From positions 62,001-126,000 of the forward strand of contig JAFLBQ010000006.1 of the NCBI GenBank assembly GCA_017303805.1: DNA of 64,000 nucleotides. Direction: 5' to 3'. The number at the start of each line of letters is the position of its first letter. The stretch's first letter is position 1. Shown here piece by piece: positions 1 to 64,000 of the stretch. The notes beneath the pieces were generated by a model. It did no database searches. It was not told where the DNA came from and saw only the letters and a list, made by a program, of their open reading frames with translations. The translations under genes and the position numbers were made by a program. Source of the DNA: Cytophagales bacterium (lineage in GTDB: Bacteria > Bacteroidota > Bacteroidia > Cytophagales > Cyclobacteriaceae).

Positions 1-1396
1 CCCGGTTGGCAATGGTGGCTGCAAAGTTTGCCATTTGTATGGGCACCACCAGGTTTTCGCCTTCACCAATGGCAATAGAATAAATGTTAGAGAATTTCCA
101 GGGGCGGTTGCGATAGGCTCGGTCGTAATAGGCCGGTGTAGGAATCAGGCCATCTTTTTCGTTGGGCAAATCGATGCCCAGGCGTTTGCCAAACCCAAAA
201 CTGGTAATGTGCTTATTCCATTCTTCTAACCCAATGCGCGTATCGGCAAACGGATCGTTTACAATACCTTTATTGAGCATGCGCCTGAGCACGTTGTGGA
301 AGTACGGATTGCATGAATTGGCAATGGCACCGCGCAAGTCTTCATTGCTGTGTGCCCCGTGGCAGTTGATTACGGAACGATCGCACCGGATGCGTGTGTC
401 GGGGGTTAGTACTTTTTCCTGGAGGGCCGTCATTGCCTGGGCAATTTTAAAAATGGAACCCGGGCGGTATTGTGCCATCAGCGGGCGGTTGAACAATGGC
501 TTGAGCGAATCGCTGCTGATGAGTTTGAAATTGGAACTATAGTAGCGGCCGGTAAGCAGCGAAGGATCGTACGAAGGGCCGGAAACAAGGGATAGAATTT
601 CTCCGCTGGCAGGTTCAATGGCAACAATGGATCCGGCTTTCCCTTTCATTAAAAACTCGCCATACTGTTGCAGGTCTAAATCAATACCGGTATAGAGGTT
701 GGCGCCCGGTACCGAAAGCGTATCGTACTCGCCATTTTTAAACGATCCTTTCTCTATTCCTTTTACATTGCGAAGTTTAAAACGTACACCCCGTTTGCCA
801 CGAAGAAACTCTTCGTAAAATGCTTCTATTCCACTTTGGCCTACATAGTCGCCTTGTTTGTAAATGCCGGAAGCATCGCGGGCCAGGTTTTCTTTGCTGA
901 TTTCGCTTACATAACCCAATGCGTTGGCCAGCGTGGGCGATTGGTACGCACGCGTTGTTCGCGCCTGTACATAAAACCCGGGAAACTCATCCAGATGATC
1001 CTGAATGCGGGCAAAGTCGATGTTGGAAAGTTGATTTAAAAAGAGCGTAGGCTTATAAGGCGAGTATTCCTTGCGCGCTTTCATTTCCCTAAACTTTGCG
1101 CGAAGTTCCTGCCGCGATAATCCTACTACGGTACAAAAGCGGGCCGAATCAAACTTCTTTACTTCTTTCATCACCACCTGAATGTCGAACTCGGGGGTGT
1201 TGTACACTATTAATTTATTATTGCGGTCGTAGATCAATCCCCGAAAGGGGTACTCTACCTGGCGCATGATTGCATTGCCATCGGCCAGTTCGGCATAGCG
1301 GTTGTCGGCAACCTGAATAAAGAAAAGCCTGACGAGAAAAATAAGTCCCACCAAAGCAACCACCACTTGCACTATTTCTCTCCGGCCCTCGTTCAT
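1..1396 (-). CDS. mrdA: Penicillin-binding protein 2 (peptidoglycan D,D-transpeptidase), 3' end outside window
   Basis: Reading the minus strand from ATG at 1396 gives an open frame to the window edge, so only the N-terminal ~465 residues are visible. There is one N-terminal membrane segment, then a PBP dimerisation region, then the transpeptidase domain with the active-site SxxK as RPGSIFK (about residue 314) and SxN as NSCNPYF. The KTG box would lie beyond base 1. Its ATG overlaps the mreD stop (ATGA), which makes it the last visible member of the mreBCD operon. It should cross-link lateral-wall peptidoglycan in the periplasm as part of the elongasome; rodA would be expected next. Identification is strong from motifs and context. 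Confidence 0.93.
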   Translation of the reverse strand, partial: MNEGRREIVQVVVALVGLIFLVRLFFIQVADNRYAELADGNAIMRQVEYPFRGLIYDRNNKLIVYNTPEFDIQVVMKEVKKFDSARFCTVVGLSRQELRAKFREMKARKEYSPYKPTLFLNQLSNIDFARIQDHLDEFPGFYVQARTTRAYQSPTLANALGYVSEISKENLARDASGIYKQGDYVGQSGIEAFYEEFLRGKRGVRFKLRNVKGIEKGSFKNGEYDTLSVPGANLYTGIDLDLQQYGEFLMKGKAGSIVAIEPASGEILSLVSGPSYDPSLLTGRYYSSNFKLISSDSLKPLFNRPLMAQYRPGSIFKIAQAMTALQEKVLTPDTRIRCDRSVINCHGAHSNEDLRGAIANSCNPYFHNVLRRMLNKGIVNDPFADTRIGLEEWNKHITSFGFGKRLGIDLPNEKDGLIPTPAYYDRAYRNRPWKFSNIYSIAIGEGENLVVPIQMANFAATIANR

Positions 1397-1908
1397 AGGC
1401 GTTTGCGTTGCGGAATTAAATATTGAAGCAGCACAATCGCAGTCATGGTAAACAGCAGGCTGGCAACAATCTTAAGCATGGTAAACCAAAACATTCCGGT
1501 GCCAGCGGCTTCTACAAAAAATAATACCAGGTGATGCAAAAACACAAGGGGCAACGTATAAACAACAAACCACTGCAGGCCTTGTGCCGCAAGGGTAGCC
1601 GATGCGCCAGAGTCATACCCACCTTGGGGGGTAATAGTGGCCAGCCAGAAGTTGCGCAAATAGGCTACCAGCACGGTAGCCAACGCATGCAAGCCCAGGC
1701 TATCGTAAAATATGTCGATGGTAAACCCCAGTATAAAACCAACCCCCATAAGCACCAGTGTATTGGTTTCTATCGGCAGTAAAAGTATGAATGCAATGTA
1801 GAGGAGGCAAAAGGAAGCGTTGAAGACAACCAGGTTGCGTAGCACCAACACCTGCACCAGGATGTAGAGTATAAAGTAGATTACCTGTATTAAGCCACCC
1901 CGGTTCAT
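1393..1908 (-). CDS. mreD: Rod shape-determining protein MreD
   Basis: A 171-residue protein that is almost entirely hydrophobic, with about five predicted transmembrane helices, the usual size and topology of MreD. Sequence alone is weakly conserved in this family, so the call rests mainly on its position between mreC and the PBP2 gene. Both junctions are 4-bp ATGA overlaps, implying translational coupling. MreD is an inner-membrane component of the elongasome that links MreC to the RodA/PBP2 synthase. Confidence 0.85.
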   Translation of the reverse strand: MNRGGLIQVIYFILYILVQVLVLRNLVVFNASFCLLYIAFILLLPIETNTLVLMGVGFILGFTIDIFYDSLGLHALATVLVAYLRNFWLATITPQGGYDSGASATLAAQGLQWFVVYTLPLVFLHHLVLFFVEAAGTGMFWFTMLKIVASLLFTMTAIVLLQYLIPQRKRL

Positions 1909-2732
1909 TTTATTTCGCCTATGGTTCTAAGTTGCAACGAATCTTTTTCTGCCAGCAGTTTGCTTTTTATTACTTCCACAAATGCGAGCCGCCCAAAGTC
2001 TTGTGCCAGTTCAATCCGGATATCCCAGAAGGGGGCTTCGGGTTTTAAGGTGGCCTCGCGTATGTACCCAATGGGTATTCCTTGCGGGAATACGGCATTG
2101 TAACCGGAGGTGATGATGGTGTCGCCTACGATGGGGTGCGCATGGCGCGGAATAAATTGCAAGGTAGAGTAACGCATGTTTACGCCATCCCAGCGCACCG
2201 TTCCAAAATGATTGCTGCGCTTAATAGATCCTGAAACCTGCTCGTCCACATTTAGTAACGAAATTACTACTGCAAAATGATTGGAAACGGATTTTACTTT
2301 GCCCACGGCTCCGCCATCGCCCACTACGGCCATGCCGGGTGCAAGGCCATCGGCCATGCCTTTATTGATGGTAATAAAATTTTTGTAGTGCTGCGTTGCG
2401 TTAGCCAGTACTTTGGCGCTTACAAACTCAAACTGGTTTACGCGCAAACTATCGGTGGTGCCTTCGGTTAGCTCAATAAGGGCGCGCTGCAATTCGTTGC
2501 GCAAGTGGGCATTTTCGTTGGCAAGGTCTTCGTTAATCGATCGCAACGCAACATATTCTCTTACGCCCTGCGAAAAGCCCAATAAGCGGGCAGCTACTTG
2601 GTTAGAGGAGTTAAAGTATTTGCTGCTTTGGTACTGATTGTTTTCAATAATGAGCCACGCACACAGGATCTCAAGAAGCAGGAAGGTTAAAAAAGCCCGG
2701 TACTCGTAAATGAAATTTAAGAGCCGCTCCAT
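1905..2732 (-). CDS. mreC: Rod shape-determining protein MreC
   Basis: A 275-residue protein with one N-terminal membrane helix (about residues 10-30), a short coiled-coil stretch rich in Glu, Asn and Leu (about 60-90) and a periplasmic beta domain containing GMAVVGDGGAVGKV, the typical MreC core. It starts 5 bp after mreB and overlaps mreD by 4 bp. MreC is the periplasmic scaffold that activates PBP2 in the elongasome. No anomaly was seen. Confidence 0.93.
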   Translation of the reverse strand: MERLLNFIYEYRAFLTFLLLEILCAWLIIENNQYQSSKYFNSSNQVAARLLGFSQGVREYVALRSINEDLANENAHLRNELQRALIELTEGTTDSLRVNQFEFVSAKVLANATQHYKNFITINKGMADGLAPGMAVVGDGGAVGKVKSVSNHFAVVISLLNVDEQVSGSIKRSNHFGTVRWDGVNMRYSTLQFIPRHAHPIVGDTIITSGYNAVFPQGIPIGYIREATLKPEAPFWDIRIELAQDFGRLAFVEVIKSKLLAEKDSLQLRTIGEIK

Positions 2733-2737
2733 TTCAA

Positions 2738-3763
2738 TCAGGTCATCAGTACTTTGCGGTAATGATCCAGATTTTTTAAGGCTGCACCCGTGCCCCGTAC
2801 TACGGCCCGCAGCGGATCGTCAGCTACGTGAATGGGCAGTTTTGTTTTAAGGGAAAGCCGTTTGTCCAGGCCGCGCAACATAGCCCCGCCACCGGTAAGG
2901 TAAATACCTTGCTCATAAATATCGGCCGATAGTTCCGGGGGCGATAACTCCAACGCTTTCAATACGGCTTCTTCCAGTTTGGAAATGGATTTATCTAACG
3001 CGAAGGCAACTTCTGAATACGAGATTTTAATTGTTTTAGGAATACCCGTCATCAGATCGCGTCCGCGGATTTCATAGTCTTCGGGTCCGTCATCTAATTC
3101 GGTAAGGGCCGAACCTACTTCAATCTTAACCCGTTCAGCCGAACGCTCGCCAATTAACAGGTTATGCTGCCTGCGCATATAATCCAGAATGTCGCGATTA
3201 AAGGTGTCGCCTGCAATGCGAATCGACTGATCGCAGACAATCCCTGAAAGGGCAATTACAGCAATATCAGTAGTGCCCCCGCCAATATCTACAATCATGT
3301 TGCCTACGGGCTGCTCAATGTCTATTCCAATACCGATGGCCGCGGCAATGGGCTCGTGAATCATGTACACTTCTTTCGCATTGGCGTGTTCGGCCGAGTC
3401 GCGCACGGCACGTTTTTCTACTTCGGTAATAGCCGAAGGAATGCAGATTACCATCCGCAAAGACGGTGGAAACAACCTGCGGCCGGTGTCGATGAGTTTA
3501 ATCATGCCCCGGATCATCATTTCGGCAGCATGAAAATCGGCAATTACACCTTCTTTAAGAGGCCGGATAGTTTTGATGTTGTCGTGTGTTTTCTCGTGCA
3601 TTTGCATGGCTTCGCGGCCAATTGCCAGCACTTTGCCACTGGAGCGGTCGAGCGCAATGATGGAGGGTTCGTCAACCACCACTTTGTCTTTATGAATGAT
3701 TAGGGTATTGGCAGTGCCCAGGTCTATGGCGATGTCCTGAGTAAAAAAGTCGAAAAGTCCCAT
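2738..3763 (-). CDS. mreB: Rod shape-determining protein MreB (bacterial actin)
   Basis: A 341-residue actin-fold ATPase. The phosphate-1 motif DLGTANTLI begins at residue 14, phosphate-2 is seen as DIGGGTTDIAV and the adenosine motif as LTGGGAMLRGL. The N terminus MGLFDFF resembles the short membrane-binding amphipathic segment of MreB. Length is normal for the family. It is the first gene of the mreB-mreC-mreD-PBP2 operon; the operon promoter should lie in 3764-3844, but no convincing box was found there. It forms membrane-attached filaments that orient wall synthesis. Confidence 0.97.
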   Translation of the reverse strand: MGLFDFFTQDIAIDLGTANTLIIHKDKVVVDEPSIIALDRSSGKVLAIGREAMQMHEKTHDNIKTIRPLKEGVIADFHAAEMMIRGMIKLIDTGRRLFPPSLRMVICIPSAITEVEKRAVRDSAEHANAKEVYMIHEPIAAAIGIGIDIEQPVGNMIVDIGGGTTDIAVIALSGIVCDQSIRIAGDTFNRDILDYMRRQHNLLIGERSAERVKIEVGSALTELDDGPEDYEIRGRDLMTGIPKTIKISYSEVAFALDKSISKLEEAVLKALELSPPELSADIYEQGIYLTGGGAMLRGLDKRLSLKTKLPIHVADDPLRAVVRGTGAALKNLDHYRKVLMT

Positions 3764-3844
3764 TCGGTACTAAGGTTAAAAAGTTACGAAGCCCGAAATT
3801 ACTGAAATAATCCTGGGAATTTTATGCGTATTCGACCGAAAAAC

Positions 3845-4208
3845 TTACAGCCGGGGTTGATACTCTATAACATCCAATCCGGCAATACCACTAAAAACCT
3901 TATCGGCCGCTATTAGTGGCAAGCTTAGTACTTTGGATGTAGCAGCCATTATCGCATCGGGTACCTTGATGGACTTATATTTTCGTAAACGGGCGGCCTC
4001 TAGGCTAATTTTGTTGTTGCTGTGAACCACGGTGGAGAATCCTATAAATTTTTCAATTACCCGCTCGGTCTGATTACTGATTTTCTGACTTTTCAGTTAT
4101 AAATGAGATAAAAACATTATTGTTATCCAGAAGCACTTCAATAGTAGAGTCGCCATTAAGATGATATATTACTATGTTGGTATCAACGAGAATTTTATTT
4201 CCACTCAT
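3845..4208 (-). pseudogene. VapC-type PIN-domain toxin, frameshifted
   Basis: From ATG at 4208 the frame encodes a PIN start (ILVDTNIVIYHLNG, with the first catalytic Asp) and hits TAA at 4074 after 44 residues. Shifting by one base near 4088-4092 reopens the frame and yields the rest of a PIN domain, including KVPDAIMAATSKVLSLPLIAADK with its conserved Asp residues, to the stop at 3845. The restored protein would be about 120 residues, slightly short, with the segment after FITE that normally reads like ELLS missing. So a small deletion plus frameshift is likely. The start lies inside the antitoxin gene. Either the toxin is dead or there is a sequence error. Confidence 0.75.
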
Positions 4209-4371
4209 CTCTTAACTTTCGTTGAAGTTCAACCGGGTTGCCATCAAACTTTACTTTTCCCGTAAATAACTTTGACGGGAACCCTTTTTTATCCTTTTCT
4301 TTTATTTTGCGCAACTTATTTTCGATGGATCTTTTTGATTCGCCTCGTTTTATTTTAACCACGGTATTCAT
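4195..4371 (-). CDS. Antitoxin partner of the PIN-domain toxin
   Basis: A 58-residue basic protein starting at ATG 4371 (a GTG at 4398 in the same frame is less likely). The C-terminal part, GKVKFDGNPVELQRKLRDEWK, resembles the toxin-wrapping tail of small Bacteroidota antitoxins next to VapC genes; the N-terminal part is Lys/Arg-rich. Its last 14 bases overlap the start of the toxin gene, the usual antitoxin-first arrangement. It would neutralise the PIN nuclease and repress the pair, but the toxin appears broken, so the antitoxin may be a remnant. No DNA-binding fold can be assigned with confidence. Confidence 0.6.
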   Translation of the reverse strand: MNTVVKIKRGESKRSIENKLRKIKEKDKKGFPSKLFTGKVKFDGNPVELQRKLRDEWK

Positions 4372-4438
4372 GCGCTTATAATTTTTGTTGAAGGCCACAT
4401 GGCCAGTTCATCTTACCAAGTATATTGAAAATCGGAAA

Positions 4439-5965
4439 TTAATGCTTGAAGTGGCGGATGCCGGTAAACACCATCGCCATGTTGTGGGTATCGCAAAAGG
4501 CGATAGAGTCTTGATCTTTAATGGAGCCGCCTGGCTGTATAACGGCTTCAATTCCGTGTTCGTGGGCAATCTCCACACAATCCGGAAACGGAAAGAATGC
4601 ATCGGACGCCATTACCGCACCTTTAAGATTAAACCCAAAAGCTTTTGCTTTTTCGATAGCTTGCCGCAGCGCATCTACTCGGCTGGTTTGGCCTACACCG
4701 CTGGCCAGCAACTGACCGTTTACTGCCAGAACGATGGTGTTCGATTTGGTGTGCTTACAGATTTTACTCGCAAACAGGAGTGCCTCTACTTCGGTTGCCG
4801 TAGCTATGCGCTTGGTAACCGGCTTTAAATCTTCTTTCGAATCGGTTTTCAAATCAAGATCTTGTTCAATTACTCCGTTAAGCAGACTCTTAAATTGCCG
4901 TGTGCCGGTAAGGGGTTGTTTTTGTTGAAGAATGATGCGGTTCTTTTTTGTTGTAAGCAGGTTAAGGGCAGCCGGTTCGAAATCCGGTGCAATTAAAATT
5001 TCAAAAAACAATTTGTTCAATTCTTCGGCTGCAGCCAGATCAATTGGTTTGTTGCATGCCAACACCCCGCCAAATGCCGAAACGGTATCGGCCTGGAAGG
5101 CTTTGAGGTATGCGGCTTTAACATCGGCACCGGTAGCCACCCCGCAGGCATTGGTATGTTTGATAATTACAAAGGCGGTCTCGCCCTCAAATTCTTTTAC
5201 CAGGTTTACAGCGGCATCCACATCCACCAGGTTGTTATACGAAAGTTCTTTGCCGTTTAATTGCTCGAATAAGCTTTCCAAATCGCCATAGTAGATACCC
5301 TGCTGGTGCGGGTTTTCGCCATAGCGAAGTTCTTTACCTTGCTGTATGCTGGCTTTGAAGCGCGGCAGCCGCTGCTCTTTATTAAAATACTGGAAGATGG
5401 CAGAATCGTAATGCGAGGTAACATCAAAAGCCAGGGCTGCAAACTGTTTTCGATCGACAAGATCGGAGTATCCGTTTTTCGCGTGAAGCAATTCCAGCAA
5501 ACGGGAATAGTGAGTGCGCGCTGAAACAATCAGCACATCGTTAAAATTTTTGGCGGCCGCTCGTATTAATGAGATTCCGCCAATATCAATTTTCTCAATA
5601 ATGTCTTCCTCGCTGCCGCCTTTGGCAACGGTTTCTTCAAAGGGATAGAGGTCCACAATTACCAAATCAATCGGGCCGATTTTAAATTCTTTAGCCTGAC
5701 TAAGGTCGCCACTGTTTTCGCGCCTATAGAGAATGCCACCAAAAATGGCGGGGTGCAAAGTTTTAACGCGGCCACCAAAAATAGAAGGGTAGTTGGTAAG
5801 GTTTTCTACAGGCACTACCGGGTAGCCTAACTTTTCAATAAACTCCTGGGTGCCTCCGGTAGAAACAAATTCAACTCCTTGTTTGCCTAAAAAGTGAATG
5901 ATGGGTTCGAGGTTGTCTTTATAAAAAACAGAAACCAGTGCGCGGGTAATTTTTACAGATGCCAT
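4439..5965 (-). CDS. purH: Bifunctional AICAR formyltransferase / IMP cyclohydrolase
   Basis: A 508-residue protein, the normal PurH length. The N-terminal IMP cyclohydrolase domain begins ITRALVSVFYKDN and contains STGGTQEFIEKLG and GGRVKTLHPAIFGGIL. The C-terminal transformylase domain contains LRYGENPHQQGIYY, IKHTNACGVA and SDAFFPFPD. It catalyses the last two steps of de novo IMP synthesis in the cytosol. purN lies elsewhere in the window (15291), so the pathway is dispersed. It is transcribed alone, with 240 bp of upstream DNA that contains no recognisable gene. Confidence 0.97.
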   Translation of the reverse strand: MASVKITRALVSVFYKDNLEPIIHFLGKQGVEFVSTGGTQEFIEKLGYPVVPVENLTNYPSIFGGRVKTLHPAIFGGILYRRENSGDLSQAKEFKIGPIDLVIVDLYPFEETVAKGGSEEDIIEKIDIGGISLIRAAAKNFNDVLIVSARTHYSRLLELLHAKNGYSDLVDRKQFAALAFDVTSHYDSAIFQYFNKEQRLPRFKASIQQGKELRYGENPHQQGIYYGDLESLFEQLNGKELSYNNLVDVDAAVNLVKEFEGETAFVIIKHTNACGVATGADVKAAYLKAFQADTVSAFGGVLACNKPIDLAAAEELNKLFFEILIAPDFEPAALNLLTTKKNRIILQQKQPLTGTRQFKSLLNGVIEQDLDLKTDSKEDLKPVTKRIATATEVEALLFASKICKHTKSNTIVLAVNGQLLASGVGQTSRVDALRQAIEKAKAFGFNLKGAVMASDAFFPFPDCVEIAHEHGIEAVIQPGGSIKDQDSIAFCDTHNMAMVFTGIRHFKH

Positions 5966-6208
5966 TGGAGGTTAAAAGTGAGGTGCAAAAATGGTGATAA
6001 TAGCTATTCCGCGCAAAGGCGCTAAGCCCGAAAGCCTGGCCACAATTATGAACTTGTGAGAGGGATTACGTTTGCTAGTTGATCTTTGCCGGTAGCAACC
6101 TTCGTGTGAGAAAAAACTTATTTCTCAAATCCGCTAAAATGAAAGTGGTTAAAGTAGCAATGATTATGGACTAACCAGTGGCGCCAGGCATCATTAATCG
6201 CTCAGGTT
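5966..6208. other. Non-coding gap between purH and the frameshifted membrane protein
   Basis: About 240 bp with no credible reading frame on either strand. The only structure seen is a small inverted repeat with 7-bp arms (TGAGAAA/TTTCTCA) near 6108-6128. It presumably holds the purH promoter, but no clear TTG/TAnnTTTG pair was found. Confidence 0.5.
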
Positions 6209-6600
6209 CTACTTTTTACCGGCAACGTTTCCGTCTATCAGTCCTTTAATAAAAGCATAGAGCCCAATCACAAACAAAATAGGGGGATAGTAAAATATAT
6301 AACCAGCGGCTAACCCACCAAAAAACCACACCGCGGCAATAACCATCATAACAACACCACCCAGCACACCTTTTTTTATTCCAGCTTTTTCAGGTGCAAA
6401 TGTGCCCCCGCTATTTTCCTCTACAGCAGCTTTTTCTAAAGCAACAAGGCGGTCGGCCTCGGGTTGATCTAAACTAAATGTGGGCAGGTTCCTTCGAATG
6501 CCGGCTTTGCGTTGGTTAAGCCGCAAACCAATCCTGTGTTAAGGTCCATTTTGCGGTTTAAGCAAATCTTGCAATACTTTAGTCTTTCTTCCAGCGTCAT
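6209..6600 (-). pseudogene. Four-cysteine small membrane protein, frameshifted
   Basis: From ATG at 6600 the frame reads MTLEERLKYCKICLNRKMD and continues to a stop at 6469 just after GTCPHLV. The other frame then continues as FSLDQPEADRLVALEKAA and ends in two hydrophobic segments at 6209. Adding one T to the short T run near 6475 (CATTTAGT) joins both into a single protein of about 130 residues. It would have four cysteines (about residues 10, 13, 26 and 39), probably a zinc ribbon, followed by two membrane helices. The CKICLNR opening is, from memory, a recurring Bacteroidota hypothetical family. Either a real one-base deletion or a read error explains the break. Confidence 0.7.
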
Positions 6601-6637
6601 AATGCAGGGTTAATAGTTTCTTCAAGATAAAATGTAA

Positions 6638-6652
6638 TGCACCACTGGTGCA
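6638..6652. promoter_or_regulatory. Short perfect palindrome upstream of the four-cysteine protein
   Basis: TGCACCACTGGTGCA has 7-bp arms around a single central base. It lies 38 bp upstream of the start at 6600, where an operator could sit. No regulator can be named, and a chance palindrome is possible. Confidence 0.3.
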
Positions 6653-6729
6653 ACTTGAATGCAAGAAATATCCTTAGCCTGAGCTTGCTGTGGCGGGGGG
6701 TGTTCTAAAATCCTAAACGCAAACGGAAA

Positions 6730-7551
6730 TCAGATGTCACGTTCTTCAAACGCTTCTGCTTCAATGCTAAAGTCATCGGCATCCATAAAAGCCGGAAACT
6801 TATCGCGGTAAGCTTGCAACGCATGCGCATTGAGCGACATGGTTTTAACTGTTTCTACATCTTCTACAGAAAAAAACGTATCGCCTTTAGGGCCAATAAA
6901 GGTAGAGAGTCCGTTGTATTCTATGCCATTGCCATCCAACCCCACGCGGTTTACACCCACTGTATAGCTAAGGTTTTCGATAGCGCGGGCTTTCAATAAA
7001 GTTTCCCATGCATTAGCACGCACTTTAGGCCAGTTGGCAACGTACACCAGCAAATCGTACGAAGGTTTTTTGAGCGAAGCATTCCATCGGTTACGGCTCC
7101 ACACCGGAAAGCGCAGGTCGTAACAAATCAGCGGGCAGATTCGCCAGCCTTTCCAATGGCCAATCAGTAAACTTTCGCCTGGCGAAAACACCTGGTGCTC
7201 TTCGGCCATGCGAAAAAGGTGGCGCTTATCGTATGTTTTAAAAGTTCCGCCTGGCTCCATCCACAGTAGCCGGTTGTAAAACCGGTCGTGTACATTGGCG
7301 ATAAAACTTCCCAAAATTAATGCCCCGGTCTGGTCGGCCATTTGGCGCATCCATTTGGTAGTGCGCATGTTCATGTGCTCGGCCAGCTTGGGCGCACGCA
7401 TGGTAAAGCCGGTGGTAAACATTTCAGGCAGCACAATCACATCCGTTGATTCTCCAATCTGCCAGATTTTCTCCTCAAACATGGCCAGGTTGGCGCCAAT
7501 TTCTTCCCAGTGAAGATCGGATTGAATAACGGTGATTTTTAAGTCTTGCAT
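6730..7551 (-). CDS. Nitrilase-family omega-amidase
   Basis: The ATG at 7551 is preferred over an upstream start at 7713 because the family N terminus is MQDLKITVIQSDLHWEE. This gives 273 residues, normal for YafV/NIT2-type enzymes. The catalytic triad is visible: Glu in VIVLPEMFTTGF, Lys in KTYDKRHLF and Cys in ICPLICYDLRFP. These enzymes hydrolyse 2-oxoglutaramate and 2-oxosuccinamate. It lies just downstream of a methionine-type aminotransferase on the same strand, which fits the known pairing of a glutamine-dependent transaminase with an omega-amidase in methionine salvage. The 106-bp gap holds a hairpin, so co-transcription is not certain. Confidence 0.85.
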   Translation of the reverse strand: MQDLKITVIQSDLHWEEIGANLAMFEEKIWQIGESTDVIVLPEMFTTGFTMRAPKLAEHMNMRTTKWMRQMADQTGALILGSFIANVHDRFYNRLLWMEPGGTFKTYDKRHLFRMAEEHQVFSPGESLLIGHWKGWRICPLICYDLRFPVWSRNRWNASLKKPSYDLLVYVANWPKVRANAWETLLKARAIENLSYTVGVNRVGLDGNGIEYNGLSTFIGPKGDTFFSVEDVETVKTMSLNAHALQAYRDKFPAFMDADDFSIEAEAFEERDI

Positions 7552-7620
7552 GGCGTAAAACGGGACTGCAAAGAAAGCAAGTTTACGGCTAAATGGGAAA
7601 CTTAAATTCTTTGATTTAGT

Positions 7621-7657
7621 CCTTACAAATCTGGAATTGGATTCCGTATTTGTAAGG
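7621..7657 (-). terminator. Hairpin directly after the aminotransferase stop codon
   Basis: CCTTACAAAT pairs with ATTTGTAAGG (10 bp), and a nested GGAAT/ATTCC stem sits inside. The hairpin abuts the stop at 7658. There is no good U tract on the minus strand, so it may be an mRNA 3'-end or processing element rather than a classical terminator. Confidence 0.4.
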
Positions 7658-8800
7658 TTAAAGCTTGGATAAAATCTCCCCGGCTTTTTCCAGTGTGGCT
7701 TCGCTTTTGGCAAAACAGAAGCGCAAAAGGTGCTGGTTATCTCCGTTCTGGTAAAAAGCAGACACCGGGATGGGCGCCAGTTTCAGTTCGCGGGTCATCC
7801 ACTCGGCCATTTCCTTTTCGGGCAGATCTTTGACACCCGCATACGATAACAATTGAAAATAACTTCCTGAACACGGTAATGGTTGCAACGAGGAACTTTT
7901 TAGCTGGTTAAGAAAAAAGTCCCGCTTCTGCTGATAGAATCTTCCTAGACCAAGATAATGATCTGGATTACCCAGGTACTCGGCCAACGCTAACTGCACC
8001 GGTGTGTTTACACTAAACGTAATAAACTGATGCGCTTTTCGGATTTCGCGGGTAAGATGTTCGGGAGCAACCGCATACCCAACCTTCCAACCCGTGGCAT
8101 GAAATGTTTTTCCAAATGAAAATACGGCTACACTCTGCTGCGCAAGGTTTGGATATTTTAAAACACTCTCGTGCGATGCGTTGTCGAAGATGATGCGTTC
8201 ATAAACCTCATCGCTTAACACAATGATATTGTTGGCCTGAACTATTTGCTCAAGTTGTTTCAGATCTGCTTCGCGCAGAATAGAACCTGTTGGGTTGTGT
8301 GGAGTATTGACAATAATTAAACGTGTGCGCGGTGTTAGGGTGTCTCTTACCTGTTGCCAATCGATAGCAAAGTGTGGCGGCTTTAAACTCAGGTGTAGGG
8401 GCACCCCGCCATTTAGCCGGATGGAAGGATCGTACGAATCGTAAGCCGGGTCAAACACAATAACTTCATCGTTTGCTTTTACCAATGCAGCAATGGTCGA
8501 AAACAATGCTTCGGTACCACCCGCGGTAATGGTTACTTCTGTTTCAAAGTCTGTTATGCGGTTGTAGGTTTTGGTTACCAAATCAGCAATCGCCTGGCGC
8601 AACGCTACTGTCCCGGGCATGGGCGCATATTGATTATGTCCGGCTTTCAGGTTTTTATAGATCAGGTCAATTAATTGCTGCGAAACTTCAAAATCGGGAA
8701 AGCCTTGTGATAAATTAAGCGCGCCCTCTTCCAGGGCCATGCGCGACATAACCGTGAAGATGGAGGTGCCCACATCGGGCAGGCGGGTGGAGAGGTTCAT
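7658..8800 (-). CDS. ybdL: PLP-dependent methionine (glutamine) aminotransferase
   Basis: A 380-residue fold-type I aminotransferase. Visible motifs are LNLSQGFPDFE, NQYAPMPGT, NTPHNPTG, LSDEVYE and SFGKTFHATGWKVGY, whose Lys231 should bind PLP. The N-terminal pattern and length match the YbdL/kynurenine-aminotransferase group, which transaminates methionine or its keto acid with glutamine. The next gene downstream is an omega-amidase, which would remove the 2-oxoglutaramate product and pull the reaction. Its ATG overlaps the hicA stop (ATGA), an odd coupling of a metabolic gene to a toxin gene. Confidence 0.85.
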   Translation of the reverse strand: MNLSTRLPDVGTSIFTVMSRMALEEGALNLSQGFPDFEVSQQLIDLIYKNLKAGHNQYAPMPGTVALRQAIADLVTKTYNRITDFETEVTITAGGTEALFSTIAALVKANDEVIVFDPAYDSYDPSIRLNGGVPLHLSLKPPHFAIDWQQVRDTLTPRTRLIIVNTPHNPTGSILREADLKQLEQIVQANNIIVLSDEVYERIIFDNASHESVLKYPNLAQQSVAVFSFGKTFHATGWKVGYAVAPEHLTREIRKAHQFITFSVNTPVQLALAEYLGNPDHYLGLGRFYQQKRDFFLNQLKSSSLQPLPCSGSYFQLLSYAGVKDLPEKEMAEWMTRELKLAPIPVSAFYQNGDNQHLLRFCFAKSEATLEKAGEILSKL

Positions 8801-9003
8801 TTAAGTTGATCTTTATCAATTCCTGCCTGCTTTAGAATGGAATAGAAAGTACCCTTAGGTAAATCTCTACTTCCATGAACGGGTACTACAGTAATCTTTT
8901 TGGTTTTTAGATTTTCATAAATGTGATGACTGCCCTTGGATCGTTTGAATTCAAAGCCATTATTCTTTAACACCTTAATCAGGTATTGTGCGGAATAATT
9001 CAA
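8797..9003 (-). CDS. hicA: HicA family mRNA interferase toxin
   Basis: A 68-residue protein with the HicA double-stranded-RNA-binding-like fold signature. The helix reads LIKVLKNNGFEF, the motif GSHHIY carries the catalytic His (residue 26 or 27), and VPVHGSRDLPKGT is followed by a C-terminal helix. It overlaps hicB by 4 bp upstream and the aminotransferase by 4 bp downstream. HicA cleaves mRNA when not bound by HicB. All expected motifs are intact, so the module is probably functional. Confidence 0.93.
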   Translation of the reverse strand: MNYSAQYLIKVLKNNGFEFKRSKGSHHIYENLKTKKITVVPVHGSRDLPKGTFYSILKQAGIDKDQLK

Positions 9004-9230
9004 GCAGTTTGAAGATTAATGGAGTATTCCAAGGTTTCACTATCATCCGGAATAGTTTCGCCTTTTTCCTGGAGATGTTCAATGTAAACCTCAATTGCCT
9101 CTTTGGCCATGGATATGGCGTGATCCACACTTTCTCCATAGGTGATGCAGCCAGGAAGAGCGGGTACTGTAGCGGTGTAGCTCCCTTCTGGTTCTTTGGT
9201 TAATAGAATTTTATAGGTAAGATTTCGCAT
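9000..9230 (-). CDS. hicB: HicB family antitoxin
   Basis: A 76-residue protein with the HicB partial RNase H-like fold: EGSYTATVPALPGCITYGES, then SMAKEAIEVYIEHL. It lacks the extra C-terminal DNA-binding domain that longer HicB proteins carry, so autoregulation may be weak or indirect. It starts 25 bp after def and overlaps hicA by 4 bp. The order hicB-hicA is common outside E. coli. Confidence 0.92.
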   Translation of the reverse strand: MRNLTYKILLTKEPEGSYTATVPALPGCITYGESVDHAISMAKEAIEVYIEHLQEKGETIPDDSETLEYSINLQTA

Positions 9231-9255
9231 CGGCTTCTAAGGTAATCAATATCCA

Positions 9256-9810
9256 TTACTTCTTCAATGGTGCTGCAATCCGATACTCCGTATCCACATC
9301 GCCTTTGCTAATGTTGGTGAGTTTACTCTTCAACATGCGCTTCTTAAGTGGGCTTAGATAATCCACAAAAAGTTTTCCTTCTATGTGGTCGTACTCATGC
9401 TGAATAATGCGTGCCTTCATACCGCTAAACTCTTCGTCAAACGCATTCCAGTTTTCATCAAAATATTTAATGCGAACAGTTTCTTTGCGTAAAACTTCCT
9501 CGCGGATATTTGGAATGCTCAGGCACCCTTCTTCAAAGGGCCATTCATTTCCATATTCATCCGTTATCTGCGGGTTAACAAATGCTTTCTTAAAATCCTT
9601 CAGCGTAGGCTCGTCTTGCAGGCCGGTACCGTCCACTACAAAAAGCCGAATGCTCTTACCAATCTGTGGCGCAGCCAGCCCAATACCATTGGCTTCGTCC
9701 ATGGTTTCAAACATATCGGCAATTAGCTGGGTAAGGTCAGTGCCTTTCTCTATATCGGTGGCGCGCTTGCGCAAAACTGCATCGCCATACATTACAATCG
9801 GGTAAATCAT
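9256..9810 (-). CDS. def: Peptide deformylase
   Basis: A 184-residue metalloenzyme with all three family motifs: GIGLAAPQIG from residue 42, EGCLSIP with metal ligand Cys96, and QHEYDH with ligands His138 and His142 and catalytic Glu139. It removes the formyl group from nascent proteins in the cytosol. It is followed by hicBA after 25 bp and preceded by ruvX with a 69-bp gap, so it probably belongs to a long minus-strand transcription unit. Confidence 0.97.
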   Translation of the reverse strand: MIYPIVMYGDAVLRKRATDIEKGTDLTQLIADMFETMDEANGIGLAAPQIGKSIRLFVVDGTGLQDEPTLKDFKKAFVNPQITDEYGNEWPFEEGCLSIPNIREEVLRKETVRIKYFDENWNAFDEEFSGMKARIIQHEYDHIEGKLFVDYLSPLKKRMLKSKLTNISKGDVDTEYRIAAPLKK

Positions 9811-9879
9811 CTTGGGTTGTTGAACTGCAAAGGTAAAAAAAGGTTCTCAAAAAAGGTTGGCAAGCGATGTACGAAGCTC

Positions 9880-10293
9880 TTACCCGCGCATGGTTAAAAA
9901 GTCCTGCAGGATAATCACCGCGCTAATCTTATCCACGTTCCCTTTGGTTTGCCGGTCTTTCTTCTTTACTCCACCAGCAAGCATGGCCTGCTGCGCTATA
10001 GACGAGGTAAACCGTTCGTCTATGGTGGTAATAGGAATGGCGGGAAAGGTGGCTTTAAATTTTTCTATAAAACTTCGCACGGCCGGTGCTGTATCGGAGT
10101 CGGTATTGTTTAATTTTTTGGGTAACCCGATTACCACTTCTTCTACCAGCTCTTTTCCAAAATAGGTTGTGAGGTACACGAGCAAGGTGTCAGTAGCTAC
10201 TGTCTCTAATGCGGTAGCAATTATTTTTAGCGGATCGGTAACAGCCAAACCGGTACGTTTGGTTCCGTAATCAATGGCCAGCAATCTTCCCAT
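9880..10293 (-). CDS. ruvX: Putative Holliday junction resolvase RuvX (YqgF)
   Basis: A 137-residue RNase H-fold protein with the YqgF motifs: LAIDYGTKRTGLAVTD at the N terminus, VIGLPKKLNNTDS and TIDERFTSS, and acidic catalytic residues at the expected places. It is implicated in 16S rRNA 5' maturation and in junction resolution. Its ATG overlaps the stop of the upstream hemerythrin-like gene by one base (TAATG). The ruvX-def order is common in Bacteroidota. Confidence 0.93.
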   Translation of the reverse strand: MGRLLAIDYGTKRTGLAVTDPLKIIATALETVATDTLLVYLTTYFGKELVEEVVIGLPKKLNNTDSDTAPAVRSFIEKFKATFPAIPITTIDERFTSSIAQQAMLAGGVKKKDRQTKGNVDKISAVIILQDFLTMRG

Positions 10294-11036
10294 TAGTTGA
10301 ATTTGGAGCGCTCGAAAAACTTTCGCTTTACCTCATTTTCCAGAGCCATCGCTTTCGGAAAGAGAATTTCATTTTCTACGCGGGCATGGGTAATCAGGCT
10401 TTTTTCAAACTGCATGAGTTCAGTATAAATTACCTTCACATGCAGGGGCGCATCGGGTGGCAGGTAATAGTCTTTTGTTATTTTGCGAATGCCCTCCATT
10501 TCGTCATCGTGGGCTTCGTGTTCTACGGCACATTTTTGCAGCGAACTTTTCTCCATCATAAAATAAAGTTTGGAAGGGTTGGCTCTTCCGTGCGCAGCCT
10601 TTTCCAAAAGATTTATGTAGGTAAAAAGTGTGTCTTCCTCTTCATAAATGTGATGAATAAAGTCTTCGAGAAAAAGCGGGAACAACACCTTCAAATCGCG
10701 CTCTACCTGCATGAACTGCGCATGGTTAGCTTTAAAATTTTCTACCAGCCTGCCAATGTAGGGCAACTTATGTTTTACAAAAATAAAATGGGCGTGCTTC
10801 AAGTATTCAATAATCAGATCGAGCGGGTAGCTCATCAGGGGCAGTTCTGCTTCGGTAAAGTTAGCCCCGGGTTGCTCCAGTTCTTTTAAGACACTCTCAA
10901 CCTGTAGCCCCCGCTCGCGGCACACGTGCTCCAGGGTGTGCTCAGAATATTCGTAAAACCGAATGCCAAAATAGTACAAAACATAGGCTCGCACCGGATC
11001 CTGCTCAACTAACGCTGCTATGCTAAGGCTTTTCAA
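10293..11036 (-). CDS. Hemerythrin-like di-iron protein
   Basis: A 247-residue, mostly helical protein. Candidate iron-binding His/Glu residues are spaced as in RIC/YtfE proteins: KHAHFIFVKH, IHHIYEEED, VEHEAHDDEM and ITHARVENEILFP. The N-terminal ~60 residues resemble the ScdA_N domain by pattern (EHTLEHVCRERGLQ), but the CC pair normally found before it is replaced by FGIRFYEYS. Family members repair iron-sulfur clusters after nitric oxide or oxidative damage; whether this one does is inferred. It is the first gene of the minus-strand unit that continues into ruvX. Confidence 0.75.
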   Translation of the reverse strand: MKSLSIAALVEQDPVRAYVLYYFGIRFYEYSEHTLEHVCRERGLQVESVLKELEQPGANFTEAELPLMSYPLDLIIEYLKHAHFIFVKHKLPYIGRLVENFKANHAQFMQVERDLKVLFPLFLEDFIHHIYEEEDTLFTYINLLEKAAHGRANPSKLYFMMEKSSLQKCAVEHEAHDDEMEGIRKITKDYYLPPDAPLHVKVIYTELMQFEKSLITHARVENEILFPKAMALENEVKRKFFERSKFN

Positions 11037-11148
11037 AGGCTTTTACCAAAATTGATTGGTAAATATACAAAGCGGGGTGCCGAAAAATTAACCTCTCAAC
11101 AATTAATTTGAAACTTCCGTTAAAGTAACTTTCGGCAAGTTTAATGTT

Positions 11149-12774
11149 ATGGAAGCGCAGAAGAATTCATCGTACCAAATTGGCCTACCGCTTATTCTTT
11201 GTATCGGCCTGGCTGCAGGGGTGCTTATTGGCACCAGTCTTACCAACAAACCCGGTGGGGAGTCTATCAATCAGGATGTTCAAAAATTCAGAGAAGTACT
11301 GGGGCTGATAAAAAATGACTATGTGGACGAAGCGGAAACCAATAAGCTGGTGGAGGAAGCCATCGAACAAATGCTGGGCAAATTAGACCCGCACAGCTCC
11401 TACCTGTCGGCCCAGGACCGGATAGCCGCTACCGAAGATTTACAAGGGAATTTCGAGGGTATAGGCATTGAGTTTAATATTTTTCACGACACGCTGGTGG
11501 TGGTTACAGCCCTAAGCGGGGGGCCATCGGAGTCGGTGGGGTTAATGGCCGGAGATAAAATTGTGAAAGTGAACGATAAGGTTATTGCCAGCGTGGGCCT
11601 AACCAACCGCGATGTGCAGAAATACCTGAAAGGCCCGAAAGGCACCGAAGTAAAGATTGAAGTAATCCGCAAGAGCAGCACCACACCCATTACGTTCACC
11701 ATCATTCGCGATAAAATCCCTCAGTTTTCAGTTGATGCTGCCTACATGATCGATAGCGAAATCGGCTACATAAAAGTTAACCGGTTTTCGCAAACAACGT
11801 ATGCCGAAGTGAAAGAGAGCCTGAGCAAACTGAAGCGCCAGGGTATGAGTAAACTTATCCTCGACCTGCAAGGAAACCCGGGGGGTTATCTGGATCAGGC
11901 CGTAAATGTTGCCGATGAGTTTTTGAGCAAGGGCGAAAAGATTGTTTTTACCAGGGGCCACGAAAACCGCTATAACGAAGAGCACAATGCCACCGAGCGT
12001 GGCGACTTTGAGCAGGGAGATTTGATTGTGTTGGTTAGTGAAGGAAGCGCCTCCGCCTCGGAGATTGTTGCCGGTGCCTTGCAGGACAATGACCGGGCTT
12101 TGATTGTGGGCCGAAGATCGTACGGCAAGGGCTTGGTGCAACGGCCCTTTCGCCTTACCGATGGCTCGGAGGTACGGCTTACCATTTCCAGGTATTACAC
12201 ACCCAGCGGGCGTTCCATTCAAAAACCATATTCAAATCTGAACGAGTACGATAAGGATATTGCCAAGCGGTACAAGAACGGGGAGTTCTTTTCGGCCGAT
12301 AGCATTCATTTTAGCGATTCGTTAAAATTCACAACCTTAAACGGGCGCTCGGTTTATGGTGGTGGTGGCATAATGCCCGATTATTTTGTGCCGCTCGATA
12401 CAACCCAACACAGCGCGTACTTTAACGAACTGTTTGCTGCCAACGTGTTGCGCGAGTACGCATTTAAGTATGCCGAAGAGCACAAAACGGCTTTGCGCGA
12501 AAAGGGCTACACCGATTACCTCCGGAATTTTGAAGTAACCGATGTAATGTTGAGCCGGGTTGTGGTAATGGGTATTCAAAATAAAATTGCAGCCAAGCCA
12601 CGCGATCTGCAAAAGAATAAGCAGTACTTCCAACTATATTTGAAAGCCGAAATTGCCCGCAACGTGTGGGACAACCAAAGTTTTTATCCCATCATAAACG
12701 AAACCAACGAAGTGCTGCAGCAGGCTATCAAACTGTTTGATCGGATTCCGGAACTGAGCCGGAGCAAGATGTAA
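11149..12774 (+). CDS. C-terminal processing peptidase, S41 family
   Basis: A 541-residue protein with an N-terminal membrane anchor (about residues 13-30), a PDZ domain (about 90-180, containing GIGIEFN and GLMAGDKIVKVND) and an S41 core. The catalytic dyad is visible as Ser302 in GSASASEIVAGALQD and Lys327 in RRSYGKGLVQ. The ~150-residue C-terminal tail is typical of Bacteroidota CtpA-like enzymes. It should act in the periplasm on protein C termini. It is transcribed alone and divergently from the hemerythrin gene; a weak TTTG/TAACTTTC pair lies at about 11108-11135. Confidence 0.93.
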   Translation: MEAQKNSSYQIGLPLILCIGLAAGVLIGTSLTNKPGGESINQDVQKFREVLGLIKNDYVDEAETNKLVEEAIEQMLGKLDPHSSYLSAQDRIAATEDLQGNFEGIGIEFNIFHDTLVVVTALSGGPSESVGLMAGDKIVKVNDKVIASVGLTNRDVQKYLKGPKGTEVKIEVIRKSSTTPITFTIIRDKIPQFSVDAAYMIDSEIGYIKVNRFSQTTYAEVKESLSKLKRQGMSKLILDLQGNPGGYLDQAVNVADEFLSKGEKIVFTRGHENRYNEEHNATERGDFEQGDLIVLVSEGSASASEIVAGALQDNDRALIVGRRSYGKGLVQRPFRLTDGSEVRLTISRYYTPSGRSIQKPYSNLNEYDKDIAKRYKNGEFFSADSIHFSDSLKFTTLNGRSVYGGGGIMPDYFVPLDTTQHSAYFNELFAANVLREYAFKYAEEHKTALREKGYTDYLRNFEVTDVMLSRVVVMGIQNKIAAKPRDLQKNKQYFQLYLKAEIARNVWDNQSFYPIINETNEVLQQAIKLFDRIPELSRSKM

Positions 12775-12899
12775 AAGCAGAGCAGTTCTTAAAATTTGAA
12801 GGCTCAGGGTTTTAAGCTGGCATCGGTTGTATATCATAATTAGTTTTTGGGAGCGTTGCTATTTTTTTACCTTCACTTTTGCAATAACTACCTACCGCA

Positions 12900-14093
12900 A
12901 TGTATTACCACCGACTTGGAAAAATTCCACACAAACGTCACACGCAGTTCAGGCAACCCGATGGAAGTCTTTATAAAGAGGAATTGGTAAGCTCGGAAGG
13001 ATTCTCCGGGATTTATTCAAACCTGTACCACATCAATCCACCTACGCGTATTAAAGCTGTAAATGAGCCGGTAAAATACGGTCCACAGATTATTAAAGAG
13101 TATGCGTTGCGCCAAACTCATTTAAATACTTCAAAGGTTACTACTACCGGCCCGGATTTTCTTGCAGCACGCAAAGTATTGTTGGCCAACAACGATTGCG
13201 CTATTTCTATTTGCTCGCCCGAGCAACGCAAAATGGATTACTTCTATAAAAATGCCGAAGGCGATGAAGTAATTTTTATTCATGACGGCAAAGGAGTTTT
13301 AATTTCGCAATTCGGAAAGCTTGAAATAAGCCAGGGCGATTATGTGGTTATTCCGCGCACGGTTATTTATAAGCTTGAATTTGAAGCCGGCCCCTTGCGG
13401 CTGTTGATAATCGAGGCCGCCTCACCGGTAGAAACGGTGAAACGATACCGGAATGAGTTGGGTCAATTAGGCGAACACGCTCCCTATTGCGAGCGCGACA
13501 TTCGACCACCCCACGAATTGATTACCGACACCCGCAAGGGCGAGTTTCTGATAAAGATTAAAAAGCAAGGCTACCTGCATCACTATGTGTATGATTATTC
13601 TCCGTTAGATCTTGTTGGCTGGGATGGCTTCTTATGGCCCTATGCATTTTCTATTAACGACTTTGAACCAATAACCGGGCGCATCCATCAACCACCACCG
13701 GTGCATCAAACTTTTCAAGCCCACAATTTTGTAATCTGTTCGTTTGTGCCGCGCTTGTTCGATTATCATCCGCTGGCTATTCCGGCTCCTTATAACCACA
13801 GCAACATCGATAGCGATGAGGTTTTGTATTATGCCGAAGGAAATTTTATGAGCCGCAGGGGAATTGAGCGGGGTTCATTTACGTTACATCCGGGTGGCTT
13901 GCCGCACGGGCCACATCCGGGCACGGTAGAAAAAAGTATTGGCGCCAAAGAAACGCATGAACTGGCAGTGATGATTGATACCTTTAAACCATTATTCTTA
14001 ACCGAAGATTCGTTGGAGTTTCTGGATAAAAATTATCCGATGAGTTGGACGGATGCGATTGAGGGTGGGTTTAATGAAATCAATACACCCTAA
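12900..14093 (+). CDS. hmgA: Homogentisate 1,2-dioxygenase
   Basis: A 397-residue cupin-fold dioxygenase starting MYYHRLGKIPHKRHTQFR, as in bacterial HmgA. Iron ligands are recognisable in PYNHSNIDSDEVLYY (His and Glu) and in HPGGLPHGPHPG (His). It opens the aromatic ring of homogentisate in tyrosine and phenylalanine breakdown. No other gene of that pathway is adjacent, so the pathway is split. A weak promoter may lie at 12843-12881 (TTTTTGG, then CACTTTTG). Confidence 0.93.
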   Translation: MYYHRLGKIPHKRHTQFRQPDGSLYKEELVSSEGFSGIYSNLYHINPPTRIKAVNEPVKYGPQIIKEYALRQTHLNTSKVTTTGPDFLAARKVLLANNDCAISICSPEQRKMDYFYKNAEGDEVIFIHDGKGVLISQFGKLEISQGDYVVIPRTVIYKLEFEAGPLRLLIIEAASPVETVKRYRNELGQLGEHAPYCERDIRPPHELITDTRKGEFLIKIKKQGYLHHYVYDYSPLDLVGWDGFLWPYAFSINDFEPITGRIHQPPPVHQTFQAHNFVICSFVPRLFDYHPLAIPAPYNHSNIDSDEVLYYAEGNFMSRRGIERGSFTLHPGGLPHGPHPGTVEKSIGAKETHELAVMIDTFKPLFLTEDSLEFLDKNYPMSWTDAIEGGFNEINTP

Positions 14094-14128
14094 TTGTTTC
14101 GAGTAAAATTGTGGATTAACTTTAAACA

Positions 14129-14842
14129 ATGAAACCACTGCTATTTTTTCTGCTGCTGGCGTTAAGTAGTGTCTCCTTTGCCCAACCCAACCTGAACGGT
14201 GCCTGGCAGGCGGGTACCGATGAAAATAGAATGGTAATGATTGTTGCGGATAAGTTTTATTCTATAGTGGTTTATAGTCTGAAAGACAAAAATTATTTGG
14301 GAACGTTTGGCGGGACTTACCGGATTGAAAGTGGAGAATTTATTGCGATGCCTGAATTTGACACCTTTAATAAAGAACAGATAGGAGTTGAGAGCCGGTC
14401 TGTACTTCATCTTTCCGGCACCAACCTCAAGATGGGCTCCGGTAAGATTGTGTGGGATTTTAAAAAGCTGGACGATGGCAAGCCGGGTGCGCTGGCCGGG
14501 GCGTGGTTAATAACGGGGCGCATGGGCGATGACGGTAAAATTCAAAGCCGCACGCCCGGTGCCCGTAAAACTATGAAGCTACTTTCGGGCACACGCTTTC
14601 AATGGATTGCCTACAACAACGAAACAAAAGAATTTTTTGGCACCGGTGGTGGAACCTACACAACCGAAAATGGTAAATACACGGAAACGATAGAAGTATT
14701 CTCGCGCGATAACAGTCGGGTAGGGGCCCAACTTGAATTTGATTTTTCGTTTGTAGAAGGCAACTGGCGCCATAGCGGCAAGAGCAGCACCGGCCAACCC
14801 ATAGACGAAATCTGGTCGCAACGTTCGAAACTCGGAATCTAA
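14129..14842 (+). CDS. Secreted protein with two lipocalin-like repeats
   Basis: A 237-residue protein with a clear signal peptide ending SFAQP (about residue 19). Two related halves start LNGAWQAGTDENR and LAGAWLITGRMG, each continuing into a beta-rich pattern with (G)GTY and a terminal WxF/WxH strand. This suggests a duplicated small beta-barrel domain. No catalytic motif was seen and I do not recognise a named family with certainty. It sits between hmgA and a thioesterase gene on the same strand with short gaps, so it may be co-transcribed. Confidence 0.7.
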   Translation: MKPLLFFLLLALSSVSFAQPNLNGAWQAGTDENRMVMIVADKFYSIVVYSLKDKNYLGTFGGTYRIESGEFIAMPEFDTFNKEQIGVESRSVLHLSGTNLKMGSGKIVWDFKKLDDGKPGALAGAWLITGRMGDDGKIQSRTPGARKTMKLLSGTRFQWIAYNNETKEFFGTGGGTYTTENGKYTETIEVFSRDNSRVGAQLEFDFSFVEGNWRHSGKSSTGQPIDEIWSQRSKLGI

Positions 14843-14851
14843 CTTTTTACT

Positions 14852-15304
14852 ATGTCAATTTTTTCAATGCCACTTTCAATCCGTTGGTCGGATATCGATG
14901 CCAACCGGCACTTGCGCCACTCTGTGTATTATGATTTTGCCGCAGCAGCCCGCATGCAGTTGCTGAGCGAGCGCGGCCTTACCACCGAAAAATTTGAAGC
15001 GTTTGCCATCGGGCCGATTCTCTTCAGAGAAGAAGCAATCTTCAGAAGAGAAATCCGGTTGGAGGATAAAGTAACGATTACGGTAGAGTTGTATAAGAGC
15101 GCATCGGATTTTAGCCGCTGGAGTTTACGGCACACGTTTTTGAAGGAAGATGGCACGCTGGCTACAACGCTAACTATCGATGGCTCGTGGATTGATTTGA
15201 ACTTGCGCAAGTTGGCCCAACCCAACGAGTACATAAAAAGTATTTTTGCCGAATTTCCCCGGTCAGCCGATTTTCAATGGATAGAACTTTCTAAGAAGTC
15301 CTGA
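14852..15304 (+). CDS. Hotdog-fold acyl-CoA thioesterase
   Basis: A 150-residue 4HBT-type protein. The motif IRWSDIDANRHLRHSVYYDF carries the conserved Asp of the hotdog active site, and a second strand pattern, RREIRLEDKVTI, follows. The likely substrate is an acyl-CoA, but the chain is unknown. Its 3' end overlaps the convergent purN gene by 14 bp, so no terminator is possible between them. The start at 14852 was chosen over an internal ATG because the following sequence fits the family N terminus. Confidence 0.8.
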   Translation: MSIFSMPLSIRWSDIDANRHLRHSVYYDFAAAARMQLLSERGLTTEKFEAFAIGPILFREEAIFRREIRLEDKVTITVELYKSASDFSRWSLRHTFLKEDGTLATTLTIDGSWIDLNLRKLAQPNEYIKSIFAEFPRSADFQWIELSKKS

Positions 15305-15869
15305 TCCAGTTTTCAATTTCAACAGGATAATACTGGTGTTCCAGTTGCTGCACCTTTTGCGCAATTGATTCCGGAGTATCTGTTTTTTCAATGGTGCATT
15401 TGTGTTGTGCTATGATTTTCCCTTCGTCATAGTGTGCGTTCACCTCATGAATGGTAATACCGGTTTCAATTTCGCGCGCGGCACAAACAGCCTCGTGCAC
15501 ACGCATGCCATACATTCCCTTGCCGCCAAATTTTGGTAGCAAGGCTGGATGAATATTAAGAATGCGAAGCGGAAATGCTGCGATGAGGTTGTCGGGAATC
15601 AACCATAGAAAGCCCGCAAGTACAATGTGGGTTATGCCTGCGGCTTTCAGTATGGTTACAATTTCATCGCTTTCGTGAAATTGGGTTTTGGTAAATACCA
15701 GGGTAGGAATGTTGTAGCGGGCCGCACGTTGCAAGCCATAGGCTGCACCATTGTTGCTTAACAACAACCCTACTTTAATAGATTCGTGATGTTGAAAATG
15801 TTCAATTATTTTTTCGGCATTGGAACCGCTACCCGAAATAAAAATAGCAAGACACGCACTAGAACTCAT
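15291..15869 (-). CDS. purN: Phosphoribosylglycinamide formyltransferase
   Basis: A 192-residue protein with the GART signature: IFISGSGSNAEKII, NNGAAYGLQRA, FLWLIPDNLI, and the active-site segment ILNIHPALLPKFGGKGMYG with catalytic Asn and His. ETGITIHEVNAHYDEGKII supplies the catalytic Asp. It adds a formyl group to GAR in de novo purine synthesis. It lies apart from purH and overlaps a convergent thioesterase gene. Confidence 0.95.
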   Translation of the reverse strand: MSSSACLAIFISGSGSNAEKIIEHFQHHESIKVGLLLSNNGAAYGLQRAARYNIPTLVFTKTQFHESDEIVTILKAAGITHIVLAGFLWLIPDNLIAAFPLRILNIHPALLPKFGGKGMYGMRVHEAVCAAREIETGITIHEVNAHYDEGKIIAQHKCTIEKTDTPESIAQKVQQLEHQYYPVEIENWIRTS

Positions 15870-15915
15870 ACCTACACAAACTTCAAATGAAAATTACCTC
15901 GAACAACTTTTATAC

Positions 15916-16770
15916 TCAGATAAACACCATGCTAAAGATACCCAGCAACATAATAATCTTACACCATTGGCTTAGCCAGTAAAAATCTTTTTTTGTATCG
16001 GCCACCAGTAAACGTGCAACAAACAAACCTAACGGTATAAATAAGAAAATCAGAAAATAATATTCGGGCAATCGTGTAAAGGTGTAGTTCAGGTACAACA
16101 CCACAATGCCAAATACAAACAGAATACTATAAATCACCCATTTTGTTTTTCGCAGGCCCCACACAATGGGCAGCGTTTTGCAACCAAAGGTGTTATCGCC
16201 CTTCAGGTCTTCCATGTCTTTCACAATTTCCCGCACCAGCGTCATAAAAAAAGCAAATACTGCATAAATAATTACAAGCGCATAAAATTGGTAGTACAAA
16301 ATAGTTACAAGTACAACGGCAGCTCCGGTAAGTAAGGCCACAATCACGTTTCCGATAAAAGGTTGCCGCTTTAAATTGTTGGAGTACCACCAAAGTAAAA
16401 ATGCCGACACAACGTGAATGGCTCCGATCCGCAAGCCAACTAAAAACCCAAGGGCAACTCCAATCAGCGAAAGCGAAGTATGAAACAACAAGGCATACCT
16501 GCGGGTAATACCTTTGCCAATTACTACCCGCTCTGGTTTGTTGATCAAATCAATTTTAATATCGTAGTAATCGTTTATGATGTAGCCAGCCGCAGCAATA
16601 ATACCCGTGGAAACGGTAAGCACAAGCAAGCGCCAGTCCCACAGCGCACTGCGATCGATTAAAAAGCAAGCCGCAAAGTATTGAGCCAAGGCAATAATTA
16701 CCAGGTTCCAAAACCGGGTAAGCCTAATAAGTGCCAGCAGGCTAAATGATTGCTGAACAGGCTGAGTCAT
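15916..16770 (-). CDS. UbiA-family prenyltransferase
   Basis: A 284-residue integral membrane protein with seven to nine predicted helices. The first Asp-rich motif is NDYYDIKIDLINKPERVVIGK and the second is REIVKDMEDLKGDN; both bind Mg-prenyl diphosphate. The pattern is closest to the geranylgeranylglycerol-phosphate geranylgeranyltransferase-like group common in Bacteroidota, but the acceptor cannot be told from sequence. Quinone or other prenyl-lipid synthesis is possible. It lies between purN and the TonB receptor, without clear coupling. Confidence 0.85.
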   Translation of the reverse strand: MTQPVQQSFSLLALIRLTRFWNLVIIALAQYFAACFLIDRSALWDWRLLVLTVSTGIIAAAGYIINDYYDIKIDLINKPERVVIGKGITRRYALLFHTSLSLIGVALGFLVGLRIGAIHVVSAFLLWWYSNNLKRQPFIGNVIVALLTGAAVVLVTILYYQFYALVIIYAVFAFFMTLVREIVKDMEDLKGDNTFGCKTLPIVWGLRKTKWVIYSILFVFGIVVLYLNYTFTRLPEYYFLIFLFIPLGLFVARLLVADTKKDFYWLSQWCKIIMLLGIFSMVFI

Positions 16771-16812
16771 GGTTGCAAAGGTAACCGGATTTTTACTTTG
16801 CCCACGGCCCGG

Positions 16813-19257
16813 CTACAACCGCAGGGCGAGCATCAGCATGTAATTACGACCGGCCTGTGGATAGTAGTAATTTTGACGGTATTCGGTTAGGCCGCCTAAA
16901 TATCCCCACGTGTAACCGTTCGAAACATACTGTACATCCAACACATTGTTAAGCAACCCGCTAAGCGAAACCTCCCGCACGCCTTTTGGGTGCCAGGTAT
17001 AACCTACGCGCAAGTCATTTATAAAATAGGCATCAATGCTTCTGTTGTTATTGGTTGTGTTATCTAAAAATTGCCGACCCACGTATTTTGTTAAAAGGCT
17101 AACTTCCCAACCCGGCTTGGGTGTAAACTGTAAGGCCGAACCGGCAATTACTGCGGGCGAAAAAGCAATATCGGTAGCGCGATGCGTAATAGTAACTTCA
17201 TTGTACTCATCAAAGTTTTCACCGTAGTCGTAGATAATCTCATTAAAGGTGGTAATCTTATTTTTACTAAGGGTAAGATTGGCCATCCACGAAAGGGTGC
17301 GCCCCACTTTCCATAAGCCTTCTACCTCTACACCGCTGCGAAAGCTACGGGCTACGTTGGTACGGATAAGCGCCCCCACATCATTCACTCTTCCGGTAGG
17401 TACCAGTTGGTTTTTATAGTCCATGTAGTAATAATTAACCGTCAGGTTAAAATTTGTTCTTCGAAATCGCCAGCCGGCTTCGAGGTCGCCCAAGTGTTCG
17501 TGCCGCGGGGTGGTACCTGCCATGGCATCAATAAAATCATCGCGCACGGGCTCGCGGTTACCTACGGCATACGAGCTATAAAATTGATTTTGTGAATTAA
17601 CGGTGTAAGTAAGTCCTAGCTTAGGATTAAAAAAGTTAAAACGCTTGCCCACAGCAAAATCGAATTGTTTGTTCTCTTTACCCGATGCCTGGTAATCTAT
17701 GTTGCGGTATTGCAAGTCCACAAAGCCGGCTAGTTGCTCCGTGAAAGCAACACTGTTTTTCCAATAGATAGTAAAGTCCTTTTTTGTGCCCCTGTTAAAG
17801 TAGTATTGGTAATCTTTGGGAACGTCAGAAACCTGTGCCCAGATAATCTGCCCAAAATGATCGCCCACGTAGTTATTCCAGGCGCCACCTAAAACCGAGT
17901 TGAAACGTTCGGCATCGTAATTTATAGAGTAGGTAACTCCATAAAAATCGTTATCGAGCCAACGCCTGCGAATCAAATCGGTTGATGAAATGGTTTGGCC
18001 ACCCAAAACCACCTCGGGCAGACCGTAATCTTCAAAGTCGTTATCGGTACGAAACTCTTCGTAAAAACCCTTTCCCTTGGTATAGTGCAGGGCACCTTGC
18101 AGCGTGATTTTATTGCCCGCTCGGTGCGATGCGTGAAATTGGTAGTGATCCTGCTGGTAATTATCAACCTGATTGGCGTAGGTATAAAGGTTAAAGGTGC
18201 GGCCCGCACGTAGCAGGTTATCGGTTTGCTCCTGGTTCCAGCCTTCGCTGGCTGCCGTTTCCAGCATGGCGTCTGCATCATTCTTTAATCGCGACTCGGG
18301 TACACCGTACCAACTTTGGTACGTAATTTCTTTTCCTCCAAAGGCAATCGCTTTTAAGATGGTCTTGTTGGCATAGTATGCACCCGAGAGGTAATACGAT
18401 TTAAGATCCGAGCTTGCCCTGTCGATATAACCATCGGATGAGATCCGCGAAAGCCGGCCATCCACAACAAATTTGTTGTTGAGTAAACCGGTACCTACCG
18501 CCACTGTGTTGCGCAAGGTGTTAAACGACCCGACCGAGTTAACCACATCGGCATAAGCGGCATCGTTGCGGGTGGTAGTTTGTAAATTAACACTGGCCCC
18601 AAAGGCGCCCGCCCCGTTGGTAGAAGTGCCCACCCCGCGTTGCACCTGCACGCTTTGCAGCGAGGAGGTAAGATCAGGTGTATTAACCCAAAATACACCT
18701 TGGCTCTCGCTGTCGTTTACAGGAATACCGTTAATGGTTACATTAATGCGCGTAGCATCGCTGCCGCGGATGCGAAGCCCGGTGTACCCGACACCCGCCC
18801 CCGCATCGGACGTGCTTACCAGCGAGGGAGTCCAGTTAAGCACAAAAGGTAAATCCTGTCCATAGTTTTGTTTTTGTAACGCAGCTTTCTGAATGGTGCT
18901 TGCTACGGTTGGTCCGCTTTCAACAGCCCGCGTTGCCGAAACTATTACCTGGTCGGTAAGTTGCACCGCTTCCTGTAACTGAATTACCCGGTTGGCTACA
19001 TCGGTTACTAAAGGAGTTATAAGGGTTTGGTAGCCCACAAACCGAACCTCGGCCTTGTACTCGCCAGCAGGTAAGGAAGGAAGTGTGAAGAACCCAAGTT
19101 GATCGGTAATGGCATAGCGTGGAGGACTCTTTAGTTGCACCGTAGCACCTGCCAGCGGTGTTTGGGTGCGCCCATCTACAATGCGCCCCCGAATGGTTTG
19201 GGCTTGCAAAATGCCAGGCAAGGCCAGCACCAGCGTTACATAAATTGATTTTAACAT
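16813..19257 (-). CDS. TonB-dependent outer-membrane receptor, predicted thiamin-type
   Basis: From ATG 19257 (preferred over 19296 because a signal peptide ending ILQAQT follows) the protein is 814 residues. It has a carboxypeptidase-regulatory-like domain (about 25-100, IRGRIVDGRTQTPLAGATV), a plug (about 105-215, GLRIRGSDATRINVTINGIPV) and a 22-strand-type barrel to the end. Its 5' region carries a TPP riboswitch, so uptake of thiamin or a precursor is the best substrate prediction; thiamin receptors under such riboswitches have been predicted in Bacteroidota. No SusD partner is adjacent, which argues against a glycan role. Confidence 0.87.
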   Translation of the reverse strand: MLKSIYVTLVLALPGILQAQTIRGRIVDGRTQTPLAGATVQLKSPPRYAITDQLGFFTLPSLPAGEYKAEVRFVGYQTLITPLVTDVANRVIQLQEAVQLTDQVIVSATRAVESGPTVASTIQKAALQKQNYGQDLPFVLNWTPSLVSTSDAGAGVGYTGLRIRGSDATRINVTINGIPVNDSESQGVFWVNTPDLTSSLQSVQVQRGVGTSTNGAGAFGASVNLQTTTRNDAAYADVVNSVGSFNTLRNTVAVGTGLLNNKFVVDGRLSRISSDGYIDRASSDLKSYYLSGAYYANKTILKAIAFGGKEITYQSWYGVPESRLKNDADAMLETAASEGWNQEQTDNLLRAGRTFNLYTYANQVDNYQQDHYQFHASHRAGNKITLQGALHYTKGKGFYEEFRTDNDFEDYGLPEVVLGGQTISSTDLIRRRWLDNDFYGVTYSINYDAERFNSVLGGAWNNYVGDHFGQIIWAQVSDVPKDYQYYFNRGTKKDFTIYWKNSVAFTEQLAGFVDLQYRNIDYQASGKENKQFDFAVGKRFNFFNPKLGLTYTVNSQNQFYSSYAVGNREPVRDDFIDAMAGTTPRHEHLGDLEAGWRFRRTNFNLTVNYYYMDYKNQLVPTGRVNDVGALIRTNVARSFRSGVEVEGLWKVGRTLSWMANLTLSKNKITTFNEIIYDYGENFDEYNEVTITHRATDIAFSPAVIAGSALQFTPKPGWEVSLLTKYVGRQFLDNTTNNNRSIDAYFINDLRVGYTWHPKGVREVSLSGLLNNVLDVQYVSNGYTWGYLGGLTEYRQNYYYPQAGRNYMLMLALRL

Positions 19258-19319
19258 GTTGTTAATAAGTTTAAAGTCAGGCGCATAGGGGAACACGCCC
19301 TTTAACTTATTTTGAGTTG

Positions 19320-19336
19320 TTCAAAAAGTTTTTGAA
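19320..19336 (-). promoter_or_regulatory. Possible expression platform of the TPP riboswitch
   Basis: TTCAAAAAGTTTTTGAA is a perfect palindrome with 8-bp arms between the riboswitch aptamer and the receptor start. It could form a weak hairpin with a U-rich arm. Whether regulation is by termination or by blocking translation cannot be decided from sequence. Confidence 0.35.
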
Positions 19337-19359
19337 TCTGTGGCCAGCAACTTTAAAAA

Positions 19360-19445
19360 CATCTCTGCCTCCCTTCGGCCGCATTACCGGCATCAGGTTC
19401 AGTGGGTATAATCTCAGCCCGAAATATTAAGGCACCCCTTTGTCG
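19360..19445 (-). ncRNA. TPP riboswitch (THI element)
   Basis: On the minus strand the conserved blocks appear in order: GGGGTGCC, GGGCTGAGATTATACCC, GAACCTGATGCCGGTAATG and CGAAGGGA. These are the P1/P2, CTGAGA and P4/P5 segments of the TPP aptamer, with normal spacing. It lies about 100 nt upstream of the TonB receptor start at 19257 on the same strand, so thiamin pyrophosphate should repress that receptor. Confidence 0.95.
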
Positions 19446-19596
19446 TTTTGACGAAGCAAATGTAAACACGAATAGTTGGTATTAACAAGTCCGGATGCAG
19501 AAAGTGATGATCGGGCACAACACAAAGAGTAAGTTGGTAAAAGAATCAGATGGCCGGCAACTATTTAATCTGCACTACAACTTCTATTTTTACATA

Positions 19597-20094
19597 ATGT
19601 ATAAAGCAACCGTATCGAACCGCACGTTTGAAATAGAGCCTACCGAGGCCGGATTTCTCGTAAACGGAGAAACTATCGAGTGGGATCTGGTAAAACTGAA
19701 CGACACCACCTTTCATATTTTGTATAACAACCAAAGCTACCGGGCCGAATTAATAAAAGCCGATAGCGAGAGCAAAACGTTTACATTTAAAATCAACGGC
19801 CGCATTTACCCGGTTTTGCTGAAAGATAAATTTGATTTGCTGCTGGAGAAGATGGGCATGGCCAATAGCGGAGCCGCTAAAGTAAATCTGGTAAAAGCAC
19901 CCATGCCGGGTTTGATTGTCGATTTGAAAATACAAACCGGAGACTCGGTAAAACAGGGCGATGCGTTGCTCATTCTCGAAGCAATGAAAATGGAAAATAT
20001 TTTAAAGTCGCCCGGAGCGGGCACAGTTAAAAACCTGAAAGTGAAGAAGGGTGACAGTGTGGAAAAGGGTCAGGTATTGATTGAATTTATGTAA
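19597..20094 (+). CDS. Biotin carboxyl carrier protein (biotinyl domain)
   Basis: ATG 19597 is preferred over the frame start at 19495 because the region between reads like non-coding leader. The 165-residue protein has a ~90-residue N-terminal beta region and a C-terminal biotinyl domain. APMPGLIVDL leads to EAMKMEN, whose Lys131 should be biotinylated, and the mirrored half ends KKGDSVEKGQVLIEF. It would carry CO2 for an acyl-CoA carboxylase or a decarboxylase. The catalytic subunits are not next to it. It is 5 bp before the aminotransferase gene, so the two are probably co-transcribed. Confidence 0.88.
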   Translation: MYKATVSNRTFEIEPTEAGFLVNGETIEWDLVKLNDTTFHILYNNQSYRAELIKADSESKTFTFKINGRIYPVLLKDKFDLLLEKMGMANSGAAKVNLVKAPMPGLIVDLKIQTGDSVKQGDALLILEAMKMENILKSPGAGTVKNLKVKKGDSVEKGQVLIEFM

Positions 20095-20099
20095 CCGGT

Positions 20100-21407
20100 A
20101 TGCGTCAGCAACTACTAAGCGAAGGAGCCAAAGAGCTCAGTTACGAAATCCGCGAAATCGTAAAGAAGGCCGAACAAATCCGAAATCTTGGTAAAGAGAT
20201 TTATTGGGAAAACATTGGCGATCCAATTCAGAAAAATCACCAACTGCCGGAATGGATCAGGCAAATTATTGCTGATCTGGCTCTGCAAAACGATGCCTAC
20301 AGCTATTGCCCCAGCAAAGGCATTTTAGATACGCGCAAATTTCTGGCAGCACAAACCAATCAGTTAGGCGGTGCGCAAATTACGCCCGATGATATTTGTT
20401 TTTTTAATGGACTGGGCGATGCCATTGCCAAAGTGTATCAATACATCACGCCCACTTCAAGAGTAATTGGTCCCTCGCCTGCATACTCTACCCACTCCAG
20501 TGCCGAAGCTGCCCATGCCGGGCACGAACCGCTTACATACAAACTCGACCCCAACAACAAATGGTATCCCGACCTGGATGATCTGTATAATAAAGTAAAG
20601 TACAACCCCAACATTGTGGGCATACTTATCATTAACCCAGATAACCCAACCGGCATGGTGTATCCGTACGATACGCTGAAACGGATTGTTGAGATTGCCA
20701 GAGAGTTTAAACTCTTTTTGATTGCCGATGAGATTTACATTAACATAACCTACAACGGGGCCAAAGCGTGGTCGCTGGCTGAAGTGATCGGAGATGTGCC
20801 TGGTATTTCCATGAAAGGAATTTCAAAAGAGTTACCGTGGCCGGGAGCGCGCTGCGGTTGGATGGAATACTATAATCGCCATAAAGACCCAGACTTTAAT
20901 CGTTTTTGCAATGCATTGGATAATGCCAAAATGATTGAAGTGTGTTCAACCAAGTTGCCCCAACTGGCTATTCCAAAAATTTTAGGCGATGCGCGTTTCA
21001 AAACCTATCGCGATGAAACCAACCGCAATATAGGCAGGCGCAGTAAAATCATTGCCGATATTTTACATACTGTACCGCAACTTACCTTTAACGAAACCTT
21101 TGGTGCGTTTTATAATACCATCATTTTCAGAAGCGGCACTCTTAAACCCGGTCAGAAAATTCATATTGAGGATGGTCGCGTGCGTAAGTTGGTAGAGGAA
21201 TGGACAAGCCATGAGATTCCGTACGATAAACGATTTGTTTATTACCTGCTGGGCGCGAAAGGAGTTTGCGTAGTACCTATCTCCTCCTTTTGCTCCGAAC
21301 TTCAAGGCTTTCGCGTTACGTTGCTGGAAGAGAAAGAAGACATTCTGGTAAAAACATTTACGGCTATCCGCGATGGAATTGTAGAATACCTGGCGAGTCA
21401 GGAATAA
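20100..21407 (+). CDS. PLP-dependent class I/II aminotransferase
   Basis: A 435-residue fold-type I enzyme with the motifs WENIGDPIQK, YCPSKGILDTR, INPDNPTGMVYP, IADEIYINITY and GISKELPWPGARCGWM, whose Lys243 should form the PLP aldimine. It is longer than typical aspartate transaminases and belongs to a group seen in Bacteroidota and Archaea with unclear substrate. Its place just before the ilv leader may be coincidence, or it may share a role in alanine/branched-chain metabolism; that is inference. A perfect hairpin begins at its stop codon. Confidence 0.85.
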   Translation: MRQQLLSEGAKELSYEIREIVKKAEQIRNLGKEIYWENIGDPIQKNHQLPEWIRQIIADLALQNDAYSYCPSKGILDTRKFLAAQTNQLGGAQITPDDICFFNGLGDAIAKVYQYITPTSRVIGPSPAYSTHSSAEAAHAGHEPLTYKLDPNNKWYPDLDDLYNKVKYNPNIVGILIINPDNPTGMVYPYDTLKRIVEIAREFKLFLIADEIYINITYNGAKAWSLAEVIGDVPGISMKGISKELPWPGARCGWMEYYNRHKDPDFNRFCNALDNAKMIEVCSTKLPQLAIPKILGDARFKTYRDETNRNIGRRSKIIADILHTVPQLTFNETFGAFYNTIIFRSGTLKPGQKIHIEDGRVRKLVEEWTSHEIPYDKRFVYYLLGAKGVCVVPISSFCSELQGFRVTLLEEKEDILVKTFTAIRDGIVEYLASQE

Positions 21408-21437
21408 CTATTTGCACAAAATTTGTGCAAATAGTTA
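21405..21437. repeat. Perfect inverted repeat with 16-bp arms at the aminotransferase stop codon
   Basis: TAACTATTTGCACAAA and TTTGTGCAAATAGTTA flank a single A. The left arm includes the TAA stop. It lacks a U tract of the usual kind, so it may be a terminator of odd form, a cruciform or a binding site for a dimeric regulator. The next hairpin shares its TTTGTGCA core. Confidence 0.75.
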
Positions 21438-21468
21438 TACTTTATGCAAAACATTTGTGCATAAAGTA
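21438..21468. repeat. Second inverted repeat, 11-bp arms with 9-nt loop
   Basis: TACTTTATGCA and TGCATAAAGTA flank AAACATTTG. It begins directly after the first inverted repeat. The pair lies 60-100 bp upstream of the ilv promoter candidate and could be either a 3'-end structure of the upstream gene or an operator pair for the ilv operon. Confidence 0.65.
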
Positions 21469-21529
21469 ACACCCACCTGATCCCCACCTAACATTCGTTA
21501 TAATTCCTTTTTTAAAACTTTTATCACCT

Positions 21530-21558
21530 TTTGGTTGAAACTCATTACAAAATTTTTG
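21530..21558 (+). promoter_or_regulatory. Candidate ilv operon promoter
   Basis: TTTGG near 21530 is followed after about 17 nt by AATTTTTG (21551-21558), one base off the Bacteroidota TAnnTTTG -7 box. Transcription would start near 21565, about 18 nt before the leader peptide ATG. The match is imperfect. Confidence 0.35.
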
Positions 21559-21582
21559 AACCTTGTATGCACGCACAAGATT

Positions 21583-21681
21583 ATGAATCTGATTAACTAT
21601 CTCACTCAAATCAAAAACACACTGGCGGTGATCAGTGTGCTCGTGCTCAATGTCATTATTCTCCGAAAACCGGGGCTGTAA
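21583..21681 (+). CDS. ilv operon leader peptide (attenuator), 32 residues
   Basis: An open frame from ATG 21583 to TAA 21681 encodes 32 residues, of which 16 are Leu, Ile or Val (7 Leu, 5 Ile, 4 Val). It begins MNLINYLTQI and ends ILRKPGL. It lies between a promoter candidate and a strong terminator hairpin, upstream of ilvE. This is the architecture of ribosome-mediated attenuation as in the E. coli ilv operons. The seven Leu codons are CTC (4) and CTG (3). The last codons (CGGGGC, 21671-21676) can pair with GCCCCG (21707-21712) in the terminator, providing an antiterminator. Its short length explains why gene callers would miss it. Confidence 0.85.
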   Translation: MNLINYLTQIKNTLAVISVLVLNVIILRKPGL

Positions 21682-21702
21682 CGATATTGAAAAAAATATT
21701 GG

Positions 21703-21735
21703 AACCGCCCCGACTTATCGGGGCGGTTTTGTTTT
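21703..21735 (+). terminator. Intrinsic terminator/attenuator in the ilv leader
   Basis: AACCGCCCCGA and TCGGGGCGGTT form an 11-bp stem with a CTTA loop, followed by TTGTTTT. It sits 21 nt after the leader-peptide stop and 40 nt before ilvE. The alternative pairing of 21671-21676 with 21707-21712 would break it when a ribosome stalls earlier in the leader peptide. Confidence 0.9.
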
Positions 21736-21748
21736 ATAGATAAAATCG

Positions 21749-21764
21749 CAAACTAACGATTGTT
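21749..21764 (+). promoter_or_regulatory. Shared 16-nt element before ilvE
   Basis: CAAACTAACGATTGTT lies between the attenuator and ilvE, ending 10 bp before its ATG. The identical 16 bases occur at 32821-32836 just before leuC, also directly after a terminator. A role in translation initiation or co-regulation of both operons is inferred. Confidence 0.7.
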
Positions 21765-21774
21765 TTAGAACAGT

Positions 21775-22662
21775 ATGTACTTCACACCCAGCACCCAACT
21801 TTACCACAACGGAAAATTTGTAAAAGCCACAGAGGCTTCCACCGACCTGTATAGCCAAACGTTGCACTATGGCTATGGGGTTTTTGAAGGTATTCGTGCC
21901 TATAAAACCGTTAACGGTGTAAAAATTTTTAAAGCCCACGAACATTACGAGCGCCTGCTAAAGAGCTGCGCACTTGTAAGCATTCCTTTCAACTATTCAA
22001 TTGAAGACCTAACACAGATTTCGTACCAGGTATTGGAGCGAAATAACCTGAAGGATGCATACATCCGACCATTGGTGTACTGCGCTCCCAACATGACGTT
22101 GTCGGCCCCCACCGGAGTTTCATTTATGATAGCCGCGTGGGAGTGGGGCAAGTACCATGGCTTGCAATCGCTAAAGGTTTGCGTGTCTTCTTTTCAACGA
22201 CCCAACCCTAAGTCAGTAAAAATGGAAGCCAAGGTATGTGGTCATTATGTAAACTCCATCATGGCCACCAACGAAGCAAAGAAGCGGGGCTTTGATGAAG
22301 CATTAATGTTAGATATGAATGGCTTCGTGGCGGAAGGGCCCGGAGCCAATTTTTTTTATGAGAAAGATGGAGTGCTCTATACGCCACCACTCGGCAGCAT
22401 TTTACCCGGCATCACCCGGCAAACGGTTTTTGAAATCTGTCGCGAGATGGACCTGCCGCTGGTAGAGAAGTTGTTTCGCCCCGAAGAATTGTTCGAAGCC
22501 GATAGCGCCTTCTTCTGTGGTACAGCCGCTGAAGTAGTAGCCATCGAATCCATAGAAGGCCAGTTGTTTTCTAAACCGTGGAAACAATCTATGGGGGCAG
22601 TGGTACAAGAAGCTTATAAGTGTATTGTGTTAGATAAGAGTTATTCGTACGTGATTGTTTAA
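21775..22662 (+). CDS. ilvE: Branched-chain amino acid aminotransferase
   Basis: A 295-residue fold-type IV PLP enzyme. LHYGYGVFEGIRAYKT is the typical N-terminal motif; Lys153 in EAKVCGHYVNS should bind PLP; FVAEGPGANFFYEKDG and ILPGITRQTVFEI complete the family pattern. It transaminates the keto acids of Leu, Ile and Val with glutamate. It is the first structural gene after the attenuator. Homologues include D-amino acid transaminase and aminodeoxychorismate lyase, but operon context settles the role. Confidence 0.96.
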   Translation: MYFTPSTQLYHNGKFVKATEASTDLYSQTLHYGYGVFEGIRAYKTVNGVKIFKAHEHYERLLKSCALVSIPFNYSIEDLTQISYQVLERNNLKDAYIRPLVYCAPNMTLSAPTGVSFMIAAWEWGKYHGLQSLKVCVSSFQRPNPKSVKMEAKVCGHYVNSIMATNEAKKRGFDEALMLDMNGFVAEGPGANFFYEKDGVLYTPPLGSILPGITRQTVFEICREMDLPLVEKLFRPEELFEADSAFFCGTAAEVVAIESIEGQLFSKPWKQSMGAVVQEAYKCIVLDKSYSYVIV

Positions 22663-22666
22663 AGAA

Positions 22667-22743
22667 GTTGCTGGTTACTGGTTTCTTGTTGCTGGTAAAT
22701 CAGTAGCAAAACCAGAAGCCAGCAACCAGAAGCCAGCAACCCA
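22667..22743. repeat. Heptad repeat block a, between ilvE and ilvD
   Basis: Eleven 7-bp units (GTTGCTG, GTTACTG, GTTTCTT, GTTGCTG ... AAGCCAG, CAACCAG) fill the gap from just after the ilvE stop to just before the ilvD start. The left units are the reverse complement of the right ones, giving an imperfect hairpin of about 29 bp. Confidence 0.85.
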
Positions 22744-22745
22744 GA

Positions 22746-24425
22746 ATGGAACTTAATAAATATAGCCGCACCATCACCCAAGACCCTACACTACCCGCCT
22801 CGCAGGCCATGCTGTATGGAATTGGTTTGACGGAGCATGATTTGAAAAAAGCCCAGGTAGGAATTGTAAGTACCGGGTACGATGGCAATACCTGCAACAT
22901 GCACTTGAATGCATTAGCCAGCGAAGTAAAGCAGGCCGTATGGGATCAGGAGTTAGTAGGTTTGATTTTTAATACCATTGGTGTTAGCGATGGCATTGCC
23001 AACGGCACCGAGGGCATGCGCTATTCTTTGGTAAGTCGCGAAGTGATTGCCGACTCGATTGAAACAGTATGTGGGGCACAATATTATGATGGCTTGATTG
23101 CCGTGGTTGGGTGCGATAAAAATATGCCCGGTTCGCTTATCGCGATGGGAAGGCTGAACCGCCCGGCCATTATGGTATATGGTGGCACTATTGCCGGAGG
23201 CCATTATAAAGGTCGTGAGTTGAACATCATCTCTTCATTTGAAGCCCTTGGCGAAAAAATTCAAGGCAAGCTTTCGGATGAAGATTATAAAGGCATCATT
23301 CAAAATTCTTGTCCGGGTGCCGGAGCGTGTGGCGGCATGTACACAGCCAACACCATGGCCTCGGCCATTGAAGCATTGGGAATGGCGTTGCCTTATTCCT
23401 CTTCTAACCCGGCAGTAAGTAAAGAAAAGTCGGCTGAGTGCACCGAAGCGGCCAAAGCCATTCGGTTGTTGCTGGAAAAAGATCTTAAGCCGCGCGACAT
23501 TATGACGTTTAAGGCATTTGAAAATGCGATCACCGTGGTAATGGTACTTGGCGGATCTACCAATGCAGTGCTGCACTTAATCGCCATGGCAAAAAGTGTG
23601 GGAGTAAAAATCACCCAGGAAGATTTTCAGCGCATCTCCGATAAGACTCCCTTGATCGCTGATTTAAAACCAAGCGGTAAATATTTAATGGAGGCGCTGC
23701 ACAAAATAGGCGGTGTACCTTCTGTTATCAAATACTTATTAAGCAAAGGTTACCTGCATGGCGATTGTTTAACCGTTACCGGAAAAACTTTGGCCGAGAA
23801 TGTGGCCAACGCGAAAGATCTCGATTTCGACAAACAAGATGTAATTCTTCCATTTGAAAAACCGATTAAAAAGACCGGCCATTTGCAAATCCTTTATGGA
23901 AACCTGGCGCCCCAGGGGTCGGTGGCTAAAATTACCGGCAAGGAGGGCGAACGCTTTAAGGGCACTGCACGCGTATTTAATGGTGAGTTTGAATTGGTGG
24001 ATGGAATTAAATCCGGAAGGATAAAAGAAGGCGATGTGGTGGTTATCCGCTACGTGGGTCCGAAAGGTGCCCCTGGTATGCCGGAAATGTTAAAGCCGAC
24101 CAGTCTAATAATGGGCTCTGGCTTGGGTAAAAGTGTAGCGTTGATTACCGATGGAAGGTTTAGTGGTGGCTCACACGGGTTTGTGATTGGCCACATCACG
24201 CCCGAGGCGTTTGAAGGTGGTTTGCTTTCGTTAGTTGAAGATGGCGATTGGATTGAAATCGATGTAAAGAAACATCAGATCAATTTGCTGGTGGACGAAA
24301 AAACTATTGCGATCAGAAAGTCGCATTATAAAGCACCGGCTCTTCGGGTAAAGAGTGGTGTATTATATAAATATGCTCAACACGTAAAAACAGCTGCTGA
24401 TGGATGCGTTACTGACGAAGACTGA
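22746..24425 (+). CDS. ilvD: Dihydroxy-acid dehydratase
   Basis: A 559-residue iron-sulfur dehydratase. Candidate cluster cysteines are in [15 protein letters not shown] and [16 protein letters not shown], with further family motifs [16 protein letters not shown]-like APQGSVAK and [12 protein letters not shown]. It makes the 2-keto acids of Val and Ile in the cytosol and is oxygen-sensitive in many organisms. Length is normal. Its 3' end overlaps ilvB by 26 bp in another frame, so the two are translationally coupled. Confidence 0.97.
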
Positions 24426-26142
24426 GGAGAAGCCAGCTGCAACCAAACAAAAGATTTCCGGTTCGGAATCTTTGTTGCGTTGCCTGGTGGCTGAAAAAGT
24501 AGAACACATTTTCGGATATCCGGGTGGTGCCATCATGCCTGTGTACGATGCACTCTATCATTATGCCGATAAGCTAACGCACTTGCTTGTTCGCCACGAG
24601 CAAGGCGCCATACATGCAGCGCAAGGTTATGCACGGGTATCCGGAAAGACGGGAGTCGTTTTTGCTACTTCAGGCCCGGGTGCAACTAACTTAGTTACCG
24701 GATTGGCCGATGCGTTAATTGACTCAACACCGGTTGTCTGCATTACAGGCCAGGTGTTTGCGCACTTGTTAGGTACCGATGCGTTTCAGGAAACCGATGT
24801 GATCAACACCACCTTACCGGTTACCAAATGGAACGTGCAGGTAACCGAAGCCAAAGACATTGCTCCGGCCATTGCAAAAGCATTTTACATTGCGGCAAGC
24901 GGCAGGCCCGGCCCTGTGCTGGTGGATATAACCAAGAATGCACAGAACGAATTGATTGAAGAGTTTGAATACGAGGCATGCCAAGCGGTGCGCACGTACA
25001 AGCCAAAACCAGTTTTGCAATTAGCACAGGTAGAAGCCGCAGCGGAGTTAATCAACAATGCAAAGCGCCCGTACATTTTGGCTGGCCAGGGTATTTTGCT
25101 TGCCGGTGCTTCAAAAGAGTTACAAGCATTTTCAGAAAAAACGGGGATTCCGGTTGCCAGTACATTACTGGGTCTGGGTGCACTGCCGTGCGATCATCCC
25201 AATTACGTTGGTTATTTGGGTATGCATGGAAATTATGGGCCAAACATCAACACGAACCAGTGCGATGTATTGATTGCGATTGGAATGCGCTTTGATGATC
25301 GCGTAACAGGAAATGTGGGTAAGTATGCAAAGCAAGCCAAGGTAATTCATATTGACATCGACAAAGCGGAGATTAATAAAATCATTAGCCCAACTGTTGC
25401 TGTCCATGCCGATGCAAAAGAAGCGTTGCTTGCGTTAACAAAGCTCTGCACTAAAAATTCGTTTCCCGAATGGATCGGAAGCTTCAAAAAGCTAAACGAT
25501 GAAGAATTTGAAAAGGTAGTTGCGAAAGAAATCCGCAATACAGCAAGTCTTAAAATGGCCGAAGTAATCTACATGCTTTCCGAACTTACAAAAGGCGAAG
25601 CAGTAGTAGTTACCGATGTGGGCCAACACCAAATGGTAACTTCGCGCTATTATCAATATAAAAATCCGCGCACGAATGTTACTTCTGGTGGTGCAGGAAC
25701 TATGGGGTTTGCATTACCTGCAGCCATGGGCGCTAAAGTTGCTGTGCCCAACAAACAAGTTGTTGCCGTAATTGGCGATGGCGGTTACCAGATGACGGTA
25801 CAGGAGTTGGGTACGATTATGCAGTACAACATCTCGGTAAAAATTTTGGTGTTGAACAACAATTTCCTCGGCATGGTGCGCCAATGGCAGCAACTCTTTC
25901 ATGGCAAACGTTATTCCTTTACCGAAATGCAGAATCCGGATTTTGTAAAACTTGCGGAAGCTTATCGCATCCCGGCAGCAAAAGTAACCGAGCAAAAAAA
26001 TCTGGAAGTCGAATTAAAGAAGATGCTGGCCTCCGAAACTTCCTACTTCCTGGAAGTGGTGGTAGAAAAGGAAGATAATGTTTTCCCGATGGTGCCGGCT
26101 GGGGCGGGTGTAGCAGAAGTTATTTTGGAAATACCTAAGTAA
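24400..26142 (+). CDS. ilvB: Acetolactate synthase, large (catalytic) subunit
   Basis: A 580-residue ThDP enzyme. The N-terminal domain has [17 protein letters not shown], the catalytic Glu in [15 protein letters not shown] and [12 protein letters not shown]; the C-terminal domain has the ThDP motif [15 protein letters not shown], continuing [12 protein letters not shown]. It condenses pyruvate with pyruvate or 2-oxobutyrate. The start at 24400 lies inside ilvD; later in-frame ATGs would remove the conserved N-terminal part. The regulatory subunit gene ilvN follows after heptad block b. Confidence 0.97.
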
Positions 26143-26170
26143 TGAACGTAAATAGAATAAAAATGTCAAA

Positions 26171-26219
26171 GTTACCAGTTACCCATCACAGGCTACTGGT
26201 AACCGGAAACCGGTAACCA
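26171..26219. repeat. Heptad repeat block b, between ilvB and ilvN
   Basis: Exactly seven 7-bp units: GTTACCA, GTTACCC, ATCACAG, GCTACTG, GTAACCG, GAAACCG, GTAACCA. The outer units are reverse complements of one another (GTTACC/GGTAAC), so the block can fold. It ends 5 bp before the ilvN ATG. Confidence 0.85.
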
Positions 26220-26224
26220 AAAAC

Positions 26225-26515
26225 ATGAAACAAGATTATACACTAGAGATACTGGCTGAAAACAATTTTTCTATCCTTAATCGGATTGTGAATGTGCTTA
26301 ACCGCAGAAGGGTTCGTATTAAGAAATTAATGGCGCACGAAAACGAAAATGATTTTCGTAAAGGTGGCGCGGTGCTGTTACTTCATACAACCCCTGATTT
26401 GATGGAAAAGGTAAAACACCAGTTGGAAAAACTCATTGAGGTCGAGTATGCCAACTATACAGTGGGCAGCGATCACTACCTCGAACTAAGCGAGCGCATT
26501 GTTGATGTAGATTAA
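26225..26515 (+). CDS. ilvN: Acetolactate synthase, small (regulatory) subunit, short form
   Basis: A 96-residue ACT-domain protein: YTLEILAENNFSILNRIVNV is the first strand and helix of the ACT fold, followed by a basic segment and a second beta-alpha unit. It consists of one ACT domain only; long IlvN/IlvH proteins of about 160-180 residues carry an additional C-terminal domain. It should bind IlvB and may mediate valine feedback. Flanked by heptad blocks on both sides. Confidence 0.88.
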   Translation: MKQDYTLEILAENNFSILNRIVNVLNRRRVRIKKLMAHENENDFRKGGAVLLLHTTPDLMEKVKHQLEKLIEVEYANYTVGSDHYLELSERIVDVD

Positions 26516-26523
26516 ACTTAACG

Positions 26524-26586
26524 ACTCAATACTAAATACTCAATACTCAATACTCAATACTCAATACTAACTACTAAATACTAATT
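26524..26586. repeat. Heptad repeat block c, between ilvN and ilvC
   Basis: Nine 7-bp units, mostly ACTCAAT with ACTAAAT, ACTAACT and ACTAATT variants, all in one orientation. Unlike the other blocks this one is a plain tandem array without an inverted half. It ends 4 bp before the ilvC ATG. Confidence 0.9.
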
Positions 26587-26590
26587 AGAA

Positions 26591-27661
26591 ATGGCAAAGA
26601 TTAATTTTGGAGGTGTGATCGAAGATGTGGTTACCCGCGAAGAGTTTCCGATGGAGAAAGCGTTGGACGTAATGAAAAACGAGACCATCGCAATTATTGG
26701 CTACGGTGTGCAAGGTCCCGCACAGGCACTGAACCTCCGCGACAATGGCTTTAAGGTTATTGTGGGGCAACGCAAAGGTTCCAAAACGTGGGACAAGGCC
26801 GTATCGCACGGTTGGGTGCCAGGCGAAACTTTGTTCGACATTGAAGAAGCAGCCAAACGCGGAACGGTTATTCAGTTTCTGTTGTCGGATGCCGGACAAA
26901 TTTCTCTTTGGCCAACCATTAAGCCGTATCTTACTAAAGGCAAAACATTATACTTCTCGCATGGCTTTGGTATTACCTTCAAAGAACAAACCGGTATTGT
27001 ACCGTCTGCCGATGTGGATGTTATTCTGGCTGCCCCCAAAGGCTCAGGTACTTCGGTGCGCAGATTGTTTCTGCAAGGCAAAGGTATTAACGCAAGCTAT
27101 GCAGTATTTCAGAACGCTACCGGAAAGGCAACTGAAAAAGCTATTGCACTTGGCATTGGTGTAGGTGCAGGTTATTTATTTGAGACAGATTTCAAAAAAG
27201 AAGTTTACTCTGATTTAACTGGCGAACGCGGCACATTGATGGGCGCTATCGCAGGAATCTTCGAAGCTCAATACGAAGTACTGCGTGCTAAAGGGCACAC
27301 ACCATCCGAAGCGTTTAATGAAACGGTAGAAGAGCTAACGCAGTCATTAATGCCGCTGGTTGCTGAAAATGGAATGGACTGGATGTACGCCAATTGTTCT
27401 ACTACTGCACAGCGTGGTGCGTTGGATTGGAAAAAGAAATTTAAGGCGGCTACACTTCCGGTGTTTAAAGAATTGTACGAAAGCGTTGAAACGGGAGCTG
27501 AAGCAAAACGCACCATTGATACCTGCAGCAAGCCCGACTACCGCGAAAAGCTGGCCGAAGAATTAAAAGAGCTGCGCGAAAGCGAATTGTGGCAAGCTGG
27601 TGCTGCTGTGCGGGCACTGCGCCCCGAAAAAAACCAAGTGGAGGCATCGATGATCAATTAG
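26591..27661 (+). CDS. ilvC: Ketol-acid reductoisomerase
   Basis: A 356-residue enzyme. The Rossmann motif IAIIGYGVQGPAQALNLRDNG binds NAD(P)H, and the following loop GQRKGSKTW carries basic and Ser residues that favour NADPH. The knotted C-terminal domain contains SDLTGERGTLMGAIAGIFEAQYEVL and EELTQSLMPLVAENGMDWM with the metal-binding acidic residues. It converts acetolactate and acetohydroxybutyrate to dihydroxy acids. Length and motifs match the single-knotted (class I) group with small extensions seen in Bacteroidota. Confidence 0.96.
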   Translation: MAKINFGGVIEDVVTREEFPMEKALDVMKNETIAIIGYGVQGPAQALNLRDNGFKVIVGQRKGSKTWDKAVSHGWVPGETLFDIEEAAKRGTVIQFLLSDAGQISLWPTIKPYLTKGKTLYFSHGFGITFKEQTGIVPSADVDVILAAPKGSGTSVRRLFLQGKGINASYAVFQNATGKATEKAIALGIGVGAGYLFETDFKKEVYSDLTGERGTLMGAIAGIFEAQYEVLRAKGHTPSEAFNETVEELTQSLMPLVAENGMDWMYANCSTTAQRGALDWKKKFKAATLPVFKELYESVETGAEAKRTIDTCSKPDYREKLAEELKELRESELWQAGAAVRALRPEKNQVEASMIN

Positions 27662-27666
27662 TCCAG

Positions 27667-27722
27667 AGTCTTTAGTCTATAGTCGAAAGTTTTTAACTCA
27701 GGACTATAGACTAAAGACTATT
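27667..27722. repeat. Heptad repeat block d, between ilvC and ilvA, perfect 18-bp hairpin
   Basis: Eight 7-bp units starting AGTCTTT, AGTCTAT and ending GACTAAA, GACTATT. AGTCTTTAGTCTATAGTC (27667-27684) is perfectly complementary to 27702-27719, leaving a 17-nt loop. It lies between the ilvC stop and the ilvA start and would form a strong RNA hairpin inside the operon. Confidence 0.9.
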
Positions 27723-27734
27723 TACTGTATATAA

Positions 27735-28985
27735 ATGAATCAAACCCTCACCCCCTCTATCGACATCAATAAAGCCGCGTACGTGCTTAAGAACGTAGCG
27801 CTTAAAACTCCATTGCAGTTTCATCGCAAATTGTCGGAGAAGTTGGGTGCCGAGGTTTATCTGAAGCGCGAAGATTTACAGGTTGTGCGATCCTACAAAA
27901 TTCGTGGTGCGTACAATTTGATTCAAAGCCTTACCGATGAGCAGCGCAGCCGGGGTGTGGTATGCGCCAGTGCCGGCAATCATGCACAAGGTGTTGCGTT
28001 TTCGTGCCGCGAGTTAAAAATAAAAGGCGTTATCTACATGCCGGCTATTACTCCCAAGCAGAAAATTAACCAGGTAAGGATGTTTGGTGGCGATAACATT
28101 GAGATTGTTCTGATTGGCGACACGTTTGATGAGTGCCAGGCGCATGCATTACAATTCACCGATACCAATAAAATGGTTTTTATTCCGCCCTTCGATCATG
28201 CAAAAGTAATCGAAGGCCAGGGAACCGTTGCCAAAGAAATACTGGAAGAACAGTCGAATATTGATTTCGTATTTGTGCCCATTGGTGGGGGCGGTCTTTG
28301 TGCAGGTATGGGCACCTACTTTCAAACCTATGCGCCACAAACAAAAATTATTGGAGTCGAACCAACGGGCGCGCCTTCTATGAAAGAAGCCTTGCGGGCG
28401 GGTAAGCCGGTGGTGTTGGATAGCATTCAAAGGTTTGTGGATGGCGCCTCTGTAAAAAAGGTGGGCGACCTTACGTTTGAAATCAGTAAGGATAAAATTG
28501 CTGAGATGCTGTTGGTGCCGGAAGGCAAGGTAAGTTCTACCATTCTTCAACTATATAATGAAGATGCGATTGTAGCTGAACCTGCCGGAGCATTGTCTAT
28601 TGCAGCACTCGATCAATATGCGGCCAAACTTAAAGGCAAAAAAGTAGTTTGCATTTTAAGCGGGGGCAATAACGACATCGACCGGATGAATGAGATTAAA
28701 GAACGGTCTTTGCTGTATGAAGGACTTAAACACTATTTCATAGTTCGCTTTGCACAGCGCCCCGGAGCATTGAAGGAGTTTGTCAATCACATCCTTGGCC
28801 CCAACGATGATATCGTCCGGTTCGAGTTCATTCAAAAGCACAACAAAGAAACTGGTCCTGCTTTAATTGGTATTGAAGTAAAATCGCGCGAAGATTTTGC
28901 TACACTGATTGAACGCATGGACAGTCACAAACTCAACTACACCCTCGTAAACCAAAACGAGAATTTGTTTGAGTATTTAGTCTGA
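27735..28985 (+). CDS. ilvA: Threonine ammonia-lyase (threonine dehydratase), biosynthetic
   Basis: A 416-residue fold-type II PLP enzyme. Lys55 in VRSYKIRGAYN should bind PLP; SAGNHAQGVAFSCRELK and the phosphate-binding GGGGLCAGMGTY follow, then SGGNNDIDR. The C-terminal ~90 residues (YFIVRFAQRPGALKEFVNHIL) form a single ACT-like regulatory domain, as in the short IlvA type. It makes 2-oxobutyrate from threonine, the entry to isoleucine. It is the last gene of the ilv operon. Confidence 0.95.
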   Translation: MNQTLTPSIDINKAAYVLKNVALKTPLQFHRKLSEKLGAEVYLKREDLQVVRSYKIRGAYNLIQSLTDEQRSRGVVCASAGNHAQGVAFSCRELKIKGVIYMPAITPKQKINQVRMFGGDNIEIVLIGDTFDECQAHALQFTDTNKMVFIPPFDHAKVIEGQGTVAKEILEEQSNIDFVFVPIGGGGLCAGMGTYFQTYAPQTKIIGVEPTGAPSMKEALRAGKPVVLDSIQRFVDGASVKKVGDLTFEISKDKIAEMLLVPEGKVSSTILQLYNEDAIVAEPAGALSIAALDQYAAKLKGKKVVCILSGGNNDIDRMNEIKERSLLYEGLKHYFIVRFAQRPGALKEFVNHILGPNDDIVRFEFIQKHNKETGPALIGIEVKSREDFATLIERMDSHKLNYTLVNQNENLFEYLV

Positions 28986-29014
28986 AACACGCTAAAATTT
29001 CTATTCCCTTCTGA

Positions 29015-29059
29015 TTGAATTTTTTAGTATTTGTAATACATTTGTATTACAAAAATACA
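29015..29059 (+). promoter_or_regulatory. Promoter with overlapping operator of the toxin-antitoxin pair
   Basis: TTG (29015-29017) and TACATTTG (29037-29044) are separated by 19 nt, a good Bacteroidota promoter. The -7 box sits inside an inverted repeat, TTTGTAATAC-ATTT-GTATTACAAA (29030-29053), which extends imperfectly on both sides. It lies 10 bp upstream of the antitoxin ATG and is the likely autoregulation site. Confidence 0.7.
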
Positions 29060-29062
29060 TGT

Positions 29063-29311
29063 ATGCTTACCGTGCGCTTATCAGAAGAAGAGGAAGAACA
29101 ATTAAATGCCTACTGCTTGCGCGAAGGTATCTCTAAATCGATAGTAGTAAAGGAAGCCATCGAAATGTATCTTACCCAACGCAAAAAAAGCAAAAACCCC
29201 TTCGAGGCAGGTGTAGATCTCTTTGGTCTGGAAGGCAGCGGCACAAAAAATAATTCCGTTAGCTACAAGAAGAAAGTAAAAGAGCTACTGCGTGAAAAGC
29301 ATTCTCATTGA
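29063..29311 (+). CDS. Ribbon-helix-helix antitoxin
   Basis: ATG 29063 is preferred over 29015 because the upstream part is promoter. The 82-residue protein begins MLTVRLSEEEEEQLNAYC, continues GISKSIVVKEAIEMYL (a CopG/RHH fold) and has a flexible C-terminal tail that would wrap the toxin. It overlaps the PIN toxin gene by 20 bp. It should repress its own promoter through the inverted repeat at 29030-29053. Confidence 0.8.
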   Translation: MLTVRLSEEEEEQLNAYCLREGISKSIVVKEAIEMYLTQRKKSKNPFEAGVDLFGLEGSGTKNNSVSYKKKVKELLREKHSH

Positions 29312-29705
29312 TGCGGGGCCGTTGATCGCTTTGTTTGATAAGAGCGATAGCTACCACGAACAAGCCATTTCTTTTCTTAAAAATTTCAAAGGCCGGTTAT
29401 TCACAACCTGGCCGGTTGTTACCGAAGCCTCGCACATGCTGGGATTTAGCGTAAAAGTTCAAATTGCCTTGCTCGAATGGATCAACCGTGGCGGTTTATA
29501 CCTGATTGAAATTGAGACTTATCACCTAACCCGATTGATTGAGCTATCAGAAAAGTTTAAGGATGTGCCGATGGATCTTGCCGATGCTACCTTGATTGTG
29601 GCCGCTGAATCCAATAACATTAAAGAAATTGTCACCATCGATTCTGACTTTTACATCTATAGAGATGTGCGCAAACGTTACCTGAAGAATATCTTTATCA
29701 AATAA
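29292..29705 (+). CDS. PIN-domain (VapC-like) toxin
   Basis: A 137-residue protein starting at GTG 29292. PIN acidic residues are present: Asp in SILIDAGPLIALFD, Glu in VVTEASHML, Asp in MDLADATLIVAAE and Asp in IVTIDSDFYIYR. It should be a ribonuclease neutralised by the RHH protein encoded just upstream. Unlike the PIN gene at 3845 this one is intact. The module lies between ilvA and the leu operon, and both flanking operons remain complete. Confidence 0.85.
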   Translation: MKSILIDAGPLIALFDKSDSYHEQAISFLKNFKGRLFTTWPVVTEASHMLGFSVKVQIALLEWINRGGLYLIEIETYHLTRLIELSEKFKDVPMDLADATLIVAAESNNIKEIVTIDSDFYIYRDVRKRYLKNIFIK

Positions 29706-29774
29706 TTATTCTTATTTAAGCTGTCTGAAACTCTCCTCGTAAATGGCTATCTTGTGACACAATTTACATAGATT

Positions 29775-30548
29775 ATGGCGCAAGGTTTACTGATAGATAT
29801 GGATGGCGTGGTGTACGGTGGTGATGTGATGATTCCGGGAGCGGATGTTTTTATTGCCCGACTACTAAAGGATAATATTCCCTTCAGTTTTATGACCAAC
29901 AACAGCCAGCGCACCCGCCTCGAAGCGGTACGCAAGTTGGCCCGGTTGGGTATTAACGTTACCGAAAAGCATGTTTATACGAGTGCCATGGCTACCGGAA
30001 AGTTTCTGGCCAGCCAAACGCCTAATGGCACTGCTTATGTGTTGGGCGAAGGCGGGTTAATCTCATCGCTGCACGAAAATGGAATTACATTAGTCAATAC
30101 CGACCCCGATTTTGTGGTGCTGGGTGAAGGCCGCAATTTCACTTTGGAAATGGTACAACGTGCAGTGGATATGATTTTGGCCGGAGCGAAGTTTGTAACT
30201 ACCAATCGCGACCCATCACCCAAAAAGAAAGGGTGGGATAACCTGGGCATTGCCTCTACTACCGCCATGATTGAAGAAGCTACCGGCATTAAAGCATTTG
30301 TTGTAGGTAAACCCGGTCCTGTAATGATGCGCGGTGCACGCAAAGCACTGGGGTTGGAAACAGCCGAGACTACCATTATTGGCGATACGATGGATACTGA
30401 CATTCGTGGCGGAGTGCAAATGGGTTACAAAACCATTCTGGTACTTAGCGGCATAACCAAAAAGGAACATTTAATTCGGTACGCCTATAAACCTGATCTG
30501 GTGGTGGAATCGGTTAATGAAATAAAGCTGCCCTTACCATGGTGGTAA
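29775..30548 (+). CDS. HAD-superfamily phosphatase, NagD-like (class IIA)
   Basis: A 257-residue protein. Motif I LLIDMDGVVYGG carries the nucleophile Asp; motif II is FMTNNSQRTR; the cap region reads VVLGEGRNFT; motif III Lys lies in VGKPGPVMMRGA and motif IV is IIGDTMDTDIRGG. This is the NagD/AraL-type phosphatase group that acts on sugar or nucleotide phosphates; the substrate cannot be told. It stands between the toxin gene and a GH97 gene on the same strand. Confidence 0.88.
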   Translation: MAQGLLIDMDGVVYGGDVMIPGADVFIARLLKDNIPFSFMTNNSQRTRLEAVRKLARLGINVTEKHVYTSAMATGKFLASQTPNGTAYVLGEGGLISSLHENGITLVNTDPDFVVLGEGRNFTLEMVQRAVDMILAGAKFVTTNRDPSPKKKGWDNLGIASTTAMIEEATGIKAFVVGKPGPVMMRGARKALGLETAETTIIGDTMDTDIRGGVQMGYKTILVLSGITKKEHLIRYAYKPDLVVESVNEIKLPLPWW

Positions 30549-30578
30549 GCCGGAAGCGCGGGCTCAACACGAAACCTT

Positions 30579-32639
30579 ATGCGATATCTGTTTATTATTT
30601 CTGCGCTGTTCTCATTTCAGTCCGGTATTGCACAGAATTACACAGTTTATTCTCCAGCCAGAAAAATAGCCGTTTCGATTTCCAATAATCAGGTTCTTAG
30701 CTATCAGATAAATTATAAAGGCAAGGTGGTAATTAAACCATCGCAATTGGGCTTCAAACTTAATAAGCCCAATGTTATCTTATCGCACTTTGATGTAGTA
30801 ACGGTTGACTCTCTGGTGTACAACGAGGCCTGGACACCGGTATGGGGCGAGGTAAATAAAATCAACAATCATTACAAAGAGATAACGATTACTTTAGCTG
30901 ATAAATCGCCACACGCCATTACCTTCAAGGTTGTGTTTCGGGTGTACGATGAGGGTGTGGGCTTTCGGTATGAATTTCCGGGCCAGGTAAATAAATACCT
31001 GATTGTTGGCGATGAGCTTACGCAGTTTAGTCTTGCGGGCGACCACAAAACCTTTTGGATTCCGGGTGATTATGATACCAACGAATATTTGTACAACACT
31101 ACCCGGTTAAGCGAAATCGATGCGGTTACAGCAGCCAACAAAGAGCCAGACATCGCAGTAAAATCTGTAATCGGACCCGATGCCATTCAAACCCCGGTGC
31201 TACTGAAAACTGCAGACGGCCTTTACATCAGCCTGCACGAGGCAGCGCTTAGTAACTATCCGGCCATGCACCTTAACCTCGATAAGCCCACACTTACCTT
31301 TCAGGCACATCTTGTTCCGGATGCGGTAGGTAATAAAGCATACCTGGAAAATCCTGCGCGCACTCCCTGGCGTACAATTATTATAAGTGATAAAGCCACT
31401 GAACTCCTGGCTTCAAAAATGATTTTAAATCTGAATGAACCTACCCGGTTTGCTACAACGGAATGGATCAAACCGCAAAAATTTGTAGGGATGTGGTGGG
31501 AGATGCACATCGGCAAAGCCACCTGGGAACTTGCCAGCGGTAAGCATGGTGCGAATACGGCTAACGTAAAACGCTATATCGATTTTGCATCGAAGCATGG
31601 ATTTGATGGCGTATTGGTTGAAGGTTGGAATGTAGGCTGGGAAGATTGGTTTGGAAACTGGAAAGAAGATGTGTTTGATTTTATCACTCCCTATCCTGAT
31701 TACGATTTGAAAGGTCTAACAAAGTATGCCAAACAAAAAGGGGTACAAATTATTATGCACCACGAAACATCTGGGTCGGCCTTTAATTATGAACGCTGGC
31801 TGGATAAGGCGTTTCAGTTTATGAACGACAACAATATGAACACTGTTAAAACCGGTTATGTTGGAAAGATCATTCCCCGGGGCGAGCATCACGACAGTCA
31901 ATGGATGATTAATCACTATCAACGGGTTGCTGAAAAAGCAGCGGAGCACAAAATTATGGTTGCCTCGCACGAATCGGTGCGCCCCACCGGGCTGCATCGT
32001 ACCTACCCAAACTGGATGGCCTCAGAAGCAGCACGTGGAAGTGAATTCAACAACGCCCCTGCATTAGGAATTACTCCTGAGCATACCACCATACTTCCTT
32101 TTACCCGGTTAATGGGCGGGCCAATGGATTTCACACCAGGGCTTTTTCGTTTTAAGTTAAATCAATTTGAACCTACGCGTACTACAGAAGTACGCACTAC
32201 CCTGGCTAAGCAATTGGCGTTATATGTTACCATTTATAGTCCGTTGCAAATGGTAGCCGATTTACCCGAGAACTATGAAAAGCACACCGATGCACTGCAG
32301 TTTATTGTAGATGTGCCCGTAGATTGGGATGACACTAAAATTCTCGAAGCTGAACCAGGCGATTACCTGACTGTAGCCCGCAAAGCAAAAAATAAAAACG
32401 ATTGGTGCCTCGGTGCCATTACAGACGAGAACAGCCGCGTACTCAATCTAAACTTTGATTTTCTGGACGCGGGTAAAAAATACCATGCCAGTATCTATCG
32501 CGATGGGGAGCAGGCACATTGGAAAACAAATCCGGAGGCGTATGTAATCGAGAAAAAATTGGTTACGAAGAAAACAAAAATCAAAATCAACCTTGCGCCC
32601 GGGGGCGGTTGTGCTATCAGCATCCGCGAAGTAAAATAA
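30579..32639 (+). CDS. Glycoside hydrolase family 97, SusB-like alpha-glucosidase
   Basis: A 686-residue protein with a signal peptide (about 1-18, ending GIAQN), an N-terminal beta-sandwich, a TIM barrel and a C-terminal beta domain. Glu396 in HHETSG, Glu465 in SHESVRPTG and Glu489 in RGSEFN show the same spacing (69 and 24 residues) as Glu439, Glu508 and Glu532 of Bacteroides SusB, which fits the inverting, calcium-dependent subgroup. It should release glucose from alpha-glucans in the periplasm. No SusCD pair is near it. A leu-operon leader follows its stop codon. Confidence 0.92.
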   Translation: MRYLFIISALFSFQSGIAQNYTVYSPARKIAVSISNNQVLSYQINYKGKVVIKPSQLGFKLNKPNVILSHFDVVTVDSLVYNEAWTPVWGEVNKINNHYKEITITLADKSPHAITFKVVFRVYDEGVGFRYEFPGQVNKYLIVGDELTQFSLAGDHKTFWIPGDYDTNEYLYNTTRLSEIDAVTAANKEPDIAVKSVIGPDAIQTPVLLKTADGLYISLHEAALSNYPAMHLNLDKPTLTFQAHLVPDAVGNKAYLENPARTPWRTIIISDKATELLASKMILNLNEPTRFATTEWIKPQKFVGMWWEMHIGKATWELASGKHGANTANVKRYIDFASKHGFDGVLVEGWNVGWEDWFGNWKEDVFDFITPYPDYDLKGLTKYAKQKGVQIIMHHETSGSAFNYERWLDKAFQFMNDNNMNTVKTGYVGKIIPRGEHHDSQWMINHYQRVAEKAAEHKIMVASHESVRPTGLHRTYPNWMASEAARGSEFNNAPALGITPEHTTILPFTRLMGGPMDFTPGLFRFKLNQFEPTRTTEVRTTLAKQLALYVTIYSPLQMVADLPENYEKHTDALQFIVDVPVDWDDTKILEAEPGDYLTVARKAKNKNDWCLGAITDENSRVLNLNFDFLDAGKKYHASIYRDGEQAHWKTNPEAYVIEKKLVTKKTKIKINLAPGGGCAISIREVK

Positions 32640-32680
32640 ATCGCCAAACACCTGTAAGGAAGCCCCTAACATCTTCTCTT

Positions 32681-32716
32681 TTTGCTTGAGTAATACAGAA
32701 TCATTACTCATATTTG
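32681..32716 (+). promoter_or_regulatory. Candidate leu operon promoter
   Basis: TTG at 32686-32688 is followed after 20 nt by CATATTTG (32709-32716), one base off the -7 consensus. It is followed by GAACC, as is the -7 box proposed for the ilv operon. The proposed transcript would have a leader of about 50 nt before the hairpin. Confidence 0.35.
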
Positions 32717-32772
32717 AACCAGTTATTAGCGAATCGAAATGATTACCCAATAACCTAACCTAAACCTAATGT

Positions 32773-32809
32773 AAACCGTCCCGCCTCTGGTGGGACGGTT
32801 TCGTTTTTT
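32773..32809 (+). terminator. Intrinsic terminator in the leu leader
   Basis: AAACCGTCCCGCC pairs with GGTGGGACGGTTT (13 bp with one G-T pair) around a TCT loop, followed by CGTTTTTT. It could end the GH97 transcript, act as an attenuator for leuC, or both. The bases after its stem resemble those after the ilv attenuator. Confidence 0.88.
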
Positions 32810-32820
32810 ATAGTCGGGAA

Positions 32821-32836
32821 CAAACTAACGATTGTT
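32821..32836 (+). promoter_or_regulatory. Shared 16-nt element before leuC
   Basis: CAAACTAACGATTGTT, identical to 21749-21764 before ilvE. Here it directly abuts the GTG start of leuC. It replaces any recognisable ribosome-binding site. Confidence 0.7.
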
Positions 32837-34249
32837 GTGAGCGAGCAAAAACCGAAAACAATTTTTGAAAAAATCTGGGATGCACATGTTGTAAAACGTG
32901 CCACTGGTTACCCTGATGCTTTATTTATTGATCGTCATTATATACATGAAGTTACCAGTCCACAGGCATTTGATGGTTTGCGCAAGCGCGGTATAAAAGT
33001 TTTTAATGTAAACCGCACCACAGCAACGGCCGATCATAATGTACCTACCAAAGATCAACACCTTCCGATCAAAGAAGCATTATCAAGACATCAGGTAGAA
33101 ACACTGCGAAAAAACTGTAAAGAGTTTGGTGTTGAGTTGTATGATCTGGGGCATCCGTTTCAAGGTATTGTGCATATTATTGGGCCCGAGTTGGGTTTAA
33201 CACAACCTGGCATGACGATGGTGTGTGGCGATAGTCATACTTCTACACATGGCGCGTTCGGTAGCGTGGCGTTTGGTATTGGCACTTCCGAAGTAGAACA
33301 AGTATTGGCCACCCAATGCATTTTGCAATACAAGCCCAAAACCATGAAGATTGAAATCAATGGTAAGTTGGGCAAGGGTGTGGTCAGCAAAGACATTATT
33401 TTATATATCATTTCAAAAATTTCAGCCAGTGGTGCCACTGGCTTTTTTGTTGAATATGCGGGCGATGCTATTCGCAACCTTTCGATGGAAGCGCGGATGA
33501 CCATTTGCAACATGAGTATTGAAATGGGTGCCCGCGGTGGGTTGATTGCCCCCGATGAAACCACCTTCGCCTATATGAAGGGACGAAAGTTTGCACCGCA
33601 AGGCGAAGCCTTTGAGAAGGCAGTTGAAAAATGGAAGCAACTTCCATCCGATGCAGACGCTGCGTACGATACCGTTTTACAATTTGATGCAGCCGACATA
33701 GCCCCGATGATTACTTACGGAACGAATCCGGGCATGGGCATGAAGGTAACGGATCGCATTCCTACTGTTGAAGAACTGAAAGAAATTAATGAGCAGGCTT
33801 CATTTAAAAAGTCGCTGGACTACATGGGTCTTGAACCTGGCTCAGCACTACTGGGCAAAGCGGTGGACTATGTATTTATAGGCAGTTGCACGAATGCCCG
33901 CATCGAAGATTTGCGATTGGTTGCGTCTATTGTGAAAGGAAAGAAGAAGGCCCCGAATGTGGAAGTGTGGGTGATACCCGGATCGAAACAAGTAGAGGCC
34001 CAAGCCTTAAAGGAAGGTTTGAACAAAGTATTTGAAGAAGCCGGATTTGAATTGCGCGGCCCCGGCTGCTCGGCTTGCCTGGGTATGAATGAAGATAAGG
34101 TGCCACCCGGAAAGTATTGCATCAGCACCAGCAATAGAAATTTTGAAGGAAGACAAGGCCCGAAGTCAAGAACATTTTTGGCTAGTCCGCTAAGTGCTGC
34201 AGCCGCTGCGATTACAGGCAAAGTAACAGATGTACGAGATCTGATTTAA
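32837..34249 (+). CDS. leuC: 3-isopropylmalate dehydratase, large subunit
   Basis: A 470-residue aconitase-family protein starting at GTG. It contains [14 protein letters not shown] and the cluster cysteines in [12 protein letters not shown] and [13 protein letters not shown], which hold the [4Fe-4S] centre with LeuD as partner. Length is normal. It is the first gene of the leu operon, preceded by a terminator and the shared 16-nt element; a cupin gene lies between it and leuD. Confidence 0.97.
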
Positions 34250-34250
34250 T

Positions 34251-34592
34251 ATGGTGATTTCATTGCAAGACACGTTATCGAATTTACCATTGCCGGCCAC
34301 GCCTAAGTGGCCTCATGGCGTTTGGGATATTGAAGTGCTGAAGCATGGCACCATGTCGCTGATTGCGTACAAACCTACGGTGCAAGATTTTCAGACCACG
34401 CACGAACAAGATGAACTTTATATTGTGATGGCCGGAGTAGCCGACTTAATTATTGAAGGCATACCCCATGCTTGCAAAACAGGCGATGCCTTATTTGTCC
34501 CAGCTTTAAAAAATCATCGCTTCGAAAATTTTTCAGATGACTTTGTGGTGTGGGCAATTTTTTGGGGACCTAAAGGCGGTGAGCGTATTTAA
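34251..34592 (+). CDS. Small cupin-domain protein inside the leu operon
   Basis: A 113-residue single-domain cupin. The first cupin motif is seen as TTHEQDELYIVMAGVADLIIEG with His and Glu ligands, and the second as GDALFVPALKNHRFENFS with His. It starts one base after the leuC stop and ends 9 bp before leuD, so it is embedded in the operon and very likely co-translated with it. No leu pathway enzyme of this kind is known to me. Sensing or isomerising a pathway intermediate, or a metal-related role for the LeuCD cluster, are open possibilities. Confidence 0.85.
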   Translation: MVISLQDTLSNLPLPATPKWPHGVWDIEVLKHGTMSLIAYKPTVQDFQTTHEQDELYIVMAGVADLIIEGIPHACKTGDALFVPALKNHRFENFSDDFVVWAIFWGPKGGERI

Positions 34593-34601
34593 GATTTACA
34601 A

Positions 34602-35186
34602 ATGGCAAAAGAAAAATTCATAACATTAAAATCAACAGCAGTACCCTTACCGGTAGAAAATATTGATACCGATCAGATAATACCTGCACGTTTCTTAAAA
34701 GCTACAACGCGCGAAGGCTTTGGCGATAACCTGTTTCGCGATTGGCGTTTTGATGGTGACAATAATCCCATTAAAGAATTTGCATTGAACAATGCCGCAT
34801 ACAGCGGTAAGATTCTTGTAGCCGGAAAAAATTTTGGCTGTGGAAGTAGTCGCGAGCACGCAGCCTGGGCTATTTACGATTATGGTTTCCGCGTAGTGGT
34901 GTCCAGTTTCTTTGCGGATATTTTTAAAAATAACGCACTGAACAATGCCGTGCTACCGGTAGTGATTTCCGAAAAGTTTTTACAAAGTCTGCTCATAGCC
35001 ATTCAACAAAATCCAAAAACAGAAGTAACAGTTGATCTGACCCAACAACAAATCAGCTTTGATGGCCAGGCCGAGCAATTTGAGATTAATGCCTATAAAA
35101 AAGAATGTTTAATTAATGGGTACGATGATATCGACTACCTGTTGAGTTTGAATAAAGAGATCAGAGAATTTGATTTAGCACACTGA
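34602..35186 (+). CDS. leuD: 3-isopropylmalate dehydratase, small subunit
   Basis: A 194-residue swivel-domain protein with [14 protein letters not shown] near the N terminus, [19 protein letters not shown] and [15 protein letters not shown], all standard for LeuD. It pairs with LeuC to isomerise 2-isopropylmalate. It is followed by heptad repeat block e, which starts within 3 bp of its stop codon. Confidence 0.96.
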
Positions 35187-35188
35187 TA

Positions 35189-35258
35189 GTTGCTGGTCAC
35201 TGGTTGCTCGTTCCTCGTTAACGGATCGTAAACCAGAAACCAGAAGCGAGAAACCAGA
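35189..35258. repeat. Heptad repeat block e, between leuD and leuB
   Basis: Ten 7-bp units: GTTGCTG, GTCACTG, GTTGCTC, GTTCCTC, GTTAACG, GATCGTA, then AACCAGA three times with AGCGAGA interposed. The two halves are roughly complementary (GCTCGTT/AGCGAG, CTGGT/ACCAG). It covers nearly the whole leuD-leuB gap. Confidence 0.82.
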
Positions 35259-35261
35259 AGC

Positions 35262-36380
35262 ATGGAAAAGAAAATAATTATACTACCCGGAGACGGTATC
35301 GGCAAAGAAGTAACCACCGAAGGTAAGAAGGTATTAGAGAAAATTGCCGGACTATTCAATCATCAGTTTGAATTTGATTCGGCCACCATTGGCCACGATG
35401 CCATTGAAGCCACGGGCAATCCGTTGCCAGATGAAACCTTAACGAAACTAAAAAACTGCGATGCAATTTTATTTGGTGCGGTGGGCCATCCGAAATACGA
35501 TAACGATCCTACTTTAAAAGTAAGACCCGAACAAGGGTTACTCAAAATGCGCAAAGAACTAGGTTTGTATGCTAACCTGCGCCCCATAAAATTATTTGAT
35601 GAATTGCTTGAAGCCTCCAGCATCAAACCCGAAATCCTGAAAGGCTCTGATATCCTTTTCTTTCGTGAGTTAACTGGTGATGTGTATTTCGGTGAAAAGG
35701 GAAGAAAAGACGAAGGCAAAACAGCCTACGATCTGATGATCTATCAGAAATATGAAATAGAACGTATTGCCCACAAAGCTTTTCAGGCAGCGCGTACCCG
35801 AAAAAAGAAAGTAACCTCGGTAGATAAAGCCAACGTGTTAGAAAGTTCGCGCTTGTGGCGCGAAGTGGTGAATGAAGTAAGTAAGCACTATCCGGATATA
35901 ACCCTCGAGCATCAGTTCATTGATGCAGCCGCTATGAAACTGATTCAAAACCCAAAAAGTTTTGATGTGGTGCTAACCGGAAATTTATTCGGTGATATTC
36001 TTACCGATGAGGCCTCGCAGATCGCAGGTTCTATGGGAATGTTGGCATCAGCTTCGGTGGGTGATAAAGTGGGATTGTACGAACCCATCCACGGAAGTGC
36101 CCACGACATAACCGGTAAAGGTATTGCAAATCCGTTAGCCTCCATTTTGTCAGCCGCTTTGCTGCTCGATATTTCCTTTGGATTGAAAGAAGAATCAGAC
36201 GCAGTGATTAAAGCGGTGGAAGCTACCTTGAAGGCTGGCTATAGAACTGCCGACATTGCGGATAGTAAAACAGCAAAAGATAAAATCCTGAATACCCAGC
36301 AAATGGGAACGCAGATCTTAAATGAGTTGAAAAAAGTTGCCAGTTACCAGACATCGGTAGCAAGCAACGGTAACCAGTAA
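35262..36380 (+). CDS. leuB: 3-isopropylmalate dehydrogenase
   Basis: A 372-residue NAD-dependent decarboxylating dehydrogenase. [18 protein letters not shown] opens the protein, [13 protein letters not shown] carries substrate-binding residues, [17 protein letters not shown] and [16 protein letters not shown] the metal-binding Asp residues, and [14 protein letters not shown] the NAD site. The last ~14 residues (from [10 protein letters not shown]) are encoded by heptad block f and lie beyond the usual family end, so the C terminus is probably a repeat-derived extension without function. Confidence 0.95.
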
Positions 36381-36384
36381 CAAT
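36336..36384. repeat. Heptad repeat block f, overlapping the end of leuB
   Basis: Seven 7-bp units: GTTGCCA, GTTACCA, GACATCG, GTAGCAA, GCAACGG, TAACCAG, TAACAAT. It codes for the last 14 residues and stop of LeuB and ends 7 bp before the leuA ATG. GTTACC and GGTAAC units allow folding. Confidence 0.78.
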
Positions 36385-36391
36385 TCAAACC

Positions 36392-37555
36392 ATGAGTAAC
36401 AAAATTCAAATATTTGATACAACCCTCCGCGATGGCGAGCAGGTACCTGGCTGCCAGTTAAAAACGGAAGAGAAGATTATTATAGCGCGCGAGCTGGAAG
36501 CGTTGGGTGTGGATGTGATTGAAGCCGGCTTTCCCATTTCAAGTCCCGGTGATTTTTTGTCGGTAGTGGAAATTTCCAAGGCGGTGAAAGAGCCCGTAGT
36601 GTGCGGGCTTACGCGTTCAAAGAAAGAGGATATAGATGTAGCTGCCGAAGCGCTGCGCCATGCCAGGCGCGGCCGCATCCATACCGGCATCGGCTCAAGC
36701 GATGTGCACATCAAACATAAATTCAGAAGCAGCCGCGAGCAGGTGTTGGAACAGGGCGTGTGGGCAACCAAATATGCAAAAGAAAAAGGCTACGAAGTGG
36801 AGTTCTATGCCGAAGATGCCGGCAGGGCTGATTTAAAATTTCTGGCGCAGCTTACCGAAGCGGTTATTGCGGCTGGTGCCGATGTGGTAAATATTCCGGA
36901 TACCACCGGGTATTGCTTGCCGCATTTATATGGCAAACGCATTCAATATTTAATAGAGAATGTGAAGAATATCGATAAAGCTATTCTTTCTGTTCATTGC
37001 CACAATGATTTGGGCATGGCCACTGCCAATACAATTTCGGGGTTGATAAGCGGAGCGCGCCAGGCCGAAGTAACTATTAATGGTATTGGCGAGCGTGCCG
37101 GCAATACCTCGTTGGAAGAAGTGGCGATGACGCTCAAAGTGCATAAAGACCTTGATCTTTACACCAACATCAAATCCGAAAGAATCTTTGAAATCAGTCA
37201 CTTGGTAAGCAGCATGATGCGCATGCCGGTGCAAGCCAACAAAGCGATTGTAGGTAAAAATGCTTTTGCACACTCTTCGGGCATTCACCAGGACGGGTTT
37301 TTGAAACATGCCGAAAACTATGAGATCATCAATCCGGCTGATGTGGGTGTACCATCATCATCCATTGTGTTAACAGCACGCAGTGGCCGGGCGGCTTTGA
37401 AGCATAGGCTGGAACTGCTGGGATATAATGTGGCAGGCGATGATCTTAATACAGTTTACGAAAGCTTTCTGGTTGTTGCGGATGAAAAGAAGGAGGTAAA
37501 CGATGGCGATCTGATAATGATTGTATCCAACCTGCCTGTACTGGTTAAGCCTTAG
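36392..37555 (+). CDS. leuA: 2-isopropylmalate synthase, short form
   Basis: A 387-residue DRE-TIM metallolyase: [43 protein letters not shown] with two metal-binding His residues, and [13 protein letters not shown]. It lacks the ~120-residue C-terminal LeuA dimer/allosteric domain of the ~510-residue enzymes, so leucine feedback inhibition through that domain should be absent. Homocitrate or citramalate synthase are related alternatives, but the leuCDB context supports LeuA. It is the last gene of the operon. Confidence 0.92.
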
Positions 37556-37602
37556 ACTAAAAGTTCTTTTTCAAAACCGAAGGCTTTTTGTAGATTTAAT
37601 CT

Positions 37603-38436
37603 ATGAAAAGCCTTTTTAATTTAAGATGGTTATTGTTAATGACATTAACCACACCGTTTGCCTCAGCCCAGGAAATCGGATTACAATTGTACAGCCTGCG
37701 CAACGAAATTCCCAAAGACGTACCCGGCACACTCCAGCAAATTAAAAGTTGGGGCATTACCGAAATTGAAGGTGGCGGAACGTACGGCATGACGGTAGAG
37801 GAATTTAATACACTCACTAAAAAAACCGGATTAAAACTTGTAGCCATTGGGGCCGACTTTGCAGAACTGGATAAAGACGCAGCAAGCATTGCCCAACGTG
37901 CAAAGGCATTTGGAGTTAGCTACGTAGTGTGTTATTGGATTCCGCACCAGGGAGATAATTTTACGTTGGCTGATACAGAAAACGCGATCCATGTTTTTAA
38001 TACGGCTGGAAAAATTCTGGCCGAACAAGGAATTTCATTTTGCTATCATCCGCATGGGTATGAGTTTCGTCCGAATGGAAAAGGAACGCTATTCGATCTG
38101 ATGATGAGTAAACTTAATCCGGCTTATGTAAATTTTGAAATGGATGTGTTCTGGATTAAGCATCCGGGTCAAGACCCAGTAAAAATTCTGAAGAAATACA
38201 AAAACCGGTTTCCGCTCATGCACTTAAAAGATCGCAAACCGGGCACCACCGGAAATCAAAATGGCCATGCCGATGTGGAAACAAACGTAGTGTTAGGCAA
38301 AGGCGATGTGGGTATTGCGGCTATTATGAAAGTAGCGAAGAAGTATGGCGTAAAACATTTTTTTATTGAAGATGAATCCTCCCGCGCAGTGCATCAAATT
38401 CCGCAAAGCCTGGCATTTCTGAAATCATTACAGTAG
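37603..38436 (+). CDS. Secreted sugar phosphate isomerase/epimerase-like protein
   Basis: A 277-residue protein with a signal peptide (about 1-22, ending ASAQE) and a xylose-isomerase-like TIM barrel (AP endonuclease 2 superfamily). Likely metal and substrate residues are in EIEGGGTYG, CYHPHGYEF, FEMDVFWIKHPG and MHLKDRKPG, and FFIEDESSRA carries a late Glu. The substrate is unknown; periplasmic members of this group are often near carbohydrate genes. It is 47 bp after leuA and may be read through from it. Confidence 0.85.
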   Translation: MKSLFNLRWLLLMTLTTPFASAQEIGLQLYSLRNEIPKDVPGTLQQIKSWGITEIEGGGTYGMTVEEFNTLTKKTGLKLVAIGADFAELDKDAASIAQRAKAFGVSYVVCYWIPHQGDNFTLADTENAIHVFNTAGKILAEQGISFCYHPHGYEFRPNGKGTLFDLMMSKLNPAYVNFEMDVFWIKHPGQDPVKILKKYKNRFPLMHLKDRKPGTTGNQNGHADVETNVVLGKGDVGIAAIMKVAKKYGVKHFFIEDESSRAVHQIPQSLAFLKSLQ

Positions 38437-38443
38437 GGGTAGC

Positions 38444-39472
38444 ATGAGCGAAGTAAGACTCACCCAGTTTTCGCACGGGGCCGGGTGTGGTTGTAAAATA
38501 GCACCGGCCGTATTGGATAAAATTCTGGCATCTGATTTTACGGCTGCCGGTTTCACCAACTTGCTGGTAGGCAACGAATCGAAAGATGATGCGGCTGTTT
38601 ACGAGCTGAACAACGGCACGTGCCTCATTAGCACCACCGATTTTTTTATGCCCATTGTGGACGATGCGTTTACGTTTGGAAAAATTGCAGCTGCCAACGC
38701 GATAAGTGACGTGTATGCGATGGGTGGAAATCCGCTGATGGCGTTGGCTATTTTAGGATGGCCTGTAGATAAACTACCCACCGAACTTGCTCAACGCGTG
38801 CTGGATGGCGCTCGCGAAATTTGTGGCCAGGCCAACATTCCGTTAGCCGGTGGTCATAGCATTGATAGCCCCGAACCTATCTTTGGGTTGGCTGTTACCG
38901 GCTCGGTTCAAAAAGAGAATCTGAAAAAGAACAATACTGCCCAGCCGGGCGATTTGCTTTACCTTACCAAACCTTTGGGTGTAGGAATAATTACTACCGC
39001 ACAAAAGCGCGGATTGGCTGAAGGAGATGATATACATGAGGCTATACGCATTATGACTGAATTAAATGTGCTCGGGGCTGAGTTTGGTAAATTAAAGGAT
39101 GTTCACGCGCTTACCGATGTAACCGGCTTTGGACTGCTGGGGCATTTAATTGAGGTATGCGAAGGTAGCCGGCTTTCTGCCCAATTGAACTATTCAGAGA
39201 TACCGCTACTATCAAATCTAAAAGCCTATGTAGCTAAGTTCATTTATCCGGATAACACCATGCGCAACTGGCAGGGGTACGAGCCAAAGGTGAAAGGCAT
39301 TGGCAGCGAATCGTTACTTACCTTGTGCGATCCGCAAACCAGCGGTGGCTTATTGGTTTGTGTTGATTCGCGGTATCAACAGGAGTTTGAAGGCTGCTAT
39401 AATGCAAAAGGCTTAAAACGAATAGGTAAAATGTTACCGCCATCACCCGGCTATGTGGTAGAAGTTTTATGA
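38444..39472 (+). CDS. selD: Selenide, water dikinase (selenophosphate synthase)
   Basis: A 342-residue PurM/SelD-fold enzyme. The N-terminal motif HGAGCGCK contains Cys where many SelD proteins have Cys or selenocysteine, followed by DDAAVYELN, TTDFFMPIVDDAFTFGKIAAANAISDVYAMGG and later DVTGFGLLGHL. It makes selenophosphate from selenide and ATP. No selA, selB or mnmH gene lies in the window, so the use (Sec or selenouridine in tRNA) is not shown. Its stop overlaps the next gene by ATGA. Confidence 0.95.
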   Translation: MSEVRLTQFSHGAGCGCKIAPAVLDKILASDFTAAGFTNLLVGNESKDDAAVYELNNGTCLISTTDFFMPIVDDAFTFGKIAAANAISDVYAMGGNPLMALAILGWPVDKLPTELAQRVLDGAREICGQANIPLAGGHSIDSPEPIFGLAVTGSVQKENLKKNNTAQPGDLLYLTKPLGVGIITTAQKRGLAEGDDIHEAIRIMTELNVLGAEFGKLKDVHALTDVTGFGLLGHLIEVCEGSRLSAQLNYSEIPLLSNLKAYVAKFIYPDNTMRNWQGYEPKVKGIGSESLLTLCDPQTSGGLLVCVDSRYQQEFEGCYNAKGLKRIGKMLPPSPGYVVEVL

Positions 39473-39780
39473 CAATTGAAGAGCTAACCCAACAACTTTG
39501 GCTTGCAGGCGAATCAAAAAACCAGATTCGTATTTCGCTTGATGGCGAGCCGCTACCCCGAACAGTTTGTCCGTATGGAGTTTGCACTACCTCGCGTAAC
39601 CAGATTGTGTTGGTATGTTGGCAAACATTTGGGTTTACAAAAGCTGGTGGCAAGGAAGGATACCGCAACCTGCAACTGGAGCGCATTGCCGAAATGGAAA
39701 TATTGGATGCACATTTTGAAAAACGCACCGACTTCAATCCGCTTGACGGGCAATACAAAGACTGGGTATTTCATATTTGA
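39469..39780 (+). CDS. Small protein coupled to selD
   Basis: A 103-residue protein starting in the ATGA overlap with the selD stop. It has VCPYGVCTTSRNQIVLVCWQ in the first half and, towards the end, GYRNLQLERIAEMEILDAHF, which resembles the end of a WYL-type domain (ligand-binding Arg/Leu strand). No helix-turn-helix is present. Function is not recognised; tight coupling suggests a role tied to selenium metabolism, but this is inference. Three cysteines (about residues 34, 39 and 50) are notable. Confidence 0.6.
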   Translation: MTIEELTQQLWLAGESKNQIRISLDGEPLPRTVCPYGVCTTSRNQIVLVCWQTFGFTKAGGKEGYRNLQLERIAEMEILDAHFEKRTDFNPLDGQYKDWVFHI

Positions 39781-40092
39781 AGAGTTTGAATATTTTCTGA
39801 CAGATTTTGAACGCTATGCCATTACAGCACTGGTGTTTGGTGTGTTAGGCTGGTGGATGGGACAACCGCAGACAAAATCTGAACCCATTACTTTAGTAGA
39901 GCAAGTAACCGTGCATGATACACTTTATATTGCTTCAAAGCCCGATACTGTTTTCCGGGAAAAATTATCTATCGCGATAGGCCCATAATTTTAACTACCC
40001 AAACCAAGCTACCCGAGAACAAAAACGAGAAAGGTGTTTCGATGAAAGAGAAAGAAGAACTTGATAAGTTGTTGGTTTCGGGGTCGAGGTAG
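39779..40092 (+). pseudogene. Broken small membrane protein, anti-sigma-like
   Basis: An open frame reads FEEFEYFLTDFERYAITALV, then a membrane segment (GVLGWWMG) and a tail with VHDTLYIASKPDTVFRE, and stops at about 39988. Adding one A to the A5 run near 39962 continues the frame as IIYRDRPIILTT to TAG at 40090-40092, ending KEELDKLLVSGSR. The restored product has one membrane helix and an outer tail like small anti-sigma-type proteins. No start codon is evident; the frame runs back under the preceding gene. It is probably a decayed gene or carries a read error. Confidence 0.4.
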
Positions 40093-40223
40093 CAGGTATT
40101 ACGTATCGGCCTCACACACCGCGTTAACAAATGTTTTGTGGGCAAAACCAAACCGATTTTTGAATTTAAGATACTATTTTTTGAAATAGATTACTTACAT
40201 TTCTCCGTCTAATAGTCCGGCCA

Positions 40224-41153
40224 ATGATCTGCTTTTACCGAAAAGCCCCTTTGGGGTTGTTTCTTTTTTTGTTGACATTAACCGATGTTAACGCCCAACA
40301 AGACCCGCTTTACAATCTCTATTACTACAATCAAATGATGATAAACCCGGCCTATACAGGTTTATACAAAGATGTTACACTTAACCTGATTTCGCGTAAG
40401 CAATGGGTTGGCATAGAAGGCTCACCGTTAACTAACTTCCTTTCCTTTTCATCTTCGGTGGGTAAGCGCTTTGGAGTAGGGGCTATGGTGATTGACGATC
40501 GGTTGGGTATCAACGCTACGCAAGAAGGCCAGGTTGCTTTTTCTTTTAAGGTAATTTCGAAAGAGGAAACGGTTTTGTCTCTGGGAGTGCAAGGCGGACT
40601 TGTTAATTACAGATACGACTACAGTAAGCTCAATCTGGAGTATATGGATGACGAAGATCTGGATATGAACCGTACCCAGTTCAGTCGCTCAAATGTAGGG
40701 ACTGGTATTTTTTTTCGTACTGAAAAATTTTATGTAGGAGTTTCTGTGCCCCGTATTTTAAATGTGCAGGTAAATGATGGTATGGCCGCCAGTACCCGTT
40801 ACCAGCGTCATTATTATATAAGTGGAGGATTCATCATCAACAACACGTTTAAAAATCTGGTACGATTAAAACCCTCGTTTTTGTTGCGTATGATGCCGAA
40901 TGGGCAGCAGGCTTTGGATATTAATTTGCATGCCTTGCTTCTGGAGACAATCTGGGCCGGTGTTACGGTTCGCAATTTTGACGCGTTAGGTGCTAATGGC
41001 CAGTTTCAGGTTAGCCAGCGTTTACGAGTGGCGTATAGTTTTGAGTTACCAACCAATTCATTGCTTAGCCAAAATTTTGGATCCCATGAAATTTCATTGC
41101 TGCTGGCATTTAGTCCGTTGGGCACGCAGCAGAAAGTGGTTAGGTATTTTTAA
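40224..41153 (+). CDS. Type IX secretion system membrane protein, PorP/SprF family
   Basis: A 309-residue outer-membrane protein with a signal peptide (about 1-24, ending VNAQQ) and the family opening QDPLYNLYYYNQMMINPAYTGL. The rest is beta-barrel-like with alternating aromatic and hydrophobic strands, ending near RYF. PorP/SprF proteins cooperate with the type IX system to export or anchor particular type B substrates, and here the next gene, 12 bp downstream, encodes such a substrate. A cognate pair is therefore likely. Confidence 0.93.
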   Translation: MICFYRKAPLGLFLFLLTLTDVNAQQDPLYNLYYYNQMMINPAYTGLYKDVTLNLISRKQWVGIEGSPLTNFLSFSSSVGKRFGVGAMVIDDRLGINATQEGQVAFSFKVISKEETVLSLGVQGGLVNYRYDYSKLNLEYMDDEDLDMNRTQFSRSNVGTGIFFRTEKFYVGVSVPRILNVQVNDGMAASTRYQRHYYISGGFIINNTFKNLVRLKPSFLLRMMPNGQQALDINLHALLLETIWAGVTVRNFDALGANGQFQVSQRLRVAYSFELPTNSLLSQNFGSHEISLLLAFSPLGTQQKVVRYF

Positions 41154-41165
41154 TCGAATTCATTA

Positions 41166-44057
41166 ATGAGAACAACTTTAATTCTGCCAAGTAAAAAGAC
41201 ATTTGTACTTGCTTTATTATTTGGTCTTTTAAGTTTTGTATTGGTTGCTCAGCCTTTTATCTCCACCTGGAAAACAGATAACCCCGGAACTTCAGCTACG
41301 AATCAAATTACGATCCCTACCACTGGCACTGGTTATAACTATAATATATACTGGGAAAGGGTGGGGTCTCCAGTGATAAACGGAACCCTTACTAACCAGA
41401 CGGGTACTACAACCATTACATTCCCTTCAGTAGGAACATATCGGGTAGAGATTAGTGGAAGTTTCCCCCGTATTTTTTTTGGTTCCGGTGGAGATCCACA
41501 AAAATTGTTAACGATACAGCAATGGGGTAATATTGCCTGGACTTCCATGTCCTATGCCTTTTATAATTGCTCTCAATTGTCGGTATTAGCAACGGATAGT
41601 CCTAATCTTAGTGGTGTCTTAAACATGAGCTGGATGTTCAGTGGGGCTAGTTCATTTAATCAACCAATAGGGCATTGGAATGTAAGTAATGTACAAAGCA
41701 TGAGGGCGCTTTTTCAAGAAGCAGATGCATTTAATCAGGACATAAGCAGTTGGAACGTATCAAATGTTACTGATATGGGGTATATGTTTTTTGGAGCGAA
41801 TGTGTTCAATCAGAATATTGGTGGTTGGAATGTAAGCAATGTAACAAACATGAGCTTTATGTTCGCGAATGCTCAGGCTTATAATTCTTATATAGCTAAT
41901 TGGAATATAAGTAATGTAACAGACATAGGCAGTATGTTCAATGGTGCTGCCTCTTTCAATCAAGAAATTGGAGATTGGGATGTCAGTAACGTGACGAATA
42001 TGTTTGGCGTTTTTTCAAATGCTAGTTCTTTTAACAGGAGCATTGGAGGTTGGGATGTTAGCAGCGTTACCAACATGACAAATATGCTCAACAACTCTGG
42101 CCTTTCTACAGCTAATTACGATGCCACCCTCATAGGGTGGGGCGCACAAACAGTACAGCCTAATGTAACACTTGGTGCAACGGGTCTTACTTACTGTGCT
42201 GGAGCTACAGCACGAGGTATTCTCACCAGTGCACCAAATAACTGGATTATTGTGGGCGATGGACTCAATTGTTCGTCAACTGCCTTTATCACCACCTGGA
42301 AAACTGATAATCCAGGAACTTCTGCTACGAATCAAATTACTATCCCAACAACAGGCACGGGCTACAACTACAATATCTATTGGGAAAGGGTTGGATCTCC
42401 GGCCATAAATGGAATACTAAATAATCGGACTGGTAATACTACCATTACGTTTCCTTCGGTTGGTACTTACCGTGTGGAAATCAGCGGCAGTTTCCCTAGT
42501 ATTTATTTTGGCTCGGGTGGTGATCCACAAAAATTATTATCGGTACAACAATGGGGTAACATTGCCTGGACTTCTATGCAAAGGGCTTTTATGGATTGCA
42601 GCAACTTCACTCTAACGGCTGTTGATGCGCCCAACCTCTCTGGAGTGACGGATGTCAGTTTTATGTTTAATAGGGCAACCTCCTTCAACGGTAACATTGG
42701 CAACTGGGACGTGAGCAATGTAGTTGATATGACTGGTCTGTTCGATGGAGCAACCTCTTTCAACCAGCCCATTGGCAACTGGAATGTAGGTAATGTACTG
42801 TACATGAATTTCATGTTCAATGGTGCCTCTGCATTCAATCAACCTATCGGCAATTGGAATTTGAGTAATGTAACAACTATGTTAGCCATGTTCCAATTAG
42901 CCAGTTCCTTCAATCAGCCCATAGGTAATTGGAATGTTGGTAATGTAACGAGTATGTCAGGTATGTTTCAACAGGCCAGTTCCTTCAACCAACCCATTGG
43001 CAACTGGGATGTGAGTAGTGTAACTGTGATGACGGGCATATTCAATCTGGCATCCTCCTTCAATCAGCCCATTGGCAATTGGGATGTAAGCAATGTGACT
43101 GATATGCGGGTTATGTTTGCAGATTCTCCCTTCAACCAACCAATAGGCAATTGGGATGTGAGCAATGCAACGGATATGTTATTGATGTTCAATGGCGCTT
43201 TTGCTTTCAACCAAAATCTTGGAACTTGGAATGTAAGCAATGTAACCAACATGACAGGCATGCTTAATAACTCTGGTCTCTCCATTACCAATTACGATGC
43301 CACGCTTACAGGCTGGTCAACACAAACCGTGCAACCTAACGTAATACTTGGTGCTGTTGGTTTAAGGTATTGCAGTGCTCAAACGGCTCGTGCGGCACTA
43401 ACAAGCGTTCCAAATAACTGGATTATTGCGGGAGATCAGTTTCTATGTCCTCAAGCCACCATTGAAATAGCTGCGCAAGGAACCGGCACCCCAACAGGAA
43501 GTAATGTCCAGTTTTCTTCCACTGGTGTAGGGGTTGATCAACTCAAAGAATTAGAAATTGCAAATACCGGAACGGCAACCCTTGTAATAACCGATGTACA
43601 AGTAACTGGAGATTTCAGTTTAGCCAGTACTTTACCACCACCTATTAATCCGGGAAATATAGAAACACTCTCTATTCGGTTTGCACCAACTGATTTAGGG
43701 CAACGCACGGGTACGCTTACCATTTTAAGTAATGGAGATATTCCTGCTTACACGTTAAACTTATTAGGCGAAGGAGATGCAGAACCGGAAGTGTTTAATG
43801 TGGTAACCACTAACAACAATGGCAAACATGATTTTCTGAACATCCGTAACATTACCTTGTTCCCTAAGAATCGCGTAAGCATTTACGATAGATGGGGGAA
43901 CAAAGTGTTTGAGAGAGATAATTACGATAACATAACAGGAACTTTTACAGGCATGAGCAGCTCGGGAAAGGAATTATCTGAAGGAACATATTATTATGTT
44001 TTGGATAAGAACAATGGTAGCCAGCGAATGACGGGCTTCTTGATATTGAAAAGATAA
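41166..44057 (+). CDS. T9SS-exported surface protein with duplicated DUF285 (BspA-like) repeat modules
   Basis: A 963-residue protein: signal peptide (1-28); module 1 (about 30-374) and module 2 (about 375-755), each starting with the same PGTSATNQITIPTTGTGYN domain followed by repeats of the type FNQPIGNWDVSNVTDM; an ASH-like beta domain (about 764-868); and a type B CHU_C sorting domain (about 872-963) with YDRWGNKVFERD. Module 1 has six clear repeats and module 2 has eight. DUF285 repeats occur in bacterial surface adhesins. It follows a PorP/SprF gene. The two modules are alike at DNA level, so the duplication is fairly recent. Confidence 0.92.
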   Translation: MRTTLILPSKKTFVLALLFGLLSFVLVAQPFISTWKTDNPGTSATNQITIPTTGTGYNYNIYWERVGSPVINGTLTNQTGTTTITFPSVGTYRVEISGSFPRIFFGSGGDPQKLLTIQQWGNIAWTSMSYAFYNCSQLSVLATDSPNLSGVLNMSWMFSGASSFNQPIGHWNVSNVQSMRALFQEADAFNQDISSWNVSNVTDMGYMFFGANVFNQNIGGWNVSNVTNMSFMFANAQAYNSYIANWNISNVTDIGSMFNGAASFNQEIGDWDVSNVTNMFGVFSNASSFNRSIGGWDVSSVTNMTNMLNNSGLSTANYDATLIGWGAQTVQPNVTLGATGLTYCAGATARGILTSAPNNWIIVGDGLNCSSTAFITTWKTDNPGTSATNQITIPTTGTGYNYNIYWERVGSPAINGILNNRTGNTTITFPSVGTYRVEISGSFPSIYFGSGGDPQKLLSVQQWGNIAWTSMQRAFMDCSNFTLTAVDAPNLSGVTDVSFMFNRATSFNGNIGNWDVSNVVDMTGLFDGATSFNQPIGNWNVGNVLYMNFMFNGASAFNQPIGNWNLSNVTTMLAMFQLASSFNQPIGNWNVGNVTSMSGMFQQASSFNQPIGNWDVSSVTVMTGIFNLASSFNQPIGNWDVSNVTDMRVMFADSPFNQPIGNWDVSNATDMLLMFNGAFAFNQNLGTWNVSNVTNMTGMLNNSGLSITNYDATLTGWSTQTVQPNVILGAVGLRYCSAQTARAALTSVPNNWIIAGDQFLCPQATIEIAAQGTGTPTGSNVQFSSTGVGVDQLKELEIANTGTATLVITDVQVTGDFSLASTLPPPINPGNIETLSIRFAPTDLGQRTGTLTILSNGDIPAYTLNLLGEGDAEPEVFNVVTTNNNGKHDFLNIRNITLFPKNRVSIYDRWGNKVFERDNYDNITGTFTGMSSSGKELSEGTYYYVLDKNNGSQRMTGFLILKR

Positions 44058-44063
44058 TAAAGT

Positions 44064-44486
44064 TTAATTCCCTTGGGCGCGCTCAACCTTCTCTACAAAA
44101 TACTTGGTATCGCCCCGCCACGGAAACTGCACATATCTCTTTACAAAATGAAGGTTAACGCGGTTGCCTTGCAATGCCACCTCTTGCAGGTCTTTAATTA
44201 CAGCTTCATTATCCGATTCAACAGAAAAATCGCGCGTTTCGGCAATTGGACTTGCACCTTTTAATGCACCAAACGATTCCATCGAGATTTTGCCTTCGAA
44301 TGTTTTGAAGACCACGCCTTTTTCAGAAACACTCAACACCTTGCCGGCCCACACACCCCGCTCATAAACTCCCCAATACATAAACGCCAGGGTGCCTAAG
44401 CCAATCAACAGCGCAATCAGTAAAATACGTTTTGTCCATTTTACCGTGGCCCGCACGGTTTTCTTCACAATACCTTCCTGTTCCAT
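44064..44486 (-). CDS. Conserved single-pass membrane protein of unknown function
   Basis: A 140-residue protein with one helix (about 19-41, ILLIALLIGLGTLAFMYWG) and a C-terminal globular part containing SEKGVVFKTFEGKISM and RYVQFPWRGDTKYFVEKV. I do not recognise a named family, though the pattern recurs in Bacteroidota as far as I recall. It ends 2 bp before the lgt start on the same strand order (lgt upstream), so it is probably co-transcribed with lgt. Confidence 0.75.
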   Translation of the reverse strand: MEQEGIVKKTVRATVKWTKRILLIALLIGLGTLAFMYWGVYERGVWAGKVLSVSEKGVVFKTFEGKISMESFGALKGASPIAETRDFSVESDNEAVIKDLQEVALQGNRVNLHFVKRYVQFPWRGDTKYFVEKVERAQGN

Positions 44487-44488
44487 AG

Positions 44489-45265
44489 TTAGCGTGTGGT
44501 TATTTTCTTGTTTCTGTTAAGACGAATATAGAAATAAAGCGCAACTGAAACGACCAGAATAGAAATGAACTGCGAGTTGGAAAGGACATTGTCAATAAGA
44601 AACCCGCGTTCAATGTCGCCCCTGAACATTTCCAACACTGCCCTGCCAATTGCATACACCATCAGGTAAATCAAGAATAACTGACCGTCAAACTGCTTTC
44701 TCTTTTTAAGAATTAGTAGTGCAATTAAAATTGAAAAAATAAAGGTGGCTTCCAACAATTGGGTTGGGTAGAGGGGGGTGTGCAACGGCTCAGCCTGGCA
44801 CATCGGATCGCTGAACATCACACTTAAAAAACTATCGGTTGGCAAACCATAACAACAGCCAGCCATAAAACAACCTACGCGCCCAAAGCCGTGCACAATG
44901 CAGGTAACAGCCGCCATAATATCTAACATTCCCACTACCGGCACTTTTACCTTTTTAAAGTACCACAACATAATGGGGATCGTGGTAAGTAATGAACCAT
45001 AAAACACAAAGCCGCTTCCTGAAAAAAGTTTTTTCGGCTGACTGAAATAGAGCGCAGGGTCTTCGAAAATCATGAAGAGCTTACCACCCACAACTCCCCC
45101 CACCACCAATAGTATAAACAGGTTGTTGCTCTGATCGAACGTAAGTCCATATTGTTTTTTGCCTTGCCGGTACATATAAGTAAAGCCCAGCAGGGCGCCA
45201 AGTGCAATGCAAAATCCATAGGTGTAAATGGTAAACGAGCCTAGTTTAAAGAGAACAGGATGCAT
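44489..45265 (-). CDS. lgt: Prolipoprotein diacylglyceryl transferase
   Basis: A 258-residue inner-membrane protein with about seven helices and the Lgt signature HGFGRVGCFMAGCCYG, including the catalytic Arg, and GRAVLEMFRGDIERG near the C terminus. It attaches diacylglycerol to the lipobox Cys of lipoproteins. It is slightly shorter than the E. coli enzyme. It lies upstream of the unknown membrane protein with a 2-bp gap. Confidence 0.94.
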   Translation of the reverse strand: MHPVLFKLGSFTIYTYGFCIALGALLGFTYMYRQGKKQYGLTFDQSNNLFILLVVGGVVGGKLFMIFEDPALYFSQPKKLFSGSGFVFYGSLLTTIPIMLWYFKKVKVPVVGMLDIMAAVTCIVHGFGRVGCFMAGCCYGLPTDSFLSVMFSDPMCQAEPLHTPLYPTQLLEATFIFSILIALLILKKRKQFDGQLFLIYLMVYAIGRAVLEMFRGDIERGFLIDNVLSNSQFISILVVSVALYFYIRLNRNKKITTR

Positions 45266-45375
45266 CGCTTTTTTTTAAATAGAGAAATTTCTGCCTCAAG
45301 TAGAAGATCTCCTGTAGTAGCTAAAGTTGCAGCGCTAATTTATCCGTTTCAGAATTTCAGACCTGCTCTTCACAT

Positions 45376-45930
45376 CTACACGGTCATAATTTCGGCCTCT
45401 TTCTTTTTCATCAGGCCATCAATTTTTTCAATAAACTCGTTGGTAATTTTCTGCACGGTTTCTTCCGCATTCTTCACATCATCTTCCGAAACACCTTTAA
45501 TTTTTTTGAGTTGCTCGTTGATGTCTTTGCGGATGCTGCGCACACTTACTTTACCGTGTTCGCACTCCTGCGAGGCCTGGCGTACCAATTGCTTTCTGCG
45601 CTCTTCGGTAAGCATGGGAATGTTAATGATTACCTGTTGACCATCGTTTTGAGGAGTTAGGCCCAGGTTGGCAATCATAATGGCGCGTTCAATCTCCTGA
45701 ATCAGGCTTTTCTCCCACGGCTTAATAAACAACGTGCGGGCTTCCGGTGCTGTTACCGAAGCTACCTGGTTCAGGGGACTCATCACCCCATAGTACGAAA
45801 CCTGAATGCCATCCAACATGTTGGGATTGGCTTTGCCAGCACGGATTTTTGCTAACTCATTGCTAACATGCGCCAGCGATTTACCCATTTGTTCTTTGGC
45901 TTCTTCGAGGTATAATTCAAGTTCTTCCAT
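45376..45930 (-). CDS. frr: Ribosome recycling factor
   Basis: A 184-residue protein, the usual RRF length, with KIRAGKANPNMLDGIQVSYYG and the C-terminal helix region EERRKQLVRQASQECEHG. It splits post-termination ribosomes together with EF-G. It follows pyrH on the minus strand, the conserved pyrH-frr order; a REP-like palindrome lies between them. Confidence 0.97.
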   Translation of the reverse strand: MEELELYLEEAKEQMGKSLAHVSNELAKIRAGKANPNMLDGIQVSYYGVMSPLNQVASVTAPEARTLFIKPWEKSLIQEIERAIMIANLGLTPQNDGQQVIINIPMLTEERRKQLVRQASQECEHGKVSVRSIRKDINEQLKKIKGVSEDDVKNAEETVQKITNEFIEKIDGLMKKKEAEIMTV

Positions 45931-45953
45931 AGAATAAAATTATTAAGTCAATC

Positions 45954-45984
45954 GCCCTCTCCTCAGGAGAGGGCTGGGGTGAGG
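45954..45984. repeat. REP-like palindrome between pyrH and frr
   Basis: GCCCTCTCC-TCA-GGAGAGGGC is a perfect 9-bp-arm hairpin followed by TGGGGTGAGG. This arrangement matches a widespread class of intergenic REP-like sequences in bacterial genomes. It begins 1-2 bases after the pyrH stop. It may end or stabilise the pyrH part of the mRNA. Confidence 0.65.
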
Positions 45985-45985
45985 T

Positions 45986-46690
45986 TTAACTTATTAACGT
46001 TCCGGCTTCTTCGCCTTTCGCAATCTTTAACAAGTTGCCTTTCTTATTCATATCGAATACGATTATGGGCAGTTTGTTTTCCTGGCAAAGCGTAAAGGCT
46101 GTCATATCCATTATGTTCAATTTCTTTTGGTATGCTTCCTGAAAGCTTAACTGGCTGTAGCGCACTGCATCTTTAAACTTTTCGGGGTCTTTGTCATACA
46201 CACCATCTACGCGTGTGCCTTTCAACACCACCCCGGCCTGAATTTCTATGGCTCGCAAACTGGCGGTTGAGTCGGTAGTAAAATACGGGTTACCGATGCC
46301 GGCCCCAAAAATTACAATCCGCCCTTTTTCGAGGTGGCGAATTGCCCTGCGCCTGATAAACGGTTCGCAAACTTGTTCCATTTTTATTCCGGCCATCAGG
46401 CGGGTGTACATACCGTGGCGCTCCAGCGCACTTTGCAATGCCATGGCATTAATTACCGTTGCCAACATACCCATGTAGTCGCCCTGCACCCGGTCAATGC
46501 CCAGCGCTTCCGCTTGCCCGCCTCTAAAAATGTTTCCGCCTCCAATTACAATTGCCACCTCAACGCCTTGTTCCTTCACGGCTTTTATCTCTTCCGAGTA
46601 TTGCTCCAGCACGGCCGGATCGATATTGCTGTTTTTAGAACCCATCAGGGCTTCGCCACTGAGTTTAAGAAGAATGCGTTTGTATTTCAT
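45986..46690 (-). CDS. pyrH: Uridylate kinase (UMP kinase)
   Basis: ATG 46690 is preferred over 46720 because [17 protein letters not shown] is the family N terminus. This gives 234 residues. [34 protein letters not shown] and [12 protein letters not shown] are standard for bacterial PyrH. It phosphorylates UMP to UDP as a hexamer. It is the upstream partner of frr. Confidence 0.96.
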
Positions 46691-46822
46691 GAAGGCTTGC
46701 TCAAGAATTAAATCCCGCAAATATATTACGATTTGAAGGAATATTAACTGTTTTTATCGATCAGGATTCGTCTATTGCTGTCCGCTTCCTGCGACTGGTA
46801 AGTGCTAACTGCCTACTTTTGC

Positions 46823-47431
46823 ATGATGACCCTCCAATACTCCTTCGAACTTCTCGGCACATTTTTCTTTGCCATATCCGGGGCGCTGGCCATACGCGAT
46901 CACCACAACGATTTGTTCGGGGCTACCTTTACCGGCTTTGTTACGGCCATTGGTGGCGGTACCCTGCGCGATATCATGCTGGGTAGTTATCCGCTGGTGT
47001 GGATTGGCGACATCCATTTTTTGTATGCGGTGCTGGCTGGCGCCTTAGTAGCCTTTCTGTTTTTTCGCTTTTTGATGGGCCTGCGCAAAACCTTTTTGCT
47101 ATTCGACACGCTGGGAATTTCTTTCTTTACCATACTGGGTGTAGAAAAAGCCCTCGGGCTGGGTGTGCGCCCCGAAATAGCAGCTATTATGGGAATGTTT
47201 ACAGCCATTATGGGGGGCGTTATCCGCGATGTGCTTACCAACGAAACTCCCATACTCTTCCGCAAAGAAATTTATGCAACCGCGTGCCTGGCCGGTGCCT
47301 GCCTGTATTTACTGCTGTTGCATGTTGAAATAAGCAGAAACACCAACCTGATTATTTCCAGTGCCGTAATTATGGTTATCCGGTTACTGGCCGTAAAATT
47401 CAAACTGGCCTTACCGGGATTTAAACGGTAA
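46823..47431 (+). CDS. TRIC-family cation channel (YicG/UPF0126-like)
   Basis: ATG 46823 is chosen over 46802 because the membrane segment begins MTLQYSFELLGTFFFAISGAL. The 202-residue protein has about seven helices with two related halves, each with a GGG(T/V)(L/I)RD motif (AIGGGTLRDIML and IMGGVIRDVLT). Such proteins form trimeric cation channels. It is divergent from pyrH and convergent with dnaE2, 12 bp away. Confidence 0.88.
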   Translation: MMTLQYSFELLGTFFFAISGALAIRDHHNDLFGATFTGFVTAIGGGTLRDIMLGSYPLVWIGDIHFLYAVLAGALVAFLFFRFLMGLRKTFLLFDTLGISFFTILGVEKALGLGVRPEIAAIMGMFTAIMGGVIRDVLTNETPILFRKEIYATACLAGACLYLLLLHVEISRNTNLIISSAVIMVIRLLAVKFKLALPGFKR

Positions 47432-47433
47432 CG

Positions 47434-47449
47434 GGTTAAAAAATTAACC
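47434..47449. terminator. Small hairpin between convergent channel and polymerase genes
   Basis: GGTTAA-AAAA-TTAACC with flanking GGTAAC/GGTAACC similarity. It overlaps the dnaE2 stop codon. It could terminate from either side but is short. Confidence 0.35.
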
Positions 47450-50400
47450 GGTAACCTGTGTGTTTTGCGGTGTTACCACTTCGCTGTAAAGCTCATCGGC
47501 CCGCTTGCTAACCATAGGCAACTTTTGCATGCGATGTACATCAATGGCATATACACCAAAGTCTTCGGTAACCTTACCGTGCAGTTCGTAAAAACCCCGG
47601 CCGCAAAACGGAAACTGCCGGGCCGAATCAGGAAAATGCACTGTGTCGAACACTTCGCCATTCACATCGTAAAATGTGCCAAAGCACATGTGCTCGTGCT
47701 TTTTCATGGTGTAGGCATCTTTGGTAGTAACTAAGTACCCTACTATACAAATGGTTTTACCTTTTTTGCCGGCCAGCTCGTGGGCAAGGGTGTTGCCGTA
47801 ATTTTTGGTTTGTAAAAGATTAAAAGGATTGCAGAGCGGAAACCCAAGCAGTTCAATTTCATCGAAGGCATCTTCGTGCACATTGCGTTTTAGTTGGGGC
47901 AAGACAAAATTTTTAGGTTCGGTGTCAAACAAATCAACGGTAGTGTGAGGCCGGGCCCGGTTGCTGCTAAAGAAGAGCATGCCTTCCCACAAAAGTTGTT
48001 GCTTGCTTTTGCCGGTAAACCGGAAAGCCCCCAACCGAATAAGGATGCGCAGTTGTTCCAGCCCCAGGCCGGGCGTACGTCTTAAAAAATTGTCCAGGCT
48101 TTTATACGGTCCCTGGCGCGCGCGTTCTTCGGCAATGTGTTGACCGGTTTTTCGTTCCAGGCTTTTTAAATGAATAAACCCGATGTAGATGGTGGTGCCT
48201 ATAATAGTAGTAAGGTACTCGCTGTGGTTTATGCAGGGAGCTTCTATTTGCGCCCCGTTCATGCGGGCTTCATGAAAGTAAAACTCGGTACGATAAAAGC
48301 CGCCAAAATTATTGATAACACCCACCATAAATTCCAGCGGAAAGTGCGCCTTCAGGTACAGGCTTTGGTAACTCTCTACGGCATAACTGGCCGAGTGGCC
48401 CTTGGCAAACGAGTAGCCCGCAAAACTCTCAATTTCAAACCACACCCGGTCAACCACTTTTTTATCGTAGCCAATACGGTTACAGTTTTCAAAAAACTTA
48501 TCGCGCACCCGTAAAAACTCTTCGCGCGAGCGATACTTACCACTCATGCCCCTGCGCAGTACATCGGCCTCGGTTAGCGTAAGGCCGCCAAAGTGGTGGG
48601 CAACTTTAATTACATCTTCCTGGTACACCATTACCCCATACGTGTCGTGCATAATTTCATCCATTTTAGGATGGATAGATTCGTACGCAATACCGTTGCG
48701 GTGCATGTGAAACCGCTCAATGTAGGCCTTCATCATACCCGAACTGGCCACCCCCGGCCTGATGATGGAGCTGGCCGCTACCAGGGTAAGGTAATCATCG
48801 CACCGTAGTTTGCCCAGCAACATGCGCATAGCGGGCGACTCTACATAGAAGCAACCCATGGTTTTGCTGTTGCGCATCAGCGCTTTTATCTTTTCATCGG
48901 TTTTAAATTTTTTAAACTGGTGCACATCTACCTCCGTGTGCTGGTTTCGTTTTACGTGCTTAACTGTTTCTTTTATATGGCCTAACCCCCGCTGGCTTAA
49001 AATATCAAACTTGTAAATGCCAAAATCTTCGGCTGCGTGCATTTCAAATTGCGATACCGGTAAACTTTTTGGCGGATATTCGGTAGCGGTATATGTATAG
49101 ATGGGCTTTTCGGTAATTAAAACTCCGCCCGCATGGATGGAAATATTGGCGGGCAATTCCTTCTCAACAATGTACTGCGCGTAGGCCATAATTTTAGCAG
49201 CAATGTGATCGCGCGTTGCATCTTGCTTTCGACTTTCTACCAGCGCATCTATCTCTTCTTTGGGCAAGCCAAACACTTTGCCCAGTTCGCGCAACACCGA
49301 TTTACTCTGGTATGTTACGTGGGTGCCCAATAAACATACATGGTCGTAGCCGTATTTTTCAAACAGGTAGTGGTAAATGGCATCACGGTTATCCCACGAA
49401 AAATCAATGTCAAAATCGGGTGGGGTTACGCGCTCTTCGTTTAAAAATCGCTCGAAGTATAAATCGAGTTCTATGGGATCTACATTGGTAATGCCCAGGC
49501 AATAGGCTACGGTGCTGTTGGCACCGCTGCCTCGCCCCACAAAATCGTAACCGTTTTTTTTGGCAAACAGAATTAAATCGTAGGCAATCAGGTAATACGA
49601 GATAAACCCTTTTTGCATAATAATGCGCAACTCTTTTTCGATATGGGTTTTCCAGATGCGGGTGGTGGTGCCGTAGCGCAGGGCATAGCCTTTGGCGGTT
49701 TCGCTAATAAGATAAATGAGATCTTCTTGCGGGGTGTTGCGCACGTATTTTTTATTCTTGTCTTCGCCCAGGGTGCAGGTAATGGTGCATTGATCCAGCA
49801 GCGCCTGGGCCTGGTGCACCAGTTCGGCAAAGGGGTCGAACAATTTTTCAAGATCGGCTTGAGGCCGCATAAACTCATGCGGGTGGGCCTGGCTGTGTGC
49901 AGGCAGCTTGCTTAGCAAGGTGTTGTGTGCAATGCAACGCAATAGCCTGTGGGTGTTGTAGTCGCGGTGCACCGGCTTGTGCTTGCCGGTTTTTTTATCA
50001 ACTTTTTTTTGAGGCGGTAAAAACGTTACCGGATGCAGGGCTACAAATTTAGAAGCATACGTTTCGCGCCCCGGGTATGCCGCGTAGGTAATTAGTTGAT
50101 GGCTGCCCACACCTATAAATTCATTTTGGCGCAAGAGCTCAGGCTCCAGGTGTAAAAAGGGGTAAATAACCAACGTATCATCCAGCAAAGGCGCGCGTGC
50201 CGGAAAAGGTTTGCCTTCGCGGTTGTGGTACGATAAAAAACGATTTATTTTTTCGAAGCCGTTGTTGTTTTGCGCCAGCAAGGTGTACAGCATTTGGTCA
50301 TCGGGTTTATTTCGAAAGTCGATGCCCACTGCTAACTCCAGATTGTAAGCTTCTTTGCCAAATTTGGTTAATCCGTTGGTTGCGGGCTTATTTTCGGAGC

Positions 50401-50551
50401 AAATGCGCAATAGCTCCAGGTACGAAGCCGTGTTGTTGATTTCGGTTACCGCCAGTTTATGAATGCCGCATCGTTTAGCTTCTTCAAAAAGAATTTTTAT
50501 GGGCAGCGTGCCGTATTTAAAACTATAACCGGTGTGGCAGTTGAGGTACAC
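47444..50551 (-). CDS. dnaE2: DNA polymerase III alpha subunit, error-prone DnaE2-like
   Basis: A 1035-residue C-family polymerase. The PHP domain (about 1-230) is degenerate: NCHTGYSFKYG keeps one His, but the canonical TDH-type motif is replaced by VTEINN. The palm has GRGSGANSTVAYCLG and the catalytic PDFDIDF with Asp379, Asp381 and Asp383. A helix-hairpin-helix region (PGLGLEQLRILIRLGAF) and an OB-fold end follow. Size and PHP decay fit the DnaE2/ImuC type used in damage-induced mutagenesis rather than the replicative enzyme. dinB lies 297 bp upstream on the same strand, supporting that role. Confidence 0.85.
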   Translation of the reverse strand: MYLNCHTGYSFKYGTLPIKILFEEAKRCGIHKLAVTEINNTASYLELLRICSENKPATNGLTKFGKEAYNLELAVGIDFRNKPDDQMLYTLLAQNNNGFEKINRFLSYHNREGKPFPARAPLLDDTLVIYPFLHLEPELLRQNEFIGVGSHQLITYAAYPGRETYASKFVALHPVTFLPPQKKVDKKTGKHKPVHRDYNTHRLLRCIAHNTLLSKLPAHSQAHPHEFMRPQADLEKLFDPFAELVHQAQALLDQCTITCTLGEDKNKKYVRNTPQEDLIYLISETAKGYALRYGTTTRIWKTHIEKELRIIMQKGFISYYLIAYDLILFAKKNGYDFVGRGSGANSTVAYCLGITNVDPIELDLYFERFLNEERVTPPDFDIDFSWDNRDAIYHYLFEKYGYDHVCLLGTHVTYQSKSVLRELGKVFGLPKEEIDALVESRKQDATRDHIAAKIMAYAQYIVEKELPANISIHAGGVLITEKPIYTYTATEYPPKSLPVSQFEMHAAEDFGIYKFDILSQRGLGHIKETVKHVKRNQHTEVDVHQFKKFKTDEKIKALMRNSKTMGCFYVESPAMRMLLGKLRCDDYLTLVAASSIIRPGVASSGMMKAYIERFHMHRNGIAYESIHPKMDEIMHDTYGVMVYQEDVIKVAHHFGGLTLTEADVLRRGMSGKYRSREEFLRVRDKFFENCNRIGYDKKVVDRVWFEIESFAGYSFAKGHSASYAVESYQSLYLKAHFPLEFMVGVINNFGGFYRTEFYFHEARMNGAQIEAPCINHSEYLTTIIGTTIYIGFIHLKSLERKTGQHIAEERARQGPYKSLDNFLRRTPGLGLEQLRILIRLGAFRFTGKSKQQLLWEGMLFFSSNRARPHTTVDLFDTEPKNFVLPQLKRNVHEDAFDEIELLGFPLCNPFNLLQTKNYGNTLAHELAGKKGKTICIVGYLVTTKDAYTMKKHEHMCFGTFYDVNGEVFDTVHFPDSARQFPFCGRGFYELHGKVTEDFGVYAIDVHRMQKLPMVSKRADELYSEVVTPQNTQVTG

Positions 50552-50581
50552 GAATTGTAAGAGATTTAAAAATTCAACGAA

Positions 50582-50707
50582 TCATAATTTCATTTTCCCA
50601 TGGTCTGTGTCCTCAAAAACCAACAGCGTATTATTTGTTCTATCGGTCACAGGCTTTTCCAGCCTTTTAATAATATCGGCCCAGAAGTAAACTTCGCTCA
50701 GCATCAT
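50582..50707 (-). CDS. Very short open frame between dinB and dnaE2
   Basis: A 41-residue frame from ATG 50707. It starts MMLSEVYFWADIIKRLE and ends DHGKMKL. The opening resembles, from memory, the first residues of IS200-like REP-associated transposases in Bacteroidota (SEVYFW-D-I), but nothing after it matches. It may be a transposase remnant or a chance frame. The rest of 50552-50848 shows no other gene. Confidence 0.3.
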   Translation of the reverse strand: MMLSEVYFWADIIKRLEKPVTDRTNNTLLVFEDTDHGKMKL

Positions 50708-50848
50708 GTGCGTTTTTCGGGGAGAGAGTAATTTGACTGAGCCATTTGAATTGTACGATTGATTTTTAATGTGTTGGTTTATTATCTGCTGTGGGCACAG
50801 ACCGAAAATAGGTAAGACTTAAAAATTAGATTGAGGGAATTCAGGAAA

Positions 50849-52066
50849 TCACCCCATCATCTTTAGTAGATCTTTTCTGATTTTGCCACTGAACGCATTC
50901 ATTTCCATGCGCACGCGGTTGCTTACATCCAGCGTGGTGGCCCGCACCAGTTTATCTGCTCCGTGTTTGTGTTTAATAAAATCCATGGCTTCGTACAGGT
51001 TTACATCTTCTTCGGTTTCATCAAAGAGGCTGATCTGGTGGCTGCCTTGCACCAGGTTGCTCAGGCGCACGCCCACCAGCCGGATTAGCATTCTGCGGTT
51101 GTAGAGTTTATCAAATAGCTCTTGCACCACACGTAAAATCACATGGTCGCTCGAGGTGTAGGGAATGTGCACCTGCCGGGTTTCGGTATCGAAATTGGAG
51201 TAGCGGATTTTTACAGTGATGCACGCGGTTAACTTTTTTTGTTCGCGCAACTGAAACGCCACTTTTTCTACCATGGCAATAAGAATGGATTTTAAGCGCT
51301 TCACATTAATGGTGTCGTGCTCAAAGGTAGATTCGGTAGAAATGGATTTTTGTTCGCTATGCGAAACCACGGGCGAGTCGTCTTGCCCGTGGGCTTTGTG
51401 CCACAGGCTTATTCCGTTTTTACCAAAGGCACTTACTAAAAACGGCAATGGCATTTGGCGCAGGGTGGCTACGGTGCGCACGCCCATGTCGTATAAAAAA
51501 GTAGCGGTTTGTTTTCCGATCATCGGAATTTTATCGATAGCCAGCGGAGCCAAAAAATCTTTTTCTTCGCCTGCGCGGATTTGTTTTTCGGCATTGGGTT
51601 TAAACTCGCCCGTAGCCACTTTAGATACCAGCTTGTTTACCGATACCGCCAGCGAAATGGGCAGGTTGGTTTCGTGTTGAATTTTTTTCTTTAGCTCCAG
51701 CGCCCATTTAAAAGTGCCAAAGAACCGATCCATGCCTGTGGCATCTACATAAAACTCATCGATGGATGCCTTTTCGAAGGCCGGTGCTTTTTCTGAAATG
51801 ATTTCGGTAACCAGGTGTGAGTTGCGGCTGTAGGCTTCCATATCGCCCGAGATTACCCGGGCCTGGGGGCAAAGTTGCAGTGCCAGGTACATGGGCATGG
51901 CCGAGTGCACCCCAAACCTGCGGGCTTCGTAGCTACAGGCAGCCACCACGCCCCTGCGATTGCTGCCACCCACAATAAGCGGCAGGCCTTTCAACTTTGG
52001 TTCTTTTTTGCATTCTACGGCTACAAAAAAGGCGTCCAAATCCAGATGTATAATACTGCGCTCCAT
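50849..52066 (-). CDS. dinB: Y-family DNA polymerase IV
   Basis: A 405-residue Y-family polymerase: catalytic IIHLDLDAFFVAVE, YEARRFGVHSAMPM, KASIDEFYVDATG with the second acidic pair, a helix-hairpin-helix region (IDKIPMIGKQTATFL) and a little-finger domain. QISLFDE near residue 350 fits the beta-clamp-binding motif. It copies past lesions. It lies upstream of dnaE2 on the same strand. No imuA-like gene is present, so this is a two-gene form of the mutagenesis cassette. Confidence 0.94.
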   Translation of the reverse strand: MERSIIHLDLDAFFVAVECKKEPKLKGLPLIVGGSNRRGVVAACSYEARRFGVHSAMPMYLALQLCPQARVISGDMEAYSRNSHLVTEIISEKAPAFEKASIDEFYVDATGMDRFFGTFKWALELKKKIQHETNLPISLAVSVNKLVSKVATGEFKPNAEKQIRAGEEKDFLAPLAIDKIPMIGKQTATFLYDMGVRTVATLRQMPLPFLVSAFGKNGISLWHKAHGQDDSPVVSHSEQKSISTESTFEHDTINVKRLKSILIAMVEKVAFQLREQKKLTACITVKIRYSNFDTETRQVHIPYTSSDHVILRVVQELFDKLYNRRMLIRLVGVRLSNLVQGSHQISLFDETEEDVNLYEAMDFIKHKHGADKLVRATTLDVSNRVRMEMNAFSGKIRKDLLKMMG

Positions 52067-52106
52067 AGTGGCAATTATACTAAAATATTTAGCAAATAAA
52101 GTTTAC

Positions 52107-52118
52107 TACTAATTAGTA
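52107..52118 (-). promoter_or_regulatory. Perfect palindrome upstream of dinB
   Basis: TACTAATTAGTA, 12 bp, lies 41 bp upstream of the dinB start. It is a plausible operator for a LexA-like or other dimeric repressor. No LexA gene is in the window, and the motif is not one I know for Bacteroidota. AT-rich surroundings make chance possible. Confidence 0.35.
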
Positions 52119-52159
52119 TTTATTAGCAAGTTGGTTTTTTATGAAATTTTGAGGTATCA

Positions 52160-52306
52160 GCTTCCTTGGGGGGCAGTTTTTATGCGTGCGGGATGGAGCC
52201 TTTGTTTGAGCCCGAAATGGCCGGTGGGTGGGTTGGCGAGTGGCGACAGCCCGACCTGAGCGGGGCAGGTTTTGCGGGTGGGGGCGATGGGCACGCCCCA
52301 AAGAAT
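52160..52306. other. G-rich intergenic stretch between dinB and rlmD
   Basis: On the plus strand this ~145 bp is unusually rich in G and in GGTGGG/GGCGA-type runs, with small hairpins such as ACCTG...CAGGT and GGGCACGCCC. Composition differs from both flanks. An overlapping minus-strand frame codes for a Pro/Arg-rich product unlikely to be real. It may be a decayed REP-type element. Confidence 0.35.
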
Positions 52307-53752
52307 TTATTTTAAATCGAGGCGCACTACGTTTTCTACGTGCATGGTTTGCGGAAACATATCTACCGGTTGCACGGCTGTAAGAGTATATTTTTCGGAG
52401 AGTAGTTTAAGATCGCGCGCCTGGGTGGCGGCATTGCAACTTACATATACAATGCGGGCCGGGGCTGCGTGCAACAGCAGGCGGGTAACATCTTCGTGCA
52501 TGCCGGCCCGGGGTGGGTCGGTTATTACTACATCGGGCCGGCCGTGTTGGGTAAGAAAATTTTCGGTTAGCAGATCTTTCATATCGCCTGCATAAAATCT
52601 GGTATTGGTAATGTGGTTAATGGTAGCGTTAATGCGGGCATCGTCAATGGCTGCGGCTACGTACTCTAACCCAATTACCTGCCGGGCGTGGGCGGCTACA
52701 AAGTTGGCAATGGTGCCGGTGCCGGTATATAAATCGTACACGTGCTCGGTACCTTTCAGGTCGGCCAGTTGCCAGGCTACTTTATAAAGCTGGTAGGCCT
52801 GGTGGGGGTTGGTTTGGTAAAACGATTTGGGCCCAATGCGAAACTGCAGGGTACCGTGGCCTTCGGGTTTGGGCATTTGCTCGGTAATGTAGGGGTTGCC
52901 CTTCCAGCAAATTACGTCCAGGTCGGCAAACGTATCGTTTCGTTTGCCATTAATAATGTAGTTGGCCGAGGTGATTTGCGGAAACGCATCGGTTAATGTT
53001 TGCAGCAGCAGGGTAATCCACTTCATTTCGTTGTAGGTTACTTGTAGTATAACCATTACCTCGCCTGTGGTGGTGGTGCGCAGGGTAAGGGTGCGCAAAA
53101 AACCCACTTGCTTGCGCAGATCGAAAAACGGAATGTTGTTTTCGATGGCTGTTTTACGTGCCAGCAACCGAATGCTGTTGGAAGGTTGGGGCTGCAGGTA
53201 GCATGTGTGCACATCAAACACGCGGTCGTACATGCGTGGAATATGAAAACCGAGGCCGGGTTCGTCTGGGTAGCGGCCGCTGGGTAGTGGCTCAAGCCCC
53301 TGGTTTTTTTTCAGGTCAAGTTCCTGGTGTGTTAGCCACCGGCCCGAAGTAAAAGTAAAATCCAGTTTGTTGCGGTAGTGTTGGGTTTGGGCCGAGCCAA
53401 GGATGGGTGTTAGAGGCGGAAAGGTTAGCCCGCCAATGTGTTCTAAGTTATCGGCAACTTGTTGTTGTTTATAGTGTAGTTGGGTAGCATAGTTTATGTG
53501 TTGCCACACGCAGCCACCACACAAGCCAAAGTGCTCGCAAAACGGTTCGCTTCGGTGTGGCGATAATTTTTGAATGGATACAACGCGACCTTCCAGGTAA
53601 TTGCTTTTTATTTTGGTAAGCTCTACTTCTACCGTATCGCCCGGGGCGCCACCCTGTAAAAACAAAACCTGCCCGTTTACTTTGGCCACACACTTGCCCT
53701 CGGCACCCATGGTATCGATAGCAATGTTTTGCAGGCGGTCTCCTTTTTTCAT
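52307..53752 (-). CDS. rlmD: 23S rRNA (uracil-C5)-methyltransferase, RlmD/TrmA family
   Basis: ATG 53752 is chosen because MKKGDRLQNIAIDTMG is the TRAM-domain start; the frame extends upstream to 53902 without similarity. The 481-residue protein has a TRAM domain (about 1-60), iron-sulfur cysteines in CEHFGLCGGCVWQ, SAM-binding YDLYTGTGTIANF and the catalytic VSCNAATQARDL after TDPPRAGMH. Target base (1939 or another uridine) cannot be fixed from sequence. Confidence 0.92.
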   Translation of the reverse strand: MKKGDRLQNIAIDTMGAEGKCVAKVNGQVLFLQGGAPGDTVEVELTKIKSNYLEGRVVSIQKLSPHRSEPFCEHFGLCGGCVWQHINYATQLHYKQQQVADNLEHIGGLTFPPLTPILGSAQTQHYRNKLDFTFTSGRWLTHQELDLKKNQGLEPLPSGRYPDEPGLGFHIPRMYDRVFDVHTCYLQPQPSNSIRLLARKTAIENNIPFFDLRKQVGFLRTLTLRTTTTGEVMVILQVTYNEMKWITLLLQTLTDAFPQITSANYIINGKRNDTFADLDVICWKGNPYITEQMPKPEGHGTLQFRIGPKSFYQTNPHQAYQLYKVAWQLADLKGTEHVYDLYTGTGTIANFVAAHARQVIGLEYVAAAIDDARINATINHITNTRFYAGDMKDLLTENFLTQHGRPDVVITDPPRAGMHEDVTRLLLHAAPARIVYVSCNAATQARDLKLLSEKYTLTAVQPVDMFPQTMHVENVVRLDLK

Positions 53753-53840
53753 TTTCGAAAATTTACTGGGCTGCGAAATTACAGAATTATGAGGTTTTAG
53801 CGGAAGGCATAAAATCATTACCTTTCTTACTCTGTTGGTT

Positions 53841-56549
53841 ATGAAGAAGGCGCTAGTTACATGCATGTTGTTACTCGTTATCCCCGTGTATGCATCGCAC
53901 ATTGTGGGTGGCGAGTTTGAATTGATTCATATTTCGGGTAACCTGTACCGGCTTAACCTGATTATTTATTTTGATCAGATTAACGGGGCTCCGGGCGCCA
54001 AAGACGCTTCGGCATCGGTTTCTATTTTTCGCAAGCGCGACAATTTGTTAATGGGCTCGGTAACCTTATTGCGCGTAAGCGAAACGAATGTGCCCTACAC
54101 GCAGCCAATATGTTCGAAAGGCGAACTGGTAACCAGCAAGCTCACCTATACCTCTACGTTGGTTTTATCGGCTGCGCAGTTTAACGATCCGCAAGGCTAT
54201 TTTGTAGTATGGCAGCGCTGTTGTCGCAATTATACTATTACCAATATTTTCAGCGATCCGCCCGGTGGGGCAAGTGTTTCGGCCGGACAAACATTTTACC
54301 TCGAGTTTCCGCCTGTAGTTAAAAACGAAACCCCATTCATTAATTCATCGCCTCGGTTGTTTCCGCCTCTCAACGATTTTGCCTGCCCCTTTCGGCCCTA
54401 CTATGTAGATTTTGCCGGTGTGGATGACGATGGCGATTCGTTGGTTTACTCGCTAACCACACCGCTTAACACAACTACGCCCGAGGCACTGCCACCCGTT
54501 TCGCCCGGGCCGTATCCGTTGGTTGTTTGGAAGCCGGGGTATAACCTGGGTAATATTATTAATGGCCAACCCGATTTACGAATAAGCAAAGAAGGTTTGC
54601 TTACAGCCACACCACGCACACAAGGTTTGTTTGTGTTTGCTGTTAAAATAGATGAATACCGCAATGGTGAAAAGATTGGTGAGAGCAGGCGCGATTTTCA
54701 AATGCTGGTTGTGGACGCCTGCCCTCAGGCCGAACCTCCGGTTATTGCAGGAAAAAAATTAACCGATGCCAACTACTCCACCAGTAAAAATATTGCCTTA
54801 ACATTTGCCAACACTGTTACCGATGCCAACCGCTGCCTGGATGTGCGCATCTCCGATCCGGACTCGCAAAAACCCGAAAGCCAGTTTAGCGAATTTGTAT
54901 CGGTGCGGGTAATTCCGCTAAACTTTAGAAAAGACATTTCCAGCATTTTGCCGGTACAAACCTCAACTGTACTTTTTAATGGCAGCACATTTGATTTTCG
55001 CATTTGCTTTCCGCAATGCCCGTTTATCAATGGCCCTTACCAAATTGGTATTATCGCATTTGATGATGCCTGCAGCCTGCCACTAACCGATACACTTAAA
55101 GTTACAGTAACTACCCAACCACCGGCCAATACCGCGCCTTACTTTGTAGCGCCCACCTTGCCGGTTACCGAGGTTACTTTGTTAGAAGGAAATTCATTTG
55201 AAGCCGGTTTTGAAATTCGCGATGCCGATGGCGATGAGCTAATACCGTTTATTACTACCAATGGCTTTGTGTTAGCCGATGCCGGCCTACAAGTACAATT
55301 TGACGAGCCACGTGTGAACGGAAAAATAACCGGCAAAATCCGATGGGATGCCTTCTGCAACATTTACAACTTTACCAACCGAACCAGTTTTGAAGTAAAA
55401 ATTTTGGTGAACGACCGCGATGTGTGCGATAATAATGCCCTTGTTTTCACTACCTACAAATTTCAGGTTGTTTTACCCGGCAATGCCGATCCGGTTATTG
55501 ATACCGACCTAACGCCTGCACCCAACGAGCGTGTAGTGGTGGGCATTCAGCGAAGAATAAATGAAACCCTAACATTTCAGGTAACAGGTACCGATGTAAT
55601 CGATCAGGATTTACTTGTGCTGGATGTAACCAAACGCGATTCGCTCGCTTTGTACGGAGCAGTGTTTCCGGCTGCAACAGGTAATGGAAGTGTAACCTCG
55701 CGGTTTACGTGGGATTTGCAGTGTGCCAACATAGACCTAACCAAACACAGCACATTTGTATTTCAGTTTATAGTTACCGATGCCGCCAACAAATGCCGGC
55801 TTTACAAAGCCGATACCGTAGATGTGCACGTTAAAGTTTTACCCCCGCTCAATGCCGCGCCTTATTTAGTGGCGCAACACAAAAGCCAGGTGGTAAATGA
55901 GCAAACCCTGGCATTTACCCCGGGCGAAACCATCGTGTTAAAACTGATTGGCACCGATGCCGATACCGCACCCGAGCGCGACAATCTTACCATTACCCTG
56001 ATTGACAAGGGGGGTAACGTGGCCCCTTCCGGGTATGAGTTTACTCCGGCAACAAACAAAGGCACCGTGCAAACTACCTTTAGCTGGACACCCGGTTGCG
56101 AGGTGTTTCAAAACGGAGTATTTCAAAATGAATATTTCTTCACCTTTCGGTTGGCGGATGACCGGTGCTATGCCGAGAAAGCAGATACCGTTACCGTGTA
56201 CCTGAAACTAAATGACGCAGTGGGCCACGAAAAGGAATTTATGCCACCCAATGTGTTTACACCCAACGATGACGGCTGCAACGACTACTTTGCTGTGGAG
56301 GGTATTGGCCCTTGTTCCTATAATTCCGATCCGGCCCAAAACCCCGATGCCTGGGTGGCCTTTCCGCCCGATAACTGCCAGGCCCGCTTCGAGTCTGTTA
56401 AAATTTTTAACCGGTGGGGCAACCGGGTGTTCGAAAGCTCCGATCGCAAATTCAGGTGGTATGCACCCAACCAACCGGCCGGGGTGTATTATTATGTAAT
56501 AAAATTTACCAACAAAGAATACCGCGGCTCGCTATCAGTCAGGTTTTAA
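53841..56549 (+). CDS. T9SS type B secreted protein with CHU_C sorting domain
   Basis: ATG 53841 is used (a TTG two codons earlier is unlikely). The 902-residue protein has a signal peptide (about 1-18, ending VYASH), then SHIVGGEFELIHI, a start common in large Bacteroidota surface proteins, then several beta-sandwich repeats each carrying Asp-rich loops (GVDDDGDSLVYS, DADGDELIPF, DADTAPERDNLTIT) that look like calcium-binding cadherin/Ig-like units. The C-terminal ~105 residues (PPNVFTPNDDGCNDYF, FNRWGNRVFES) are the CHU_C signal. It is probably exported by the type IX system and displayed at the surface; function unknown. Confidence 0.9.
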   Translation: MKKALVTCMLLLVIPVYASHIVGGEFELIHISGNLYRLNLIIYFDQINGAPGAKDASASVSIFRKRDNLLMGSVTLLRVSETNVPYTQPICSKGELVTSKLTYTSTLVLSAAQFNDPQGYFVVWQRCCRNYTITNIFSDPPGGASVSAGQTFYLEFPPVVKNETPFINSSPRLFPPLNDFACPFRPYYVDFAGVDDDGDSLVYSLTTPLNTTTPEALPPVSPGPYPLVVWKPGYNLGNIINGQPDLRISKEGLLTATPRTQGLFVFAVKIDEYRNGEKIGESRRDFQMLVVDACPQAEPPVIAGKKLTDANYSTSKNIALTFANTVTDANRCLDVRISDPDSQKPESQFSEFVSVRVIPLNFRKDISSILPVQTSTVLFNGSTFDFRICFPQCPFINGPYQIGIIAFDDACSLPLTDTLKVTVTTQPPANTAPYFVAPTLPVTEVTLLEGNSFEAGFEIRDADGDELIPFITTNGFVLADAGLQVQFDEPRVNGKITGKIRWDAFCNIYNFTNRTSFEVKILVNDRDVCDNNALVFTTYKFQVVLPGNADPVIDTDLTPAPNERVVVGIQRRINETLTFQVTGTDVIDQDLLVLDVTKRDSLALYGAVFPAATGNGSVTSRFTWDLQCANIDLTKHSTFVFQFIVTDAANKCRLYKADTVDVHVKVLPPLNAAPYLVAQHKSQVVNEQTLAFTPGETIVLKLIGTDADTAPERDNLTITLIDKGGNVAPSGYEFTPATNKGTVQTTFSWTPGCEVFQNGVFQNEYFFTFRLADDRCYAEKADTVTVYLKLNDAVGHEKEFMPPNVFTPNDDGCNDYFAVEGIGPCSYNSDPAQNPDAWVAFPPDNCQARFESVKIFNRWGNRVFESSDRKFRWYAPNQPAGVYYYVIKFTNKEYRGSLSVRF

Positions 56550-56554
56550 AATTG

Positions 56555-56590
56555 AAAGAGGCTGCTCCCGTTTTTGGAAACAACCTCTTT
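56555..56590. terminator. Bidirectional terminator between the CHU_C gene and the peroxiredoxin gene
   Basis: AAAGAGG and CCTCTTT arms with partly paired interior around a GTTTTTGG region, located between two convergent genes. The T-rich 3' arm would help termination on either strand. Internal mismatches lower confidence. Confidence 0.5.
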
Positions 56591-56611
56591 GAAGCGTTAT
56601 AGTTTGCGAAA

Positions 56612-57247
56612 TTACAAATTAGGCTGGGGGGTGGTGCGCAGATAGGGTTTAACGCGCGTATGCCCTTTCGGAAATTTGCCCGGAATGTCTTCGTCTTTTA
56701 CGGCTGCAGTTATAATTACATCTTCCCCGTGTTTCCAGTTGGCCGGAGTAGCTACGCTATAGCCAGCAGTTAACTGTAAACTATCTATTACCCGTAAAAT
56801 CTCATCAAAATTTCTTCCGGTACTTGCGGGGTAGGTAATGGTAAGTTTCACTTTTTTGTCGGGGCCAATTACAAAAACGGAACGTACGGTAAACTTGTCG
56901 CTTACCTGTGGATGAATCATATCGTACAGGTTAGCCACTTTAAACTCCGGATCGGCAATTAGGGGAAAGTTTACTTCTGTTTTTTGAGTTTCGTTTATGT
57001 CGCCAATCCATTTGACATGTGCATCCAGCGGATCGGCACTCAGTGCCACCACCTTTACATTGCGTTTATCAAACTCGGCCCGCAACTTGGCTACAGCGCC
57101 CAGTTCGGTAGTGCATACAGGTGTAAAATCGGCCGGGTGCGAAAATAAAACTCCCCAACTGGGGCCTAACCAGGTGTGAAACTGAATGGTGCCCTCGGTA
57201 GTTTCGGCAGAAAAATCCGGGGCGATATCTCCTAATCGAATCGACAT
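56612..57247 (-). CDS. Peroxiredoxin, 1-Cys (Prx6) type
   Basis: A 211-residue thioredoxin-fold protein with the peroxidatic Cys45 in HPADFTPVCTTE and the extended C-terminal domain (KHGEDVIITAAVKDEDIPGKFPKG) typical of Prx6. No second resolving Cys is evident. It reduces hydrogen peroxide and organic peroxides in the cytosol. It lies downstream of an Rrf2 regulator on the same strand with its own candidate promoter in the 74-bp gap. Confidence 0.94.
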   Translation of the reverse strand: MSIRLGDIAPDFSAETTEGTIQFHTWLGPSWGVLFSHPADFTPVCTTELGAVAKLRAEFDKRNVKVVALSADPLDAHVKWIGDINETQKTEVNFPLIADPEFKVANLYDMIHPQVSDKFTVRSVFVIGPDKKVKLTITYPASTGRNFDEILRVIDSLQLTAGYSVATPANWKHGEDVIITAAVKDEDIPGKFPKGHTRVKPYLRTTPQPNL

Positions 57248-57272
57248 AATGTTAAAATTTTGGTTTGAAGGC

Positions 57273-57312
57273 CAAATATATAATATGTCTATAGATTTTA
57301 TAGATTTTAAAG
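57273..57312 (-). promoter_or_regulatory. Candidate promoter and direct repeat before the peroxiredoxin gene
   Basis: On the minus strand TATATTTG (57280-57273) is a full match to the TAnnTTTG -7 box. No TTG is found at the expected -33 distance; a direct repeat of TATAGATTTT (plus-strand reading, about 57291-57310) lies there instead. This arrangement would suit an activator-dependent promoter. Confidence 0.45.
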
Positions 57313-57321
57313 ACCGTCTTT

Positions 57322-57756
57322 TTATTTGCGGCCCAGCGCCTTTTCGCGCTTTAGAATTTTGGCTAAGTTACTCTCTTTCAGAACTTTCAGGGTTTCATCG
57401 CGTACCCCTATAAAACTATCGCGTATGCCGCAGGTTTTTTCATCGCGGCACTCTTCGCAGGGTTCGTAATAGTTTAGCGAAACACACGGCAACATCGCAA
57501 TGGCGCCATCCATCAGCCTGATAATTTCTATCAGGTTAACCTCTTCTGGTTTTTTGTAGAGGTAGTAACCTCCGCCTTTTCCTTTCTTACTGTTTAGAAT
57601 TTTTGCGTTGCGTAGTTCTAACAGAATGGCCTCTAAAAACTTTTTAGGAATGTGTTGATGGTCGGCAATTTCCTGAATATGAACCGGGCCTTGCTGGTAG
57701 CGGCCGGCCAGGTACACCAACGCATGAATAGCATATTTACATTTCTTCGACAGCAT
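57322..57756 (-). CDS. Rrf2-family transcriptional regulator
   Basis: A 144-residue winged-helix protein: KKCKYAIHALVYLA, HIPKKFLEAILLELRNAKIL and the Rrf2 wing SKKGKGGGYYL. Three cysteines (EPCEECRDEKTCGI) match the cluster-binding pattern of IscR/NsrR-type members, so an iron-sulfur redox sensor is likely. It is directly upstream of the 1-Cys peroxiredoxin and may control it. An inverted repeat upstream at 57771 may be its own operator. Confidence 0.88.
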   Translation of the reverse strand: MLSKKCKYAIHALVYLAGRYQQGPVHIQEIADHQHIPKKFLEAILLELRNAKILNSKKGKGGGYYLYKKPEEVNLIEIIRLMDGAIAMLPCVSLNYYEPCEECRDEKTCGIRDSFIGVRDETLKVLKESNLAKILKREKALGRK

Positions 57757-57770
57757 AGTACTGCCAAGAT

Positions 57771-57783
57771 ATACTTTTTGTAT
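57771..57783 (-). promoter_or_regulatory. Inverted repeat upstream of the Rrf2 gene
   Basis: ATAC-TTTTT-GTAT, 15 bp upstream of the Rrf2 start, with further near-symmetry outside. It is a candidate autoregulation site. Short arms in AT-rich DNA limit confidence. Confidence 0.35.
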
Positions 57784-57885
57784 CTAATATTGTGCACCAA
57801 AATGCGCTGCGGCTGGGGCTTACTGCAAACGCCAACCTAGGGCAATCAACTTTTATTTTCAACAACCGCTTTAAATCCACAGGCT

Positions 57886-58341
57886 GTGATTGTTTCGAAA
57901 CCACGTACACAAATCCTTGTTTCGTTTAGTATTTTTTTGGTGCTCACATTCACTGTATTGGGCCTTAATGCTTGGGTGATTATGCAAGGAACTTCGGCCT
58001 GGTATAACTATGCCATTGCCCTGGTGTTAACCGCTTTAGGAGCTTTTGTTCTTTACCGCATTTTTATCCGCTATAAAATAATACAGGCGGGCGATAACCG
58101 GCTGGTAGTTTATTTTCCGGTTATAAGAAGAGCTCATTCATTTACTATTAAGCAGGTTGTAGCCTGGCACGAGCAGGTGGTTAAAACCGGAAAGAACTCT
58201 GTATTTAAAGAACTTGAAATTGAGTTTGAGGGTGGCTATCGCACACGCATCGGACAAAAAGAACACACTGCGTACGAGCGGCTGGTGCAGTACCTGCAAC
58301 GCAAAGCAGCTTCTAAAAAGAGTAAGCCTCCGGGCCGCTAA
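57886..58341 (+). CDS. Membrane protein with PH-like domain
   Basis: A 151-residue protein starting at GTG 57886. Two membrane helices (about 10-33 and 42-60) are followed by a cytosolic beta-rich part, RYKIIQAGDNRLVVYFPVIRR and ELEIEFEGGYRTRIGQKEHTAYE, ending in a basic tail. This arrangement resembles bacterial PH-domain membrane proteins. Function is unknown. It is single and upstream of the tRNA-Leu pair. Confidence 0.65.
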   Translation: MIVSKPRTQILVSFSIFLVLTFTVLGLNAWVIMQGTSAWYNYAIALVLTALGAFVLYRIFIRYKIIQAGDNRLVVYFPVIRRAHSFTIKQVVAWHEQVVKTGKNSVFKELEIEFEGGYRTRIGQKEHTAYERLVQYLQRKAASKKSKPPGR

Positions 58342-58348
58342 AGGTTCA

Positions 58349-58379
58349 TTGGTAAAATTCCAAAACCTTTTTACTTTTG
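58349..58379 (+). promoter_or_regulatory. Promoter of the tRNA-Leu pair
   Basis: TTG (58349-58351) and TACTTTTG (58372-58379, full TAnnTTTG match) are separated by 20 nt. It lies about 55 bp upstream of the first tRNA. Confidence 0.6.
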
Positions 58380-58434
58380 CCGGCCCTTGTTTTGCGCCAA
58401 TTTGTTGTTAATAAATCGGACAAAACGTTGTAAC

Positions 58435-58519
58435 GCCCAGGTGGTGAAATTGGTAGACACGCTACTTTGAGGGGGTAGTGCCGCAAGGTGTGCTGGTTCG
58501 AATCCAGTCCTGGGCACCA
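58435..58519 (+). tRNA. tRNA-Leu (anticodon GAG)
   Basis: A class II tRNA with acceptor GCCCAGG/CCTGGGC, D arm with AAATTGGTAGAC, anticodon stem CTACT/GGTAG around loop TTGAGGG (anticodon GAG), a long variable arm and T loop GGTTCGAATCC. The CCA end is encoded at 58517-58519. It reads CTC and CTT codons. Confidence 0.95.
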
Positions 58520-58550
58520 ATTAATTCAAGACTAACCGCCTGAATTAATT
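58519..58550 (+). repeat. Hairpin spacer between the two tRNA-Leu genes
   Basis: AATTAATTCA and TGAATTAATT form a perfect 10-bp stem around a 12-nt loop and fill the whole spacer. It may be a processing signal for the tandem precursor. Confidence 0.6.
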
Positions 58551-58551
58551 A

Positions 58552-58633
58552 GCCGAAGTGGTGAAATTGGTAGACACGCACGTTTCAGGGGCGTGTGGCG
58601 CAAGCTGTGCGGGTTCGAGTCCCGCCTTCGGCA
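58552..58633 (+). tRNA. tRNA-Leu (anticodon CAG)
   Basis: Acceptor GCCGAAG/CTTCGGC, the same D arm as its neighbour, anticodon stem CACGT/GCGTG around loop TTCAGGG (anticodon CAG), long variable arm and T arm GCGGGTTCGAGTCCCGC. The bases after the discriminator A are CAA, so the CCA end is not encoded, unlike the upstream tRNA. It reads CTG. Confidence 0.95.
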
Positions 58634-58694
58634 CAAAAAAGTCATCCGAAAACCGGTTGACTTTTTTATTTTAATGCACTTAAACAATAAGGGT

Positions 58695-59114
58695 ATGAGG
58701 TACCGGCTACTTGCAGCAAGTCTTATTTCCATCGGCTTGCTCGCGTTCGATCAGGCCTTTGACTTAAAGGCAAGCATGGAAAGAGGAAAGACCGTGTACG
58801 AAACGCAGTGCAGTGCCTGCCACATGGCCGAGGGCGAAGGGCTTTCAGGTGTGTTTCCACCCTTGGCTAAATCGGACTACCTGGCAGATAAAAACCGGTT
58901 GGTGAAGGTAATCTTACAAGGTGTGCGCGGGCCCATGAAAGTGAACGGAGTAGATTACGATAGCGAAATGAGCTCCTTTGCACTTTCAGACGAGCAGGCA
59001 GCGGATGTGCTTAACTACATTCTTAACTCGTGGGGTAATAAAACCACTCCGGTAAGGCCATCAGAAATTCAACCGGCTTTAAAAGCCAAAACCAAAAATT
59101 ACCAGCCTTATTAA
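58695..59114 (+). CDS. Secreted monohaem cytochrome c
   Basis: ATG 58695 gives a 139-residue protein with a signal peptide (about 1-22). The haem-binding motif is CSACH with Cys39, Cys42 and His43; the distal Met is probably in DSEMSSF. It resembles small class I cytochromes c that serve oxidases or reductases. The frame stays open upstream into the second tRNA, but those codons are not credible as protein. No redox partner is adjacent. Confidence 0.88.
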   Translation: MRYRLLAASLISIGLLAFDQAFDLKASMERGKTVYETQCSACHMAEGEGLSGVFPPLAKSDYLADKNRLVKVILQGVRGPMKVNGVDYDSEMSSFALSDEQAADVLNYILNSWGNKTTPVRPSEIQPALKAKTKNYQPY

Positions 59115-59559
59115 GCCGGGCTTAAGTGCACGCACACACCGAGGTACGAAATTAATCGTAACATTTCGCACCCCTGTAGTTTCGAGATAGTTGGGGCTTC
59201 CTGCTAACCAGGGCCGGTTAACCTACACTGCAATTTCGCTGGACTTCCAAATTGGGCTTTTGATTGGAATATCGCCATGCAGCCTGATGACTGTTGTAAA
59301 GAAAACGCTGAAAAACGTAAGTACTCCGGAAAAACAAAAAAGGATCATAGTGGTTGTAAAAGACAGCTCCAAAATTGAGTAAAACCCTGCCGGTGCGAAT
59401 TGGCATTACCTCTGGTTTGTAACAGAAGTAAGATGCAGGCAGTTTTTTAATAAAATCAAACCCTGTAAGTTAGCTTCGGAGGGCAGCCATAGCGTATAAT
59501 AGTACATCGAAAACGGTTTAAATGTATCTTACATCCTTGTTTAAAAATTTAAGCGCTCT
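59115..59559. other. 445-bp gap between cytochrome c and subtilase genes
   Basis: No convincing gene. A palindrome TTAAGCC-G-GGCTTAA lies at the start (about 59111-59125). A 31-residue plus-strand frame from ATG 59287 to 59382 (start MTVVKKTLKNV) is basic and could be a small protein, but nothing supports it. The promoter of the subtilase gene should lie near the right end; no clear box was found. Confidence 0.5.
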
Positions 59560-61176
59560 ATGAAAAAGTTTTTGAGTAGTGTAGTATTTCAGGTAGGATT
59601 GGTAATTGTTGGTTTTGCGCAGAGCGCACATCCGGTACCGCGCGATTGGTTTTTACGCGACCCGGAGCAAGATAGTGTGTTGGGGGTAAGCGCAGAACGC
59701 GTGTATCAAACGTTATTGAAAGATCAGCCCTCGCGCACCGTTATTGTGGCGGTTATTGATTCGGGGGTGGATATTGAGCACGAGGACTTAAAAAGTGTAA
59801 TCTGGAAAAACGAGAAAGAAATTCCCGGCAACGGTATAGACGATGATGGCAACGGATACATTGACGATGTGTATGGCTGGAATTTTATTGGCGGCAAAAA
59901 CGACAACGTAGCAGCCGATACCTACGAACTAACACGCGAGTACATCCGGCTGAAGGCTCTGTACGGAACAATGGAAGAGAATAAGGTACCCAAAAAGCAA
60001 AAGGCCGAATACGAATCGTACAAAAAGATAAAGGACAAGTTTGAAAAACTGAAGGCTAAAAACGAACAGCAGTACAAGCTGTATGCTACTATTTATAAAA
60101 ATGTAAAAACGAGTATCGATACCTTAAAGGCCATGCTGAACGTGCAAACACTTACAGCCGAAGATGTACAGCGGTTTCAAACCCAGGAGCCCGGCTTGCT
60201 GTTTGCGAAAGGATTTTTACTGAACATGTTTAAAAACATGAACGAGGGCGAGCGAATTGAAGACTACATAGACGAATTAAAGGAAGGCGTGAATTACTAC
60301 GAAGTAATTGTTAAGTACGGGTATAATGAGGAGTACGACTCGCGCCAGATTGTAGGCGATAACATTAACAACCTGTACGAAAAAAATTATGGAAACAATG
60401 ATGTTATCGGGCCCGATGCCACGCATGGCACGCACGTGGCCGGTATTATTGCGGCCGACAGAACCAACAACCTGGGTATAAAAGGAATTGCCAACAATGT
60501 AAAAATTATGGTGGTGCGCGCAGTGCCCAATGGCGATGAGCGCGATAAAGATGTTGCCAATGCAATTATTTACGCAGTGGATAATGGAGCACACATAATA
60601 AATATGAGTTTTGGAAAACCGTACTCGCCCCAAAAGCAAGCGGTTGATAAAGCCGTACGCTATGCCGAGCAAAAAGGAGTGCTGCTGGTTCATGCAGCCG
60701 GCAATGATGCCAAAGATGCCGATGTAGAGAAGAGTTTTCCTACGCGCTTTTATGCCGATGGAAAGGAAGCTAAAAACTGGATAGAAGTGGGCGCTTCGGG
60801 TTGGGGTGGAGAGGATGTGGTGGGAAGTTTTAGTAACTACGGAAAAAAAACCGTTGCTTTTTTTGCACCCGGAGTAGATGTTTATTCTACCGTGCCTGGT
60901 AATCAATATAAAGACGAGAGCGGAACCAGCATGGCTAGCCCCTCAACAGCCGGGGTAGCCGCAATTCTAATGTCTTACTTTCCGGAGTTAACGGCTGCGG
61001 AAGTAAAAAATGTGCTCATGCAATCAGCCCGCAGGTTTGGCAATTTACAAGTGCAGAAACCCGGGGGCGGCAAAACTAAATTCGAAAACCTGAGCAGCAC
61101 CGGGGGTATGGTAAATGCCTACGAGGCGGTTAAGCTGGCGCAAACACTTAAGTTGCAGAAGCAACAAGTAAAGTAA
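59560..61176 (+). CDS. Secreted subtilisin-like serine protease (S8) with large insertion
   Basis: A 538-residue protein with a signal peptide (about 1-20, ending VGFAQ). The triad is Asp67 in AVIDSGVD, His289 in THGTHVAG and Ser457 in SGTSMASP. About 220 residues separate Asp and His, against roughly 30-40 in subtilisin; the insert (about 100-270) is Lys/Glu-rich and helical, probably a coiled coil. A calcium-type loop GNGIDDDGNGYIDD follows the Asp region. There is no prodomain of the I9 kind and no T9SS C-terminal domain, so it may stay in the periplasm. Confidence 0.92.
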   Translation: MKKFLSSVVFQVGLVIVGFAQSAHPVPRDWFLRDPEQDSVLGVSAERVYQTLLKDQPSRTVIVAVIDSGVDIEHEDLKSVIWKNEKEIPGNGIDDDGNGYIDDVYGWNFIGGKNDNVAADTYELTREYIRLKALYGTMEENKVPKKQKAEYESYKKIKDKFEKLKAKNEQQYKLYATIYKNVKTSIDTLKAMLNVQTLTAEDVQRFQTQEPGLLFAKGFLLNMFKNMNEGERIEDYIDELKEGVNYYEVIVKYGYNEEYDSRQIVGDNINNLYEKNYGNNDVIGPDATHGTHVAGIIAADRTNNLGIKGIANNVKIMVVRAVPNGDERDKDVANAIIYAVDNGAHIINMSFGKPYSPQKQAVDKAVRYAEQKGVLLVHAAGNDAKDADVEKSFPTRFYADGKEAKNWIEVGASGWGGEDVVGSFSNYGKKTVAFFAPGVDVYSTVPGNQYKDESGTSMASPSTAGVAAILMSYFPELTAAEVKNVLMQSARRFGNLQVQKPGGGKTKFENLSSTGGMVNAYEAVKLAQTLKLQKQQVK

Positions 61177-61203
61177 GCAGCCGGGAGGTTTTTTATAGAA
61201 ACA

Positions 61204-61782
61204 ATGAATGCGCTTGAAACCGAAAAATGGGTTGCGCGCTATGCCGACTACTTGTTTGGGATTGCGTTGCTAAAAACCAACGATGCGCCAACAGCCCAGG
61301 ATTTGGTGCAGGATACCTTTCTTTCGGCCCTCCGCGCGCAAGAAACTTTTCAGGGATTGAGTTCGGAAAAAACCTGGCTTACAACCATTCTCAATAACAA
61401 GATTATTGATTTTTACAGGAAGCAATCCACTGCAAGGAAATCTATCGATTTTATAATCAGCACACAGTCGTTATTTGAGCGCGAATTTTTTGAGACAGAA
61501 ACCGGAAAGGCGGGCCATTGGCTGCGGCACACGGCTCCACGCAATTGGAATGCAGACCATGAGGTGGAGGAAAGTGAGTTTTTTAAAATACTGGAAGGCT
61601 GTATTGGCAAGCTACCCCGCACGCTGGTGCCAGCATTTGTTGCCCGGTACCTGAGCGAAAGAGATTCAGAAGAAATTTGTAAGGAGTTAGAACTCACTGC
61701 GTCTAACTATTGGGTTATCGTCCATCGGGCAAAAGTGCTAATGCGTGCCTGCCTTGAAAAAAACTGGTTTTTAAAATCATGA
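61204..61782 (+). CDS. ECF-type RNA polymerase sigma factor
   Basis: A 192-residue sigma-70 family protein: region 2 has ADYLFGIALLKTNDAPTAQD and LVQDTFLSALRAQETF, with the -10 recognition helix and TWLTTILNNKIIDFYRK; region 4 has GKLPRTLVPAFVARYL and SEEICKELELTASNYWVIVHRAK as helix-turn-helix. A ~30-residue linker with FETETGKAGHWLR is longer than usual. It overlaps the next gene by 4 bp (ATGA) and probably controls this operon and other targets. Confidence 0.9.
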   Translation: MNALETEKWVARYADYLFGIALLKTNDAPTAQDLVQDTFLSALRAQETFQGLSSEKTWLTTILNNKIIDFYRKQSTARKSIDFIISTQSLFEREFFETETGKAGHWLRHTAPRNWNADHEVEESEFFKILEGCIGKLPRTLVPAFVARYLSERDSEEICKELELTASNYWVIVHRAKVLMRACLEKNWFLKS

Positions 61783-62051
61783 GCTACCCATTTAAAAAAA
61801 TAATTTTCGATTGTAAAAAAGCAACCCTGATTGTGGTGAAGCTGGAAGTGGGGCAGGCTTCTTTCGCGGAACGTATGCAACTGTGGTATCATCAACAATT
61901 CTGCAATCCGTGCCGGCAATTCCAAAAGCAGTCGGCCCACATAAACCGGGTGCTACTAACCTATAGCCGCCAGCAAGAGGCGCTGCATAAAATTTCTCCA
62001 ACCCTAAAAGCAATCTGGGAGAAGCAGATTTCGGATTTTAAAAAAGGTTAA
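61779..62051 (+). CDS. Small zinc-finger anti-sigma-like protein
   Basis: A 90-residue soluble protein. WYHQQFCNPCRQF shows the HxxxCxxC pattern of zinc-binding anti-sigma domains (zf-HC2/ZAS). It lacks a membrane helix, so it would act as a cytosolic anti-sigma, possibly sensing redox or metal through the Cys pair. The 4-bp overlap with the sigma gene supports the pairing. Function is inferred from position and motif. Confidence 0.7.
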   Translation: MSYPFKKIIFDCKKATLIVVKLEVGQASFAERMQLWYHQQFCNPCRQFQKQSAHINRVLLTYSRQQEALHKISPTLKAIWEKQISDFKKG

Positions 62052-62109
62052 ATTTTTTTGTAAGGGTTTAAGTGGGCCTCCGTCTATTGAGAAAAACCTC
62101 AATACGACA

Positions 62110-62547
62110 ATGAAACTATCAAGAATACTTATTTACACACTAGTTGTCTTTGGCCCAGTGGTTGCGTATGGGCAAGACACACCGTACTTTACCGAAAAAG
62201 GGGTAGCGGTAGGTGGCTACGATGTGGTAGCCTATTTTACCCAGCAAGCTGCCGTAAAGGGCAGCTCAAATTTTTCCTTTTCGTGGGATGAGGTTACATG
62301 GCATTTTAGTTCATCAGAAAATCTGAATCTTTTTAAAGAACATCCGCAGCGGTATGCTCCGCAATTTGGTGGCTGGTGTGCCTATGGCGTAAGCGAAAAC
62401 CATAAATCGCCCACGCAACCCGAGGCGTTTACAATTGTAAACGAAAAGCTGTACCTCAACTATAACCAAAAGGTATTAAAACTATGGCGGAGTGATACTA
62501 CCCGCTACATTCGGCAAGCCAATGCCTATTGGCCGGCTTTAAAGTAA
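62110..62547 (+). CDS. Secreted YHS-domain protein, copy 1
   Basis: A 145-residue protein with a signal peptide (about 1-21, ending AYGQD). The YHS-like core has GVAVGGYDVVAYF, FKEHPQRYAPQFGGWCAYGVS and a late LYLNYN. In some relatives the Cys of the GGWCAY motif is reported as selenocysteine; here it is Cys (TGT). Metal binding is a common suggestion for this fold. It follows the sigma/anti-sigma pair by 58 bp and is followed by a paralogue. Confidence 0.85.
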   Translation: MKLSRILIYTLVVFGPVVAYGQDTPYFTEKGVAVGGYDVVAYFTQQAAVKGSSNFSFSWDEVTWHFSSSENLNLFKEHPQRYAPQFGGWCAYGVSENHKSPTQPEAFTIVNEKLYLNYNQKVLKLWRSDTTRYIRQANAYWPALK

Positions 62548-62566
62548 TAACCACTAAGTTCAATTT

Positions 62567-63022
62567 ATGAAACAGCTAATTTGTCGTACCCTGCTTGGGC
62601 TAATGGTACTGCAGGCAAATGCACAAACGCCAGCGGCCATGCATTTCAATACCGAAAGTGGGGTGGCATTAAATGGGTATGATCCGGTTGCTTACTTTAC
62701 GCGCAACAAGGCGGTAAAAGGAAAAAAGGAATTCAATTTTACTACCAGCCAGGTAACGTACTATTTCGAATCTGCCGCAGCTCGCGAACTGTTTAGCAAA
62801 AATCCCACACACTACCAGCCGCAGTATGGTGGCTGGTGCGCTTATGCCATGGGGGCATCCGGAGAAAAGGTGGATGTTGATCCGGAGACATTTAAGATTC
62901 TGAACGGCAAACTCTACTTGTTTTACAATCGCCTTTTTAACAATACGCTTACCAAATGGAATGCAGACGAACCCAATTTGAAATCAAAAGCAGATGCGAA
63001 TTGGAGTAAACTCAACAAATAA
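62567..63022 (+). CDS. Secreted YHS-domain protein, copy 2
   Basis: A 151-residue protein with a signal peptide (about 1-19, ending ANAQT) and the same core as the preceding gene: GVALNGYDPVAYF, NPTHYQPQYGGWCAYAMG and LYLFYN. Similarity across the whole length indicates a tandem gene duplication, but the copies have diverged. The motif Cys is encoded by TGC. It is 19 bp after copy 1 and 4 bp before the DoxX gene. Confidence 0.85.
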   Translation: MKQLICRTLLGLMVLQANAQTPAAMHFNTESGVALNGYDPVAYFTRNKAVKGKKEFNFTTSQVTYYFESAAARELFSKNPTHYQPQYGGWCAYAMGASGEKVDVDPETFKILNGKLYLFYNRLFNNTLTKWNADEPNLKSKADANWSKLNK

Positions 63023-63026
63023 ACTC

Positions 63027-63422
63027 ATGAAAACAAAAAATCTCATTTCTGTAGCGCTGAGGTTGGTAGCATCCGTAATCATGCTTCAAACGCTCTACTT
63101 TAAGTTTACCGGCCAACCTGAATCAATTTACATTTTTTCGCAAGTGGGCATTGAGCCGTGGGGCCGCATAGCAACCGGGGTAGCAGAATTAGTCGCCACG
63201 GTGTTGTTGTGGACACCTGCGGCAGTTTTTGCCGGGGCGTTGCTTACAGCCGGCATCATGTCGGGGGCCATCGCTACGCACCTTTTTATTTTAGGTATTG
63301 TAGTGGATAACGACAATGGCCTGTTGTTTGGCTATGCCATAGTAGTTTGGTTGTGTGCGGTTGTACTGCTGGTTATGTACCGGCATCAATGGAAACCAGG
63401 TAAACGAAACACAAACAAATGA
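63027..63422 (+). CDS. DoxX-family membrane protein
   Basis: ATG 63027 is preferred over 62994 because MKTKNLISVALRLVASVI starts the first helix. The 131-residue protein has four predicted helices and the pattern LQTLYFKFTGQPES and GIEPWGRIATGVAEL, typical of DoxX/DoxD-like proteins. These are often linked to thiol or redox stress, but no reaction is established here. Its stop overlaps the next start by 4 bp (ATGA). Confidence 0.83.
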   Translation: MKTKNLISVALRLVASVIMLQTLYFKFTGQPESIYIFSQVGIEPWGRIATGVAELVATVLLWTPAAVFAGALLTAGIMSGAIATHLFILGIVVDNDNGLLFGYAIVVWLCAVVLLVMYRHQWKPGKRNTNK

Positions 63423-63907
63423 GCGGTTCTGTTTACAGCGCGTTTCAGGAGCAGGTAACCTATCTGCAAGAGCTTCTTGCTAATCTATCCGATTCTGATT
63501 ACAGCTATCCAGCGCAATTTTTAAGCAAGGGAACCATTGGCCAGCATACCCGCCATGTTATTGAGCTTGCCCAATGCCTGGCAGCCGGGTATGATGCCGG
63601 CATAGTTAACTACGACAACCGACCGCGCAGTCTGCAACTTGAAACAGACCGAACCGCGGCCACGGAAGCCTTACGGGATTTAGTAACCAATCTGAATTTT
63701 TCAGACAAGTCTATGCTGCTTGTTGTGGGATTTCCTCAGTCGCACCGGGTGAGCACTACGTATTTTCGGGAGTTGACTTATAACGTAGAGCATGCCATTC
63801 ACCACATGGCATTAATACGGGTTGCGTTGGTAGAGTTGCAGCGCAATATTGTAACGCCAGGTTTTGGCGTTGCCTATGCTACGCAACTTTTCCACAAAAG
63901 CGGTTGA
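63419..63907 (+). CDS. DinB/YfiT-fold putative metal-dependent enzyme
   Basis: A 162-residue four-helix-bundle protein. The metal triad of the DinB-like superfamily is visible: His in GTIGQHTRHVIE and two His in NVEHAIHHMALI. It has nothing to do with the polymerase gene dinB. Family members include thiol-dependent transferases; substrate unknown. It is coupled to the DoxX gene and completes the operon visible in this window. The final 93 bp after it hold no recognisable gene. Confidence 0.82.
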   Translation: MSGSVYSAFQEQVTYLQELLANLSDSDYSYPAQFLSKGTIGQHTRHVIELAQCLAAGYDAGIVNYDNRPRSLQLETDRTAATEALRDLVTNLNFSDKSMLLVVGFPQSHRVSTTYFRELTYNVEHAIHHMALIRVALVELQRNIVTPGFGVAYATQLFHKSG

Positions 63908-64000
63908 AATTCTTTTTGGTGCAAGGGCCTACTCCTGTAATTTTTTATTCTTCCGGTTGGTTTAAACGTTATCTTGCCTGCATAACTAACTTACAGTGCA

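Follow-up and report, generated by a model that had tools for sequence, protein, structure and literature searches.

What could fill several gaps of one chromosomal region with tandem arrays that share a 7-bp period and differ in sequence? The arrays lie in the ilv and leu operons of a Cytophagales bacterium, within a 64,000-nucleotide stretch that was analyzed whole (the window). NCBIfam confirmed the gene identities (ilvE, ilvD, ilvB, ilvN, ilvC, ilvA, leuC, leuD, leuB, and leuA), and on reading the sequence we found all six blocks, on the forward strand, where the first-pass annotation had placed them. The ilvE-ilvD gap holds a two-armed GTTNCTG/CAGNAAC array (22667 to 22743; MFE, −35.7; z = −5.6) with a 14-bp higher-order unit, AACCAGAAGCCAGC, in 2.6 copies; ilvB-ilvN holds a two-armed GTTACCA/GGTAACC array (26171 to 26219; fold z = −2.5), and leuD-leuB a two-armed GTTGCTG/CCAGAAG array (35189 to 35258; fold z = −2.9) with the 14-bp unit AGAAACCAGAAGCG (1.9 copies, 100%). 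On either side of ilvN and ilvC (26225 to 27661, forward strand) and between them lie the gaps that we compared across genomes, including ilvN-ilvC, with a single-armed ACTCAAT array that does not fold (26524 to 26586; MFE, 0), and ilvC-ilvA, with a two-armed AGTCTTT/GACTATA array predicted to form a long hairpin (27663 to 27722; MFE, −29.4; z = −6.5). The sixth, weaker array (36336 to 36384; fold z = −3.6) is the 3′ end of leuB and crosses its stop codon. Only its last 4 bases fall outside the leuB frame (35262 to 36380, forward strand), whose repeat-derived C-terminal tail varies from species to species among the tails compared; the description of the blocks as running from stop to start therefore does not extend to this one. 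The reverse-complementary second half reported for five blocks agrees with the folds predicted for every block but ACTCAAT (z = −2.5 to −6.5).

We compared the best lag-7 score of each of the 37 window gaps of at least 25 bp with 300 dinucleotide shuffles, using lags 3 to 15. Five gaps (22663 to 22745, 26143 to 26224, 26516 to 26590, 27662 to 27734, and 35187 to 35261) had scores reached by none of the 300 shuffles (z = 3.5 to 7.6), and lag 7 was the best of the lags in each; the signal thus exceeds that of shuffled sequence, the comparison on which the observation had been staked beforehand. The ACTCAAT block alone approaches perfect repetition, with 39 of 42 lag-7 matches; the four other gaps have 22 to 28 of 42, and the score of block 36336 to 36384 was reached by 65 of 2,000 shuffles. 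One further gap (39781 to 40223) gave P = 0.043, as expected by chance in 37 tests, and the remainder gave P of at least 0.10, so that the claimed absence of such blocks from other gaps of the window is borne out at this sensitivity. The heptamer arrays are real features of these gaps. Predicted promoters (29 versus 29.2 in shuffles) and terminators (24 versus 19.6; standard deviation, 4.5) were near shuffle level, and no terminator-like site on the forward strand fell within the blocks. The single Rfam match up to an E value of 1 in window positions 20000 to 40000, the microRNA family mir-7385 on the fourth block, scored 26.9 bits against a gathering value of 69 and was taken as chance.

Such arrays are widespread in the phylum and are not special to ilv and leu. 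In 12 genomes of the genus, 1.6 Mb of sequence yielded 74 intergenic blocks at lag 7 and 0 to 5 at other periods, except at lag 14, a multiple of 7, with 37. The ilv/leu setting thus describes the five window gaps correctly but is no restriction, since arrays also lie outside these operons in the genus. Arrays are also dense near ilvC in Chitinophagaceae and Mucilaginibacter; in Rikenellaceae/Bacteroidales their density equaled background at 22 loci, and 100 kb of Escherichia coli contained none. Likewise, a period that is always seven holds in the window but not in relatives, which also have 8- and 9-bp arrays, fewer than those of 7 bp. Arrays occur in 103 of 909 co-directional gaps, 5 of 208 divergent gaps, and 6 of 136 convergent gaps. 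A single genome, even a single operon, carries unrelated heptamers, and families recur over gaps and species: different gaps of one genome have a family in common in 28.6% of 56 pairs versus 12.5% expected (P = 0.0015; P = 0.001 in a second test with 89 arrays). Same-family arrays in different gaps match one another (z up to 23), and similarity at the same gap is therefore no proof of allelic descent. This weakens the idea of discrete alleles passed between species, which had drawn on the same-gap similarity of distant species.

Array lengths differ between sister species by whole units (7, 14, 28, 42, and 49 bp), in counts that are not independent because the genomes are related. At paaC-paaD, genomes G007 and G049 are 42 bp, or six units, apart in length; the ilvN-ilvC gaps of G009 and G024 differ by changes of 13 + 1 and 14 bp, one per arm, totaling 28. 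Between G012 and G023 (91.4% identical; 133 gaps compared, 11 of them above the array threshold, including L196 4986, which is 95% identical and scarcely an array), 7 of 15 indels of at least 6 bp in array gaps were multiples of 7 (P = 0.0027; 7 of 8 only when three gaps that align poorly are excluded), and 8 of 41 were in other gaps (P = 0.22); the direct contrast was not significant (P = 0.085). Sequence identity was 0.71 in array gaps versus 0.90 in other gaps. Repeated ordered pairs of units numbered 27 in 186 arrays, versus 10.1 when units were permuted (maximum of 26 in 500 permutations), an excess carried by few arrays. One array of our own genome (L311) is a series of GTTGCTG, GTTACTG, GTTACTT, and ATTACT-type units. 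The Hamming distance between units also rises with spacing (2.59, 2.95, and 3.41), a trend that we set aside because the arrays were selected by lag 7. The length steps and the repeated unit pairs support the copying or slippage mechanism proposed at first pass.

Inheritance and replacement are both seen. Of the 16 pairs of gaps whose flanks are at least 0.85 identical, 12 still match (z of at least 6) and 4 do not. Our own leuD-leuB array shows the ordinary conservation in relatives that was named beforehand as counting against the observation, matching G008 (z = 54.9) and G012 (z = 30.2) at 83 to 84% flank identity, but the ilvC-ilvA array does not, having no match in G045 (z = 0.5). Between G009 and G024, the ilvC-ilvA and leuD-leuB arrays have no similarity (z = 0.4 and −0.5) despite conserved flanks, and neither, as judged by eye, do the leuB-leuA arrays; another heptamer family stands at the same gap, with sharp edges and well-conserved flanks. 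A replacement at paaC-paaD between G012 and G023 was rejected as a clean case, its flanks being 0.82 to 0.90 identical before and 0.76 to 0.87 after the gap, versus 0.92 to 0.97 further upstream. Slippage alone would lead one to expect gradual change, and the dissimilar G009 and G024 arrays and the recurring families count against it.

The results support the view that, at ilvC-ilvA and ilvN-ilvC, the gap and not the heptamer family determines whether there is a hairpin. Arrays at ilvC-ilvA belong to several families and fold in 15 of 15 cases, versus 3 of 18 at ilvN-ilvC (P = 1e−6), and the same holds for array-less sequences (13 of 20 versus 1 of 21; P = 5e−5). With or without arrays, 28 of 35 ilvC-ilvA sequences fold, a count that includes our own and at least one genome twice. 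The exception is ilvB-ilvN: 11 of its 13 sequences with arrays fold, but 1 of its 10 without. Over co-directional gaps, a fold z below −2 was found in 55 of 150 without an array versus 54 of 93 with one. For ilvC-ilvA and ilvN-ilvC, this gap dependence sides with selection on structure, the other mechanism suggested at the outset.

On balance, we favor the reading that sequence comes from slippage-type copying in 7-bp steps and that selection on transcript shape retains what fits. It builds on the periodicity, the length differences in multiples of 7, the sharp-edged family replacement, the gap-dependent folding at two gaps, and the preference for co-directional gaps. The short, degenerate tandem arrays, most of them with 7-bp units, would be renewed by slippage-type copying during DNA synthesis, with whole units gained or lost and variant units spreading along one arm; in two-armed gaps, hairpin-mediated template switching may hold the two arms to a common heptamer family. 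Such arrays would persist in short co-directional gaps, where they are probably transcribed, and transcript-level selection would maintain the shape that each gap requires: perhaps a hairpin for termination, processing, or stability at ilvC-ilvA and an unfolded leader ahead of the start codon at ilvN-ilvC. With shape selected gap by gap, the heptamer letters would be almost unconstrained, in contrast to period and shape. A bolder and quite tentative proposal is that in many Bacteroidota a process beyond ordinary slippage writes arrays into gaps with a preferred step of 7 nt and can overwrite one family by another, both arms together, within sister-species divergence; intercistronic hairpins would then be rewritten whole, without base-by-base covariation, and the less common 8- and 9-bp arrays would come from the same process at another step size.

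Arrays might instead be swapped between gaps and species out of a genus-wide pool of families, through recombination or conversion over very short tracts that have their anchors in conserved gene ends. The sharp-edged swap between G009 and G024, the excess of shared families within genomes, and the G012/G023 paaC-paaD replacement, where the flanks, too, have diverged more, all fit such exchange, which we nevertheless think doubtful: same-family arrays match across different gaps, their loops and ends are not alike, the best non-self hit within our own genome reaches 80% across query bases 9 to 79 (40 of 62 candidates scored), and whole-unit length changes would still require slippage or unequal exchange. 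Less likely again is a functionless filler of slippage arrays accumulating where change is tolerated; the low identity of array gaps, the invasion of LeuB tails, and the dependence of the ilvB-ilvN fold on an array speak for it, but at each of ilvC-ilvA and ilvN-ilvC the folding is alike with and without arrays.

A mobile hairpin element of the MITE or REP type, with 7-bp-periodic arms and inserting after stop codons, would account for the hairpin form and for the location in gaps of 16 of 17 distinct places examined outside the window. We consider this highly improbable, because sister species carry different families at the same site, the window has one single-armed array, and no full-length near-identical pair turned up among the 40 candidate places scored out of 62. 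The same search bears out the statement that the blocks are not one mobile repeat, and the dispersed near-identical copies with constant ends that define the REP/MITE class were not found, matches other than the best being partial. Equally hard to credit is that the heptamers are direct-repeat sites for a regulatory DNA- or RNA-binding protein. SARP regulators are described as binding heptameric direct repeats, and CspB as able to bind heptamer repeats (PMC4679880), but here unrelated heptamers occur within one genome and even one operon, and the family at a given gap switches between sister species.

The window also encodes a second DnaE-like protein adjoining a DinB-type polymerase. Among 296 Bacteroidota, a relative of the DnaE-like protein (E value, 1e−150) was present in 7 of 25 genomes with an ATTCAAN pattern versus 37 of 271 without (P = 0.07), a weak test of a polymerase link because the pattern covers one family only. 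An error-prone polymerase of this kind is not required as array writer, since 18 of the 25 lack the relative. The reversed pattern is not a clean control, matching in 9 genomes, because reversing a heptamer may yield another family.

Heptamer repeats are known from other bacteria, in Nostoc trnL, Xanthomonas, and Beggiatoaceae, and the present arrays are a variant of them; among the matches listed in a search of open-licence papers, none described multifamily degenerate heptamer arrays in Bacteroidota. As in heptanucleotide simple sequence repeats, units lie head to tail in intergenic DNA and lengths vary by whole units in relatives, but perfect or near-perfect units are confined to the ACTCAAT block. 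Tandem heptanucleotides of Calothrix PCC 7601, presumably those called STRR, are set beside ours by description only. They are mentioned in PMC4692102, as is an excess of heptamers in bacteria known since 2007, for which polymerase slippage is a hypothesis. Mrazek et al. (2007, via PMC4679880 and PMC4692102) treated long simple sequence repeats of 1 to 11 nt and proposed slippage linked to the polymerase footprint; as cited there, that work makes no link to folds or gaps and names no Bacteroidota genome among the richest.

There is a close likeness to the P6b stem of the Nostoc tRNA-Leu(UAA) group I intron, where degenerate heptamers (class I, TDNGATT; class II, NNTGAGT) stand on both sides of a hairpin, vary by whole-unit indels, and form two families that interchange with a similar fold (PMC4476775). 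Our ilvC-ilvA arrays likewise have complementary degenerate heptamer arms whose fold is kept on a family switch; P6b, however, is one cyanobacterial intron locus, whereas the present arrays occupy ilv/leu and many other protein-gene gaps per genome, in many families, in Bacteroidota. The GGGAATC and GGGGA(C/T)T repeats of Xanthomonas and Nostoc resemble ours in being intergenic, heterogeneous in unit, rarer between divergent genes, extensively variable in gaps shared by sister species, and sometimes inverted, but are described as G-rich families that could form G-quadruplexes and that favor four units (Rehm et al. 2015, PMC4692102); here, many other families form hairpins or stay unfolded, and the six blocks as read have no GGG tract per unit. 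TAACTGA repeats of Beggiatoaceae, found in five Bacteroidetes too, are also 7-bp direct repeats, mostly right upstream of start codons, and were proposed as the site of a posttranscriptional regulator (MacGregor 2015, PMC4679880). Some Bacteroidetes gaps with TAACTGA also hold other heptamer repeats, but TAACTGA is described as one fixed unit with a single inverted repeat in the BOGUAY genome (PMC4679880), in contrast to variable units and hairpins here; the window units are of GTTNCTG, ACTCAAT, and AGTCTTT types.

Joint rewriting of both arms, if it occurs, suggests that tests for base-by-base covariation would miss such hairpins. The same named gaps can be traced over about 30 related genomes, whether or not they contain arrays, which allows copying (steps in multiples of 7 and family switches) to be separated from selection (a fold kept in at least two gaps). 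With letters that are often species-specific while some gaps keep their shape, these arrays allow copying and shape selection to be studied together on a few dozen bases.

The window covers positions 62001-126000 of contig C10. The genome (4.29 Mb) belongs to the Bacteroidota, near Chryseolinea and other Cytophagales, and the best matches to its ilvC come from Cytophagales bins, Dawidia, Chryseosolibacter, and Chryseolinea, although very close records may be missing from this set. All six 7-bp-periodic blocks described in the first-pass annotation are present among ilvE, D, B, N, C, and A and leuC, D, B, and A: block 1 in ilvE-ilvD (22667-22743), block 2 in ilvB-ilvN (26171-26219), block 3 in ilvN-ilvC (26524-26586), block 4 in ilvC-ilvA (27663-27722), block 5 in leuD-leuB (35189-35258), and block 6 at the end of leuB (36336-36384). 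The lag-7 score, which counts bases equal to the base 7 positions on, was reached by none of 300 dinucleotide shuffles for five gaps (37 gaps of the window tested). The sixth block is present but weak (65 of 2,000 shuffles reach its score), and it makes up the 3′ end of leuB; the LeuB tail is encoded by the array and varies between species. A fold is predicted for blocks 1, 2, 4, 5, and 6 and not for block 3. The IlvN encoded between blocks 2 and 3 (26225-26515) has just 96 aa and scores far under the curated cutoffs of acetolactate synthase small subunit models.

At a threshold of 19 matches out of 28, the 456 kb analyzed of this genome and 1.14 Mb drawn from 11 further members of its genus together held 74 intergenic blocks at lag 7, 37 at lag 14, and 0 to 5 at every other lag from 4 to 19. 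Lag-7 densities per 10 kb of intergenic DNA were 3.9 in the genome itself, 5.3 in the genus sample, and 3.5 both in loci L011 to L025 and in 100 kb of another genome (G028). The named groups were sampled at loci around ilvC, so their densities are not genome averages: Mucilaginibacter had 16.5 (11 loci), Chitinophagaceae 10.9 (14 loci), and a set of six bins from Prevotellaceae, Azobacteroides, and Odoribacteraceae 10.2 (9 blocks), while Rikenellaceae together with other Bacteroidales stayed at a background level of 0.5 (22 loci, 2 blocks). For E. coli K-12, a stretch of 100 kb contained none. Arrays of similar style with 8- and 9-bp units exist and are rarer; degenerate 8-bp-periodic examples such as ATGTGCAG/CATCTGCA occur at L226, L228, L046, L066, L081, and L084, with the second arm inverted in some. 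The pattern ATTCAANATTCAANATTCAA was found in 25 of 296 Bacteroidota genomes. Within the genus, 7 of 40 genomes carry three exact copies of GTTNCTG (reversed control, 0 hits). Used as a probe, five window blocks gave 69 matches in their own genome (E up to 10; 40 of 62 candidate places scored), including the five blocks themselves and block 4 on the opposite strand. Of 25 probe loci examined there, 23 lie in gaps. One of the 25 is block 4, and several others hit a place already counted, which leaves 17 distinct places outside the window, all but one of them (16) in gaps.

Arrays favor gaps between co-directional genes. Across 1,253 gaps of 25 to 400 bp (genes called by a simple open-frame caller), an array is present in 103 of 909 where the flanking genes are co-directional, in 5 of 208 where they diverge, and in 6 of 136 where they converge (P = 1.6e-6 for co-directional versus remaining gaps). 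Among the co-directional array gaps that fold (54), T is more abundant in the first half in 39 and A in the second half in 40; the arm facing the start codon thus tends to be poor in T. Folding (z below −2) was compared by gap in 35 sequences, own included, keeping gaps of 30 to 250 bp; at least one genome enters the counts twice (G005 = L022), and relatedness among the genomes makes the counts non-independent. The ilvC-ilvA gap folds in 15/15 cases with arrays and 13/20 without, some of the latter resembling ordinary terminator hairpins by eye, and ilvN-ilvC folds in 3/18 with and 1/21 without; fold therefore tracks the gap and not the heptamer. At ilvB-ilvN (11/13 with arrays, 1/10 without), it tracks the presence of an array.

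Length changes between sister genomes point to whole units. G012 and G023 are 91.4% identical over 260,690 aligned bases, with 133 orthologous gaps, 11 above the array threshold; identity is 0.71 in array gaps versus 0.90 in other gaps. Indels of at least 6 bp are multiples of 7 in 7 of 15 cases in array gaps (P = 0.0027) and 8 of 41 in non-array gaps (P = 0.22), the direct contrast giving P = 0.085; without three poorly alignable array gaps, the former becomes 7 of 8. Between G009 and G024 (90% identical), ilvN-ilvC differs by 13+1 bp and 14 bp, one difference per arm, and paaC-paaD differs by 42 bp between G007 and G049. The G023 leuD-leuB array (contig C1; also L265) holds an insert of ∼520 bp that G012 lacks, and three gaps of 620 to 690 bp appear by eye to hold extra genes (L295, ilvN-ilvC of G048; L292, ilvC-ilvA of G052; L259, paaC-paaD of G009), L292 and L259 starting with an array-like hairpin.

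Whole arrays are also replaced. In G009 and G024, the ilvC-ilvA and leuD-leuB arrays are dissimilar (z 0.4 and −0.5), and by eye the leuB-leuA array, which in G024 lies partly within leuB, has changed as well; identity is 0.88 to 0.99 in the closest 100-base windows outside the three gaps, and the replacement edges sit where LeuB and IlvA vary at their ends. Because G009 shares its leuD-leuB array with G010 (z 49), the change probably occurred on the G024 side. The leuD-leuB array of the window is well conserved in G008 and G012. Against frequent replacement, arrays still match (z of 6 or more) in 12 of the 16 gap pairs whose flanks are at least 0.85 identical (4 do not); at 0.80 to 0.85 the figure is 33 of 64 (25 do not), and at 0.70 to 0.80 it is 31 of 198 (151 do not), leuB identity standing in for the flanks of paaC-paaD. 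Heptamer families are shared within genomes more than expected: 28.6% of 56 same-genome pairs from different gaps reach z ≥ 5 versus 12.5% with shuffled labels (P = 0.0015), and a second measure over 89 arrays gives P = 0.001. Matches across gaps between arrays of one family reach z 23. One array of the window's genome (L311) runs through several unit types, and recurrent ordered pairs of unlike units number 27 versus 10.1 in permutations, a few arrays contributing most.

We propose that arrays are made and renewed by copying in 7-bp steps, in the simplest form by slipped-strand synthesis and template switching across the hairpin, and that short-tract exchange between arrays may account for sharp family swaps; selection on the transcript would then determine which array shapes persist. 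A polymerase link, sought through a DnaE-like gene of the window and its relatives among Bacteroidota genomes, was not supported. That gene (47444-52066, reverse strand) encodes a second DnaE-like DNA polymerase III alpha of 1,035 aa with a PHP domain, scoring over the polc superfamily cutoff and under the DnaE equivalog cutoffs. At E 1e-150, it has relatives in 44 of the 296 Bacteroidota genomes, a count that includes the genome of the window. It adjoins a DNA polymerase IV (DinB) gene, and the two are a possible error-prone pair. Elsewhere in the window, a 963-aa protein (41166-44057, forward strand) carries DUF285 repeats, with a DNA period of 75 bp, and a CHU_C type IX secretion domain.

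Heptamer arrays as such belong to an already known repeat type. In PMC4679880 and PMC4692102, the observation that heptamers are the commonest long simple repeats and the idea of a polymerase footprint are credited to Mrazek et al. 2007. The Xanthomonas and Nostoc repeats (PMC4692102) resemble our arrays in position and turnover, and carriers of TAACTGA repeats include five Bacteroidetes (PMC4679880); PMC4476775 describes in the Nostoc trnL P6b stem the same degenerate two-armed form and family switching. The sections available of PMC4060949 and PMC12306157 contain no account of such arrays. Set against this literature, as far as it was accessible, only the many-family, gap-shaped, and widespread form of these arrays in Bacteroidota seems to be new.
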